Shown in pieces: positions 1 through 64,000 of a stretch of DNA of 64,000 nucleotides. Made by a program: the position numbers and the translations under genes. Every line of letters starts with the position of its first letter. Position 1 is the first letter of the stretch. The DNA comes from Dactylonectria macrodidyma. Lineage: Eukaryota > Ascomycota > Sordariomycetes > Hypocreales > Nectriaceae. The stretch is from the NCBI GenBank assembly GCA_020744425.1, contig JAGMUV010000006.1, positions 806,001 to 870,000 on the forward strand, written 5' to 3'. Below the pieces are notes generated by a model. The model did not search any database, was not told where the DNA came from, and was given only the letters and a program-made list of their open reading frames with translations.

Positions 1-3000
1 TGATGGCCGGTCGATGGTAGAAGTAAAAGGAATGGATCAAATGCAAATGGATGGACGGGAACGGGAATAGCGAGTCGAGAGCGGCGGGGCAAGGAATCCG
101 CACTGTGCGCTGGGGTGTTTTCTGAACCTTCTGGCGTGGTGCACCGCGGCCACTGAAGATTAGTGGACTCAGACAGAACGCAGGCTGGATGTTAGTGGGC
201 GTAGGGGGCAACGCGCGCAGCCAACCCGCCTGAAAACAACTTGTGTTGCCGCCACTGGAGACAAATCGGGCAGGAGTAGGACTTGAATCTACTTGGCTAT
301 GGCGCTAGGAGCGTGGTTACGCAGGTGGGGATCTGGAGGGTCGACAGGTACTCGGTGGGTACCGAAAGCTGGAGCATGAGGCGACGGAGTGGCCCGTGAA
401 GGCCGACCCTGGGTTATTTTCCTGCTGGCTTGCCGCGTGTGAGTGGCGAGAGGGCGGGGAATCTTCCCTGCTGAGCTGGTTGTTCCGGCACCAGGTTTCG
501 CGTGTTCCTGGCGGTTAAACCCATAGCCCAAGATGGAGCGAACAGTGGACGCAGTGGGAAAGGTACGAAGTACGGGGGTGCTGCCGTGTTGTAGATACGC
601 GGATGTCCTGGAGGCTTTGGTGGGAAAGCCGGAGCTGGTAATACGGGCAAGGGGGGTCGACAGGAGGCAGGGCCCAACAAGGATCGGGTGCGATGAGACG
701 AGATGGACGGGACGGATGGAAGGACGAGGCGCTACTCTGAGCTGACATCTTCTCAACCCGCTGACAGTTTTATCATCCCGCTGACAGGTCCCAAAGGATG
801 CCGCTGATCCATTGATGGAAGGGGAAACAGAATGCGAGCAAAAGCCTTACTACCGTCGCATTTCTCTTACAGAACGACATTGGGGATTATGGTTGCAGTG
901 TTGCATCGAAGAGATAACGACGGGATTTCCCCATAATGGGCCAAGCAAGACAATGGCACCGTCCTGCGAACACTGTGTGCGAATCTGGCAAGCTTTGAGG
1001 GAGCATGGACAGCCTGGAGAGAACCATGGGCGACGAAAACAAGGCCCCATCCACATCCGTCACAAGACCCTCTGTTGACGTCGGCTCACTGTAACACCAA
1101 GTTTCTGATTCGCGAGGGTCTCTGTTATGGTTGGCACCGCCTTGGAGTGCGACGTGGAATGGTCCCGTAGCGCAGTTTGCATCATCGCCCGTGATTTGCT
1201 ATTTGCTGTTTGATGATATGAGTGATTGATTGTGTTGCCGCCTCACGTCTAGCTTCCCTTCCTCCCCACCGCCGCCTCGTGTCAATTCATGTCGGGGATA
1301 CGGCTGCACAGTATTACACAGCAGCCAACGCACAGCCATCTCAAACTTGACAGCTCAGGGCTACCACTACGTAAGACGAATCGCAGTCAAGACAAGACAC
1401 GCGACGCGTGCGCAAGCTGTCAACGCCTTCCCCCCCGCAAGGTTCATCCCGGAACTGCCGTTCGCTCCTCCACTTGAACAAATCAATCCCCAGCCTCATC
1501 GTCACTTTCCGATTGCCAGTGTCAGACGAGCCCATCCCATCGGGGCGGGGAAAGAGAAAGGGAAACTGCCGTCAAGCGCTACAGAAAGGTAGACTCTAGA
1601 GATGGCACATGTCAATCACCGGCATTCTGCCTAGACTTGCGAGCAGAGGGCAGTTGACGCAGCGAATGGGGAGTCGAGGCCCGCCATAAGTCCCCAGAGC
1701 TTAAGCTTTTTGGGGCATCCTCGCCCTTGTGAGCTTCTCGTCGGTCCGGAGTAGGGCTTTTCTGTTACTGCCCATTGGCGCTGACGTCGTTTGCGCCACG
1801 GGCTGCCGATTTGGGGGCGACAATGCCCTGAGCCGATCAAGGGGAAAATGGGCTGGCCAGGCATGGAAGCGAAGCATGGACACACGGACGGACACGGACC
1901 CCCAAGCCAGCGCCGGACAGGGGGGGAATCGATTCCGTGATTGTTGATGCCTCGGTTTGAGTCTGAGTCGTGTCGAGGCCATGAGCAGACAGAGAGCCGT
2001 CTGTTGTTCAAGGCCCAGATTTGAGACCGGTACTAATAAGCATGTCTGTGCCCGTGGATCAAATGCTACAAGTACCGCCGAAGCCAGAGACAGGGGAACC
2101 CCAGATCATGATCAGCAAACGCAATGCTTTGACTTAATTTACAGACGAGGAAGCATTGACGACAAGCTCAACAACAGCCTTGGAAAACAGCAGCTTCAAA
2201 ACTCTGGTTTTACCGTGCCGTTCAGTACGTACTTCGTATTGTGCTGGATATCAGCTGGCTTTCCTTGGTGGACACTCAATGGCGTAGGTAGTACCAGCTG
2301 CAAGATCTGCTGAAGCAAGCCCTGACGGATCGGCCCCGGCAGTTCACTCGGCCGGCTGGTCTGATCATTTCAGCCTCTCTTGTCCGTTTCCGTCAGCGCT
2401 CTCCACTGCAATCGAAGCCTCCACTTCCGGCGAAAGCCTCCTGTAACTTACCCACGACCAAAGGCATCGACAAACTACAGCGGTAGCACTCCGTACAACG
2501 GAAACAACAACAACACCAAGATATCGCTCTCACATGTAGCAGTATTTCAAACCTCAAGCCTCACCGACAAACGGACCAGTTCCAAAAAGCAAACTACGCA
2601 CATCCATCGCCCGTGCCGTGGGAAATCCCTTGCAGCAAAGCTCCGTCTTTGTCAACTCCGTTTCTGATGCTGCATGAGCCTCCCAGGCCCCAACCAATGC
2701 AACGTCCCTCTCACTTTCTCGTATGTACGTAGTAGCTCATCGTCCTCTAAAAAAACAGCAAAACCCCCCCTGTCGCCGCTGGCGTGTGGATCCCCCACCA
2801 TCTCCATCGGAAACGACGCCGGCCAAGCCCAAACCAAGCACTTTCATCACCCAGCGCCGCGGCCCCCGACGATAAACGCCGTCGCTGCTCGCCGATCCTA
2901 CAGTGAAGAAATGCCCCCCCTCCAAAAGTCTCCGCTTTCTTGTTAATTTTTCTCTTTTTTAGCCCTTCACGCGCACAACACACCTTGTGGTGGGACTTGG

Positions 3001-5605
3001 ACCCTTGTTCGCTTGGCTCCGTTTCGAACACTGGCCCTTGTTGGCCTGGGTTTACTAGTGCACAGTCTGCGGCACAGTGGAAGGATTTGTGGTCATAGGT
3101 TGGCAGCATCGTCAATGAAATTCGCGGATTTGTTGCTGGTGCTCGTTGCGGCGCCCACTGCTGGGTCAGGCCCTGGAGTCATTCCAAGTGCTCCAGCTAG
3201 CTACGTAATGACTGACAGGCCGCCCGTTCACAGTTGTGAGTTCCGTCGCTGTGCGATCCTAATGTATTTCCGGGTTATTATGCTCTGCATTTTCCTCAAG
3301 AACATCTCGAGTAGGTGATTAGGTATCATGAGTCTCGTAATGGAGGAAACATGACTGGGATACCCTCTCTCCCCTGTCAGCCCGTCCCCGGGTTTGCTAA
3401 CCTTCACAGTCACATTGCTTGGTGGATTTAATTTCCAACCCTTCCCTGGGCCTCATGTTCAGAACCGCCTGAAGATACAGGCGAGCGATACAGAGGACGC
3501 GACGATCCCCCTCACCCTCCACCCACCACCCCCAAATCCAGCTCCCGCCACCACCACCACCACCACCACATCACAAGTAGTCAGCCTATCGTCTTGCATT
3601 ATTTTGGAGCAATTTTGGAGGGGGCCCTTTTGCATGCCGCTTTGCTCGGTCGGCAGTTCTGCTCCCTCGTTTGGACCCGGGTCCAGGAACCCTGTCCCTG
3701 CACATCATTGCCTAGACCAATGCACACACAACACACGTGCACAACTGCCTGTACACAGTCCTACACACCTATTTTCTTCTTCTCTTTCTGCGCCGCCATG
3801 CTACTGCCCTCGTACGGAACGGCGCTGCACTGACTTTGACTGGACAATGGCTTCACTAGCCTCGAGCGGGGTGAAATGACGGTGTGCGTACAAACTAGTC
3901 TGTTGTCGATGCTTGGCTTGGTTCGGGAAGTGATTTGCCTTGGTTTTGCTCTTGAGTCGTGGTGGTCTGACGCCTCTTGTGACCCCGTTTCGCGACCATT
4001 TGGACGACGATTTCGATTGCTCCCTCCACTTGGTCGATGATGATCGTCGTGCCATTCACAAAAGACTATTTCGCCATCATTGGATCTTGATCCTCCGTTC
4101 TGTCACGGGGTCGAGACCTCTGCAAAGCGGGGGAGCAGGGAGGGACACGGAGTGAGACAGACCATCCATCGCGCGGGATGCGCCATGCCTCTGCGCAATA
4201 GGAAAGGCCACCCGCCTGCAAGTTGTCTGTATTCACACCATTCACACCAGTGCGATATGTCGTCGCCCTGTGTGGCGTTTCTTCAGTTGACAGGGTCGTG
4301 AGAGGTGGTGGTGGCAAGTGTGCCACGGCTAGTTTCAAATGCCGCTTTCATCCAGGAAGCGGTCGGATGAGATGCGCTGTTAATCACCCGCCTTGGCCGA
4401 TCGATACAAGCCTGTTCCGGGACTGCACATGTACCTACTTTCTAGACTTGTTGATCCCGTCCCATGTCAACGTACGGATGCGGCATGTTCTTGTCCTATT
4501 TATGTCCGAGTGCAAGTCTGGGGAAGAGTCTATTCTTGTCCTTAACATGTTGGCCCAAACAGGCAACCCGATATCATGGACAACTGCCCACCTACAACCC
4601 TCCCTTATTCTCTGACATCCGTCTCATATAATACTTTCATCCCCAAAAGTAACCCCCAACGCCCACCCATCACCTCACTTCCAATGCACTCGATGATCCC
4701 GCACCGCTCTCCGCATGACATCCCCTGCTCAACCCCACGCTGTCACCAATCAGCCCTGACCACGCTCCTTCATCACCCTCCAACACACACAACAATCAAC
4801 CACCCTCCCCTCCGTCCCTCTTTCCCAGACTGGAGCTAGAGTACCTCATCGTAAGGTTCCGGCACCTCACATCGCGATATCACGCTGCAGGAAAAGCCCC
4901 TAAGGCTTAGCTCCCACGTCGCCCAGTCGGGATACAAACGCACACACACTCCCTTGACATTCACATCCCGGTCCCGCAGCAGCCGGACTACACGACACCA
5001 CCGTGCAGCTTGCGCCCGCACCGTTTTCTCCTCCGTCTCTGTCGTTGCTTTTTTCCTAATCTCCGGCCCGCCCGACGGCCTTGACCCCCTGTAGCAAAAC
5101 GGCCGACTAAACTGGACGTGCGAATTGGTGAATGTTCCCCATCCTGTGTCGCGTGCCCAAGGCTGTTGAAGCAGGGAATTGAAACTCCAAGGACTGGGAA
5201 GACAACGTGAAGAGTTGCATCAGACAAGGCTTTGAACCAACTTTAGTATGTGATGACGCTGCTTGGAACTTGGTTCAATAACATATGCTTGGTGACTTGA
5301 TGACTTTGTAGCTACACTACATTTTAGACCCTCGGCTGGATTCAAACGAGCGCAGCTGCACATCTAACCCTCCATCCAAGGTCCTGTAAGCCCAGATAAC
5401 CATCTTCTAGATTCACCTACATGTTTGCATGTTATCAAACATGCCATCTACAGACCAATTGCCTTTTATACATATCTGCTCCTTGCTCATTGTGACGCCT
5501 GAGGCTGTGCCTCTAAACTCACCATGAAGAGTCTTCAACCCGCCTGATTTGCCTTGGCTATTGACAACGCTTAGAAACGCTCATAAACTTGTTGATCCTA
5601 GCATC
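1..5605. other. Gene-poor 5.6 kb flank
   Basis: I see no convincing gene on either strand. Open frames of 60-160 codons occur, but they overlap in several frames, are low-complexity (Pro/Ser/Thr/His-rich) and resemble no family I know. The stretch has pyrimidine-rich and C-rich tracts (notably 3480-3600 and 4570-4830), as is common in long fungal promoters and 5' leaders, and one CCA microsatellite. It may hold UTRs or non-coding transcripts of a neighbour outside the window; the sequence alone cannot show this. Confidence 0.6.
3548..3568. repeat. (CCA)7 microsatellite
   Basis: Seven perfect CCA units lie inside a C-rich tract. This is a simple sequence repeat with no coding context that I can support. 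Confidence 0.9.
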
Positions 5606-7265
5606 TTAATTCCCTGGCTTGGTTTTGGGTTCGGATTCTGCTTCTCCTGTCTTGGCGTCGACATCTTCAACTCCTGCCTTGGTATCTGCCTGAATCTCGG
5701 AATCTTCATTTCTCGTCCTGACCTCGTTGGTGTCTGCCTGAGTTTCGATAATCTCGTCGACGTTCTTGATATCTGCCTGGATTTCGATAACCTGGTCTGC
5801 TGTCTTGATGGCTGCCTGGATCTCGACAACCTCGTTAGCTGCTGTCTTGGTGTCTGCCTGGACCTCGATAACTTCGTCGACTTTCTTGGTGTCTGCCTGG
5901 ATCTCAACAGCCTCGTCTCCCACCTTGAGCTTGGCATAAGTTTCCTCATATCCCCCTACATGGGCTGCGGCTTTGGCTTCGGCTTCAGCTTTGGCTTTTC
6001 TTCTGGCTAGTGCATTGGCTTCATTCTCCCTTCTGTACTCAGCTTGGGCTGCGGTCTCGGGCCCAGCAACGGCATTGGACTGGGGCGCCCAGGTTTCATG
6101 CTCTAGACTCCAGAGGGTCTTGTTGACCATTTCGGCTGATGTGAGGTTGCGGGCCCGGTCGTATGGACTCGCGTCCCAGATTCTTCGCAAATTACGATTA
6201 AGCAGTTCCAACTTTTTATCCTTCTTGTAATAGAAATTGAGACTGATCGTGGACTCGCCAACAAGCCGTCCTGTTCCAGCTGCATAGAAAAGCATGTGGA
6301 ACCCGATTTGGGGCAATTTCGGTTGCACCGCTGCTTGGATGACAGCATCAATGGGAAGCCTCCTTGGACCGTTGACAGTTTTCTAACCATCAAAGTTAGT
6401 ACTGCAGTAGTGGGTAACCGAATTATCACTGGGCTCGATCGCATCTTACATTGATAATGCCACTGTCTGACGGTGTCTGTTTGATCGAAAAGTGGTGCTC
6501 TCTAAAGCTAACCGTGTTGTGGTTGATGTCAGATCCTTCCGCTTCCATGTGGTCGAGTGTATTATTTGCCCATCTGTACGCAAGAGTCTTTGAAAACTCA
6601 ACGAGGGCGTCACTCGAGAGATATCCAATCTATAGCAATCTCCGTTAGCAATGAAAGCTACTGTAAAGCCACTGGAGTTTACCATCAACCTCTGTGTTAT
6701 GATTTGCATCTATATGCCAATCCTCTGTAGGAATTCGCCAAGTGTTGACCTTGGATGGTAATTTTTTATAATAAACCCTCTTCAGGGTCGGGCCGAAATG
6801 TATGACCTTGCGTATGAGATATCCGATGCGTTCGACTTGCACAACGGGGGCGCCAGCGAAGACAATGACGCCGAGGTCGTGATAAATGGATTGAAGGTCT
6901 GTCCCGACCGTCTGTGGCTTAATTTGCCGCACATAGCTACCTGGCTTGGAATACAGCAATGACCGCGGCGCGAACGTTGGAGCGAATTGCTTGAGGCCAG
7001 GGAGGACGCGGAAGGCGTGCGTGAACTCGCGTTGGTGTGGCGCGTGTACAGACATGATGACTGAGAGCTGGAGCGCCTCGGGTGACTGCTTGTTTGAGGA
7101 TTCAAAATGGCGGATGAAGGAGGACGAATGGTGTTGTTTTGGAGATGTGTTGCGCAAGCGATAGGTGAGTTGTGGCTGAAGCTGCCACAGTACTACAGCC
7201 TTGCAGGTGGCTGATGCGGGGTTACATCTAACAAGGGCGGGGAGACTCAACTGATAGCAGCGCAT
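5606..7265 (-). CDS. Hypothetical protein with basic N-terminus and degenerate Glu-rich tandem repeats
   Basis: I do not recognise the family. Three exons splice into one frame: 7265-6690, 6629-6450 and 6382-5606 (intron 1 uses a GTTGAT donor; both acceptors are good), giving about 510 aa. A second in-frame ATG at 7055 could be the true start. The first 100 residues are rich in Arg, Ser and His and poor in acidic residues, which is compatible with a mitochondrial presequence (inference). The middle is a conserved-looking globular region that includes YLIRKVIHFGPTLKRVYYKK and, across intron 1, HNTE-IGYLSSDALVEF. The C-terminus becomes an Ala/Glu/Lys-rich helical segment followed by about six imperfect copies of an EIQADTK-type unit. 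It is transcribed away from the LYR-protein gene, with only 133 bp between the two ATGs. The exon structure is well supported; the function is unknown. Confidence 0.72.
5683..5912 (-). repeat. Imperfect in-frame tandem repeat encoding EIQADTK-like units
   Basis: On the plus strand the phrase GTCTGCCTGRATCTC-like recurs about six times at intervals of roughly 36-48 bp. In the minus-strand gene it encodes units such as EIQADTK, EVQADTK, EIQAAIK, EIQADIK and ETQADT. Copies differ at third and first codon positions while keeping the acidic/amphipathic pattern, so the array is old and probably under selection at the protein level. Confidence 0.75.
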
Positions 7266-7398
7266 ACAGCCACTAATTAACCACTACATTAGATCTCGAC
7301 ATCATTTGCGTCACCAAACCTCTACCACGCGGAGGTATGACACAGTCTTTCAACACTCATCTTTAGAGCAAGTCAACAATGAACCCCGTCTTCTAGAA
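7266..7398. promoter_or_regulatory. Short bidirectional promoter
   Basis: Only 133 bp separate the ATG of the repeat-tailed protein (minus strand) from the ATG of the LYR-motif protein (plus strand). The two genes must share promoter DNA unless the minus-strand gene starts at the internal ATG at 7055, which would widen the gap to 343 bp. No TATA-like box was identified with confidence. Confidence 0.5.
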
Positions 7399-7752
7399 AT
7401 GAAGGCCCCCAATCCCGACCTGAGACGGCAAGTCATCGCTATCTACAAAGGTATCATCCATCCCCTCTCTTTTCACACAACCTCGGTTGCTATGCATGAA
7501 TGATCCCTGGACTGACAGCCTTTCAACTAGAACTGCTATATCTCGGCAGGGAATATCCTCTCGGTTATGGCTTCTTTCGCCCGCGCCTGCACAAGGCCTT
7601 CATGGCCAAGGCAGCCGAGCGGGACGACGACAACATTCGCAAAGGCATCGCCCAGGCGGAGTACGTCAAGAAAGGTAGGTGCCATCAAGAAGATAACATA
7701 CAGGCAAAGGACATGACTTGCTAACCCGAGCCTAGAGATTGAGATGCTGTAA
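7399..7752 (+). CDS. LYR-motif protein, ETFRF1/LYRM5-like
   Basis: Three small exons (7399-7450, 7531-7674, 7736-7752) encode 70 aa. After splicing, residues 13-24 read [12 protein letters not shown]. This LYR-type tripeptide (here LYL) within a helix is followed by conserved YPLGY, an Arg/Lys-rich helix with RLHKAF, and a C-terminal [14 protein letters not shown]. The order matches human LYRM5/ETFRF1 (LYLGRDYP, then a second helix, then an IAQGEFV-like segment), a small mitochondrial matrix protein known to bind electron transfer flavoprotein and remove its FAD. The fungal protein is likely to act similarly with ETF (inference). Neither intron keeps the frame open, so single-frame ORF calls miss the gene. 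An upstream ATG at 7380 is closed by a stop after five codons, so 7399 is chosen. Confidence 0.78.
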
Positions 7753-8505
7753 GCTTGTGGATTCGTTTGCTTTCTCTCTTTTTGAGTTTCATTCCGCTTC
7801 ACGTACATGTTTTCGCGGTCATACATGGACAAGCACGCTGTTAAGCAAGGTCTTTAATTCAGCTCAAGTCTCTCGATTCCTAACCGTCTATCCATGGTCC
7901 TCCTACCCCCCCTCCCCCCCTACATACGATCCTACCATTCCCCATACTCTCATACCATATCCCTTCCCATCCGATGCCAATTGTTTTTTGTTTGAATGGA
8001 GGCCTTAGTCCCTCAATGCCCGACTAGGGTCTGTTGGACCCGTGTCGTATGTACAATTCCCAGTATATGTTTCCTTGACGATGGCCGTCCCGTCCTGTCC
8101 CCACCATTTTCCTACCAATCCTGAGAGCCTCCTCAGTGCAAACAAGTCCATAACTGTCTTGTTAATCAACTCATGATGCCGGCTCAATCTTCCGTCCACC
8201 TCTTCCTCCACGTATTGATGCTCCTGAGCTGATACTCTGGGTATAGATATTATTTAAAAAGGTATCGTACTTTGAGGAAACGGTATGACCCTGGCGCGTG
8301 AGGGTGGGCAAGGAGCGCGATGTGGTGTCGTACACGTGGGTTGGTAACAAAGTGCAACGGTCGTTCTGATAAACCCGAGGCTGTAGACTCCCTCACACGC
8401 TATGTGTGGGAGCACCCGCTTTGGCCGTAATGTATCTCTTCTTATTCGCCAGTCGTAATCCACATGGGTGACATTGTTTGTGTTCGCTTCGTCTTACACC
8501 GTTGT
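7753..8505. other. Convergent intergenic region
   Basis: This is 753 bp between the 3' ends of the LYR-protein gene and the methyltransferase gene. It is C/T-rich around 7890-7970 and presumably holds both 3' UTRs. No RNA gene or conserved ORF was recognised. Confidence 0.6.
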
Positions 8506-10290
8506 TTAGGTGTTGGGTTTAATCCGCTTCCTTGCTGACCACGCTCCCACCTCAAGACATTCACCCCAACTCGTGCCATTCTCGTTCATCAAATCCGCCA
8601 TCATTTTTCCAAACCAGATATCCCATTCATCCTGACTCTTTCCGCTCGCTTCCCTCAGATTCGGCTCCAGTGCCTGAATCTGCTGCACCACTGTTAACAT
8701 GGCAGTCTTTCGCAAGGCATTCTGTCCGGCGGTCAAGGATTTCTTTTCCACCTTCTGGTGCGGTCCCTTGCTCTTCATTTCCACATACGACTTGCCATCT
8801 TTAGTCACAACACCTCCAACACCTTCCCGCTCCCATCGTACCTCGCTGAAGGGAATTGCCATGCGCTTCGATTTGACCTCCATGAGAACCTCGGCCTCTT
8901 GCACGAGGAAGGGTCCAATCAAAGCACAAGGCACAGCAGTCAGTGTCCGAGCCTCGAGGGCCCGCGACATCCAATGGTTATACTCGACTAAGAAGGTGTT
9001 CAACGGCGCAGATAATGGAGTGTTGGGTGTCAAAAGATAAGCGCCCAGGTTCATCGCGGTCTCGTGTTCCTCGGCCTCTTCGCTCCCGGGCAGTGCGTTT
9101 GGGACATGGGGTCTGAGCATTCGGAACGTCGAATCGCTCTCCCACATCTCCACGGACCCGCCGGGCTTGAGCACTCGGATGTACTCCTCCATGAAGGACT
9201 GGTACAGAAGGTTCGGAATCATCAAGCTCGTATCCTTGACCATGACGAGGTCAAACTCCTCGTCGCGGAACGGCCAAGGGAATACCCGGAGATCATGCTG
9301 AACGAATCTCCAGTTCATATCCTTATCGGGCTTGCCAGAGTCCGGACCACTGGAGTTTCCGGGTGCAAGCGGCGCAATGTCGACACCGGTGAAGGTGATG
9401 CCGCTATGGCCGCGTTCCTTAAAGTAGCGGTGGCACATCATGCTCCAGTATCCGGTGCCACATCCTATTTCCAGGACCCGCAGCGGCGGGTTTGCTATTA
9501 GGGAAGGCGAAGTGATGGGCCCGCCATAGACTTGAATCATTAGCAAAGTCCGGAGGCATTGTCGGTGGAGCTCGGTAAGATCGTGAGGAAGAGGATATTG
9601 CAGCGTGGGATCGTTGTAATAGGTGCGGCCGTTGCGCAGAACAAAGGGTTTTTGTGCTTGATTGTCGGAAGTGTTGGACGGATCGGTCGAGGTCATTGTG
9701 TGCGTCGAGAGGGTCGTACCGCTGGCCGAGGAGATGGACTCGGTGCGGCCGAATGGGATGTTTATTTGTTTTGTGGTGCCCGACATGGGCTTGTTGCTGG
9801 CCTCCAACTGGGAATACATAGCGACATTTTTCAAATCCACGGAAGACTGAGCTTCAGCCTGACGGGCGCGACGCTCTCGTGCCCAGTTCTTCTCACCCAG
9901 GGAGCGGTTGAAGAAGATGGAGGACGCAGAGGAGGCGGCACCGGCGAAGCTCAATAGGGGCCGGGGCGAGGTCGGGATGGAGGAGACGGATGACGCAGGC
10001 GAGTCGGACGACACGACGGTCTGCTGGGACAGCTGGTGCTGGACGTCGTCGTCCCCCGCGGCGGGGCTGCTGCTAGAATGCAGCGTCGACTCGTGAGACG
10101 AGCGACTGCCCTGACTGCCACTGTTCGTCCTCGTGTGTGTGAAAGGGAGGCGAGAGCGAGCGGTGTCTCGCGTGGTCGAATTGGTTCGTAAAGGGTCGTC
10201 GGGCAGCCTCTCCTTTTCACGTTGTGGTCGTCGAGTGTAGGTGGGTAAAGGGGCGGCAGAGGCGTAGATAAATCCGCTCCATTCCGACAT
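8506..10290 (-). CDS. SAM-dependent class I methyltransferase
   Basis: A single exon encodes 594 aa, starting at a clear ATG. Residues 1-210 are Ser/Thr/Pro-rich and look disordered. The catalytic domain follows: motif I VLEIGCGTGYWS (about 272-283) binds SAM, an acidic post-I strand lies in FTGVDIAPL, WRFVQHDLRVFPWPF corresponds to the adenine-binding acidic loop, EFDLVMVKD to motif IV and YIRVLKPGGSVEMWE to the post-motif that typically closes the Rossmann fold. A conserved fungal preface (FVLRNGRTYYNDPTLQYPLP) precedes it. The C-terminal region after about residue 400 has no motif I know. The substrate cannot be told from sequence; the architecture resembles other fungal methyltransferases with long disordered N-termini. 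Its promoter lies in the 4.3 kb gap shared with CCR4. Confidence 0.85.
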   Translation of the reverse strand: MSEWSGFIYASAAPLPTYTRRPQREKERLPDDPLRTNSTTRDTARSRLPFTHTRTNSGSQGSRSSHESTLHSSSSPAAGDDDVQHQLSQQTVVSSDSPASSVSSIPTSPRPLLSFAGAASSASSIFFNRSLGEKNWARERRARQAEAQSSVDLKNVAMYSQLEASNKPMSGTTKQINIPFGRTESISSASGTTLSTHTMTSTDPSNTSDNQAQKPFVLRNGRTYYNDPTLQYPLPHDLTELHRQCLRTLLMIQVYGGPITSPSLIANPPLRVLEIGCGTGYWSMMCHRYFKERGHSGITFTGVDIAPLAPGNSSGPDSGKPDKDMNWRFVQHDLRVFPWPFRDEEFDLVMVKDTSLMIPNLLYQSFMEEYIRVLKPGGSVEMWESDSTFRMLRPHVPNALPGSEEAEEHETAMNLGAYLLTPNTPLSAPLNTFLVEYNHWMSRALEARTLTAVPCALIGPFLVQEAEVLMEVKSKRMAIPFSEVRWEREGVGGVVTKDGKSYVEMKSKGPHQKVEKKSLTAGQNALRKTAMLTVVQQIQALEPNLREASGKSQDEWDIWFGKMMADLMNENGTSWGECLEVGAWSARKRIKPNT

Positions 10291-13200
10291 TGTTACGACC
10301 CGGGGCTGGTCCCTTTTGGCGCAGACGCCCGAGTTGGGAGAGGGGGGGGGACTCAGTCAGTTCTGGGAGACCTGGGGAGGAGACTTCAGAGAGCAAGGGC
10401 GGCGACTACCTCTGTACCAGCAGGGGTGGCTTGAAGCGTGCCACCGCCGCTAGGGATGGCGCTGGCTGCCGCGGTACCAATTGCTGTGACCAGCAGGTGT
10501 CTTGTGCCTGGCGAGGGTCCACCTGCGGTCGCTGTAGGTCCTGGTTGTGGTCGGTTTTGGTCCTGGACTCCTGGATGGCCGCTAATTATTTGTCGCTGTT
10601 GTTGCCGTCTTTCTAGAACGGTTCCCTTACCGCGGGACTGGGTTCTGGTGTTCCGGGTGGTATCCCGGAATGGTTCCCCTGGAGCCCTGACTCGACAAGG
10701 AGGACCCAAACGGCCTCTGCTCTGTCTGGGTGACCAAGGAGGGATGAGGCCCCTTACTTTTGCACTGTTCGCACGAGATGATGCGTCCGACTCTGTGTCG
10801 GCACGTCCGTATCTGGCTCCCGCTCTGTTGCTGTGATGTACGTATGGGGAAAGGTCAATCGCCGTCAACCAACGACCCAACGATACAACAGGTGAATGCA
10901 ACGGCGGAACTTGGATTGATTGCTAGTCTGGAAACCCGCCTTCCAGTTTGTTGGCTGCCTTTTGCCTTTGTCCCGAGGCGGGAGAGAGCAAACAAGACGG
11001 TGTCGTTCGTCGGGGTTTGTTGGTCCCCGTAGCCGTAGTTGCAACCTCTCGGCACCCTTTAGGCTGGTACCGTAGAATGAGGAGTGGATGTGGTGGATTT
11101 TGGTGGATTTCTGGCGGATTTGAATGCTTGGGTCTCAATGTGACGTATCGACCACGCTCATCAAGCAAGACTGCTTGCTCAACCGTTGCCCCTCTCCAAT
11201 GCCCGTGGGCTCAAGTCTGGCCTCTGGCGAGCACAAGCACGTCAGGCCGTAGGCCGTCAGGTCACACAGTCGGAGTTTCTTGGTCGTGGTGATTGTAGCA
11301 ATGTGTGGCTGTCATTTTTCTGCGCCGTCGCGTTGGTGCTAGTTTTTAGTAGTCTAGAAGAGGAGAAGACTCAGAAGAGGGCGTTGACCATGGCGCTACC
11401 TACGAGGCGGTGGTGAGACGCAGTATTCGTGGTCCGGCCAGCAGATGCAACCACCACTGATCAGCCGCGGGACAATAGCGCCTAGCGAGCGAAGTGGTGG
11501 TTCGTGCTGGCGGACCTGGGCGCTCCGACGAACCTTTCCAGGCTTCTTCTCTCGCACTGCTGCTCTCCACCACCACCGAAGGAATATCTCGAGGCGGACG
11601 GGCCTAGGCTTGAGCTTGGGCTTGGGCTTGGGTTGCGCTGCGATGAAACGCGTCGGCGCTCGCTGCGGGCGATAGAGTTTGGGACGGCCTTTGGTTGCGG
11701 CGGGGCAGAATAACAGAGCCAACTCCAGAGTTTCAGGTCGCGGGGAGGGCGGCAGAGGGCAGAGGTCACATTCTATATACATTGTCTGCAGATCGCAAGG
11801 TGTCATTCATGGCCGCGGCCGAACGCGAGAGCGAGGATGGGATGGGCTTTTGCCAGCCAACCCAGCTTGCCAGCTTCTAATTAGCCAACGGAGCAACATT
11901 CCCATTCGACTGTCAAGCCTGTCTGGGTTCTGTGGTGTGGAGCAGAACAAAGCCACTTGCTTGTCCGTCCACTGGTTTTATGTGGTCGCCGACTCTCCCC
12001 GCATAATGCGAAAGGGCTCTAATTATTAGCAGGCCGAGGCGCGCGTCACTTCTCATCAGCGTTATTAGACGACACACGGTGGATTTTGTGGACTTTTGGG
12101 GCCTCGTGCCCACCGACAGTCACAAGAGATTCTGCATCTCTTACAAGGCTCACCTGGTTGTAGAGCAAGGCGGTGGCTATACGGGGCAGATCGGCATCAC
12201 AAGCAGCAAGCTGGGCCGAATACGCTGCAGAGGAAGGAATCCTTCCGTCCCTCACCCTGCACTATCACTGCACCTCTGCATCGCTGCACCGCTGCACCAA
12301 CATAGCCTTCGTGCCTGGTGATGCGACCCTCTCCACCATCGAAGAACCGGGACAGGCCTTGTCTGCTGCGCCAACAACCTGCAGCAACCTGCAGAGGAAC
12401 TTGCACGGTTGCAGTTTGCGCCTGAGCACCTCCCCGACGGGGCGAAAGGCCGTGTAGCCGAAATCGACGGGCCTCACAGTCGCCGACAAACGTCTCCAGC
12501 GCTTGTCCTTGACTTGGGCAACGGCAACCCTAAAACATATCATGATGATCTTCCATTGTGAATATCCTGCCCAGAACTGGGCTCTCGTCATAATCACTGC
12601 AACACCTGAAAACGAAAGGCCAGCGATGGTGCCTCGTACCATCCAACGCACCACTTTTCTTTGAGCGGTGCGGGGCCTATTTTCGGTCAATTCTAGGATT
12701 CTAGGGACGGCCCCTTGCCGACTCGTTGTCATTCATGACCTAACAATCTTAGGTTTCATGCGTGTCCTTGCGACGCCCGTTGCCCATGCTCTTCGCTTGA
12801 CTGCTGCTGCTACCACTGCTTCAACCGCAGGCTATTTCCATCATCCCGCGTACCAGGATACTCGGACGCAGCGAGAGTCCGTGGGTCGGTCATCCCGCGG
12901 CCTTGAATATCATGTGCGTACTCAGCGGCTGCGAGCAATCCACATCACGGCATCTCCACAACGATCGCAGAGCCGAATTGCCTTTTGACTAGGGCAACTC
13001 TTGGCTCGTCGGGGTTCTGCCTCGTTTCTGGGACCCGTCCGAAGTCGAGCGTGATTTCGATCGTCCGTGGATCAACTTGTCTGCACGCTGCAAGCGCCCG
13101 CGATTTGCAAAACAGGTTTATATTACACCTATCCAGACCGTCTTTGTTGCATAGGTAGGTAGTACACAGGTGGCATGTCCTTGTTAGTAGGTATCACACA

Positions 13201-14636
13201 GGACACAAACGCTGCCTAGTCAAGAGTGAAACAAACGAACGAATCAAGAATTAAACATCGAGTGCGTGAGCGATATGCTTGGCACTCTCATATCATCTCA
13301 CTAATGAGTTTGATTGATATGACCGACGACTTCTACACCCAATTGTAACCTCCTCTTCTGGCTTTGTGGGCAAGAAGCCTGTGTGAATGTGATCGCAGCC
13401 TGGATCTCGATCTCATCATGTTCAGATCACCGAGATCTTATCGTTAGAGTCCATGCTGTGAGAACTTGCGAATCTTAGGACGGCCCGCTTCTGCAAGGCG
13501 ACAAAAGTATACGGCATCCGTATTCTTGGTACGCATATCAAGATGCACGACTGCCGAGAGAACGAGCCGCAACTCGAGATTCGATGCGATTTATCCAATG
13601 GAAAAAGAACCTGGATTTCAGATACTCGAGTACCGGAATCATGGCACGGAACGGTAGCCTTGTCCGTCTTGATGAACCAATTCCAATTCGATATAGTCGC
13701 TCTCATGAGCTCCGTGGCTGTCGCAAGGCGGGGACAGAGGCTCGACACGGCTACACGTGACTTGGAGGTTCGCAGCCGCACGAGCCATGCGGAGCAACTG
13801 CACGTGATGCTGTTGCCGCTCCTCAGGGCCCTCGTCTGTCGTCGCAGTGTCACAGTCTCAGTGTCGCCACGCTCGGATGCTCCTTGATATCGGCCGCTAT
13901 TGTTCTGTCCAAATATCAGTTGAAACTTCAGTGATTATTTTCGCCTTGTTGCGCTCGCTCTTTTCTGTACGTTCCCCCCGTTACCGGCGTGAGAGGACAC
14001 TTCAGCGTGTCGCGAAAGCTCGGATCTCCCCTCTCGTGGATGTCTTTGTCCTCAAAGCTTTGACTAACCAGCTTCCTTTGCCAGGCCATTCTTGACTCCC
14101 GCAAACACCTTGCGCCCACCTGTTCGATCGATCTGCAAGTATTCACTGCCTCAGCCTTACCGACAGTGAATCTCCGACCCCAGACCCGCTACGTGGTCTT
14201 GACCCATACCCCAACCTCTCCGTATCCCACCAGCCCTTCCATGAGCTCTCGAGCTTGATATCGCAACGCAAAACCACCGACGCCTCAAGCTCCGAAGCCC
14301 CCAACCGGACCACGAAGAGCGTTACCGGTGAACGAGCCCATGCGTAGACGCGGGCACCCGCTGTTGTCCATCCTTTCGAATCTTGGGCGAGGCGCCGATT
14401 TACTCAGCGCTCAACTGCCGTACCGGGATCCCCGCTAGCCAACCTTGCCCACGCCCCCAACCAAGACGGCCGATGACCACCAAACGCCAAGTCATCCTCA
14501 CCGAAAACCCTTCTTCCTTCCCCTTCACACGTTGTCGACGTCCAAGTATTCCTGACAAGCAACTTGCTGTGGCTGTCGATTTATCCCTCCCTCCCTCCGA
14601 AGCGATATCGTAGGCGGTGGTTAAATCTCTGCCGAT
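10291..14636. other. 4.3 kb divergent intergenic region (methyltransferase / CCR4)
   Basis: No convincing gene was found. Several ORFs of 60-170 codons exist, but they overlap antisense partners and show no family motif. The last 700 bp before CCR4 (about 13900-14636) are C/T-rich with several upstream ATGs, as expected for a long 5' leader. The length is unusual beside the otherwise compact spacing, so a non-coding transcript or long spliced 5' UTRs are possible. Confidence 0.5.
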
Positions 14637-16794
14637 ATGTACTCCCAAAACCATCAGCAGGGCCATAATGGCCGGCTGAATGGTGCTGGGCGAGGGCTTC
14701 CGAACCTACTCTACAACTACCAACATACGCAACACCAGCATCCATCCCAGACGCAACACCACCAGGGTCTTCAACATGACCATGGCTTACCCAACACCAA
14801 CGGTCTCGGGCATCATTCGTCCTTTGCCTCAGGTGTGCTCTCCAACTCGACTCCCTTCAACACCAGCGCTCTCCAAAATGGTCACTCGACAAACGCAAGG
14901 GGTGGACAAGTTCCCCAGAACGAGATGTGGCAGGAGCAATTGCGCATGCACAAGGAGGCAGAACGGGCTCATGCCGCCATGACCGAGCAACAACAACCGC
15001 ACTACTATGCTAGACTCAAAGCATCGGAAAACCGAGGCATTGGCGGCCCTCCCCCGACTACTGTGCGAGCGCAAGCGGACGGCGAGGACGACCCGGCTGA
15101 TAGAAGACGACCATGGGTCGTGGACAAGGACAAGACCCGACAGGACTGGCATAACATGGACATGAGTGGCCAGGGCCTGCGGAACCTAGCCCCGGAACTC
15201 TTCAAGTATCAATTCTTGAACGAGCTCTACATCGCATCCAACAAACTGACCCGCCTGCCCAAGGAGATTGGAGAGCTTCGACAACTACGTCACCTCGATG
15301 CCTCCTACAACCAGATCTCCGAGCTGCCCCCAGAGCTCGGCATGTGCACCTACCTCAAGCAGCTGCTGCTATTCAACAACAATATCCAAGAATTACCATT
15401 TGAGCTTGGCTCACTTCACCTGCTAGAAATGTTGGGCATTGAGGGGAACCCACTTGAGCCGGCCGTGAAGCAGGAGATCATGGAGAAGGGTACCAAGAGC
15501 ATGATCAACGCCCTGAGGGAAGGCGCCCCAAGTATGTGTAATCCCGGCTTCATAAATGGAATGATACTGATACTGGACAGTTCCCCTACCCCCCGCTCAA
15601 CGCAAAGAGACTGTGATCCAGGAAGACGTCTCGGCTAGCCTGGAAACGATCAAGGTCTTTTCGTGGAATATTCTGTGCGATAAATATGCGACTCAGCAGA
15701 CCTACGGATACACACCATCTGGTGCTCTGAACTGGGAGTACCGAAAGGACTGCATCCTGGAAGAGCTTCGCATCAGGGACGCCGATTTCTTAACGTTACA
15801 AGAGGTCTCAACGGAGGCATTCAAGGAGGATCTCAGCCCCGAGCTCGCCCAAATGGACTACAAGGGCGTGCATTGGCCCAAATCCCGTGCCAGGACCATG
15901 TCAGAGAAGGATGCTCTGGGGGTCGATGGTTGTGCCATCTTTTACAAACAGAGCAAGTTTATCTTGCTCGACAAGCAGCTTATTGAGTTCGCCTCTATTG
16001 CCATCAACCGACCCGACATGAAAAACCAGCACGACGTATTCAACCGCGTCATGCCCAAGGACAACATTGCCGTTATCTGTTTCTTTGAGTCACGCCTCAC
16101 TGGCGCACGTGTCATCATTGTCAATGTACACTTGACATGGGACGCCGCTCTAGCCGACGTCAAGGTTATCCAGACAGGTATCCTGATGGAGCATGTTACT
16201 AAGCTGGCCGAGAAGTACGCCAGGTGGCCTGCGGTCAAGGACAAGAAGATGATTGTGCTGCCGACAGACGATGATTCGGTGCCTATCCCTCAAGCGGAGC
16301 CAGGCCCAAGCCAAGAGTATCGAACGAATACGGAAATCCCTCTCCTGGTTTGTGGTGACTTTAACTCGACAGAAGACTCCTCGGTATACGAGTTGATGGC
16401 CATGGGCCGTGTTCCGCCAGACCATCTCGAGCTCGGCAAGTACCAGTACGGCAGTTTCACTCGGGATGGTATCGAGCATCCCTTCAGCCTCCGGGACGCT
16501 TACGCCCATACCAAGAACACGTCAGAAGAGTTACCGTTTACAAACTACACGCCTGGTTTTGCCGACGTCATCGATTACATCTGGTACTCGACCAACACTC
16601 TCGAGGTTGTGGACCTGCTCGGCCCCCCTGACGCAGAATACATGAAGCGAGTAGCTGCCTTCCCCAACTGGCACTTCCCTGCCGACCACATCCAAATCAT
16701 GTCGCAATTCGTCATCAAGGGTCGCAAGGAGAAGAAGCACCACAACAACCCAGAACCTGACTTTGGAGGCGGCTCTGGAAATTCGCGTGGCTAG
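14637..16794 (+). CDS. CCR4: CCR4-NOT deadenylase catalytic subunit Ccr4
   Basis: Two exons (14637-15531 and 15581-16794; 49-bp intron with GTATGT donor) encode about 702 aa, a normal length for filamentous-fungal Ccr4. The order is: Gln/His/Asn-rich N-terminus (about 1-130); a leucine-rich repeat block (about 180-275, e.g. LNELYIASNKLTRLPKEIG and LRHLDASYNQISELPPELG), which in yeast contacts Caf1/Pop2; then the endonuclease-exonuclease-phosphatase nuclease domain. Catalytic motifs are intact: KVFSWNILCDKYAT, the Mg-binding Glu in LTLQEV, VNVHLTWD, CGDFNSTEDS and the terminal FPADHIQIM. The role is poly(A)-tail shortening in the cytoplasm. The two ORFs join in frame only if the intron is removed. 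Convergent with the carrier gene downstream. Confidence 0.96.
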
Positions 16795-17434
16795 AAAACA
16801 CACCGATAGGACAGTCCAGTCAGCGATGTGACCAACTGAACGGCAGGGCGGGGGGACCTCTGACGCGTACATCTGGATGTAGTGTTTTTGGTTTTGCAAA
16901 CTGGAGTTTAAGGATCTTTTGAGGTTCTTTGGGGCCAGGGCGGATGGGAAGGGGTTTGTATGTCTGCCTGACGTGTAAACGGGAGGGAGGCCTGGGCGGA
17001 TGGGGTAGCGGATTGGGAGGATATTGTAGGAACCGATGACTTTTTTGCAGCGCCATTTCGTTGTTTGAGCCATGCACTGTGACTTGTCTATCGTGTCGAG
17101 CTTTTTTGACTTGTTCGACTTTGACTAACTTGCCATTTGAAGTATAGCAAACCCATAGTACGTATGTCCAAGAAAGATGCTTGGTACGATGACATGCGCA
17201 TCAAGTTCACTTTGACGGGACATGAGTTGAAGAAGAGTAGACCAGTGAGGTTTCATTTCTAATTTCATGCGTGGAGTGATGGTTCTAATGGTCCGTCCAA
17301 GCTTATAAAAACCTAAGAGGGGAATGGAGTCTATCATATACACCAGAGAGTTGAGAATTTCACAACGCCATAGTCCCAAACCAACCAGTCCCAGCCCCAG
17401 CTCCAGCCCAGTCTAAAGGAACCGTATTGCTCTC
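16795..17434. other. Convergent intergenic region CCR4 / carrier-like gene
   Basis: This is 640 bp between two stop codons and presumably holds both 3' UTRs. No further gene is seen; small ORFs on the minus strand are antisense or random. Confidence 0.6.
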
Positions 17435-18787
17435 TTAGTGGAGAAGGATGTCGTAGCCGTCCTTGTTGATGCGCACCTCCTCGTTGCCGAAGCCGTACTT
17501 GCGGCGGATCAGCTCGAAGATGATGAGCCCCGCGCTAGTGCTGGGCACCTGGCGGATGGCATTCCACCAGAAGCCGCGGTACAGCCAGCGGGTCAGGCCG
17601 AGGCCCTCGGCGGCGGCGGCGTCGGTGCACACGGCCAGCGTCTCTTGGTAGGCGTGATAGTAAGCGCGCAGCATACGCCAGGGCCGGCGCGGGGCGTCCG
17701 GGTTGGCGGCGGCTGAGGCGCGCATCCGGGCCGCCTTGGCGTCCAGCTCCTCTAGGTGGTCCCAGTGCTGCACTTGGAAGTGCGTCAGCGGGTGCAGGAG
17801 CACCTGCTGGGCGAAGGAGGCGCTGATGCCGGCCGCGAGCAGGAAGGCAGGCTCCAGGGCGTAGTGAGGCCGGATGAGGATCGTCTCCGGGTCGCGATGG
17901 GGCGTCGGCCGCTTGCTGGCGAGCACGTCGACAATGTCCTCGGCCAGGCCGCCGTAGTACCAGGTGACGAAACGGTAGTAGCCCTGGGCCTTGACGTACT
18001 CGAAGCAGCTGAAGAAGACGGCGCTGCCGAGGCTGTCCTTGGCGAAGGACAGGCCCCAGCCGGCGAAGATGCCGCGCAGGCCGATCTCGCGGAGCTTCTC
18101 GGCGCCGAAAGTCCACATGCTGCGGGGCCGGCCGCTGCCGTCGCTGGGCATCAGGTCGCGGTGGTCGTAGCGGGCCTGGAGGGCGTCGAGCGGCGCGGCC
18201 AGGACGCTCTGCAGGCCGCCGGCGAGGAAGCCGGCCGTGAAGGTGTGAACGGGCTGGGGCGGCGGGTAGACGCGCGTCCGGGCCTGGCCGCTCTCCTCAT
18301 GCAGGCGGCCGAGGATCTGGAGGTAGCTCGTGTACAGGACGGCGCCGACGCCGACGTTGGCGATGAGCGGCGGCAGAATCTGGTGCGGGACGATGGCCCA
18401 GCCCTGGTGGCGGATGGCCGAGGTGAGCACGCCAGGGGTGGTGCCGCGGGCGAGCAGCCAGGCCTGGCGGAGGAAGACGGCGAGCCGGGACGACTCGGTG
18501 TCGGCGGCGGCGGCCTTGAGCAGGATCTTGGTCTGGGTCTGGTGGATGATGCGGGCGTAGGCGAGGTAGTCGACGCGGGTGCGGAAGAAGGCCTTGGCCG
18601 GGGCTCGGAAGTAGAAGGCGACGACCTGGGCGCTCAAGGCCCGCACGCCGGCGGCCGACGCGGCGGTCGCGGCGTTGCTGCGGGGGTCGCGGCCCGGCAG
18701 CAGCGTCTCGCCCGGCGGCAGCACCGGGAGCACGCCGGTCTGCGAGTCCGGCACCATTGACGACGCGTCATTGCGACCTAAGGACAT
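17435..18787 (-). CDS. Mitochondrial carrier (SLC25)-like protein with degenerate signatures
   Basis: One exon encodes 450 aa, with GC bias much higher than its neighbours. Carrier-family features are weak but ordered: a repeat containing AAPLDALQARYDHRD (compare P-x-D-x-x-K/R, here ending in Gln), then GLRGIFAGWGLSFAKDSLGS and FFSCFEYVKAQGYY, the usual linker and even-numbered helix pattern. A later repeat has HPLTHFQVQHW, in which both the Asp and the basic residue of the signature are replaced, followed by GLTRWLYRGFWWNAIRQVPS and IIFELIRRKYGFG. The N-terminal third (about 1-160) has no clear signature. The length exceeds the usual 300-aa carriers. I infer an atypical inner- or outer-membrane mitochondrial carrier-fold protein of unknown substrate, possibly not a transporter. 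A long antisense ORF on the plus strand is a by-product of the GC bias. Confidence 0.7.
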   Translation of the reverse strand: MSLGRNDASSMVPDSQTGVLPVLPPGETLLPGRDPRSNAATAASAAGVRALSAQVVAFYFRAPAKAFFRTRVDYLAYARIIHQTQTKILLKAAAADTESSRLAVFLRQAWLLARGTTPGVLTSAIRHQGWAIVPHQILPPLIANVGVGAVLYTSYLQILGRLHEESGQARTRVYPPPQPVHTFTAGFLAGGLQSVLAAPLDALQARYDHRDLMPSDGSGRPRSMWTFGAEKLREIGLRGIFAGWGLSFAKDSLGSAVFFSCFEYVKAQGYYRFVTWYYGGLAEDIVDVLASKRPTPHRDPETILIRPHYALEPAFLLAAGISASFAQQVLLHPLTHFQVQHWDHLEELDAKAARMRASAAANPDAPRRPWRMLRAYYHAYQETLAVCTDAAAAEGLGLTRWLYRGFWWNAIRQVPSTSAGLIIFELIRRKYGFGNEEVRINKDGYDILLH

Positions 18788-19294
18788 GGCACTGGCGACT
18801 CATCGCTGAGGGGGCAAGGCAGGACAAGAGAAGAGACGGGGTTTTTTTTTATAACGGAGGGTTGATCAAGGTTGTCCCCGTGTTTAAAGGGCGCTTGCGG
18901 GCGAGGATTGACGTCGGGGCATGACTAAGCACCGCTGTGGCCAATGGTAGCTGCGCATCTTGCATGCGGCGGGTTCACCGTCCCCAGGCGACAGGTCCAG
19001 ATGACCGCGTCAGCTGCATCAATGGCTTCTACCTACTCTCGATCAACAATGTGGATTAGCCTCACGCGGGTATATATGTACTTGCATAATCTCGAAATAT
19101 GTGTCGGTTGTTTAGTATAGAACCAGATTTGAGCGTATGCTCTTCGCCATGATGGCCCGGTGCTCTCAGTTGCAGATCCCAACATATCGGGTGTCCTCGC
19201 GACACAGATACAGACATACGCCGTGATTCAAGTCAATATGACTTCTTGGTGGTCAGATAAGATTCATTAACGGTCATCCCAAAGGCAATCATGG
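18788..19294. other. Upstream region of the carrier-like gene
   Basis: This 507 bp sits between the carrier-like gene start and the amidohydrolase stop. It contains a T9 run (18842-18850) about 55 bp upstream of the carrier ATG, as often seen in fungal core promoters. No gene is seen. Confidence 0.5.
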
Positions 19295-20677
19295 TCATTC
19301 AATCAACTCTCGCTCCTCCCTCACGTCCTCTGGCAACCTACTCCATCTACTCTTGTAAACCCGCCCGTTCTTCACAACAGCCAGCACCCACCTCTCAGGC
19401 TCATCCAGGATCGAAACATCATCCAGCGGGTTGGCGTTTAATATGAGCATGTCCGCCGCGAATCCCTCCTTGATGCTGCCCAAAAACGTCTCCTGCCGCA
19501 GCATCTTGGCCGCGTTGACCGTCGCCCCCTGCAGCACCGCCTTGCCGCTCAGCACCCGGGCGCGGATGCCGAACTCGCGGCTCTGCTCCGCCTGCAGCGG
19601 CCCGAGCAGGTCGGAGCCGTGACAGATGGGCAGACCGGCCTCGGACGCGATGCGCAGGGCGTCCAGGCCCCGGTCCAGCATCCGGCGATTCTTCTCCAGG
19701 TTCGCCGGCGGCAGGAACCCGGCGTACTTGTCCGAGCCCATGGCGGCGTACGTGACGAGCGTCGGCGTGAGCCAGACGCCCCGGTGCTGCAGGTACAGCG
19801 CCGTGTCGTGGTCCAGCAGGTTGCCGTGCTCGATGCCCCGGACGCCATGGTCCACCGCGTGCCGGATCGCCTTGGGCGTGTATGCGTGCGCCGTGACGAA
19901 CGTCCCGTAGCTCTCGGCCACCTCGCAGATAGCCCGGATCTCGGCGGCCGTGAACTGCGTGTTCTCGATGCGGTCCGTCGGCGACGCCACGCCGCCGCCG
20001 ACCATGATCTTGATGAAGTCGGCGCCGGTGCGGAGCTGTTCCCGGGCCCCGCGGATGCACTCGGGCACGCCGTCGACGACTATAGAGAGGCCGCCCTGAT
20101 TCCCGCAGCACTGCTGATGGTCGTGGGCGCCTCTGCGGTCGCCGTGCCCGCCCGTCTGCGAGAGAGCCTGGTTCGCGATGAACATCCTGGGCCCGGGGAA
20201 GACGTCATCCTCGATGGCCTCTTTCAATGCTAGGGTTGCGCCGCCTGTGTCTCTGATGGTTGTGAACCCCTTTGCCAGCATCTGTCCGCAAAGATACGGC
20301 TGCCTGAAATGAGATACCGCAGCGTCGGTCCCGAAAGCGCTCCCGTAGAGGCCATCGTCACCGGGTACGGCTTTGATGTGGACGTGGCAGTCGATGAGCC
20401 CTGGACAGATATACTTGCCGTCGAGGTCGACCACCACGTCATCTGGCGATGCCACTACATCTTGGCCGATGTATTCAATCAATCCGCCTGAGATCTTGAC
20501 GGCCATGTTGGCGATAATTGAGCCACTAGCTGCATCAACCACATTGGCATTCTGGAACAGGTATGTCTTCTGGGGTGGCAGCTTCCACGGCTTCACAGCC
20601 TTTTCTGGCATCGTAGATGCAATGCCGCCACCATTTCGCACAGCCAGTTGGGAAGTGGTGGCTCTTTGAATCGTCAT
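19295..20677 (-). CDS. Metal-dependent amidohydrolase (imidazolonepropionase/prolidase-like)
   Basis: One exon; starting at the ATG at 20677 gives about 460 aa, which fits the family. The open frame continues 54 codons upstream, but that extension is not protein-like at its start. The N-terminal beta-sandwich contains YLFQNANVVDAASG, then GKYICPGLIDCHVHIKAVPG with the HxH zinc pair. Further ligands are present: Lys in DFIKIMVGGGV (usual carbamylated lysine), His in VTAHAYTP, His in GIEHGN and Asp in ICHGSDLLG. The binuclear site therefore looks complete. Closest architecture known to me: cytosolic fungal or bacterial Xaa-Pro dipeptidase/ochratoxinase-like amidohydrolases. The exact substrate cannot be assigned. 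No signal peptide is evident with the chosen start. Confidence 0.85.
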   Translation of the reverse strand: MTIQRATTSQLAVRNGGGIASTMPEKAVKPWKLPPQKTYLFQNANVVDAASGSIIANMAVKISGGLIEYIGQDVVASPDDVVVDLDGKYICPGLIDCHVHIKAVPGDDGLYGSAFGTDAAVSHFRQPYLCGQMLAKGFTTIRDTGGATLALKEAIEDDVFPGPRMFIANQALSQTGGHGDRRGAHDHQQCCGNQGGLSIVVDGVPECIRGAREQLRTGADFIKIMVGGGVASPTDRIENTQFTAAEIRAICEVAESYGTFVTAHAYTPKAIRHAVDHGVRGIEHGNLLDHDTALYLQHRGVWLTPTLVTYAAMGSDKYAGFLPPANLEKNRRMLDRGLDALRIASEAGLPICHGSDLLGPLQAEQSREFGIRARVLSGKAVLQGATVNAAKMLRQETFLGSIKEGFAADMLILNANPLDDVSILDEPERWVLAVVKNGRVYKSRWSRLPEDVREERELIE

Positions 20678-21053
20678 GCTGGATAATCCGGCACCAGAAA
20701 CTTCAGAGATGATAAGTGTAGAATACCCGAGTGTCGTCTGATAGTGAAAGTGGAGGAGCCAAGAGATACGGAACTCGGTGAGACAGGCCATGAACCCAAC
20801 CCCGCGATCTACCTCCCGAACCTGGAAATGATCTTGCAAGGGAATCAGTTGTTATCAAACAAACCATCTTTCAACATCATCAAGAGCTTCTTCATTCAAG
20901 TCACCATATGTTATAACTACATGCTCCTAGTTGCCCAAATTGCGCCGTTGTCTATAAATCCGCATTTTTTTGTCCTTGCCGTGAGGTATTTCCAGGTCCA
21001 GCCGATGCCTACCCGTTTCGTTCATCCCATTGCATCTCATCCACATTCATTCA
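20678..21053. other. Intergenic region amidohydrolase / ELP3
   Basis: This 376 bp on a shared strand holds the amidohydrolase promoter and the ELP3 3' end. No separate gene is seen. Confidence 0.55.
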
Positions 21054-22790
21054 TCATTGAGCCTCCTGTGGTCGCCCATCTAGCCACTTGCTCATATACG
21101 GTCCGTCCAGCCAGAAGCCGAGCTTCTTGTAGTAGCTCCTCACGCCCACGCCGGAGATGACGCTCAGCTTGTCGCTTCCATGCTCATCCCTTGCAATCCG
21201 TTCCGCTTCCTCCATCAGCAACGTTCCAAAGCCTTGGTGTTGGAACTTGCGGGGGTCACGGGCGTGAACGGGCACGGCGGTGCCGTAGACGTGGAGCTCT
21301 CGCACCATGCTTGTGGGTTGGCCAGTGAGCTCCTCTCGGAACGTGTACTTCTCACTGCACTTGCGGAGTCGAAGCAGAGCAACCAGGATATCCTGCTTGG
21401 GGTCTTCATAGGCGAGGAACGTCTCCCAGCCACCGTTGGCAGTGTAGTCTCTCCGTACCAACTCGATCTGGTTGGGTCGGATCTTGTTCTTGATTTCGTT
21501 GACACCAACCTCGCGTGTGCGCACGTCTCGGCATGTCGTACCAAAGTCCTTCATCCGAGCCAACGCCAGCTCCCGCAGGTTTCCGTTTTCCACACCAGAG
21601 CTGACCAAGGGCATAGGGATATCTCTCTGTACACGATAGATACGTGTCCAAGGAGGAATCAAGGCCATGATTCTGGCCACAAGATCAATGAGACCGTTGG
21701 GCGTGTAGTTCTGGTATCGCCCCGTGCGCCAGAGTTCGTACAAACCCGTACCTCTGATTACTAGAGTAGGATAGATCTTGAGGCCATCGGTCCTGAAGGC
21801 TGGGCTCTCAAAATATTCTCTAAATTGATCAATGTCACGTTCCATGCCGACGTTGGGCAAGTCGGGCATCATGTGGCTGACAACTTTGTAGCCGGCGTCC
21901 TTGGCGAAGCAGAACGTCTCTGCGACAGCGGCTACTGTGTGACCTCTGTTGGTGTCGCGGGCTACATCCTCGTACAGCGACTGAACTCCAACCTCCAATC
22001 TCGTGCAGCCATATCTCAGCATGTCCGACAGATGTGGCTGGAGACAGTAGTCGGGCCGTGTCTCGATGGTGATGCCGACGCACTTCACGTTGCTCATCTC
22101 TCCTGCCTCCACCGCCTCGTCGACGTTGGACGTCTGGTACCCGCTCAATGCGTTGTGGAGTTGAGCGATGAACTCGTTTCGGTATGACTCAGGCAACGAC
22201 ATAAACGTGCCACCCATGATGATGTACTCGACCTTGTCGACAGAGTGGCCGAGGGACTTGAGCTGGTCGACTCGACCGCGAGCCTGCTCAAACGGATCGT
22301 ACCTGGCGCGGATGGCTCGCATGGATGTCGGTTCGTATCCGGTATACGACTGGGTGCTATATTCGAAGTCGGAGTCAGGCCCGCCGGGGCAGTAGACGCA
22401 GATGTTGCCGGTGTAGGCGATGTGCGGGCAGCGATGCGGCTTGCACATGACAGCGACGACGGCAATGCCCGACGACGTTCGGATGGGCTTCGCGATGAGC
22501 TTGGGTAGGATGTACTTCTTGTAGTGCTCGGGGATCGAGGCGATGATGGCAGTCAGCGGCGGGATGTCCTTGAGCTTGTGCTTCTTGGCGAGCTTGTTGC
22601 GCAGGGCGTTGAGGTTGATGTCCTTGGATTTGCGCCCGGCCTTGGAGGATTCGTGGTCTTCGATGAGGGCATTCGCAACGTCGGCACAGCATCGCAGGAA
22701 CCGCTCGCTCTCGGGGGCGAGCTCTGCGCCGCCGCCCTTCTTCTTGGACGTCGAGGCCGTAGCCGTCACCGTCATCGTCGCCGTCGCCAT
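21054..22790 (-). CDS. ELP3: Elongator complex catalytic subunit Elp3
   Basis: An uninterrupted ORF of 578 aa, the length expected for Elp3. The radical-SAM half has the Elp3-specific cluster [20 protein letters not shown] with cysteines at about 121, 131 and 134, followed by [19 protein letters not shown]. The C-terminal GNAT acetyl-CoA domain contains [20 protein letters not shown] and [14 protein letters not shown]. Elp3 starts the xm5U34 wobble-uridine modification of tRNA in the cytoplasm, using acetyl-CoA and SAM. The Lys-rich stretch near the N-terminus (KKKGG, about 16-20, and the [22 protein letters not shown] region) is where tRNA-contacting basic residues occur in the family. There are no introns, and all catalytic motifs are intact. 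Confidence 0.97.
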
Positions 22791-23752
22791 GGCGTACGTT
22801 TGTGGTTGTTCCGCGGCCGGTTATTTGTATAGTCCGATTGATCGACTTTCTTCTTCGCCTTCTCTTGAGATCGCACACTCGTCTGTCGTTTCCTGGTTCT
22901 CTCTAGGGTTGCGCTGGTAGAGAGTCCACAGAATGCGGGTGCAAATGATGAATCCTTGTCTGCCCCTCCAAAATGATGAGGGTGCTAAAAATCTTGGTGG
23001 GGCCGATTTTTCTACCCAGTGCGCTGCCTCGCATTTGCAAGTGCAGGGTAGGTCGGCCGCAAAGAGGACAAATCTTCTGGGGGAATAAAAACACCACACA
23101 CCGATTAACCTTTTCTGCTAATCTAAAGCGCTGCATTAAAATAGATAAATAAGAAGATAAATTTTCTGCTAAAGGAGTCTAAATTATTTCTAATTTTTAT
23201 GATAAAGTTAGTTCTAAAAATAGATGGGGAGTTACTGCTTTATGGTGTCTTGTTTTTCTTCCCCCCCCAAGTAATTAACACCCCGATACTGACCAACTAC
23301 TCATCTAATAGAAGACGCCGCTCTGGTCGAAAGCTTTGTAAACTCACTTCGAATTTACTTCATGTCTTGAGTGTTTGACCAGTCGTAAAATATCATAATG
23401 AGACGATAGTTCGTAATTGAAGTAGCTCAAAAGTCTAGTTTGGCCTTCCAAATAAGAGTTGTGTTCTGAGCTCTTGCGCTAAGATCCGAACCAGCGTCTT
23501 TTGCTGCGCTTGCAGGCTAGAGATAATGTACTCATCACATAACCTCTTACTGTCATGATTCGTAGCAGCATTGTTGCACTCACAGTATATGTACATCGAG
23601 TACCTATATCAACATGCAATTTTGAGTTAACCGCAACAATGTTCTCCTAGAGCTGGCAATTGATTGAACTGATACCCATCATTCCTGGGAAAATTTGTCA
23701 CGATTCCAGCTGAATTAAAAAAGATTCAGACTCCAGTATCCTGTCATCGGTC
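22791..23752. other. ELP3 promoter and AT-rich patch
   Basis: This is 962 bp between ELP3 and the NLR stop codon. The part near ELP3 is ordinary promoter. At about 23100-23240 base composition drops to AT-rich, with two near copies of a TTTTCTGCTAAtctaaa-like phrase (23114 and 23162) and many TA dinucleotides, which could be a short TE relic or a 3' UTR. A C8 run lies at about 23262-23270. No gene is seen. Confidence 0.45.
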
Positions 23753-26700
23753 TCACCGTTGCTGTGCCATCCCACTCGTTGGTCCAATCTCCTTCCTGAG
23801 CGTCCTCATTGCGTATTCATTCAGACACCGCTCCCTGCCGTTCGCTTGAAGCCGCGTTTCTACGGCTGAAATGTCCTCAAAAATCTTATTAGCCTCACTG
23901 ACCCGCCCTTCAGCAGCGTACGCCCGTGCTAAGTAGTATTGCGAAAGGACTCGCACTTTGTCATCCCTCGGCAGGACCGTCATACTCCTTCCAACGATGC
24001 CCTCTAGGATTTCGATCGTCGTCGCCGGGGGTTGCCCATCTTTTTTGAGTGATATTGCCAATTGGAGTTGTGATTCAATGAGAGAAATGTCGTCTGGTGG
24101 CAGCATCTTGCCTTCCATTTCTACAACGTTTTGGAGCGTCAAGATGGCGTTTTTGAAGTCCTTGTTGTCCTGATAGCACCTCCCAAGTTCGTACTCGTAC
24201 AAAACCTGATTTTCTTTGGTCACGGCCTTCGACCCCTTGCTTTTGTTCACCACCTCTTGAATGAGCTCAAGGGCCTTCTTTGACTGCTTGCTTTTCCTGT
24301 ATGCTCTTGCGATGTTGTATTCGTCTGATAGGACTTTCTGATCTGTCCTACCATACTTGGCATAAAGCAGTTTGAGGCAGCGGTTGAAACAAGCCGTTGC
24401 TTCCATTACATGTTCGTGCTTCATCAGACCCTTCCCGACCCGATGTGACAAGCGGATTCTCTCCTCCGAGTCATCCTCTTCAGATTCCCTGAGTACCTTT
24501 TGCGCATGGGGCAAGAATTCTCTCCATAATTGTTTCTCTCCTCGTGGATTTGCCGGCATCACGCGATTGAGTTGCTTTATTGCCACTGCCATGCTCTCTT
24601 TTGCGCGCAAGTTTCTTACAATCCATAGTTGTATCGAGGAATGCGCGAGTGGAGGCACATAAAGCATGTCCTTGTCGTCTCGTTGAACCAAAAAGCGATA
24701 TTCGAGCAACACATCAACAGCATAGACTGACTTGCTTCCCGACTTTGCATGTGGCAAGATTGAACGTGGTATTTCCTTAGGCCCGATACGAGACAGGAAC
24801 AGGAGCAGGTCGTCGACCTGAGTGTTCTCGGATATCCGGTTAAGTGACACGAGCCACGGATTGGCGGCAGTGTTTTGTGGCCCTGTACTGACAATGTGGC
24901 TTCGTATTAGCTCCAAATATTCTGGTATGGATACCTGGTTTCGATCAAGATAGGCCGCCACTTGTGCGATGGCTGGTGGTAAACACACGAGCTTTTGGAA
25001 AAGCTGCGCGATATTGACAGTATCTCGAAGTAGGTGCTTCCGGGCCGGGCACAAGCATTCTTCGAGGAAAGAAGAGGCTTCGTCATGATTCATCTCCAGG
25101 CCCACCACGTTGCTTCCCGATAGAATAGCGGCAACTTCTCTTGAGTTGGTTGTGAATAGTATCCTGCCGTCCGAGTTATTGGGCAGATATCTTGTGAGGC
25201 CGCATTGGACATCTGGCGATTTGAGGAACTCGTCCGGGTAAGCAATGTTTTCCACAACCATTAGCCACGGGCCAGCTCTCTTGGAGGACAAGAACTCTTG
25301 AACATTGAATTTTACGTCTTGCCCTTGAAAATCTTGGAGAATGTCAAGACCTGTAGCAATCCTGGCATACGATTCCACAAAGGTGTTGAGGCTTGACGCG
25401 GTGACCCAGAATATGGAGAAATGAGGCATTGTTTCTTGAACCCGATATGCAAACTGTAATGCCAATTCAGTCTTCCCGGAGCCCTCTACACCGGCCAAAG
25501 ACGCCTTCGCGCATGTCGAATTTTTGAGCAACATGTTGGCCAGGGCGTCTAACTTGGCAGGTTGGCGCGCGAGCTGTTCGTTTTTGGGAAACGGAATAGA
25601 GTGGAAAGGAGTTTGAGAGTGTCCCCGCCGAGTGATAAAGTTAGTTATCTGGTCGGCGTAGCCGTGGATGCCGTCTTGGAATTGAGGAGGTGGCTCTCTT
25701 GTGTGGCCATCCCGCAACTGCGAGAGGTCTGGCACCGACTCAGAAGTACTGGAGTCTTGGACGATTCTCTTGTCCTTCAGCAGTTGAACTAGTTTTTGGA
25801 CTTCTGATTCCTTCTCTGACTTTAGAGGAAGGTGAGTTGTGTCTATCAAGCTGTTTCGCTTCCTTTGAAAACCTGATGAGTTGGTCGTTTGGAATTGCTG
25901 GTGAATATTGTTAAAGCGGAAGTAGGAAGTCCCATTTTGCCCCTGTCTTCGTGCGTTGATGAACACATCAGCGGCTTGTTTTGTCTCATTCGCAATGCTC
26001 ACAAGCGTAGTATATGTGGACTTGCCATCATTCGGATCGAGGTGTGGATTACCAGCGCCAATAGATACAAGGAAATCAACTGAGGGGGTTTGGGCATCAG
26101 TTGAAGTTGGCCAGACATTTCTTGCTTCCTGCTCAACTTCGTTAATTGGGTTGTTGGCGCCTAGTGGAGATGGAGCAAACTGGGTGTCTTGGATGATAAC
26201 GTGATCGAAGCAGGCAAGCGTGGCCAAGGTTGCAAGCGCAGCATCGCATATAGTGATCGGAGGACCGGCATGACTCGGAGGTGTATAGCTCCTTAGGCGC
26301 CTGGTGTTTGGGTAATTTGACGCGGTGGCACACACGAAGCTGGAGGGAGTGAGCCTTCATCCAAGTTATAATCAGCGAGTGGCTTACACTTTACAACTGT
26401 CGTCGTGGTTATCATTATTGAAAGGCTCTTGCGGTGAAACGTGCTTGCGGCGGATCATTTCCATAATGGCTTCCTTGACTTTATCCAAATCAAATCGCGA
26501 GGAAGGCCTGTTGAACATGCTGAAGCGAGAACGAAGCGTCTTCTGTTGAAGGCCAGTTTTGGCAATTTCGGAGTAGGCCGAGATGCATTCGTCTACGTCC
26601 ATTCTCAACCGGCCGAGCATGATGGCGATGAGTCTGAGATGGGTCTGTTAGATGTGGTACATTGAGATGAAATTCCTGACCTACCCGCCAGTGTTGATGC

Positions 26701-26881
26701 CCGCTATCATGTCAAAAACATCACATGGCTTGCACGGAGGAAGGGATTGTGCATGACGATCGTCGTTCACTCGATCCATGATGTTTTTCAGGACAGAAAG
26801 CGATGACGGGTTGCGAAGCCCTCCGCCGTCCAAAGACAGCAGAGAGAGGCCCCGCGGGATGGCTGATTGCTCGGGTGCCAT
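23753..26881 (-). CDS. Patatin-NB-ARC-TPR NLR with inactivated patatin domain
   Basis: Three exons (26881-26685, 26633-26388, 26339-23753; introns of 51 and 48 bp) splice in frame to about 1009 aa. The N-terminal patatin-like (PNPLA) domain keeps its framework (LLSLDGGGLRN, then DVFDMIAGINTGG-LIAIMLGRLRM, CKVFVCATASNYPNTRRLRS, LGANNPINEVEQEARNVW). However, the nucleophile motif GxSxG reads GINTG (Asn63 for Ser), GGGxRG reads GGGLRN, and the DG(A/G) motif that carries the catalytic Asp reads PSP. An NB-ARC module follows: P-loop LAGVEGSGKTELALQFAY (about 429-446), a Walker-B-like PWLMVVENIAYPDEF with Glu for the usual second Asp, RILFTTNS, and CLPPAIAQVAAYLD in place of GLPLA. About 200 C-terminal residues form TPR-type helix pairs. 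Such fungal NLRs trigger cell death or non-self responses. This one probably signals or binds without lipase activity (inference). Confidence 0.88.
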
Positions 26882-27314
26882 CGGCGATGGTCCAGTCGCG
26901 ACTGCGATGGCTCACGGTGAGTATGATGAGTTGACGATGTCTGCTAGCAACTTTCTTGAGTAAAACCGGGCATTAGTTGAGCATGGAACAGTATCGTTGA
27001 TACTAATGCGATTTGGAGGCGGCGAAGAGCTGACTCGGCTGATGCTGCATTGCTGCCTGGCGGATGACACCAAAATGAGGCGGTTTCTCATTAGCCGTAC
27101 AGCTCTAAATGCGCCTAATCGCAGCCTTACAGGAGTGGCTCGTCTGTTCCAAAAGCGGAGTGGCACATCTGAGGCTTGATCTTGTCCCATTTAAGTATCG
27201 GTAGTGATATTACAGACCCTCCCCCAAAGTTAACATGCGCCTCCAACGCATCTCCCACTAACAAAGCAACTGCTCTAAGAGCCTTCATATGCTTCAATTG
27301 ATGGTTTACTGCCT
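26882..27314. other. NLR promoter / regulator 3' region
   Basis: This 433 bp holds the NLR promoter and the 3' side of the Zn2Cys6 gene. A minus-strand open stretch (27127-27345, ISPVEAVNHQLKHMKALRAV) directly follows the regulator's stop in another frame. It could be an alternative or missed last exon of the regulator, but I could not find a convincing splice pair. Confidence 0.4.
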
Positions 27315-29642
27315 CTACCGGAGAGATTGGTCCGCTAGTCTGCATGTTTCCTGGTACATGCAGTTGAGCGTCACAGCCATCTCAGATATATCGGACGCCT
27401 CATTACCCCAGGCCTTGAGTGCTCTCAGTGCCGCCTCAATGATTGACCTCCAATTTCGAGGGGGTGCGATCAAACGAGCTTGATGCAGTACGACCCCCAA
27501 AACGATACACGAACATGAGAAAATCCGGCGCAAGATGAACCACGTGCCTCCATGGCGTCGTAACGGGTACAAGTGCACAATTAAGGTAACGCAAACACCA
27601 AGGGCTTTTTCTGCTAGTTGGAGATGATTTGGTGAAACTGCTGACCCGGGACTCGTATGTAGTATATAGTAGAGTATAGGCCTTAGGGTCAACTCGTGCC
27701 AGTCGAGGAAACGGCCCTGAAGACCATGAGCGAATTGGTTATCCGCTCTTTGGGCTTCATCAAACTTGACGACAGCGGGGAGATAGTAATACCTTGAAGC
27801 GAATATTAGCAGGGTTGCATTAGCCAAGAACTACCTATGCAAAGTCACATACCACATGGATCTTTGTTCCGCTGCCTGATAATACTGATTGAGCAGCCGA
27901 GATGTGTCTTGGAGCCAATGGTTTTCTCCACGTTCATATAAAAAGTAGAGATTATCGTCTAGGGTGCGTCTGAGCGAGATTTCGGCAAGGTAATAGCACC
28001 AGCCCCTCTCCTCTACAAGTGCTTGATTGGGGTTCGGCGGACCCAACCTATCATCGTCGTGTTCCCGATCACTGAAGTATGGCGGTGGTTCGGGGAGGGG
28101 ATCTGGGTACAGCATTCCGTCTAGTCCACTGGATGGCATATCAAGTTCCAACAGAAGCTCCCTAAAACCAGATTATGTTAGTACATACTTTGGTGACATG
28201 GGCGCTTGTTAGTCCTCGTCGTTGACTAAAGAGTTCTTCAAACCTAATTGAGTAATGGGTGAGTAGACGCACCTTTCTGCTCTGTAACACGACCAAAAGA
28301 TCCGTTGCTCCAGATGCACATTATTGACGGGACCCTCGTGCTTCGCGTTACGTGGCTTGTCGCGACTTTGCTGCAAGCGAGCTTGGAGTCGAGTCGCAGC
28401 TTGTTGAATACAGAACCAAGCCTGTAAGGGTCTGAGAAAGGACTTCTCGTAGATGCAAGCAAGCAATAAGCATTGAATATCTTCGAGCCCATAGCCTACG
28501 AGGCCGAGCCGCATTTTAGCTGCCAGGAAGTATGCATCTGCTCCGGTCTCAGTCTCGGAAGGAGGATTGGGAATTTCCATGTTTTCCATCTCATAAGAGT
28601 ATTCGGGTGGTGCAAACCACGGCTCTGTACAGGCGGCCAAAGCACATGCTAACAGCTATTGAGTGTTAGATGAGAGGAACTAAGGAGGAGATAACGGAAA
28701 GCGACATACCACTAGACAAGATGCTGAATCCCACGTCAAACCATGCTCTTCGACTGCCCTTGCGTGACGCATGAGTTGCTCCCCATCAAGCACTGGGTTT
28801 CGAGGATGAAAATGGACCAGAAATTTGTGACATAAGGGCACAAACGCATGCTCCGGGATGCCTTCTCCGACCCTGTTCATGCCTTTGCGGACTCTCTCTT
28901 CCTCACTGGCTTGTGTGCTCCTCGAATCCGTCCCAGAGACGAATGATTTTAGCTGAGCAATCCCCGATTGGTTGATGAAGCGGAAGACTGGCCATTTCAG
29001 AAAAGACTCGCAACGAAAAGCCGTGAGAGAAGTTCTTTGAAGGCTTGATGGCCTCAGCCAGTCTTTCTCCTGGTGCTGCTGCGAAATTGGATTGCCGACC
29101 CCTCTCCAAGAGCCTGATTGAACCGTGGCCGGTGATGTGCCGGGTGTAGAACTTGGTGTGGCGAGGTCGATTCCGCAGTTGGTTGGCAGATTTTGACAGC
29201 GATTTTGCTGGACTAGTTCCTTGATTTCTTCGAGTTGCTCCATGATGACCCTTTGGCCGGCACTGAAGGACTCGGGCTCGGGTGCAGCCACATCGCCGTA
29301 GACGCACCTTGCCTGGTGTTGCAGACAGAAGCTGCAGCTTGGGCGAACATTGTCGCATTTGGACTTTCGTAGTCGACAAAACTGACAGGCCACGGGAGTG
29401 CGCTTTCTTCGTGTATAGTCCGATGTTGCTCTGGACCGTCGTCTTTTGCCAAGAGCATGTACGCTTTCTTCAATCACAGCACCAGGCTTGTTGGTATCGT
29501 GGTGCTGATCGAGTGTGGGAGTTGTGTATGGGATGTCGAGCTCTGTTTCATAGCTCTCGGGATGGAAATGTTGGGGAGACAATAACGGTACCCCCAGTTG
29601 CGTGTCGTTTGGGTGTATTCTAGGTAATCGACCACTCTCCAT
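27315..29642 (-). CDS. Zn2Cys6 fungal-type transcription factor
   Basis: Four exons (29642-28710, 28655-28273, 28161-27853, 27792-27315) join in frame to about 700 aa; introns are 54, 111 and 60 bp. The ATG at 29642 is the first AUG; the frame continues only nine codons upstream, from a TTG. After a basic stretch (KRRRSRATSDYTRRKR), the binuclear zinc cluster has six cysteines with C-x2-C-x6-C-x6-C-x2-C-x6-C spacing (ACQFCRLRKSKCDN, then SCSFCLQHQARC), followed by a short coiled coil (MEQLEEIKELVQQNR). The middle and C-terminal parts have the helical fungal transcription-factor region (FVPLCHKFLVHFHPRNPVLD; RIFWSCYRAER-ELLLELDMPSSG across an intron), typical of regulators of catabolic genes. 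It adjoins, on the same strand, the MFS transporter and thus the divergent sulfatase, so it is a candidate local regulator (inference). Confidence 0.88.
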
Positions 29643-29973
29643 GGCTTTAACCGGTTTATGCAAGGGCAATGTCTAAAGCCGAGTAATAGAAGAGACAGAA
29701 TGAACTGAATTTGAAGGGGCAACGCTGCATACGACCAAGACCCCCTGCGCACCAACATTCGCCATCTTAGCCGCATATGGCGTTAACACCATCCGGGGTT
29801 GACATTGAAGCCCCACAAGCCGTGGTCCGCAAGCTGTACCCCGCATCTTAAACAACCCATGACCACCATGATGATTCTTATTTGAGTTTAGAGACGTCAA
29901 GTCTCGCCGTGTTAGATTTACTAGATCAAGTCCAATATTGAGGCTATTGCGTATGTTGCATCAGGGCTTGAGT
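29643..29973. other. Regulator promoter / transporter 3' region
   Basis: This 331 bp lies between the Zn2Cys6 gene start and the transporter stop codon. No gene is seen. Confidence 0.55.
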
Positions 29974-31655
29974 CTATGCCCTGTCCGACTCTTGACTCTG
30001 TCCCTCCTCTACTACGGTCTCACTCGCAGCCTTCGAATTACTTGGAAACCCAATCTCCACATCTTTGCCACTTTCATCGACCAAGTTCCCCACATTCATC
30101 TTGGTCTGGCCAAACTTTCTAATTGGAACTTTGCTGTTAAACAGTAGGTCGATCTCCTCCAGGCTCTTGCCCATACACTCGGGAACACAGAAATAGGCAA
30201 AAATGAAAGAAAGGCCAGCGAGACTTCCAAAGATGAATCCCACCTTGGGACCAAGCCCAGCGTAAGGCTCATTCAACAGATATGGAAGCCCAAATGTCAT
30301 GGCTGCCGAGACAGAGATGGCCAGCAGAGAGCCCGTCGCATAGGTCATGTCTCGGACCTCAGCAGACGGCATTTCAGCAGTGATGGTGTGGGAGAGCTGA
30401 CCCCATGCGGCAGTGTATCCGGCAGCAAAGAGCATCATTGTCGCAATGATGCCGCTCTTGACAGATGTGGTCGTCTTCTCAATCATCCCCAAGCCGCCCA
30501 TAATTAGCAAGGCAGAGGCCTGGATGAAGGAACCACATAGAAGAAGAGGCCGTCGGCCCCTTATGTCAACCAGGATCAAAGTTGCCGTGGAAACGAGAAT
30601 AACACCCAGTGAGTTGATGACTGAGAGGAGGAAGGGGTTGACTGTTCCAATCGATTTAAAGAAGATTGTTCCGTATGTAGTCGCAAATGCATTTCCGGTA
30701 CCGTGGAGGAAGAAGTTGGTGCCTAGAACGATTCCAGTACGTTTGATATGCTTCCGAGACCAAATGTGCGCCCAGCGGCGGATGACGTTTCCCTCGACGA
30801 CTTTGCGGTCCTGCGATGCACACATTGTCTGCATGGCAGACATCTCGTCCTGGATTTGTTCCTCAGTAAACTTGCCCTGGCGTAATTGTCGCAATGATTC
30901 TAAGGCTTCGTCGTGCTTCCCGCGCATTGTGAGCCAGCGAGGCGACTCTTGCATGGAGAACGTGCAGGCCAGGACAATCGTAGGGACGACATAGAATAGT
31001 CCAATTGGTAGGATATAGCTCGTTCGACTGGAGATATTGCTTGTTCCATAACACACAAGCGACATGATGAGCGATCCGGCGACCAATGATGTGTTGTATG
31101 TCGCAACCATGGCGCCTCGAACCTCAAGCGGCGTGATCTCGGCTTGGTATAGGGGAATGCAGGCGAGCTCCATGCCAATGTAGAGGTAGTTGAGAGCGCG
31201 GCCTGCCATCATCTGGTCGCGAGACCGGGAAGTGATGATAATTGTCGTACAGACGATAGTCCAGCAGCACATGAACCTGACGGTGAATCGGCGTCCGTAT
31301 TTCTCGGTGAGTCGATTGCCAAGGATAACGCCTGTCAGGGACAACTTGATTAGTAACGGAAACACGACTTGGAGTAGATATTTAGTTGATGTTGGAGCGA
31401 CTACTTACCAAGTGCGAAGCCAACGACGGAGAATCCGTTGAACAAGGAAAGCCAAGTGGACGAAAGAGCAGGGACGCCATCCGGGCCCTCTGTGCCAAAG
31501 TCGAGGATGAAATGATCCATGGCCTGGATGTTCGAAAAGGCCGACGTTTCAAAGCCAAAGTTGAACTGAGACAGGGCAAGAACAACAACGGTGAAGAGGA
31601 GTCGCTTGTTGAATACATCCCCAAAAGGGGCATGCAGTAGGTTACGGGTAACCAT
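29974..31655 (-). CDS. MFS sugar-type transporter
   Basis: Two exons (31655-31409 and 31331-29974; 77-bp intron, GTAAGT donor) encode about 534 aa, the usual length of fungal hexose/quinate-type porters. Signatures are present: loop 2-3 NRLTEKYGRRFTVR, YIGMELACIPLYQAEITPLE with EVRGAMVATYNTS, QESPRWLTMRGKHDEALE, LVDIRGRRPLLLCG after helix 8, and VPECMGKSLEEIDLLF at the C-terminal end in place of the usual PETKG motif. About twelve hydrophobic segments can be traced. A plasma-membrane proton symporter for a sugar or related small molecule is likely. The head-to-head arrangement with a sulfatase suggests import of a sulfated compound or its desulfated product (inference). Confidence 0.9.
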
Positions 31656-32051
31656 AGCGGCGGCTGGGTGGTTTCAGCCCACGAGCTAGGAGATGATCTC
31701 AAATGAATTTGGAACGACAGAAGGTAGATTGATAGCAAAGAGTTGCTCAGTGTTGATCCAACACAATGGGAAACACATTTCAATGCTTGGGCCTTGGATA
31801 TTTATGTCCAGATGAACTGGACCATCTGCCGAGTTCTGGCGATATATCGTGCATCTGAACTAGATCGCGTCATCTGACTCTAGTCCTGTATGGGAACGAC
31901 CACATATGGTGCAAGGCTCAACGTCAGTAGCCGAAGCCTTTGGGCAGCCTGCTTGCAAGCCAGCAAGAGGCCAAACTTCCTGGGTGAAAAATACCTTGAA
32001 CAGCCAAATGGAATTGCGGGTTTCTATTTGCTAGTAGTTGCCTGAGCTTCA

Positions 32052-32140
32052 TATCTCCGTTTACCCCCGTTGCGTAGCGCCGCTAATGCTTCATCCTAGT
32101 CTAGCGGTGAGATCCACATCCTATCTCCGCCTACCCGCGT
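32052..32140. repeat. Pair of 19-bp direct repeats, possible operator
   Basis: TATCTCCGTTTACCCCCGT at 32052 and TATCTCCGCCTACCCGCGT at 32122 match at 16 of 19 positions, with starts 70 bp apart, in the shared promoter of the transporter and sulfatase. Confidence 0.6.
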
Positions 32141-32230
32141 GCCATCCCTGTGGTATTTACCCAGCCGAACGGTGTCGTCTGAGGAAAAATGACTTCCAGG
32201 GCTACGCTTGACATTACGAAGCTGCTTGTT

Positions 32231-32254
32231 GACCCTGTAAATGACCCCGTAAAT
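32231..32254. repeat. Tandem 12-bp repeat
   Basis: GACCCTGTAAAT is followed immediately by GACCCCGTAAAT, one mismatch in 12, within the same divergent promoter. Confidence 0.65.
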
Positions 32255-32774
32255 GCGAATGATTCAGTACACGCGGCGGGATGGTGTAATGCGGGAAGAA
32301 ATGGCGTTATCCACTCACATAGTTGGAGTGGGTTTCCTGGTTGTGAGCAAGTACAGGTTTAGTATCTGCTACTGGATCGGGTCACGACGTCCACACTCAG
32401 AAAGAAGTACCGAATACTTCAATCCAGTTTTAATTCAGTACATCGATGATTAAGTGGGCAACAGACTATCAGGCCATTGCAGTCTTGGAATTGGTGTCAG
32501 TGCAGTTCGGTCGTTCTCAAAACTGATACCACTGAAGCGTAGGATCTACAATTCCGATGGCTCCGCCCCTCTGTTATATAAGGAACTTTGAGTGTCCATA
32601 CTTCTTGATCGGTATCTCAGGCATGGGCCCTATTGCATACCACGCGGTTTTCCACACTTGTCTGATCCCGTCCCCTCGTCTCCATCTTGCATTCGTCTTC
32701 GAACATCCGAGAAGTGAAGCTAAGAGACACATCGCACAAACAACGATTGGTCAAAAGCCGTCCCCATTTCAGCA

Positions 32775-34616
32775 ATGTCACAAAAGCGACCAAATTTCCT
32801 CATCATCATCGCTGATGACCTTGGTTTCAGCGATACAGGCCCCTATGGGTCAGAAATCAACACCCCAGCTCTCAACAGGCTTGCTCGCGAGGGCTTGCGA
32901 ATGACAAACTTCCACACGGCCCCTGCTTGCTCCCCAACACGCTCCATGCTCTTCTCTGGCACTGATAGCCATATAGCTGGATTGGGTTGTATGTGGGAGC
33001 ACATGCAGTTCCACAAGGACCACTTCAAAGGTCAACCAGGCTATGAGGGCTACCTCAACTATCGGGTTGCCGCCCTTCCTGAGCTGCTATCTGACGCTGG
33101 GTACTTCACGGTCCTATCTGGCAAGTGGCATCTGGGACTAACAAAGGAGTTTGCCCCTTGCTCTCGGGGCTTCAAGAAGAACTTTTCATTTTTGCCAGGG
33201 TCTGGAAATCATTCTGGATATGAGCCCCAACTGGACCAAGATGAGATATTCTTCCCCGCACTCTGCACCGATGGACACTGGATGGAAGGCGACAAGTTCC
33301 TAGATCACCGCAAAGACTTGCCCGAGGATTTCTTTTCTACCGTATCATTTACCGATAAGCTTCTAGGCTTTTTGGAAGGCCGTACCACTGAGGAAAAGGA
33401 GCAACCCTTCTTTGCTTGTCTTCCGTTCACAGCTCCTCATTGGCCGCTGCAAGCCTCTAAAGAGAGAATAGCTCGACATGGTAAGTGATGTCACACATGA
33501 TCACCTCTACCTGATCAAAGATCGGTCACTGATATCTTTCTACGAACAGCTGGAAAATATGACGATGGTCCAGATGTGCTCACGCAGAAACGTGTTCAGC
33601 GCTTGATTGAACTCGGCCTTGCGCCGGAGGGGGCAACAGTCCCTCCTCCTTTCGGCAGAGTCATGACTCCTAGTTGGGATGCTCTGTCTCCAGAAGAAAG
33701 AAAGCGATCCGCGAGAACCATGGAGGTTTATGCCGCCATGGTTGAACAGATTGACGAGAATATTGGCCGAGTCATAGATTATCTCGAATCTGTAAATGAA
33801 CTGGACAACACCTTTGTGTTGTTCATGTCAGACAATGGAGCCGAGGGTGCTGCTCTGGAAGCCCTGCCCGTAAGTCATCGACGCCTTTCTGCCTATTCCA
33901 TTCAAGTCCATGCAACCACGCTATCAGACCACCACTCAAGTTTCGGTACTAATTCACCATTTTCCTAGCTCATGGGTGGACCCCGAACTATAGCTTCCAT
34001 TATCGAGAAGTACTACGATAATAGCACTGAAAACCTGGGCAACAAAGATTCTTTCATCTGGTACGGCCCTCGTTGGGCTAGCGCCGGAACTGCTCCAAGC
34101 CGTGGCCTCAAATGCTCAACACTTGAGGGCGGTATCAGGTGTCCCTGCATCATCCGCTACCCCCCTCTGCAACCGGAACCAGGATCTATTAGTAATTCGT
34201 TCCTGACGGTAATGGACATTCTGCCGACAGTACTCGAGATGGCTAAGACGCAACACCCTGGCGCTACCTACAAGGACCGGGAGGTTGCCCTGCCGCGTGG
34301 GAAATCTTGGGTCCCGCATCTTGCTTCTAGCAAGGCGGATGTATCTGTCCATGAAGAAGAGACGCATGTGCATGGATGGGAGCTGTTTGGGCACAGGGCA
34401 ATCCGGCAGGGCAACTGGAAAGCTGTGTGGAACCTCGAGGCGGTTGAAAATGACGGATGGGAGCTATACGATTTGGCAAATGATCCTGCCGAGATGAATG
34501 ACCTCGCAGGCAAGAATACCGAAGTCTTGGACAAGTTGGTTTTGTTTTGGGATCAGTATGTGTCAGAAACAGGCATGATTCCGACACCTATGTGGGCGAA
34601 AAAAGGCAAGTCATAA
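32775..34616 (+). CDS. Arylsulfatase of the bacterial AtsA type
   Basis: Three exons (32775-33480, 33550-33869, 33969-34616) splice to about 557 aa, close to the length of Pseudomonas AtsA. Conserved elements: metal-binding NFLIIIADDLGFSD near the N-terminus; the sulfatase signature APACSPTRSMLFSGTDSH, in which Cys52 of C-x-P-x-R is the residue converted to formylglycine; VLSGKWHLG with the catalytic Lys/His; TAPHWPLQA; and the second metal pair in LFMSDNGAEG. Like AtsA it carries the GYEGYLNYRVAALPELL block. No signal peptide is visible, so it may act inside the cell on imported sulfate esters. It is divergent from an MFS transporter, which supports a nutrient-scavenging role (sulfur or carbon). 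The exact ester substrate is unknown, and choline-sulfatase-specific features were not seen. Confidence 0.93.
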
Positions 34617-35728
34617 ATCAACAAAGACAAACGTTGAGCCAGTGATAGGCAAATAAGAATTTGTTTAGATCATTCCTTCTTCATTGCTGTTGTGGTTTGT
34701 TGTGACACAATTGTTGGGCGATTCAAGTAGTAAATCGATGGCAATTGTTTATCGATATTGGCAGTATGGTTGGGTTTTAGTCGGAGGATTTCGAGTGGAC
34801 GAAACCCAGACAAATACCCATGTCATTAAACGCATTTTTCTCATATCATGTAACAAATAGCATTTGACTTCAATTCCCTTACCCTCTATTACTAGGACTT
34901 GGCTCGTTGTTCATAACATCTTGACACATCTAGCTAGAATTGTGGGTCAATAGCATAGCCACCGCCCGGGAGTCAACCTTGCGCACTCAATGTCGGAATA
35001 TTCAGCGTCAAGAGAGGCGCAGTTTCTGTCGTTGGCCGACACGCCGAGCACATCTATCTCAACTCATCACCTGAATTTCTTAATGAGCCACATGCATCGT
35101 GCTCGACTCATATGTTCTAAGTCCTCGATATCCTGGCATGGGCTCCCTTGACCATGCAGAGGGCATCCGACCCCGCGAGAATTCGCGGCTTTTCTGGTCC
35201 ATCTGATACGGAAAAGAGGCGATGGCCAGGGGCCAGAGGCCCTAGGGGGCACGAAGGGCCAGAAAGCTGCAATAGCAGGTAGTGGATTGTATTGTTGTAT
35301 GAAGAATGATAATATAGAAGCAAAGTCAGAAGGGCCTTGCAGGCCCTTTTGAGGCATTGCTTACGTGACTGATGGTCTTTACGTGATTTTACGTATTACC
35401 ATCGTTCTCGAAGCTGCTTGGGAATCTTTATGGGTAATCGCACGAGCCCTGTACGACTTCTTGTGTAGCTTTGCATCACTCATCCTCATCCTAGTAGTGC
35501 AAGTCGCGCCGTTTTGGATCGTCATATACCCTTTACAGTACTTATATGCCGAATGTCGTCAACGAAGTACACTGGAGTGTCCTGGTGATTCCAGCTCTCA
35601 TCGCAATCTACATAACCAGATCTATCTTTACAGCGTTGTTAGGATATCTTCATTCATTTGCCGAGCAAAGATGGGGTCGTGCATATTCCCGGAGGATCCC
35701 TCGATGGATGGTCTCAAAGCAAATCTAA
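34617..35728. other. Intergenic region sulfatase / HET gene with hydrophobic open frames
   Basis: The first 750 bp hold the sulfatase 3' end and no gene. From about 35368 two overlapping frames encode hydrophobic stretches (LCSFASLILILVVQVAPFWI in one; VLVIPALIAIYITRSIF in another, 35546-35728, starting with ATG). The second frame is the same as the HET gene's and ends at a TAA only 231 bp before the HET ATG. These may be membrane-spanning N-terminal exons of the HET protein or chance frames. Confidence 0.4.
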
Positions 35729-35959
35729 GATACTACACGAGACCTGAAGTTATCCCTCTCCAGCATTGGAGCATTCTTTCGAAAGGCAATTTGGCTTGTC
35801 CGCCAGCCATGGAGCCAGTTAGAATCAGGCAACCAACCACCAAAGGCAATTTGTCCGACCTGTAACAATCTGAAGGGAAGAGTTTATTCTTGGGACGAAG
35901 TCAAAATCAGCTACTCTGATCTTCCGAGAAGGCGACAAAATTGTGTCATCTGCGCCACG

Positions 35960-37825
35960 ATGTTAGCCGCCACTCGTCGCTTTCATCCACCAACCAATAC
36001 TTCAACTGGATTCTTCCATCAGTGGAGGGAATCCTGGGAAGATGATGAGGTTGTCTTGGTTTGGAACAAGGACAAAAAAACCATCACCGTCGAGCTAGGA
36101 CGCCACGGCAGTATCTTGCCTCGTTTCACATTCTACTGCCTGACAAAAGGCCCGGATATGCCACTCATCTCCTCACCAACAGCCATTGTCGATGATACAA
36201 GATCCGAAGCCACCATGCATCGAGTGCTCTCATGGATTTTGGCATGTACCACGGAACATGAACACTGTGGCAAGAATGAACCCAAGCCGTTACCAGACCG
36301 AGTGCTTGACCTTGGGGATTCCCACGACTCGCCAATAAGATTAATTGATTCTCACAATCAACTGGGTTACTATGCTTGTTTGAGTCATTGTTGGGGCCCC
36401 GTACAGCCTCTACGAACTCTAAGTGGAAATAAGATTGCATTCATGACTGGGGTTCCAATGGCTGTGTTGCCGAAAACCTTTCAAGACGCCGTTTCAGTGT
36501 GTCGTCAACTCAATATACGCTACTTCTGGGTAGACTCTCTCTGCATCGTGCAGGACTCCATTGATGAATGGCAGACACAATCGTCTAAAATGGCTACCAT
36601 CTACGAAAACGCGTTCATCACCATTGCGGCAACGAAGGCAAAGGGTCACGAAGAGGGCCTCCACCACAGCGAGGAGATAGAAATGTACATGGATTGCATT
36701 CCCGCATCCGAAATAGGCCACGGAATTAACGAAGACGTTTATGTGCGGCTCAACTATGATTCTCAAGGCGGGATCAAGCACTGGGATATTCCGGACTTTG
36801 GGGAATCACAAGATCAAGAGTGGCCACTGCTCACACGAGCCTGGGTGTTTCAAGAGCGGCTTCTCTCGCCACGGATGCTACACTTTGCCAAAAAAGAGCT
36901 TGTCTGGGAATGCCGCACAGGAACCTTTTGTGATTGCGGCAGGCGACTTACCGACGCATCCAAAGAGATGCCCGACATGGAGTTCCGAAGGCTGGTCAGC
37001 AGCCAGTCTATCAAAACAAGCGACGTAACCCCAGCGCAATTTCGGGCGCTTTGGTACGCCATCGTTGAACGATATTCCCGCCTGATGGGGAACCTCACGC
37101 ACGAGGGAGATGTCTTCCCTGCCTTGTCAGGTCTTGCTACTCGCATCTCCGGGCTTCTCGATGATGAGTATGTGGCTGGCCTCTGGTGGAGCAACATGGT
37201 AGAGGGATTGCTGTGGACATACGACATTTACAACGAAAGGCCACAGCCGTACCGGATAAGACTCCCACCAAAGTCATGGCGCGCTCCTACCTGGTCCTGG
37301 GCATCAATGACCGATGCAATCTCATATCAGAACCACTCGAGGTTTCAGTGGACAAGAGGAAACTTGCAGGAAGTTTATGCTCGAGTAATAGACGTCGAAT
37401 GTACTTCAACCGGCTCACAGAAGACCGGTCCGATCTCCTCGGCGGCGTTGACTCTGTCTGGGTGGATATCATCTGCGAAAATCCAAATAAGACGCATCTC
37501 ATGGGGGTGGCGATTGAGCCCTGAGGAACCGTCATTTGGACTGTATTGTACCCTCGACCGGGGTCCATATGAACCGTCACTCTTTATCGACCACCCCGAA
37601 GATCTCGTCGACGGAACAAGGGAAACATGCCTGAGGCTGGCAAGAATTGCAAACCAGGACTGGTACCTAGTTTTGGTCAAGGAAACCCCGAGTTCAACCT
37701 CTTTTCGAAGAGTTGGTTTGTTTAGAGGACCCGACATAACGTGGCAGTGGACGTCGTCGGAGAGTTGGCGCCGTCGTGCCCAGGAAAGATACAACGAGGA
37801 GAAGTGTGTGATGCGAATTGTATAG
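35960..37825 (+). CDS. HET-domain (heterokaryon incompatibility) protein, start unresolved
   Basis: From the first in-frame ATG the ORF encodes 621 aa. The HET domain is clear: YYACLSHCWG (motif 1), LPKTFQDAVSVCRQLNIRYF, then FWVDSLCIVQDSIDEWQTQS and KMATIYENAFITIAATKAKG (motifs 2-3), with RAWVFQERLLSPRMLHF downstream. The true protein begins earlier: in the same frame, from 35849, the sequence reads ICPTCNNLKGRVYSWDE and then NCVICATMLAATRRF, a C-x2-C ... C-x2-C pair typical of the zinc-ribbon-like start of such proteins. That frame is open back to a TAA at 35726-35728 with no ATG, so either a short 5' exon is spliced on (for example from an ATG at 35671 using a GTGCAT donor at 35679 and a CTCTCCAG acceptor at 35763) or the gene carries a nonsense mutation. 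HET proteins trigger cell death on non-self fusion. Confidence 0.85.
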   Translation: MLAATRRFHPPTNTSTGFFHQWRESWEDDEVVLVWNKDKKTITVELGRHGSILPRFTFYCLTKGPDMPLISSPTAIVDDTRSEATMHRVLSWILACTTEHEHCGKNEPKPLPDRVLDLGDSHDSPIRLIDSHNQLGYYACLSHCWGPVQPLRTLSGNKIAFMTGVPMAVLPKTFQDAVSVCRQLNIRYFWVDSLCIVQDSIDEWQTQSSKMATIYENAFITIAATKAKGHEEGLHHSEEIEMYMDCIPASEIGHGINEDVYVRLNYDSQGGIKHWDIPDFGESQDQEWPLLTRAWVFQERLLSPRMLHFAKKELVWECRTGTFCDCGRRLTDASKEMPDMEFRRLVSSQSIKTSDVTPAQFRALWYAIVERYSRLMGNLTHEGDVFPALSGLATRISGLLDDEYVAGLWWSNMVEGLLWTYDIYNERPQPYRIRLPPKSWRAPTWSWASMTDAISYQNHSRFQWTRGNLQEVYARVIDVECTSTGSQKTGPISSAALTLSGWISSAKIQIRRISWGWRLSPEEPSFGLYCTLDRGPYEPSLFIDHPEDLVDGTRETCLRLARIANQDWYLVLVKETPSSTSFRRVGLFRGPDITWQWTSSESWRRRAQERYNEEKCVMRIV

Positions 37826-38145
37826 AAATATGGCGAGAGGTTTTGGGGAGTTGGTGGTAGAAATCAAATGTCAGCGAGTCTAGTTGAAGCTACGCTGACG
37901 GATTCTATTTGCAAAGTCCGATTCTCAGCAGGATGTAGAACAATCTTCCCGGCATGAAATCGTGTACTTTAAAGCCGAATCAACACACTCGAACACATCA
38001 TAAAAGTCTCTTTTGAAAATTTGTTCATATTATTTAATCGACGTGCTGCGGGCCTAAGTTTATGGTGGTTTAAGGGTTCTCGGGTTTATATCTTGTGGTT
38101 ACATACTATCTACTGAAGGCTTTGCTCGCTCCCAGCCTAGGTAAA
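37826..38145. other. Convergent intergenic region HET / MFS
   Basis: This is 320 bp between two stop codons; it is AT-rich near 38000-38040 and holds no gene that I can see. Confidence 0.6.
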
Positions 38146-39745
38146 TCACTCAACCTGAATGCATGAAAAGACCCCTAATGCAACGCCGTAACAAGCCGAG
38201 CTGATGAAGTACGGCATGCCTAGTGCAAGGCCTCCAATCCCAATACCACGCACCCACAACGCCGCCATGGTCGGTGCGCCAAGAAGAGATCCGACCGTCT
38301 TAACAAGCATGACGATGGAAAATATATGTGTGTCCGGGTTAGTCGCGTCGTCGTGGTCCTTGCCATGCGGTGGCGATACTGCTGGGGACTTGAGCAATGA
38401 GAGGGTGAAGATGGGCAGTGCAGATCCGAGGGCATAAAGGGCGAGTGATGGAATTAACATCCAGATCTCGGCAGCCACGGCGATCCCCAACGCTCCTATC
38501 ACGGAGACCACAAGACAGGCGTTGGCATATCTAACATGAGCGCTATCAGCGGACTCAACCATGGAGACGGAGCCTCTGGAAACACGCCTTGACTGTAGGA
38601 ATCTGGGTATGACGACAGTGAGGAGGGTGAAGTTCACAACGGCTTTGCCAGAGAGCAGGTAACCTGCTGAGGCAAACGTCCAGGAATATCTCTTGGAGAT
38701 GTACTGAACGAGGAGCTTGGTATCGGAACTGGCAAGCGATGTAAGGAAAAAACTGAAGAGCAGCAGCGAGAAGTTCCTAGGGTGGCTCGTGACGATGGTG
38801 TGAAGGATACGAAACCGCTGAATGGTAGAGTGAAGCAGGGATGGCTGAGTATCTTGCGCCTTGAGTAGCGGAGATGACAATAGAGGCTGCCTTTGCTCCT
38901 CGTCAGGTACAGACTCACTCTCAGAGAACTGTGGGGATTGTGGCAGCTTGTGGATGGTTGGAACAGCAAGCAGAAGAAGAAATATTCCGAGCCAAAATGG
39001 TAGCCAGAGCAAGGCAGTCATTGTAGCAGATGCCAACGCTGGTCCAAGCAAGGCAACCACATACGACACGGAGCTCATGTATCCGAAGTAGATAGCTCGT
39101 AGGACGTGGTCATCAGTGAGGTCGGAGGCGAGTGCATACGTAATGGAGTTGAAGACGCAATCTCCTCCAAGAACAGAAAGGGTCGGGCCAACGATGATGG
39201 CCTTGGTTGGAAGCAGCTGATCAAAAAAGCCGACTATGACGGCCCATGATAACATGAAGACTCGCGAGGCGAGGTTGAGGCGAAGAACCATACGGCGACC
39301 CCATTTCTCGGCCAGGAAGCTGAGGGGAATGGTCATGATAAAGTCTAGAGCAGATTAGGGAAGGCCAAATTAGAGCGCAAGACTCAAACTCACCTCCTCC
39401 AATCCAAATAGTGTCCATGACGCCCTGGATCCAGCCTAGACTCGTCTGCACCGCGTCGATCTTACACAGGTCTTCGCTGACACTGCCGTCAGGGCCAATG
39501 ACCCTAGGATCGGTGCTGGCGTAATATTCCCGACATAATCGCCTCTCGATGACCCTATTGAGAGGCAGCTGGTAGAGACTCATAGACAAATTGATGAGTA
39601 GCAGTAAGCCAAGGACAGGGGCGATGGCGGCCCTCCGTTTTGGACGCGGACTGTGTTGTCGCGAGCTTTGGTCTCGAGGGCTGAAAGCACCATCCGAGTC
39701 TCCCGCATCATCTCCAGCGCCCGCAACGCGATGAGCGTCTGCCAT
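38146..39745 (-). CDS. MFS transporter
   Basis: Two exons (39745-39394 and 39344-38146; 49-bp intron, GTGAGT donor) encode about 516 aa. A polar, charged N-terminus is followed by PVLGLLLLINLSMSLYQLPL (helix 1), a loop with RVIERRLCREYY, and SLGWIQGVMDTIWIGG-DFIMTIPLSFLAEKWGRR across the intron; the last part is the MFS loop 2-3 motif. Further hydrophobic helices continue to the C-terminus, with a long polar central loop (about 245-285: FSESESVPDEEQRQPLL). This family of fungal MFS proteins (outward-facing loop with CREYY and DLCK cysteines) is often found beside metabolite or defence genes; the substrate is unknown. The upstream frame extends seven codons to a TTG, but the first ATG is at 39745. 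Confidence 0.85.
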
Positions 39746-40244
39746 ATCGTACTCGCCAGTTATCAATCCAGCAGACGATGCGCGCAGAAAAATCTTGGCT
39801 TTGGAAATGCCCGAGTAGGGGGCAGATGAGACACCAGAGGCCCGTTGGCGTGTGATTGTTAGGGCGAAGTGTTATCTGTGGACACGCGATAAGCATGCGG
39901 CCCGTGATCCCCAGACTCTGGGGCATTCTAGCACCAATGAGCTCAACATCTCCGGCGCAGAAACCATGGATCACCTGCACCGGAAACGTAAAGAAAGGCA
40001 AACGAAAAATTTAATTAACTGAAAAGCATATCTATCTGTAATTAGCTCCTTTGAGCGTGCCGCCCAGAATGGCAAGTCACGGGGAGCTGATGTATTCGTG
40101 GGTTTCTGCGATTGGACCTTGTCACAAGAGAACATGGCCCAAGATATGGATAAACTCAGTCCTTGAATCCCAGACTAACTAAACATGAATTACTGTACCA
40201 GAGACCTAACACTAGGTATTACATTTCGGTGATCTTGTCAACAC
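39746..40244. other. Promoter of second MFS gene
   Basis: This 499 bp contains the MFS promoter and the 3' side of the small K/E-rich gene. It has a short TTAATTAA-containing AT-rich stretch near 40010. No gene is seen. Confidence 0.5.
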
Positions 40245-40541
40245 TCACTTGCCGCTCTTCTCCTTCTTGGCTTTGTCTGCGGCCTCCTTCTCCTTTTCGG
40301 CCTTCTCCTTTGCTGCCTTCTCCCTGGCTGCCTTTTGCTCCGCATTCTCGGGTTCACCAGGTTTTATGAGTGACGTGATTACAAACTCGAGCACCTTAAT
40401 CTCGGCAATAATCTTCGCGCGATCCAAGCCCGTATAGTTCACGCATTCTCCTTTCAGGGCATCCAACTTTTGCTGACACGTACCAATCCGAATACCTCTC
40501 CTTTCCCAGATCTCCATCACGGGATCTCTCGTTTGAGACAT
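40245..40541 (-). CDS. Small hypothetical protein with Lys/Glu/Ala-rich tail
   Basis: A 98-aa single-exon ORF with a proper ATG. Residues 1-60 form a compact amphipathic segment with two cysteines (IRIGTCQQKLDALKGECVNY and KIIAEIKVLEFVITSLIKPG). Residues 65-98 are a charged helix of repeated EKAAKEKAEKEKE-type units, probably a single alpha-helix or coiled coil. I do not recognise a family. The clean ATG, biased composition and mixed codon use make it a likely real gene, but chance cannot be excluded. Confidence 0.6.
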   Translation of the reverse strand: MSQTRDPVMEIWERRGIRIGTCQQKLDALKGECVNYTGLDRAKIIAEIKVLEFVITSLIKPGEPENAEQKAAREKAAKEKAEKEKEAADKAKKEKSGK

Positions 40542-42281
40542 GATTGCAGTAGGTCATAGAGACGGAGAATAGCGATTTGTGTTGAAATAATGAATACAGG
40601 TTGAAAGTTGGCTAGATTGTTTTACATGAGAGAACGAGAAGAACGAAGGAGGTTGAGGTTTGAGAGGTATTTATATTTAACTACAGCCCCTCGTCACTGC
40701 TTGTCTCGGTTTGTCAAGTCGATGATGAATGAGATTTTGAGAAATCAATATTTGAATCACTGAGACAAGTTTTCATGAGACTATGAGTACGCTCGCTCAC
40801 TCACAAGCCAACTTCTTCACGTATGAATACCATGGATACGGGCATGTATCCTGAACTTGAAAAGGTGGAATAATAGTGAGTCCCATGTGATTATTGAAAG
40901 CCCGATCTCAAAAGGTCTCCCCGTTCGCCTTGCCATGCTTGTCTCGTCTTCACTCCCTTCCCACATGGGGAATTTGTTGCTGATGGTGGATAATTTACTC
41001 CATTTACTCCAACCTCTGACTCGTTAGTGGTAAACACAGCATGCGCAATTCACTTCTACTTGCTGGCTGGTTCTCATAACTCTCATTTCAGGGCAAGGTC
41101 CGGAGCACGGCCTCGAAAGTCGTGAACTGATTAGCACTAATCAGCCTCTTGTGAAAAACGTCAAGATTTTTGGGAAATAACAATCAAGAAACAGAACGAC
41201 CTAGTCGCCACGAGAGAAACATCCTCACATCGAATGTCACCTGGCCCCTGACTAGCTTAGATGGAAGTGTCATGGGTCGGCGTCTGTGAAAGTTTGATGA
41301 ACAGAGAGCATTGATAAAAAGATAAGGGAAGGTTTCAAACGAGTGAGTTGTGGCTAGAACTCAAGCCTTCTTTAAGGCGAGGAAATCTAAAATGTGACTA
41401 AGGGCCGATGCCGAAATTCGCGCTTTCTTACACCGCCTGGATCATATCAAATCTGAAATTGGAACATCATCCGACCAAGCAATAATAATCTGCGATGGAC
41501 GCAGCGCTGAATGTGCAGCATGAATTCCTATTCACTAACTCCTACGTTACTGCTAATAAACCAAGCTACCCATCTTCCTTTGGATGACTTCACGGCAAAC
41601 TCTTTTTCCTTCATAACCCCCACTGCGTCGCCAACCTCTAACATTCGCTCAGATGGGGCATTGAAAGATACGCGCACGCCATTTCTCATCATCGGGTTTC
41701 AAGGGTTTTCAGACCTCCGGCTCAGCGAAGTTGCGATTCTCAGCTGAATTGGGTCAAGAGAATACTCGACGACTGACTCTTAACTCTGGGCGACAAAGAC
41801 AACAGCAATCCCTAGAGCAGCTAGAAGCCTTTTCTCCGCTTGCTTCTATTGTTTGCTAGCAGTATATCGCTGCTGGTTTTAAGAATATGGAGCAGAAGCA
41901 TGACTCTATCATGAAGACCAAAAAGAGTCTCAGGTTGATAGTGTGTGTTAATGAAGGCATCCTTGAAGGAGCCAACAGCGACGAAGGACGAGTCCCGTCG
42001 GCCTATGAACTTTTAATGGACTCCTCGATAGTTAGAGGTACTGCATGTGAAGTCCAGGCCGGCAAGTTCCATTAAGTGATTGTAGTTGCTGAAGGTATGG
42101 GCTTGAAAATCATCGAATAGTGCAGAGCGAATCTGGCTGAGGCATTGGGCACAGTGCCTTTTGCTGTAGCATTTCAGACGTTTTCTTCAGCGATATTGCA
42201 GTGTGAAAAAAACTTTCGTTTGAGACAAAGAAAGGAAGATGTAAGGTTACTGAAAATAGAAATGCGATTGTTGAACTGTAG
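40542..42281. other. Intergenic region left of the transposon nest
   Basis: This 1.74 kb holds the presumed promoter of the small protein and unannotated DNA up to the left mariner target site. Two plus-strand ORFs (41511-41747 and 41887-42075) have no family features. No RIP-like AT bias is seen here, in contrast to the adjoining island. Confidence 0.55.
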
Positions 42282-42395
42282 TACAGTGGGTCTTGAAAAG
42301 TGTCGACACATTTCCGGGTACCCCGCTTTCCCTCTACCCACACCATAATCAACATTCAACTTCAACGACACATTGCGCAGCCAAATTAGGTCAGA

Positions 42396-42673
42396 ATGGT
42401 GTCACGATACTATCATTCACCTCATACAAGAACGAGGATTATTTAGAAGTACAACTCGGGCATGTCCGCCACCCAGATCGCGCGCAATAAGGGCATTAGT
42501 CAGCACGCGATTTATAGTATAGTAAGAAGGTATCGCGACCAAAAGAGTGGTTAAGACCAACCCAGGTCCGGCCGGCCACATATACTAAGAGAATAGGAAA
42601 AGAGATAAATACTAAGGGTTATAGCATAAGACCCTTATATCTAAGTGAAGGAATTGGTTAAAGAAGCTAGTCT
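42396..42673 (+). pseudogene. Mariner transposase, N-terminal fragment
   Basis: From ATG 42396 the frame shows a helix-turn-helix region (GMSATQIARNKGISQHAIYS then IVRRYRDQ) and the GRP-box-like DQPRSGRP, interrupted by TAG/TAA at about six codons where Glu, Gln or Lys are expected. It ends at the AGTCT target of Copia A with codon phase 2; the right-hand fragment resumes in phase with LTYSKGTILSFL. Confidence 0.85.
42669..42673 (+). repeat. Target-site duplication AGTCT of Copia A, left copy
   Basis: Perfect 5-bp match to 60657-60661 on the other side of the element. Confidence 0.85.
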
Positions 42674-42882
42674 TGTTAGAAAGCTTGCGTAGCACTTAGA
42701 TGACTTAATTGTGTGTGTATTGTATGTGTATATCTAGGAGGTCTTCTGGCTGTGACTGCGTATGTGTTCTAATTACTACTAAAAGTGGGGGCCTGAAGTA
42801 TCTGCACTAATAGGCAGTCTTAACCCTAAAGGTCACTACATAGCCGCCTGATTAAGTGCTTTATATATGATCTAATCTAACA
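42674..42882 (-). repeat. Copia A 3' LTR (left)
   Basis: The 209-bp LTR aligns without length difference to 60448-60656; most differences are G/A or C/T transitions. This copy retains more G and C at its outer edge. Confidence 0.88.
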
Positions 42883-45728
42883 CGCCCCTTTAGCTTAAGG
42901 GCATTACTATTAAGCTACACTCTTTATCTTTCTTTAATTATTCTAATTAATTAGAAAGATCTATTAGCTTAAGCTACTAGGTGAATTTAGTAAATGCCTC
43001 TCTTAGTAGGCTCTTTATTAAGCTATTAGTAAGTAATTGCATTAATAAAGTGTAAATTACTTTAATCTTTTCTTTTAATATCTCTTACTTAAGCTAGTAG
43101 TTATGAATATTAATATACTATAACTTCGTCTATAGTTATATAAGCTTCGCTATAATTAGTCAGATAGTCTATTTATTATTATACTTAATAGTGACTCTTA
43201 AGGGTAAGGCGATTACTTAGTAAGCAGTTAGTAAAGATAAGTCGATTTTTAATACTAAAATAAGTCTATTTATAAAGAGGGCTTCTTTAGTAGCTTAAGA
43301 TAAAGCGAGCAGTTTAGCTTTAGTTATTAATATTATAACTATATCCTGCTTATTTACTTTTTATAATATAACCCTTTTAAATAGCTTTATAATAAAGGCT
43401 TATAAGCTTTAATAGTCTATTAAGTTATTTATAAAACTTATATTAAAAACTACTTATAAGCCATCTTCTTTATATTTAGAGATCATACTATATTTAAAAG
43501 AAAGACTGCGTATTTTAATAAAGTACTATAAGGCTTAATTAGCTACTTAATAGTACTATAGCTCTAAGTTCTGGTTAAACCTAGCTAGCTAGCTTACTAT
43601 AAACGCTATATTCAGTTAGGTCATTATAGCTATGTATATAATTATTCTAACTTTATATTAATAAAGATTAATGCTTTTAGGACTAGCAATCTCTTTATAG
43701 AGCAATAGTTCTTCTTATATTATAGGAGTTATTACTTATAGTCTTAGTGTATAATTAGCGAGTAGTTAGTATATCTTATTAATATAAGAGGACTATAAGA
43801 GCTATAAGTAATAGTTTCTATAGTCTTAGATTACTTCGATTCTTAGGAACTACTATAGAGGCTTGCTTCCTTCTAGATAATAGGTCTTCTATAAGTCTTT
43901 TATTAGTAATATTACTTAGGGTTTGACCTACTTTAAAAAGCAAAAGACGCAGTTATTTATATAAAAGAAGAAGATAATATCCCTATAAAGCTAGTAATAG
44001 TCCTCACCTAGTACTTAGCGAAAGCCCGCTAGTAATAAACCCTTCTTAAAGTGCTTTTACTATAAAAGAGGTAATTATCTAAGACTATAAAGGGCTTTCT
44101 ATAGCTTTAGGATCATTCCTAGCTTCTAATATCCTCTAAGCATTTCTATATAAATCTCTTTATTAAGCTTTATATATATAAAAGCATTAACTACATTATA
44201 TTATAATATATTATAGTTAAAATAGTTAGCTAGAGCTATAAGGGTCCTGAATAACATGCTTACTAGAGTTATTATATAGGTCTCTTAGCTATTAATTACT
44301 TACTAATTACTATATATTATAAAGCGTACTTTAATTTTTAAGAATCTCCTATACTTATTAAACTTATAAATATAGACCTAATAATAGCTAAATACTTAAT
44401 AATCTTTTACTATAGACTTAGTAACTTTAATCTATAATTATAACTCTATATAACTCTATAAATATACCTTCTTAACTATAAGTATTACATCTTAGTATAA
44501 ATAACTTAATCTCTTTATATATAAATTAAGAAGTAGTTCTAATAGTTACTAATATATACTAATAATAGGCTGCCTTTCCTCTCTAAGTATAGAACTTATC
44601 CTATCCTACTAGGCTTCTTACTTTCTTATAGTAACTGCAGAGCTCGTCCTATCCTACTAGGCTTCTCGCTTTCCTATACTCAGTTCGATCTAAAGGCAAG
44701 TAATACTTCCTCTATTAAACGATCTAATAGAGCTAGCCAGGCTACTATAGACTGCTTAGCAGTTACTTATATAATGTTTTAGTAATTAGAGTCTCCTAGC
44801 TAGGAATACTGCCTTAAAGGAGATCCTTTATCTTACTAGCTATTCGCTAACCTTTTTATAACTAATCTTATTATCTACCTCTCCTTTCTTATACCCCTTT
44901 ATACTAAGACTAGCGGCTAAAGTATAGAAGAATGCAGTAAGTAGTAACTATAGGGGAGTAAGAAGTAACTTAAACTTAGCTATTATATACCCTTCTAATA
45001 TCTTTCTAAGCTCTTCTTATTCTTAATTACTTACTAAGTATTTAATAAAATAACTATCTTCTAACTTATTTTAGATCTTATTTACCTTATTATCTAATAG
45101 TTATAATACTTATTACTCTGCATATTCTTATATTAATAGCAGCTTCTAGATTTACTTTTAAATAGTCTTAAGGTCTTCTTTTAGTAAATCATCCTAAAGG
45201 CTTTCTAAGCGCTTATTAAATAGTTACTATTTATTAAATATAATGTCCTAAGTAGTAAAGACCTCTTTTTATAATAGATTCTATACTCTAAAGGAATTAC
45301 TAAATATATAACTAATTAAGAAGCTGATCTAAGCTCTTAGTAACTGCCTTTATAGTCAGTTCCTTTATAGCTATGCATTAGCTATAAGGATAAAGACTTT
45401 ATAGCTATATACTTAGAAGTATAAGAGATCAGGCTTTATAGTCTTTTCTAGCTGAAATTAGCTATAGAATAGCTTATATAAGGTCTTCTAGTTCTTATAT
45501 ATTAATAGTATATAATTATATAAGTAAGTAACTGCCTTTATTAACTCTAGCTATAAGTATTTAAGTAATTTAGCTCTAGTATGCATTATATAGCTCTTTT
45601 AAATAATAATAATAACTACTTATTCTATACTTCTATTTTATACCTAAGTATTAAGCACTAAGGGCTTAGTAAGTATTTTACAATCCTTTAGTAATTCTAT
45701 AACTTATAAGTATATATTTATAATCTTA

Positions 45729-45733
45729 TTATT
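45729..45733 (+). repeat. Target-site duplication TTATT of Gypsy B, left copy
   Basis: Perfect match to 58180-58184. AT-rich, so chance agreement is somewhat likelier than for AGTCT. Confidence 0.7.
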
Positions 45734-45908
45734 TATAAGGGTTGGTCTATTAAGGTATTACATAAGAGATCTGAAAGTAGGTATAGAGTAGTGTATAAGC
45801 ATTCACTTAGTGAGTGCTTAGCTAGCCCTCGCTAAAGAGCTAGTCTAGCCTATATTATATAGCCTCTTATCTAATAAGACTATAGCTCTATTAGCTCTAA
45901 CTCTTATA
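45734..45908 (-). repeat. Gypsy B 3' LTR (left)
   Basis: A 175-bp repeat of 58005-58179, same length, differing by transitions. Both termini are TA...TA where TG...CA is expected, in keeping with RIP at the ends. Confidence 0.85.
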
Positions 45909-48900
45909 ATTATCTTCCTCTCTTTTAAGCCTTATCTTAAAGTATGATTCTTATGCTTCTATTATCTAAATGATAAGGTCATTATTTATCTATACGTTTA
46001 GTGCGTATTCACTATATGCTATAAAGTGTAAATAATAGGAATTATAAGTCTAGTATTTATTATTAGTCTAAGCATTCAGCTAGTGTTTATTAGTTATATA
46101 GTCTTACTTTGCTTAAATTTATAGTATTTCTATTCTTTATATTATCTATAATTATTATTTTCCTTTCTTTAGCTTTATATAATTTTATATACTTATCTTC
46201 TTACTATATTCCTTTTTTCTCACTTTATATATACTCTTCTATTATCTTCTCTCTTTTCCTTACTCTTCTTACTTACTAATTATTCTATATCTATTTACTA
46301 TATATTTATTATAATATTATTCTTTATAATTATTATAAAGGTCTTATTATAATATAAATCTTAGACTAATACTAAGTATATATTTTTAAATAATTAGTTT
46401 TTAAGAATACTAAAAGATAAAGTTCTTTACTCTTATTATATAAAGTAAAAATACTATTCTTTTAACTATATTTATATATATAGCTCTTTATCTTCTTAGT
46501 ATATTATTTATAAAGTAGTAAAGTAGAAGTATAGTATAGTAAGTCTTTTTAAGTTTTTATTAAGTATTTACTATATATTTAATATATTATTAGATTCTTA
46601 CTAAACTTATTCTTATTATTTAATAGTATTAGAACTTCCTTTATTATTAAGGTTAGTATAATTAGAGTAAGGATAATATAAATACTTTTAATAATCTTAA
46701 ATATTAGAGGATCTATTAATTTATAAAGGCTATTATTATTACTTAGTATTATATTTTTACTTTTACTAAGAACTTAATAAATGCTTGCTTTATAGATAGT
46801 AATTATCCCTCCTTAGTATATTAAGAGGCTTTATATTCTATATAACTTATAAAATTATAAACTGATTTTATTATACATTTTTTCTTTACTTTTATATATC
46901 TAAACTAATATATATTTAGTTAGGTTTATTATCTAATGTCTTTAAAAAAGAGCTATTTAAATATTCTAAGTCTATTACTCTTCTTTACTATTATAAGCTT
47001 ACTTAAGCTATTGCCCTTCGTTCTATACTTACTTGCCTTATAATTACTAAAGAGATGCTTATATACTCTATGCTTATTAAAGGATTTCTAGCTAAGTACT
47101 CTAAAGATTTTAATAATAATATTAAGATAACTATTAAAAAGTATTATAAGAATCCTACTTTTAAAGCATCTATCTTATTTTCTAGTACTCTTTCTATTCA
47201 TTATAGTATTACTAGTACTCTCTCTACCGTTAAGCTACTAACTCCTTATTAACTATACTATGCTTACTCGCTATCTTCTATTATTAAGTCTTCTTTCGTT
47301 TATAATAATAAAGGCGAAGTATCTCTTTATGCTAAGGTAGAGACAGTTATAGCCTAAGCTGAGGCTATTACTATAGCTACTCTCCCTTTGCTTACTATAC
47401 TCTTAGTAAATATAAATAACACTCCTTATTCTTATTATAGTTATTAAGTAAAGAAGTCTTATAACTAAGTATTATCTTTAGTTTTATAGCTTTAGTTCTA
47501 ATTTATAGTTCTAATTTATAATTACTTTAACTTAAGTATTAGTTAGTCTTATTAAGTACTTAGTTTATTTTAAATAATATTAACTATTTAATAAGCTATT
47601 AATATACTTTTAGTATATTTTTAATTATCTATTATCCTATTTTTTATAATTATATTTCTTTTATTTATAGTATTAATAAATAGCTTTTTATATATTTTCT
47701 AAGTATTAAGATAGTTCCTAAGTATTATATTCTATTAGCTAACTTACTCATTTAATTAAGTAGAATATATTTTCTTTAGTCTTCTTATTTAAAATAATCT
47801 CTTTTACTTCTTACTTATTTTCCTCTTCTTTTAAGTCTAAGAAGTCTATTAAATAGTTACTATACTTTTAATAAGCTTCTAGCCACAGTTCTAAGAGCAC
47901 TATAAAGAATATATTATATATTTAATAGTATTATTATAATAAGTATACTTAATATACTTACTTTCTAATCTGCTTTATAATAGTAACTTTAATATACTTA
48001 AGTATTAGTTTCTTATTCTTAAATTAGAAGTTATATATAAATAATCTTATAATTTATCTTTTATAATATTCTTACTTAATATATCTCTTATTATAAGCTT
48101 TTGCTTATACTTTTATTACTTAAGTCTAACTCTCTTAAGCTTTAGTATATACTTACTAAATATTCTTTATATATTTAGTAATACTTTATACTTATATCTT
48201 TAGGTATTCTAAAGTATAGCTTACTATTCTTAGATAGTAGCTATATAGTGCTTATATTAGAGAGACTCTTATTATATTATACTAGCTATTATTATATATG
48301 ATCTTAGCTTTTACTAGCTATACTATCTATCTTTTTAGTATATTTCTTATAAAAATATAAAGGTATTTCTTAAGTAATTAGTTTATTCTTTTAGTTTGCT
48401 TATCTGTCTATAGATAGTATATAGTAGATAGTTAGTAATAGGTTGCTTATTCTCTTATTAGGTCAGCTTAGAATTAACTTATAAATAGCTTATTTTTATT
48501 ACTAATAATGCCTTTTAGTATATTAAATTTGCATTTAACTTATTTATATAATACTTATATAAATTATATAGTAATTATTATCTTCTTATATAGAATGAAG
48601 ATTATATACTTAGTTATATAGTATACTATAATTAAGATAGTATTATATTACTTACTATTTACTTAAGCACTATTTAGTAATTCTATAATAAAATCTATAG
48701 AAATTTCTTAAAAGGGATTTATTAGTATTAATAATAGCTATAGCTTCTTATATAGCCTATATCTAAGTATAAAGATACTATAGCATTTCTTGTATTTAGT
48801 AGTATAGTTTGTAATATTCTTACTAATTCAGTTCTAATAGAATTTTCTACTAATTAATTCTAGTGTCTTAGCTTTTCCTATATGCCTAGCTTTTAGATTA

Positions 48901-51798
48901 TTATAATAGTATTAAAGGATTTCTATTCTTAAGGTCTTTTCTATAAGAATAATAAGTCTGCCTTTATAGAATAAGGTGCTATTTTCATTATAATAATAGG
49001 TTCTTATCTTCCTAGCTATTTACTAAACCCTTACTAATTATTATTAGTAGAAATAATTATTAGCTTACAGTCCTTAGACTAATTCTTCTAACTTTATTAA
49101 TAGTTATAATAAAAATGCTATTTTACTTATTATAAGCTCTTTTATAATTAGATATAAGATGTATTACTCTAGATTAATAACCCTAGCTTTAGATAAGTCC
49201 TCCTAGCTTCTATAAGCAGCTAGCTCTTATTAAGCAGTCTTTATATATTTATTAGTCTTTCGGCTCGCTATTCTAGCTCTTATAACTATAGAGATTAATG
49301 CTATATGTATCTAATCTTCTTTAGTTTTATTATACTAATTCTAATCGTAGGATAAGAGTACTTACTACTTAACTTAACTTATAAGGCCTCTTAAGCTCGC
49401 CTATATTACTTAAATATATGCTTTTATGACCTTTATTTGCCCTTTAAGGTTACTAATTATTTAATAAACATCTAGTAAAAGCTTTTTAATAAAGTTTAGC
49501 TTATTAGCTAAGGTTAGAAACATATTATTATATACTATCTCCCCCTCTATATAGTTAGGTCTATAAGATAGTCTATTAGTTAGATTATACTTTCTTAGTC
49601 TATATTTAATATTAAAGTTAAAGAGTGCTAATCTATATACTTATTTAGCTAGTCTGCCTCTTAGGTCTTTAGTTAATACTTTAATTACTCCTTTAAGAGC
49701 TATATAATCTATTAAAAGGAGGAATTTCTTAAAGAGTCTTAGTAAGTAGTGACTTTAGTTCTTAAGGCTCTTAATAATAGCTAGAAGTTCTTACTAGCCA
49801 ATGCCCTAGTATTGCTCAGTATCTATCAGTTTCTAAGACCAATATATAACTAGTCTCTATTATTCTCTATATAATTAAGTCAAAATGCTTAAAACTGCCT
49901 TTAGAGAAGCATCTATCTTTACTTTAGTTCTTCTTACTAAGTCCTAGTATTAGAGAATGCTTACTAAATAGAAGGCGGATCTTAGTATTTAGAATACTAT
50001 ATTTTAATCTTCTCTTTATATAAAGGGTTTCTTATTCTCTATAGTCTTTAATAGTTCTATTAATAGTGCTATTTAGTAAGAGTATTCTAGAATGAACTTC
50101 TTATAGAAGTTATAGAATCTTAAAAAGACCTATATGTCTTTAATACTCTTTAGTGCTTATTATTTAGTAATTGCTCGTACTTTACTTAGCTCTATCTTTA
50201 GTCCTTCTTAAGTAATTATATACTTAAAGAATTCGACCTCCTTCTAATAGAAGGCGTACTTTAGTAGCTTTATATAGAGCTAGAAGGTTTTTAACTTTTA
50301 AAAGACCTCTTTTAAATCCTTAGTATATTATTCTTATATTTATAAGTATACTATAATATTATTTAAATATACTATATAATAAGTATTAAGCAATCTAGTA
50401 AGTACTTAGTTAATATATACTTAGAAAGTAGTAAGTGTATTAATTAGCTTAAAGAGTATAATTATATATTTAAAGTAATTATATCTTATATAGAATACTA
50501 TCTTTTACTAGTCTTCTTTTTTAATTTAGATATAGTAATAAGTATTATAAATATTAATTTTAAAGATCTATTTTACTCTAGTAAGTCTATTAAGTAATTT
50601 ACTAATTAATAGTAAAGAATAATAGTTTTTAATAATAACTATATTTAACTTATAATAATCGATATATATCCTAATGCTTCTATCCTTTTTAAAAATAAAT
50701 AGGACTAGAGCTCTTATTTTACTAATTAAGCTATTTACTTAACTAATCTCTATATTCTTAATAAAGTAATTATAAATAATTTCTACTTACTTCTTATTAG
50801 TAGAGTATATTATCTTTAAAAGAGGCTCTTTACTTTCTATTAGTTTAATAGAATATTCTACTCCTTCTAGGAGTAGTAACTTCTTTACTTTAGCTTTACT
50901 AAAGATCTTTCATTCTAACTTAAGTTCAGATAGTAGTATACTAATCCCTTCTTTATCCTCTTTTCTAAAGGCAAGTAGTAATTACTCATTTAGTATTAAT
51001 ATACTATATATATATATAATATATACCTTTTTACTATTTATAATAAGGTCTTTTATAAAGGAATTAGGATCTTATATTAAAACTGCTTTATAATACTATA
51101 TATTTATATATATATTAATTATAATGCCTTCTTAGCTTATAGTCTCTTTTACTAGTAGTAAATTACTTATTCCTTTAGGTCAGTTCTATAAGGCTTTTAT
51201 AAATAAATATCTTATTTTTCTTACTAACCCTTAGTAATTAAAGAGAAAGAATATTATTTAATATACTTATAGTATAGGATAAGTAGTCTTATTAAAGCCT
51301 ACTAGCTTTAGAACTTACTAATCTAGTATAAGTTTAAGGCTTAGTTTCTATACTAGCTTCTTACTAATTAGGCTAACTTCTATAGCTATATCTATATTTA
51401 CTTTAATCTTATATTTATTATATACTTAAAAAATGATTACTTATTTCTAAGTAATTAGACTGATTAGTATAAAACATAGTTTTAGTATAAGGATTATATC
51501 TTTAGACCCTATGCTTAGTTATTTTCTAATAAGTTAATCTCTTTAACTTTTATACTAAATTATTATATAGTTACTATTTTCTAGTAGCCTCCTTAGTTCT
51601 ATCTACTAAGAGCTCTCTTAATTACTATACACTTATTAGTAAAATAGCCCCTCTTATTATAGTTATAGTACTAAATGTAGGAATTGTTTCTTAGCTTTGC
51701 TAAGTACTTACTATACTCTTATTAACTGCTCGATCCTAAGTAGTTAGAGTAGCTGCTTCTTTCTTTACCTTTTGTTAAGTTTCCTTATCCTTATAGAG

Positions 51799-51803
51799 TG
51801 TAG
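51799..51803 (+). repeat. Target-site duplication TGTAG of Copia C, left copy
   Basis: Matches TATAG at 56880-56884 with a single G/A difference, attributable to later mutation. Confidence 0.7.
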
Positions 51804-51991
51804 TGTCAAATATTAGAGTGTAAAAATTGTGTATTCTGTCCTTGCCGCCTATGCCTTAAGGTTTCAGGGCAAGCTTTATATACTCTTTCTCTTCTGTATA
51901 GAATCAGCTAGAAGCTGATTACTAAGCCTCGTGGCAATAGGTGGCAATAGGTGGCAATAGGTAGCAACTTTCGCCTCTGACATATCTAACA
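51804..51991 (-). repeat. Copia C 3' LTR (left)
   Basis: This 188-bp LTR begins TGTCAAATATTAG and ends TCTAACA. Near its right end it has a tandem GTGGCAATAG unit repeated three times plus a variant. Confidence 0.92.
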
Positions 51992-54900
51992 CACCCCCTC
52001 AGATTCAATAACTTCTCATTGAGTCTAAAGCCCTTCTTCGTCCTTCTGGAGCCTCTTCCTAACGTCTTCTAATCCAAGTTAATATAAAAAGCGGTTCCAT
52101 TTTCCAGCTAGAAGTGCTTTCGTCAGGCCATCTGCGACTATGTCTATTAATTTGACGTATTTGACTTAAATTTTCCCTCTTTAAACCTCCTATCTGAGCC
52201 AGTGATTGTAGATATTAACATACTGCAACTTAGTCCTCAAAGTAGCTATCTCAGCCGTTATGAGGTTAATGGTCTGAGTGTTATCACAGTCAATCTGGAT
52301 AGTTAAGTCATCCAGTTAAACTATCAGCTCCTTAAGCAGTCAGCTCATAAAGAGAGATTCCTTAGCTGCCTATACTAGGGCTAGGAGCTCTGCTTCTATT
52401 ATTAATATTATAACTATATCTTATTTATTGGCTCTCTATCCGATCAGTCCGTTAAACAGCTTGATAGTATATGCTTACGAGCTCTTCCGATTAGTTATAT
52501 TATTAGCAAAAGAGGCATTACTAGTAATACTAAGACCGCCAGGCCTTCCGAAGGATAGGGCTAGGTTCTTTATGTATGTAAGGTAGTGGATGACGCGGTC
52601 AGCCGCTTCTTAGTGTATTTAACTTAGATTGGTAAGGAATCTGGCCAATCTGGAGATAGCAAAGGCTATGTTGGGTCGGGTGTTAACTACGATATAGAGG
52701 ATTGATCCGATCTTGTGTTAATATCGTTGAATTTCTGTTAGGGTTGCTAGCCCTATTATAGGCCGTAGTTCTAACTGAGTTATTGGTACTATAGCTGTTC
52801 CTTTATTAGCTAGGTTTGTAATTTTCTTAATATAGGCTGCTTAGGATAGCCAGATCTTCCTCATAAGTCAGTCCTGTATGACTTCTATTCTAAGGAACCA
52901 TTATACGGGGTTACTGCCTATTAGTTTGTATCTCAATTAGAGTTATCTGATCAGGTCCTTAGCTTTATTTTCTTATGTTTTCCTATAGGCCAGAATGACA
53001 TTATCGACATATACGAAGAAGAGGATTCCTTCTTTTCTAAAGCAGCAAGGCTCGTATAGAACTGGTTTATAGCCTAGCTCTAAGAGGGTCTTAGAAAGCT
53101 CCTTCTGCTACAGTAAGGGGGAGACTCTCAGTCTGTATAGAGCTTTGTTAAGCTTTAGGATAGTTCCTGCCTTCTTATAGCCAGGAGGCATCTGCATAAA
53201 GATATCTTAATCAATTGGAGCATGTATGAATGCGTTAACCACATCGTATTAGACCATTTCTAAATCAAACTTTGCTACAATAGCTATCAAGGTCCGAAAG
53301 GACCTTCTAGCTAAGGTAGCTGCGTATGTGTCTTGCAGCTTCCCTTTTGCTTATTAGTCTCCTCATACCACTAGCCGGGCCTTGCATTTCTGAAAGTAAC
53401 CGTGTTTATCTATTTTATAGACATACACCTACATACAGCCTAGGACCTGTCGATCAGATGCTCGAGGGTCCTTAGCTCGGATCTCAGTCTATGACCTCAT
53501 TTCCTTATGACTTTGAAGATGGATTTCTTCAGCCTTCTAGAAGAGGTTTCCCAATGGATGTCCTATGAGATCTTAATGCTTCATTAGTGCTGGAGGTAGT
53601 GCATTTTTATATACCTTTACTCCTTTACGGATCTTCCGTTCTGTTAAGGTTTGCAGAGGAGATTTGGTTCTAGCTAGAAAAGCTGCCTACTACGTGATCG
53701 TTTTATTCCCTTATTCTAACACATTTTGAGGTAACTATGCGAGTAGGGCAGATGGTAGTGTATCTAGAGGCGTGAGGAAGTCTTCATATTCTGCCCTTTT
53801 TACTTATAAGATTTTATTAATCGCTACTATAAGACGATCTCCTATGAGTTCATTTAAGTCTTCCTCTTCAGGAAAATCCACCTCAATACAGTCTTCAGTC
53901 TCTAGCTGATTAATCGGTTCGTCTTATTAAAAGGATGCAATTCGTGCGATTTCTTCTAGGTCTGCCTCTAAAAGGTCGTCCTTAAAGTTTTCCTAGTCTC
54001 TATTACAGCCCTTGTCTTTATTAAAAATGACGTCTCGGGTACTCACTATTCGATTGATCGTAAGGACCCAGATCCTGTAGATATTTAAGGATCTATATCT
54101 GACCAGGAAGCCGATCCATCCTTTCGGCTTGAGCCGCATCTTACGGTTAAACTTTTATTGTGCTTCGGGGGTTATAGCATAGGCCTTGCAGCTAAATGCT
54201 CTTAGATGTATTTAGTCAGGCTGTTTCACTAGTTATAGAATTCCTCTAGCTCTAGCTATCGCAGTATGCAATTGATCGTATAGTGTTTTCTAGCCTGATT
54301 TATAGTTTGGCATTCGGTTATATAGATAAACTGCCGTTCTGCCGATTTCTGGCCATAGCTGATGAGGGAACCTAGCGCCTGTTCGTATAGCTCTTTCCTT
54401 ATCCTTTATCACACCCCCTAAGCGTTCAGCACCGCCGTTTTATGCTTGGCTATATAGTGCTAAGGGCTTAATAATAATGGCTCTATTCTGTATGAAGTTT
54501 CTAACTTATAGTTTGACCTCTATAATCTTATTATCGCATTTAATAACTTTGATCTTAATGTTATATTGAACTTCTAAGTATTTAAAGAAGGATTTAAAGA
54601 CTATAATTATAGCCTCTATTATCCGAGATGTAAGGTAATAATCCCAAATGTAACCCGTTAATCAGTAAGTAAGTAATATCTGCAAGGTATAGCCACCTAT
54701 CCCTTCTTTATAGTCATAGAAATTGATAGCAATACGTTCGCCGGCTCTATAGTCAGACTGCCTTAGAGCCTGTCTGACTTATCTCTTGATCTTTAATAGG
54801 CTATAGGCGTTATATTTAACTGTTATTAGTCCTTGAATTCACACCCCCTGAGATGCTAAGACGAGGTGTTCAAGAGCTTGCGGTCCCGGATGCCCTAGGC

Positions 54901-56691
54901 AGTTATGCCAGCAGATGGCTTCTCCTACTAAAGGAGCCCTCTTAGTATAAGAGGTGAACCTGTAGGCTGCCTAAACCGCTAGGGTCATCTCTACTAGTTA
55001 GTATTTAATGACGTATTGACTGTATAGGTCCTTGATCGGGCAGGCGATTGTCTAATCGGAATGACGGAGGGTCATTGGATCACGTCTGTTATCCCAATAG
55101 AGTCCTTTCTTCTATAGCTAACGTAAGGAGACTAGAGTTATAAAGAGTCGGGGACAGTAGGCTATATCTTTAAGTAATAGGGCTCGAGTTCTTATTAGCC
55201 TGACTATCATTATTCTATATTCTAAAATTAGTAACTTTCAGTTACCTGACTAGATAAAGTCGCCTAGAAGGGCCGGCTGGAGATCAGCTAGTTAATTAGG
55301 GTCATTCGTGATTAAGATCGTTATTCCGGGGTCTAGGATTTGAGATTTTCATAAGGGATAGTCATTGCTCTAGGCAGCAAATGCGGCGTTGACTTTAGCA
55401 ATAAGCCGGCCATATAGTTATTGGTCAGAGGTTTCCTTAATAGCTAGTTTTAGTAGGTTCTTAGACTTCTTCTGAGTAAGAGCTTTTACTTATGCTTAGA
55501 GGTCTAGGTCTTCTTTAAGGGCTTCTCTTACCTTTATCTAAAATTTTTCTTAAGGCCTAAACCCTCTCTAAGCTATATTTAGGAAAACATAGAAGCATTT
55601 CTTAAGGACATAGGGTAGGCCGTATGCTGGGCATTTATCCTATTCTTTAGGAGGCCTCTAGCGCTTTATCCTTTGCCCTTCTTTCTTTAGAGAACGGTAC
55701 TGACCTTTAATGATGCGAGCGTCCTCTGGTTCATTATCCTAGGGGTCCTCCTTAGCAAAGCTCGTAGAGAATGCACCTTAGGAGAAATTTCCTATACGAC
55801 CTAGGCCTCGTAAGGCCTCTGCATTTTTAAGCTTATTCTAGAAGGCGTTTGCTAGATCTCGATAGATAAGAGATTTATCTTAGATCAGGTTTTATTAGCT
55901 AATTTCATAGGCTGCTGTCTAGGCAGGGAGAAGTTATAAAGAGATATTAAAGAAGTCATATGCTCAGGAGCTATAAAAGAAGGTCTTAGGGACCTTTTAT
56001 TACTATCCTTTAGCTAAGGCTTCCTCCCACTCTTCTAACCATTTGAGTGCTTGAGTTGCGGTCTTTAGAGGTGTTTTCATAAGGGTTAAGTATGTATTTC
56101 AAGCATCTCGTATTTTATCTGCTTCTAACCTCCTGCATTAGGCACGGAGATTGTAATGCTATTCGTAGATCGACTTATGCGGCTAATAACAGGTCTGGAT
56201 ATAACTAGGAGAGACAGTTCGGATAATCCAGTCTTAGAGGGTTCTTAGAGACTTCCTCTGTCTTTCTGATGACTTTTCTTAAAGCTGATAGAAAGAGAGG
56301 TCCTGTTAGAAGCTCTTCTGACCTTATTCAATTAGGTCAGATAGAGACTATGTTCCATTGGTTGTCTTCTGTATATCATCTGAATTAGTCCCTTCAGTCT
56401 TAGGTATTTCTGATCGAATGGTCTGTTATGCTGCTATTATCTTAGTGTATTTACGTCTTCTAATATCTAGGAAGGCCGATTCTTCTTTAAGGAAAATCTT
56501 CTTTTTAAAGTGCTATTACAGACCTAGAAGGTCAACCTAAAGAAGGAATTCGTACTCCCAGTCCGGGAAGTCCCCGGGTTTTATAAGAGTAGCTATAAGA
56601 CCTTCTTTCTAGGATTTTCTATACAGCATTATAGATATAATAGAGGGATTCAAAAGATATTAAAATGGGTTAAGGCAGTAAGACTCTTAAT

Positions 56692-56879
56692 TATCAAATA
56701 TTAGGGTATAAAAATTATATATTCTGTCCTTGCCGCCTATGCCTTAAGGTTTCAGGGCAAGCTTTATATACTCTTTCTCTTCTATATAGAATCAGCTAGA
56801 AGCTGATTGCTAAGCCTTATAGTAATAGGTGGCAATAGGTGGCAATAGGTGGCAACTTTCGCCTCTGACATATCTGACA
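56692..56879 (-). repeat. Copia C 5' LTR (right)
   Basis: This 188-bp LTR begins TATCAAATATTAG and ends TCTGACA. It differs from the left copy mainly by G-to-A changes and also contains the 10-bp tandem units. Confidence 0.92.
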
Positions 56880-56884
56880 TATAG
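56880..56884 (+). repeat. Target-site duplication TATAG of Copia C, right copy
   Basis: Pairs with TGTAG at 51799-51803, with one transition. Confidence 0.7.
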
Positions 56885-58004
56885 GGTCTGCTTTATAGTA
56901 TATGCATTAGGGTCTTTAATATATATCTTTTCTATAGCCCTTCTTACTTATTATTAGAATAGTTTCTCTTCTTGCTTTAGCTTAAGAGTATGTCTTTATA
57001 TTAGTTATAGGGTTATTATAGTTATTATGCTTTTAATATAAGTTCTTTAGCTTATAAGATATTAATTTATATCTCTTAAATATCTCTTTTAACCCTATTT
57101 TAGAGTTTATAATAGTATTATAATATAAGTATCTTATCTTCTTCTAAATCCTTTATCTTTAATAAAGAATATAAAGATCTCTATATATTAAAGTATTTTA
57201 TTAGTAACTAGTCAGAAAGCTATTAGAAAGTTATAAACTCTTTATATAATTTAACCTCTCTCTATTTAGAGTCTATATAAAGCTTCTTTAGAAAGGCTAT
57301 AAATTAGTTTTATATAAAGTATATAAAGTTCCTTAAGTAATCTCTTTATTAAGTTTATAATAATAAAGAGAGTTTAATTATAAACTAAAGGATCTTTTAA
57401 TATATTCTAATAGATACTTAGAGATTATTTACTATCTTTATTACTTCTATCTAATTATTAATTTAGACTCTATTAGCCCTTTTAATTAATACTATATAAG
57501 GATAGTATAGTAATTTATTATATTCTTTAGGGTCTTTCTTATTTAAGCCTTTAGTAAATTACTCTAATAGTTTTTCTTAAAAATATTAGTCTTATTCTTA
57601 TTATTATATTATAATATAAAAGAGCGATTATATTCTATTATTATTATTCTTAGAACCTAGTTATAGACTTCTTAGTAAGTACTTAGTTATTAATTATTAA
57701 ACTATAAGTAATAGTAATTCTTTATAAAAGCTATCTTTATAAAGTATATAGAGTAGCCTTACTTTAGTTTCCTTTTAAATTAAGTAATTGATTGGATCGT
57801 ATTCTAATTAGAATCCTTTATTATTTGCAGTTAGTAGTTTAAGGTTTTTCCTAGCTTCATTTTATATAGGGTTATAAGTAAATAGTCCTGTATTCATTCG
57901 CAATTCGCTTATCACTCGCTTAGCAATACCTAGGTTCAGTAGTGTATTCCTTCTTATCTTATATAACGTATTAATAATCTACTAAGATATAGAAGTGAAT
58001 GAAT

Positions 58005-58179
58005 TATAAGAATTAGTCTATTAAGGTATTATATAAGAGATCTAAAGGTAGGTATAAGGTAGTGTATAAGTGTTCACTTAGTAAGTGCTTAGCTAGCCCT
58101 TGCTAAAGAGCTAGTCTAGCTTATATTACATAGCCTCTTATCTAATAAGACCATAGCTCTATCAGCCCTAACTCTTATA
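58005..58179 (-). repeat. Gypsy B 5' LTR (right)
   Basis: This 175-bp repeat partner of 45734-45908 is followed by the right-hand TTATT duplication. Confidence 0.85.
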
Positions 58180-60447
58180 TTATTATATTTAATCGCCTTA
58201 ACTTTAATAGAGTATTAAACCTCTAGTATTTTAAAAAAATAAGTAATCACTAAGCATAGTATAAGTATTAACTAATTATCTATATAATAATCCTATAAGT
58301 AATTAATAGCTCTATTTATAAAGATCTAGACTAATATATAATTAGTATAGCCTTAGGTTATTAAATAGAAATTAAGAGTAATATAATTACCTGGCCTTAC
58401 CTTAGCTATTACTTTTTATAAAGCCTGTCTAATTATTTAATAAGCCTTTATTATACTATAAGCATTATAATTAATAGTTATAATCCTTTATAGTCTTTTA
58501 AGCTCTTCTATCTTCAGTCTAACGCCCCTTAAGGCACTTATTAAGCACCTAAGGGCATTAGGGCCTAGATGACCTAGCTATTAGTACTACATAATAGTAT
58601 CTTTTTAAAGAGGTTATTTATAAGTCTATAATATATGCCTTTATTTCTTCTAGAGTTAATTAGAGAAGAGTGCTACTAAGCTATTAGTAAGTACTTATTA
58701 AGTATTTAATATAATTAGTTAGCTCTCCTTCTCTTTAAAGACCTGCTATCCCTCCTGCTTATTAATAGCTCTAAGGAAGGTTCTATCTAATCTCCTAAGA
58801 CAATTATTTCCTAATCTTATATCCTATTAAATGCCTCACTTTCTTAACTTTAAAAAAGATATAAGCTTAGTAATAAGAGCTATATATAGTATAATATTAA
58901 GAACTATAAGCTTCTTTAGTAAACTATTAGTAGCTATTAGAGTAATAGTTCTTTTACTATATCTATTAATTAATACTTACTATATACTTAATTAGAAGAA
59001 GTCTCTTAAAAGAATAGCTTATAGATTCTTTATTCTTATTATATTATAAAAGATATCTAGTATTACTTCTAAGTCTAGGAGGACGGAATCTTATAGCGGA
59101 TAGTATTCACTAGCTATTAGAGCAGCATTCGTATTATAAGATCCTACTAATCTAAGTTATACAAACCCTTCTAATTTAATCTTTTTAATCTAATTAGCTA
59201 GGTTATCTTTATTCCTTTTGATCCGCTACTTAATATAGTTAGTAATATACTTAATAAGTAGAAATCCTTATAGCATCCTCTCTAGAAAGGCATAGTAATA
59301 TTACATAAGTAAATAGAAGAGGTAGTATACTAAGCACTTAGATTCCTTATTATCTTTAATGCTTTAATAAAAATGCTTCTTACCTCCGCCCCTTTACTAA
59401 GCATTCTCTAAATAACCCTTATCTTATTCTTTTTAGCTGCCTCTACTATAAAAAGCGCTTAGTATAATTCTTACCTTCTTTAGAAGCTCTAGCTAGTTAT
59501 TAATCGCTCTACGAATATCTACTATAACTAGCCTAATAGTAAGAGTACTAGCTCTAATTTAAAGGGTCTAGATTATACTATAAGCATTAATCTATAACTC
59601 TATTAGTATAAATTATAGAGCGCTAGTCAAGTTATTAAGCTATTAATCAGGCTCTATTGCTTCTTAGAGCTTAATATTTTAAGCTTTATTAATAGTATTC
59701 TTTTAATATATAAGCTAGTTACTGATTACTTAATAGATTATAATCTTATTTAAGTACAATTTAGCCAGTATCTTATAGTATATTTAATAAGCTTTCTACT
59801 TATATTTATCTTTAATAAAAGAGAACTTATTATAAAGTGACTAGATCTATTTAATAAAGGACTTCTTATTTAAGTAATAGTACTAAAAGTAGGTTTTATT
59901 AATTATATCTATAACCTAGTCTTTAATAGTCTTTATCTTTTTAACTATTTATAAATATAGCTTATTATAGTACTTATAATTAGTCTATAGTGCATTATAT
60001 ATTTAAAGACCCTTTTCTATTAGTTTATTAATATCTTAGGCTTAGATAGCTATATTATCCTCTTCTTAAAAGGTTAGGTCATTATTATCCATTTAAACTA
60101 TAATTATATTAATACTTTAAATAAAAGTTAATAGAGTATTAGTAAGCATTCTATAACTACTTAATGCATATTTCTTATAGAACTTCTTAATATCTAGAAG
60201 AGTTAGTACTATAAGTATAAGCTCTAGCTTATTAATTTTCATAAGGTTAAGGAAGTCCTAAAGGTCCTCTTTCTTAGCCTTCATCTTAAGTATTTTAAAC
60301 TAAGTAATCTAATCGTCTTCTATAATAAGCTTAGTAGTCGAATTAGTCATTATTATTCTTAGTAAGTGTTCTATAAGTACTTATATATAATCCATACTTA
60401 ATTAGGTATTTAAATAGAGTAATAATATAGTGTATAAGACTTTTAAT

Positions 60448-60656
60448 TATTAAAAAGCTTATATAATACTTAGATGACTTAATTATATGTGTATTATGTA
60501 TATATATTTAAGAGGTCTCCTGGCCATGACTGTATATATATTCTAATTACTACTAAAAGTGGGGGCCTGAGGTATCTATACTAATAGGCAGTCTTAACCC
60601 TAGAGGTCATTACATGACCGCCCGATTAAGTGCTTTATATATGATCCAATCTAACA
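60448..60656 (-). repeat. Copia A 5' LTR (right)
   Basis: This 209-bp LTR partner of 42674-42882 is followed directly by AGTCT. On the minus strand the internal DNA next to it starts ATTAAAAGTCTTA, the presumed primer-binding site. Confidence 0.88.
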
Positions 60657-60661
60657 AGTCT
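60657..60661 (+). repeat. Target-site duplication AGTCT of Copia A, right copy
   Basis: Perfect copy of 42669-42673. Confidence 0.85.
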
Positions 60662-61471
60662 GACCTATTCTAAGGGGACTATTCTAAGCTTTTTAAAGAA
60701 GGAAGGCATTATACATTATAAGTCACTTATCCAGCCCTTCCTAAGCAATACAACAGCCATAAGGCGGCTACGGTTTACAAAGAGATATATATATATATCT
60801 CCCGAATTCTAAGAGTCTTAGACCTTCTCAGATAAAGTTATCATAGCCCGAGGCAAGGGCCAAAAACGCACTTAGTACTTCTATAAGCCAGTCAGTTTTC
60901 TTACTGCAATTATAACTGCCCTAACAGCTCCTAGTATAAGAGACTATTCAAAAAGAACGTCCAGACCCGTATAACTCTAACAAGGCATTTATAGATGTTT
61001 TTTAGTGCCTTCAGCTTCTTTAAACAGCTTCCAATAATCCCTCTTTATAGTAATAAGAACTCAGACTATAGTAGCATCATAGCGCGAGTTCTACTCGAAT
61101 GCTTATAGTAATACCTTCCTCACATTATCACTAAGAATAGCCAGTTCTAGCACGATAATTCACCCCTTTTTCGATCGCGATTAATAATAAGCTAACTACT
61201 AGAATAATGCGAGAACAGACAGACAGAGGCCATCGACTAGCCCCCCTACAGCCCGGATCTCAACCCTATAGAAAACCTATAGGCCATCCTCAAAACAAGG
61301 ATATATAAGCAATACCCTAAGCTCTCATACATACCAAAGACCGAGGAAGCAAAGCAGCAGCTCATTAAAGCCGCGGTCGAACTGTGAGAAGAAATCGAGC
61401 CGGAGGTGCTGCAGAACCTGATCCATTCAATAAAGCACAGAATGGAGGCCGTTATCCGCACACGTAGCTAG
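60662..61471 (+). pseudogene. Mariner transposase, C-terminal fragment
   Basis: The frame resumes with TYSKGTILSFLKKEGIIHYK. Near 61250 the DDE-domain signature PDLNPIENL appears, followed by a TAG where Tc1 family members have Trp, then AILKTRIYKQYPKL, and the reading ends with MEAVIRTRS and a TAG at 61469. Fragment lengths show that the frame at the two ends differs, so at least one indel lies between, perhaps in the (TA)n palindrome near 60786-60803. It is inactive. Confidence 0.85.
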
Positions 61472-61809
61472 TATACGAAATATTAAAGATGCCATTAGAA
61501 ACTCCATTCAAAATTCTACAGATTGGTTTATATAAATATTTAATTGACATTTATTTAATTTTACTAGAATTATTTGAAAATGAAGCCTTCATGTAGTGCA
61601 AGTACAGTGACACCGGGTTGACTCCGGAAGTGTTGGCTCTTTCTGAGGCCCACTGTACCTCAGGTGAGATCAACCGTTTTTTCCTCAACCGCTGCCTATT
61701 GGACAGTGCATCTATTTCTTGAACACTGTCAAAGCTTGTGGTTATACTGGGAGGCCCACCACAAGGAAATCTTCTAGATGCAAGGCATAAGTAAAAGTAT
61801 AAGTGTGCC

Positions 61810-62283
61810 ATGGCATTATCTAGTCATTCAGAAGAGATAGTCTTGCAATCGCCTACGAAGTCGCACGCTCAGCCACTAACATATCACCTCGTCACCTTAC
61901 CGTGTCTAGCGCTGCAGACGCTAATCTTGGAAGGTCAACGGGATGCGGAGAGGGAAGCCCTAAGACATGGCAGGTGGATCATCTCGGACCGCTCCACGCA
62001 GGACCCGATTGTATACGCGCGACGCTACTCAGGCCATAAAACGGCGGAAGCCATAGGAGTGACTGCGGCTTAGAAAGAGCTGAGAACGAAGATGTCTACG
62101 TCGTCGGTCTTGGTGTGTGAGGCTGGTGCCGGATGGCTTGTAGATGATGGCATGAGGCTGATGCCCCGGGAATGGGACGACTGGGTGAGTGTTCACCGAC
62201 AAGTAGCCTTGCCATACACCATTGTCCCTTGCTCTGTCACTGGGATTGGTGAGAGAGTGGCCTTTGTGTGGTCCAAGTGGAGA
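61810..62283 (+). pseudogene. AAA-type (AAA_28) P-loop ATPase pseudogene, 5'-truncated with nonsense codon
   Basis: Two reading segments in one frame are separated by a single TAG at 62071-62073. The first ends with LQTLILEGQRDAEREALRHG, RWIISDRSTQDPIVYARRYS and GHKTAEAIGVTAA. The second continues KELRTKM, then VLVCEAGAGWLVDDGMRLMP, REWDDWVSVH and GIGERVAFVWSKW. Together they match the middle and end of a fungal AAA_28-like family, in which the position of the TAG is normally a Trp codon (TGG). The P-loop N-terminus (GxxxxGKT) is absent both here and left of the transposon nest, so the copy is also 5'-truncated. The family assignment is from memory of its conserved SDRS.LDPI.YA and WLVDDG.RLMP motifs. 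Confidence 0.72.
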
Positions 62284-62599
62284 GTCGCGGTGCTGCGTGA
62301 TAACCATGGACCGATGGTGGAGGCCAATGGATGTATTCAAGTGCCAACATCACGTTATGTTTGCGCAGCCTGCAGAAAACAGGCCAAGGCATCTGAAGTT
62401 ATTTATCAGTATCCCTGTGCGAAGCCCTCTTTTTACCGTAGCAAGCGGCCTTTATTAAGCCCGTGCAAAGCAATCCTAGCACAAAGAAAATGTGCGTTTT
62501 TTTTGCGGCGAACCAATGAAAAGTGCCGAGCCGAGGCACCTGATGTTTTAGCAGATGAGCATTGGCAAATCGAAAATTCCACGACGCCTCGGTCAGTGG

Positions 62600-62630
<31 letters not shown>

Positions 62631-63581
62631 TCAAGCCCGACAACCGTGATGATGTTCTCGCCGGCACTTGAAGTCCGGGGCGTCAACGGCATTGGGTTGC
62701 CCTGTGGAGGACCAGTGCCGCGGCCGCGGGAGGCAAGGAAAAATTCATCGGGACGAGCCGACAGGACCAAGAAGAATACCCGGTGGTTTGTTGCCGGTGT
62801 ATTTGTCTGAAAGATTCGAATATCGTTGTGAACCCAACTCGTTGCTCAGCACTGCCCAGGGCAGGTTTATGGGCAGACAAGTGCAGGAATTGAGCGTCAA
62901 AATCGGTGAGAGGGCAAGGTGTGCAATACACTAATAAGCGGCGTATTGGAACTGACAGATGCGCCCAGCAGCTCAGTTATTGGGCCAGGCCCCTCTGGAA
63001 AAGCATTTACAAGAAGAAGGGCATGACGCACCTTCACCGAGAACCCGTGATTAGCCGCAAGTTGGAGAAGAGCAGGAGGGAGAAACAAGGTCCTGGTTAA
63101 CCCTCCAAAAGCCCTGCAGCTGCCAGTGGGCATGCATAAAGACCCTCCAGCGCCCCTCTAACGGGCCTCTAATACGTAACGACACCCTAAAACCGTCCTC
63201 TGAGTGGCCCTCTGTCGCCGAGGCGTCGCCGAAGACAGGCAAGTTTGGTGAAAATGCCACTGTAGTTTCAGCGACTGTTCAGACGGTAACGGCCGGAACA
63301 ATAGTACCCGGCTGCCGACTCTCGGCACAACAGTCTCCGTGACCTTCCGTAGCGCAGGGCACATTCAGGGCATCCCTTTTGGGTAAAGCTTGGCACGGGA
63401 CAATCTTGGTACGAACCTCCCAAAGCTCCTGGTTGTCATCGACGTTTTCCCTTCTATTTGCAAGCTCCTCTCCTCTGGCCCAGCAAATCCTCCACTCTAC
63501 GCCTCCCTTTTGAGCTTCAAGATCCGATCTTGGTCCTGAAGTGCCTCCTACCCTCCTAATTTCCTCCTCCGTGTCGCCATC
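62284..63581. other. Intergenic region upstream of LSC1
   Basis: This 1.3 kb holds the tail of the pseudogene frame, a C25 homopolymer and the LSC1 promoter and 5' leader (C/T-rich from about 63410). No other supported gene. Overlapping ORFs on both strands lack family features. Confidence 0.5.
62600..62624. repeat. C25 homopolymer
   Basis: An uninterrupted run of 25 C residues. Exact length is prone to sequencing or assembly error. Confidence 0.9.
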
Positions 63582-64000
63582 ATGCAGTCCATCTCCAGAT
63601 CCGCCCTCCGCGCTTCGTCGCTGCGCAGTGCCTCCCGCCGCGCCTATACCTCGTCAGCCTATGCCCAGACCATCAACAACCTGCGCATCAACAGCGACAC
63701 CAAGGTCATTTTCCAGGGTTTCACCGGAAAGCAGGGAACGTGAGTCTCTCCCGCTACCTCGAAGCAATCGCAAACGTCCAGAATCTAATCCAGCAGCTAG
63801 TTTCCACGCCCAACAAGCCATCGAATACGGTACGATCCAGACCGCACCCATGTTGCGACACATGTCATGATGCATGTGACAGGGGTGGCATTTGAGGCTG
63901 ATGTGTTGGATAGGAACCAAGGTTGTCGGTGGAACAAACCCCAAGAAGGCTGGCCAGACTCACCTCGACCTCCCCGTCTTCAAGAACGTCTCCGATGCCG
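63582..64000 (+). CDS. LSC1: Succinyl-CoA ligase alpha subunit, mitochondrial (5' part)
   Basis: The gene runs off the window edge. Three exons are visible: 63582-63739, a 29-nt exon 63801-63829, and 63914 onward. They splice in frame to an Arg/Ser-rich mitochondrial presequence ([20 protein letters not shown]), then [41 protein letters not shown] and [15 protein letters not shown]. The CoA-binding Rossmann start ([20 protein letters not shown]) and VVGGTNPKK are diagnostic for the alpha subunit of succinate-CoA ligase, the TCA-cycle enzyme in the matrix that couples succinyl-CoA cleavage to nucleotide triphosphate formation. The phospho-His region lies beyond the window. Both introns use consensus ends (GTGAGT and GTACGA donors). 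Confidence 0.95.

What the first reader, a model, noticed from the sequence alone, without database searches (positions are those of the whole stretch)
42282..61657. Four transposons nested one inside another, resolved to the base
Terminal repeats and target duplications give a consistent order: Tc1/mariner (TA) hit by Copia A (AGTCT), hit by Gypsy B (TTATT), hit by Copia C (TGTAG/TATAG). LTR pairs have exactly equal lengths (209, 175 and 188 bp). Removing each inner element with one duplication copy rejoins the outer one; the mariner transposase reading resumes in phase across the Copia A site. This explains the entire AT-rich island and yields a relative chronology.
Basis: seen in the sequence. 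Interest (0 to 1): 0.88.

Follow-up and report, generated by a model that had tools for sequence, protein, structure and literature searches.

The report
Four nested jumping genes, mutation-scarred
In this fungal genome four jumping genes landed one inside the next and were riddled with mutations by what looks like a repeat-attacking defence; the layered structure is real and exact but of a kind already well known in fungi.

Summary
The nest is real and exact. A Tc1/mariner (42282-61657) was hit by Copia A (42674-60656), that by Gypsy B (45734-58179), that by Copia C (51804-56879). LTR pairs are 209/209, 175/175 and 188/188 bp; target duplications are AGTCT/AGTCT, TTATT/TTATT, TGTAG/TATAG. Uninterrupted copies in the same genome show each empty site: 7 of 7 mariners, 11 of 12 Copia A, 19 of 19 Gypsy B examined. 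The host is close to Dactylonectria.

[quoted passage not shown] Nesting gives order; LTR divergence gives no dates.

A further result: RIP in the mariner is centred on the mariner's own midpoint, not on the Copia A site, and both AGTCT copies carry a RIP-type base that 7 of 7 paralogs lack. RIP probably struck the intact mariner before Copia A landed; a rival mix is not excluded. Such nests are known in fungi (PMC4522978). Low novelty.

The parts
42282..42673 (+). Tc1/mariner, left part (TA + inverted repeat + 5' part of transposase), ends with TSD AGTCT
   Evidence: 92.6-93.1% to 7 uninterrupted paralogs
42669..42673 (.). target duplication of Copia A, left copy AGTCT
42674..42882 (-). Copia A LTR, left copy (209 bp)
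42883..45733 (-). Copia A internal part, left of Gypsy B (RT/RNase H region, riddled with stops)
45729..45733 (.). target duplication of Gypsy B, left copy TTATT
45734..45908 (-). Gypsy B LTR, left copy (175 bp)
45909..51803 (-). Gypsy B internal part, left of Copia C (RT, RNase H, integrase zinc-binding remnants)
51799..51803 (.). target duplication of Copia C, left copy TGTAG
51804..51991 (-). Copia C LTR, left copy (188 bp)
51992..56691 (-). Copia C internal part (SH3_retrovirus, RVT_2 remnants)
56692..56879 (-). Copia C LTR, right copy (188 bp)
56880..56884 (.). target duplication of Copia C, right copy TATAG
56880..58004 (-). Gypsy B internal part, right of Copia C
58005..58179 (-). Gypsy B LTR, right copy (175 bp)
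58180..58184 (.). target duplication of Gypsy B, right copy TTATT
58180..60447 (-). Copia A internal part, right of Gypsy B
60448..60656 (-). Copia A LTR, right copy (209 bp)
60657..60661 (.). target duplication of Copia A, right copy AGTCT
60657..61657 (+). Tc1/mariner, right part (rest of transposase + inverted repeat + TA)
   Evidence: 87.6-88.0% to 7 uninterrupted paralogs

Best explanation
A fourfold nested transposon cluster in a Dactylonectria-like ascomycete. Order: a Tc1/mariner inserted at a TA; Copia A inserted in its transposase gene; Gypsy B inserted in Copia A; Copia C inserted in Gypsy B. Each LTR element made a 5-bp target duplication, and all three read on the minus strand (shown). 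RIP then turned CpA into TpA on both strands, nearly exhausting CpA in A and B, touching C moderately and the mariner partly, and filling the reading frames with stops (mutation pattern shown; the RIP machinery inferred). RIP fades towards the ends of the elements, so its footprint marks which unit was recognised as a repeat. For the mariner the footprint spans the element as if uncut, which suggests that RIP struck it before Copia A landed (inferred, about 0.7).
For: Exact LTR pairs and TSDs. Empty sites: 7 of 7 mariners (L002-L008) run from 42673 into 60658 with the site present once; 11 of 12 Copia A copies (L010-L021) run through the Gypsy B site with a single TTATT; 19 of 19 Gypsy B copies (L030-L048) run through the Copia C site, 14 with alignments overlapping by exactly five bases and 5 collinear with an alignment ending 2-11 bases short. 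The parts searched have unbroken collinear copies elsewhere, so no further insert is hidden in them. RIP: 61 of 61 LTR differences are transitions; (CpA+TpG)/(ApC+GpT) is 0.25-0.38 in A and B against 1.27 in window 1-40000. Edge effect: bases that differ between the two LTRs lie inward of the outer ends (A P=0.007, B P=0.012, C P=0.21, pooled P=0.0002); mutated CpA in C falls to 3/23 in the first 150 bp and 1/14 in the last 100 bp. Mariner: fitted peak at 713 of 1388 (95% 652-779; midpoint 694; Copia A site 390); log-likelihood -101.1 for distance to the mariner's own ends, -114.5 for distance to the Copia A site, -109.3 for the ends of each half, -116.9 for none. TSD base: paralogs GGTCT 7 of 7, window AGTCT at both copies; one TpG>TpA change before the insertion explains both.
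Against: For the order: nothing found against it; one Copia A copy of 12 (L020) did not show an empty site because it carries another insert there. For mariner RIP before Copia A: a model of leakage from A plus RIP of the right arm reaches -100.2 with two more parameters, an AIC worse by only about 2. The four other mariner copies profiled (L069-L072, other subfamilies, measured against L002) showed no hump, and one of them (L072) has its changes in the right half; eight more (L073-L080) were not profiled. The 7 closest paralogs show little RIP, so there is no like-for-like control. The edge effect was not significant for Copia C's LTRs alone. Both mariner arms are biased to G>A, but Copia A's right LTR leans the same way, 17 to 6, so strand bias does not decide.
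Confidence: 0.95

Rival explanations
1. The nest is an assembly chimera: reads of four repeats joined wrongly.
For: All four are multicopy families in this genome, and repeats are where assemblies fail.
Against: A misjoin would not be expected to give 5-bp duplications at three levels, a TA at both mariner ends and a resumed mariner frame. No read data were available here.
Confidence: 0.02
2. The AT-richness comes from age and ordinary mutation bias, so LTR divergence ranks real ages (A about 15%, B 10%, C 7%).
For: The LTR divergence order equals the nesting order.
Against: 0 of 61 LTR differences are transversions. Between copies transitions exceed transversions 23- to 142-fold by segment, and the left mariner piece has 194 transitions and no transversion summed over 7 alignments. 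In the mariner, at sites where 7 paralogs agree, CpA changed in 68/175 against CpC 7/177. By CpA+TpG depletion the oldest element, the mariner, is less affected than A and B inside it.
Confidence: 0.03
3. The mariner's RIP came after Copia A: leakage from saturated Copia A into both arms plus RIP of the still-long right arm.
For: A two-part model reaches log-likelihood -100.2. RIP leakage to at least 930 bp in Neurospora is cited in PMC2973834 (passages seen). The 7 close paralogs fetched show little RIP; only this copy, with a RIPed insert, is strongly affected.
Against: Leakage alone is rejected: at matched distances of about 100-390 bp CpA changed in 7/42 on the left and 21/34 on the right, P=9e-5. 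The two-part model has a slightly worse AIC (by about 2) than the whole-mariner model. Both TSD copies carry the changed base; in the right copy that base is no longer in TpG context, so two later hits are less likely than one earlier.
Confidence: 0.28

Closest known systems
Nested TE clusters of Mycosphaerella graminicola (Zymoseptoria tritici), PMC4522978 (passages seen, one from the abstract)
   Same: 78 putative clusters, primary insertions dominated by LTR elements, an example with a 5-bp TSD, CpA>TpA RIP; the authors say that RIP may lead to overestimated LTR ages.
   Different: Other species and families; the passages seen do not use RIP profiles across a split element to order RIP against insertion.
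RIP leakage beside repeats in Leptosphaeria maculans, PMC2973834 (passages seen)
   Same: RIP load depends on distance from a repeat boundary.
   Different: There RIP runs from a repeat into single-copy DNA; here the flanks outside the mariner show ordinary CpA+TpG counts (26-49 per 250 bases) and the footprint follows the mariner's own length.
Ty3/gypsy and Ty1/copia LTR retrotransposons; Tc1/mariner DNA transposons
   Same: Domains, LTR/TIR anatomy, TSD sizes.
   Different: The window's copies are broken by stops.

Membership tests
Tc1/mariner | TA target duplication and terminal inverted repeats | tested here: met
   TACAGTGGG at 42282 and its reverse complement ending at 61657
Tc1/mariner | Transposase with HTH and DDE domains | tested here: met
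   HTH_Tnp_Tc3_2 (E about 5e-18) and DDE_3 (E about 1e-11, profile positions 59-135 of 146) in paralogs L002 and L008, in two overlapping frames; the window copy carries stops
Ty1/copia (element C) | RVT_2 reverse transcriptase downstream of the integrase-side domain | tested here: met
   SH3_retrovirus at 822-893, then RVT_2 at 1078-1303 (protein E 2.8e-24) in one minus frame, X at stops; that SH3_retrovirus lies on the integrase side is recalled
Ty1/copia (element A) | Copia-type reverse transcriptase | tested here: met
   No Pfam match at E<=1, but 35% identity (158/455), E 5e-76 for the single comparison, to the RT region of Copia C paralog L052
Ty3/gypsy (element B) | RT, RNase H, then integrase | tested here: met
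   Ty3 Gag-Pol 8e-46 over residues 347-738; RT_RNaseH at 622-724, Integrase_H2C2 at 953-1005
LTR retrotransposon (A, B, C) | Equal-length LTR pairs and 5-bp TSD | tested here: met
RIP-affected AT-rich island | C>T mainly at CpA, few transversions, confined to repeats | tested here: met
RIP-affected AT-rich island | Mutation occurs in the sexual cycle through the RIP machinery | not testable with these tools
   needs a cross; genes for the machinery were not searched

The most novel reading that the evidence does not exclude
RIP leaves a unit-shaped footprint that fades at the ends of whatever stretch was recognised as a repeat, so in a nest it can tell whether the outer element was mutated before or after being split. 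Here it says that the mariner was mutated while still whole, and that RIP and insertions alternated.
Probability: 0.55. Interest if true: 0.45.

Novelty: new member of a known kind. Interest (0 to 1): 0.27.

Why it matters
As a nest it is ordinary for a RIP-active fungus. Its use is as a cleanly resolved example: it shows that LTR divergence in RIPed genomes measures RIP and not time, and that the shape of the RIP profile across a split element could order RIP episodes against insertions. Applied to many nests, that could show whether RIP acts in bursts or steadily.

Tried and rejected
Host guess: from genome size (77.28 Mb) I first suspected Pseudocercospora fijiensis (PMC13041039, outline and section 5 seen); a window protein 97% identical to one of Dactylonectria estremocensis overturned this. 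The species is not settled; the one Dactylonectria genome length I saw, D. alcacerensis, is 61.76 Mb (PMC11433043, passages).

Symmetric RIP leakage from Copia A was my first reading of the mariner gradient; the fits rejected it. Strand bias as a marker of a shared RIP episode: the mariner leans to G>A in both arms; Copia C leans to G>A over the 3 kb compared with L052, but changes private to the window show it clearly only in its first 800 bp; window-private changes in A and B do not lean, yet A's right LTR does; undecided. Mariner copies as controls for the hump: of 12 fetched, L069-L072 were profiled, no hump; at 108-118 transversions from L002 and its sisters they belong to other subfamilies. 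L073-L080 were only aligned and their distances counted. Pfam on Copia A: nothing at E<=1 in six pieces. Eight paper searches: in the titles and abstract starts listed, and in the passages read, I saw no ordering of RIP against insertion by RIP profile; this is not a full search of print.
Full report
Observation. LTR pairs are 209/209, 175/175 and 188/188 bp, with 31, 17 and 13 differences when compared position by position. Target duplications are AGTCT/AGTCT, TTATT/TTATT and TGTAG/TATAG; the mariner is bounded by TA and TACAGTGGG inverted repeats. Mariner (1,393 bases with both TSD copies), Copia A (5,537), Gypsy B (7,370) and Copia C (5,076) add up to 19,376 bases, exactly 42282-61657. Outside the mariner, CpA+TpG counts are 26-49 per 250 bases and GC is 0.41-0.58, without the island's depletion.

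Independent test of the order. No excision was needed, because the same genome (G000, 77.28 Mb, 77 contigs) holds uninterrupted copies. In 7 of 7 mariner loci (L002-L008) the left piece ending at 42673 runs straight into the piece beginning at 60658; the alignments overlap by four bases because the fifth TSD base differs. In 11 of 12 Copia A copies (L010-L021) the alignments overlap by exactly the five bases TTATT; the twelfth, L020, carries a different insert at the spot. In 19 of 19 Gypsy B copies (L030-L048) the site for Copia C is present once: 14 with alignments overlapping by exactly five bases, 5 (L032, L035, L037, L040, L048) collinear with one alignment ending 2-11 bases short. The site reads TATAG in 16, TATAA in 2 and TGTAG in 1. 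The further matches, including the fetched L022-L028, were not checked for the site. The internal parts searched have collinear copies elsewhere without a break, so no further insert is hidden in them. Of the 40 matches scored (of 111 candidates) for 42282-42782, only the window's own crosses into Copia A, so there is no sign that the nest itself is duplicated.

Identity of the parts. Mariner paralogs carry HTH_Tnp_Tc3_2 and DDE_3 in two overlapping frames of 196 and 171 aa; the window's copy resumes in phase across the Copia A site but holds stops. Copia C matches SH3_retrovirus and RVT_2. Gypsy B matches Ty3 at 8e-46 and RNase H and integrase zinc-binding models. Copia A has no Pfam match but is 35% identical to the RT region of a Copia C paralog. 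These matches put all three LTR elements on the minus strand. A window methyltransferase is 97% identical to a Dactylonectria estremocensis protein (taxonomy).

RIP. The three LTR pairs differ only by transitions, 61 of 61. Between the window's copies and paralogs there are 71-119 transitions but 0-4.1 transversions per kb, by segment; single alignments of C reach 11 transversions per kb (alignments below 82% identity or of fewer than 300 bases were left out). In the mariner, at sites where 7 paralogs agree, CpA changed in 68/175, CpG in 37/155, CpT in 15/175 and CpC in 7/177, with one transversion and four reverse transitions in 1,356 bases. In A and B CpA sites are nearly exhausted, and copies now differ mostly at CpT. 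So AT content and LTR divergence measure RIP, not time. By CpA+TpG depletion the oldest element is less affected than A and B inside it, and Copia C, the youngest, is moderately affected.

Edge effect. RIP is weaker at the outer ends of the elements. Where the two LTRs of an element differ, the changed base tends to lie on the inner side (A P=0.007, B P=0.012, C P=0.21, pooled P=0.0002). In Copia C, mutated CpA falls to 3/23 in the first 150 bp, against 0.24-0.68 in the other 19 bins of the left 3 kb, and to 1/14 in the last 100 bp, against 0.31-0.59 in the ten bins before it (other reference copies).

RIP before Copia A. Along the mariner, mutated CpA per tenth runs 0/24, 7/17, 6/12, 8/13, 9/17, 10/16, 13/20, 7/17, 5/19, 3/20. 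The fitted peak is 713 (95% 652-779) of 1388, the midpoint 694 and the Copia A site 390. Log-likelihoods: whole-mariner ends -101.1; ends of the two halves -109.3; distance to the Copia A site -114.5; none -116.9. At matched distances of about 100-390 bp from the site, 7/42 changed on the left and 21/34 on the right, P=9e-5. The TSD agrees: 7 of 7 paralogs read GGTCT after a T, the window reads AGTCT in both copies; one TpG>TpA change before insertion explains both. Against this, leakage plus separate RIP of the right arm reaches -100.2 with two more parameters, an AIC worse by only about 2; four other mariner copies of other subfamilies show no hump; eight more were not profiled; and no RIPed, uninterrupted sister of the same subfamily was available. 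I hold RIP before Copia A at about 0.7. By contrast the TGTAG/TATAG pair implies a TpG>TpA change at one copy after Copia C landed.

Known or new. Nested clusters with TSDs and RIP are described in Mycosphaerella graminicola, 78 in one genome, with the remark that RIP may inflate LTR ages (PMC4522978, passages). This nest is a new member of that kind. The use of the RIP profile to order RIP against insertion is the only part I did not meet in the listings and passages I saw.

Noticed in passing
L002-L008 and further places: The mariner subfamily has at least 11 other copies at 92-93% to the window's left arm; the 7 fetched are nearly identical to each other (0-19 transitions, 0-4 transversions) and show little RIP, so it probably moved recently.
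   Followed up: partly
L020 near 2524-3009: Another Copia A copy carries a different insert of about 480 bp within about 10 bp of the Gypsy B site.
   Followed up: no
   Followed up: partly
window 51930-51965: The Copia C LTR holds a short tandem repeat (GGTGGCAATA, about three to four units; read directly).
   Followed up: no
window 44584-44678: A 47-48 bp direct repeat inside Copia A (81% alike). Copies L010, L013 and L014 align over it without indels, but L011 has 48 gap columns, perhaps one unit more (place not checked).
   Followed up: partly
window 23753-26356 and 35729-37825: NB-ARC/TPR protein and HET-domain protein on the host side, gene types recalled as common in filamentous ascomycetes.
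   Followed up: no
L008 11-1081 and L052 3-962: ORFs beside the fetched mariner and Copia C copies look like pogo-type and hAT-type transposases (recalled motifs, not searched).
   Followed up: no
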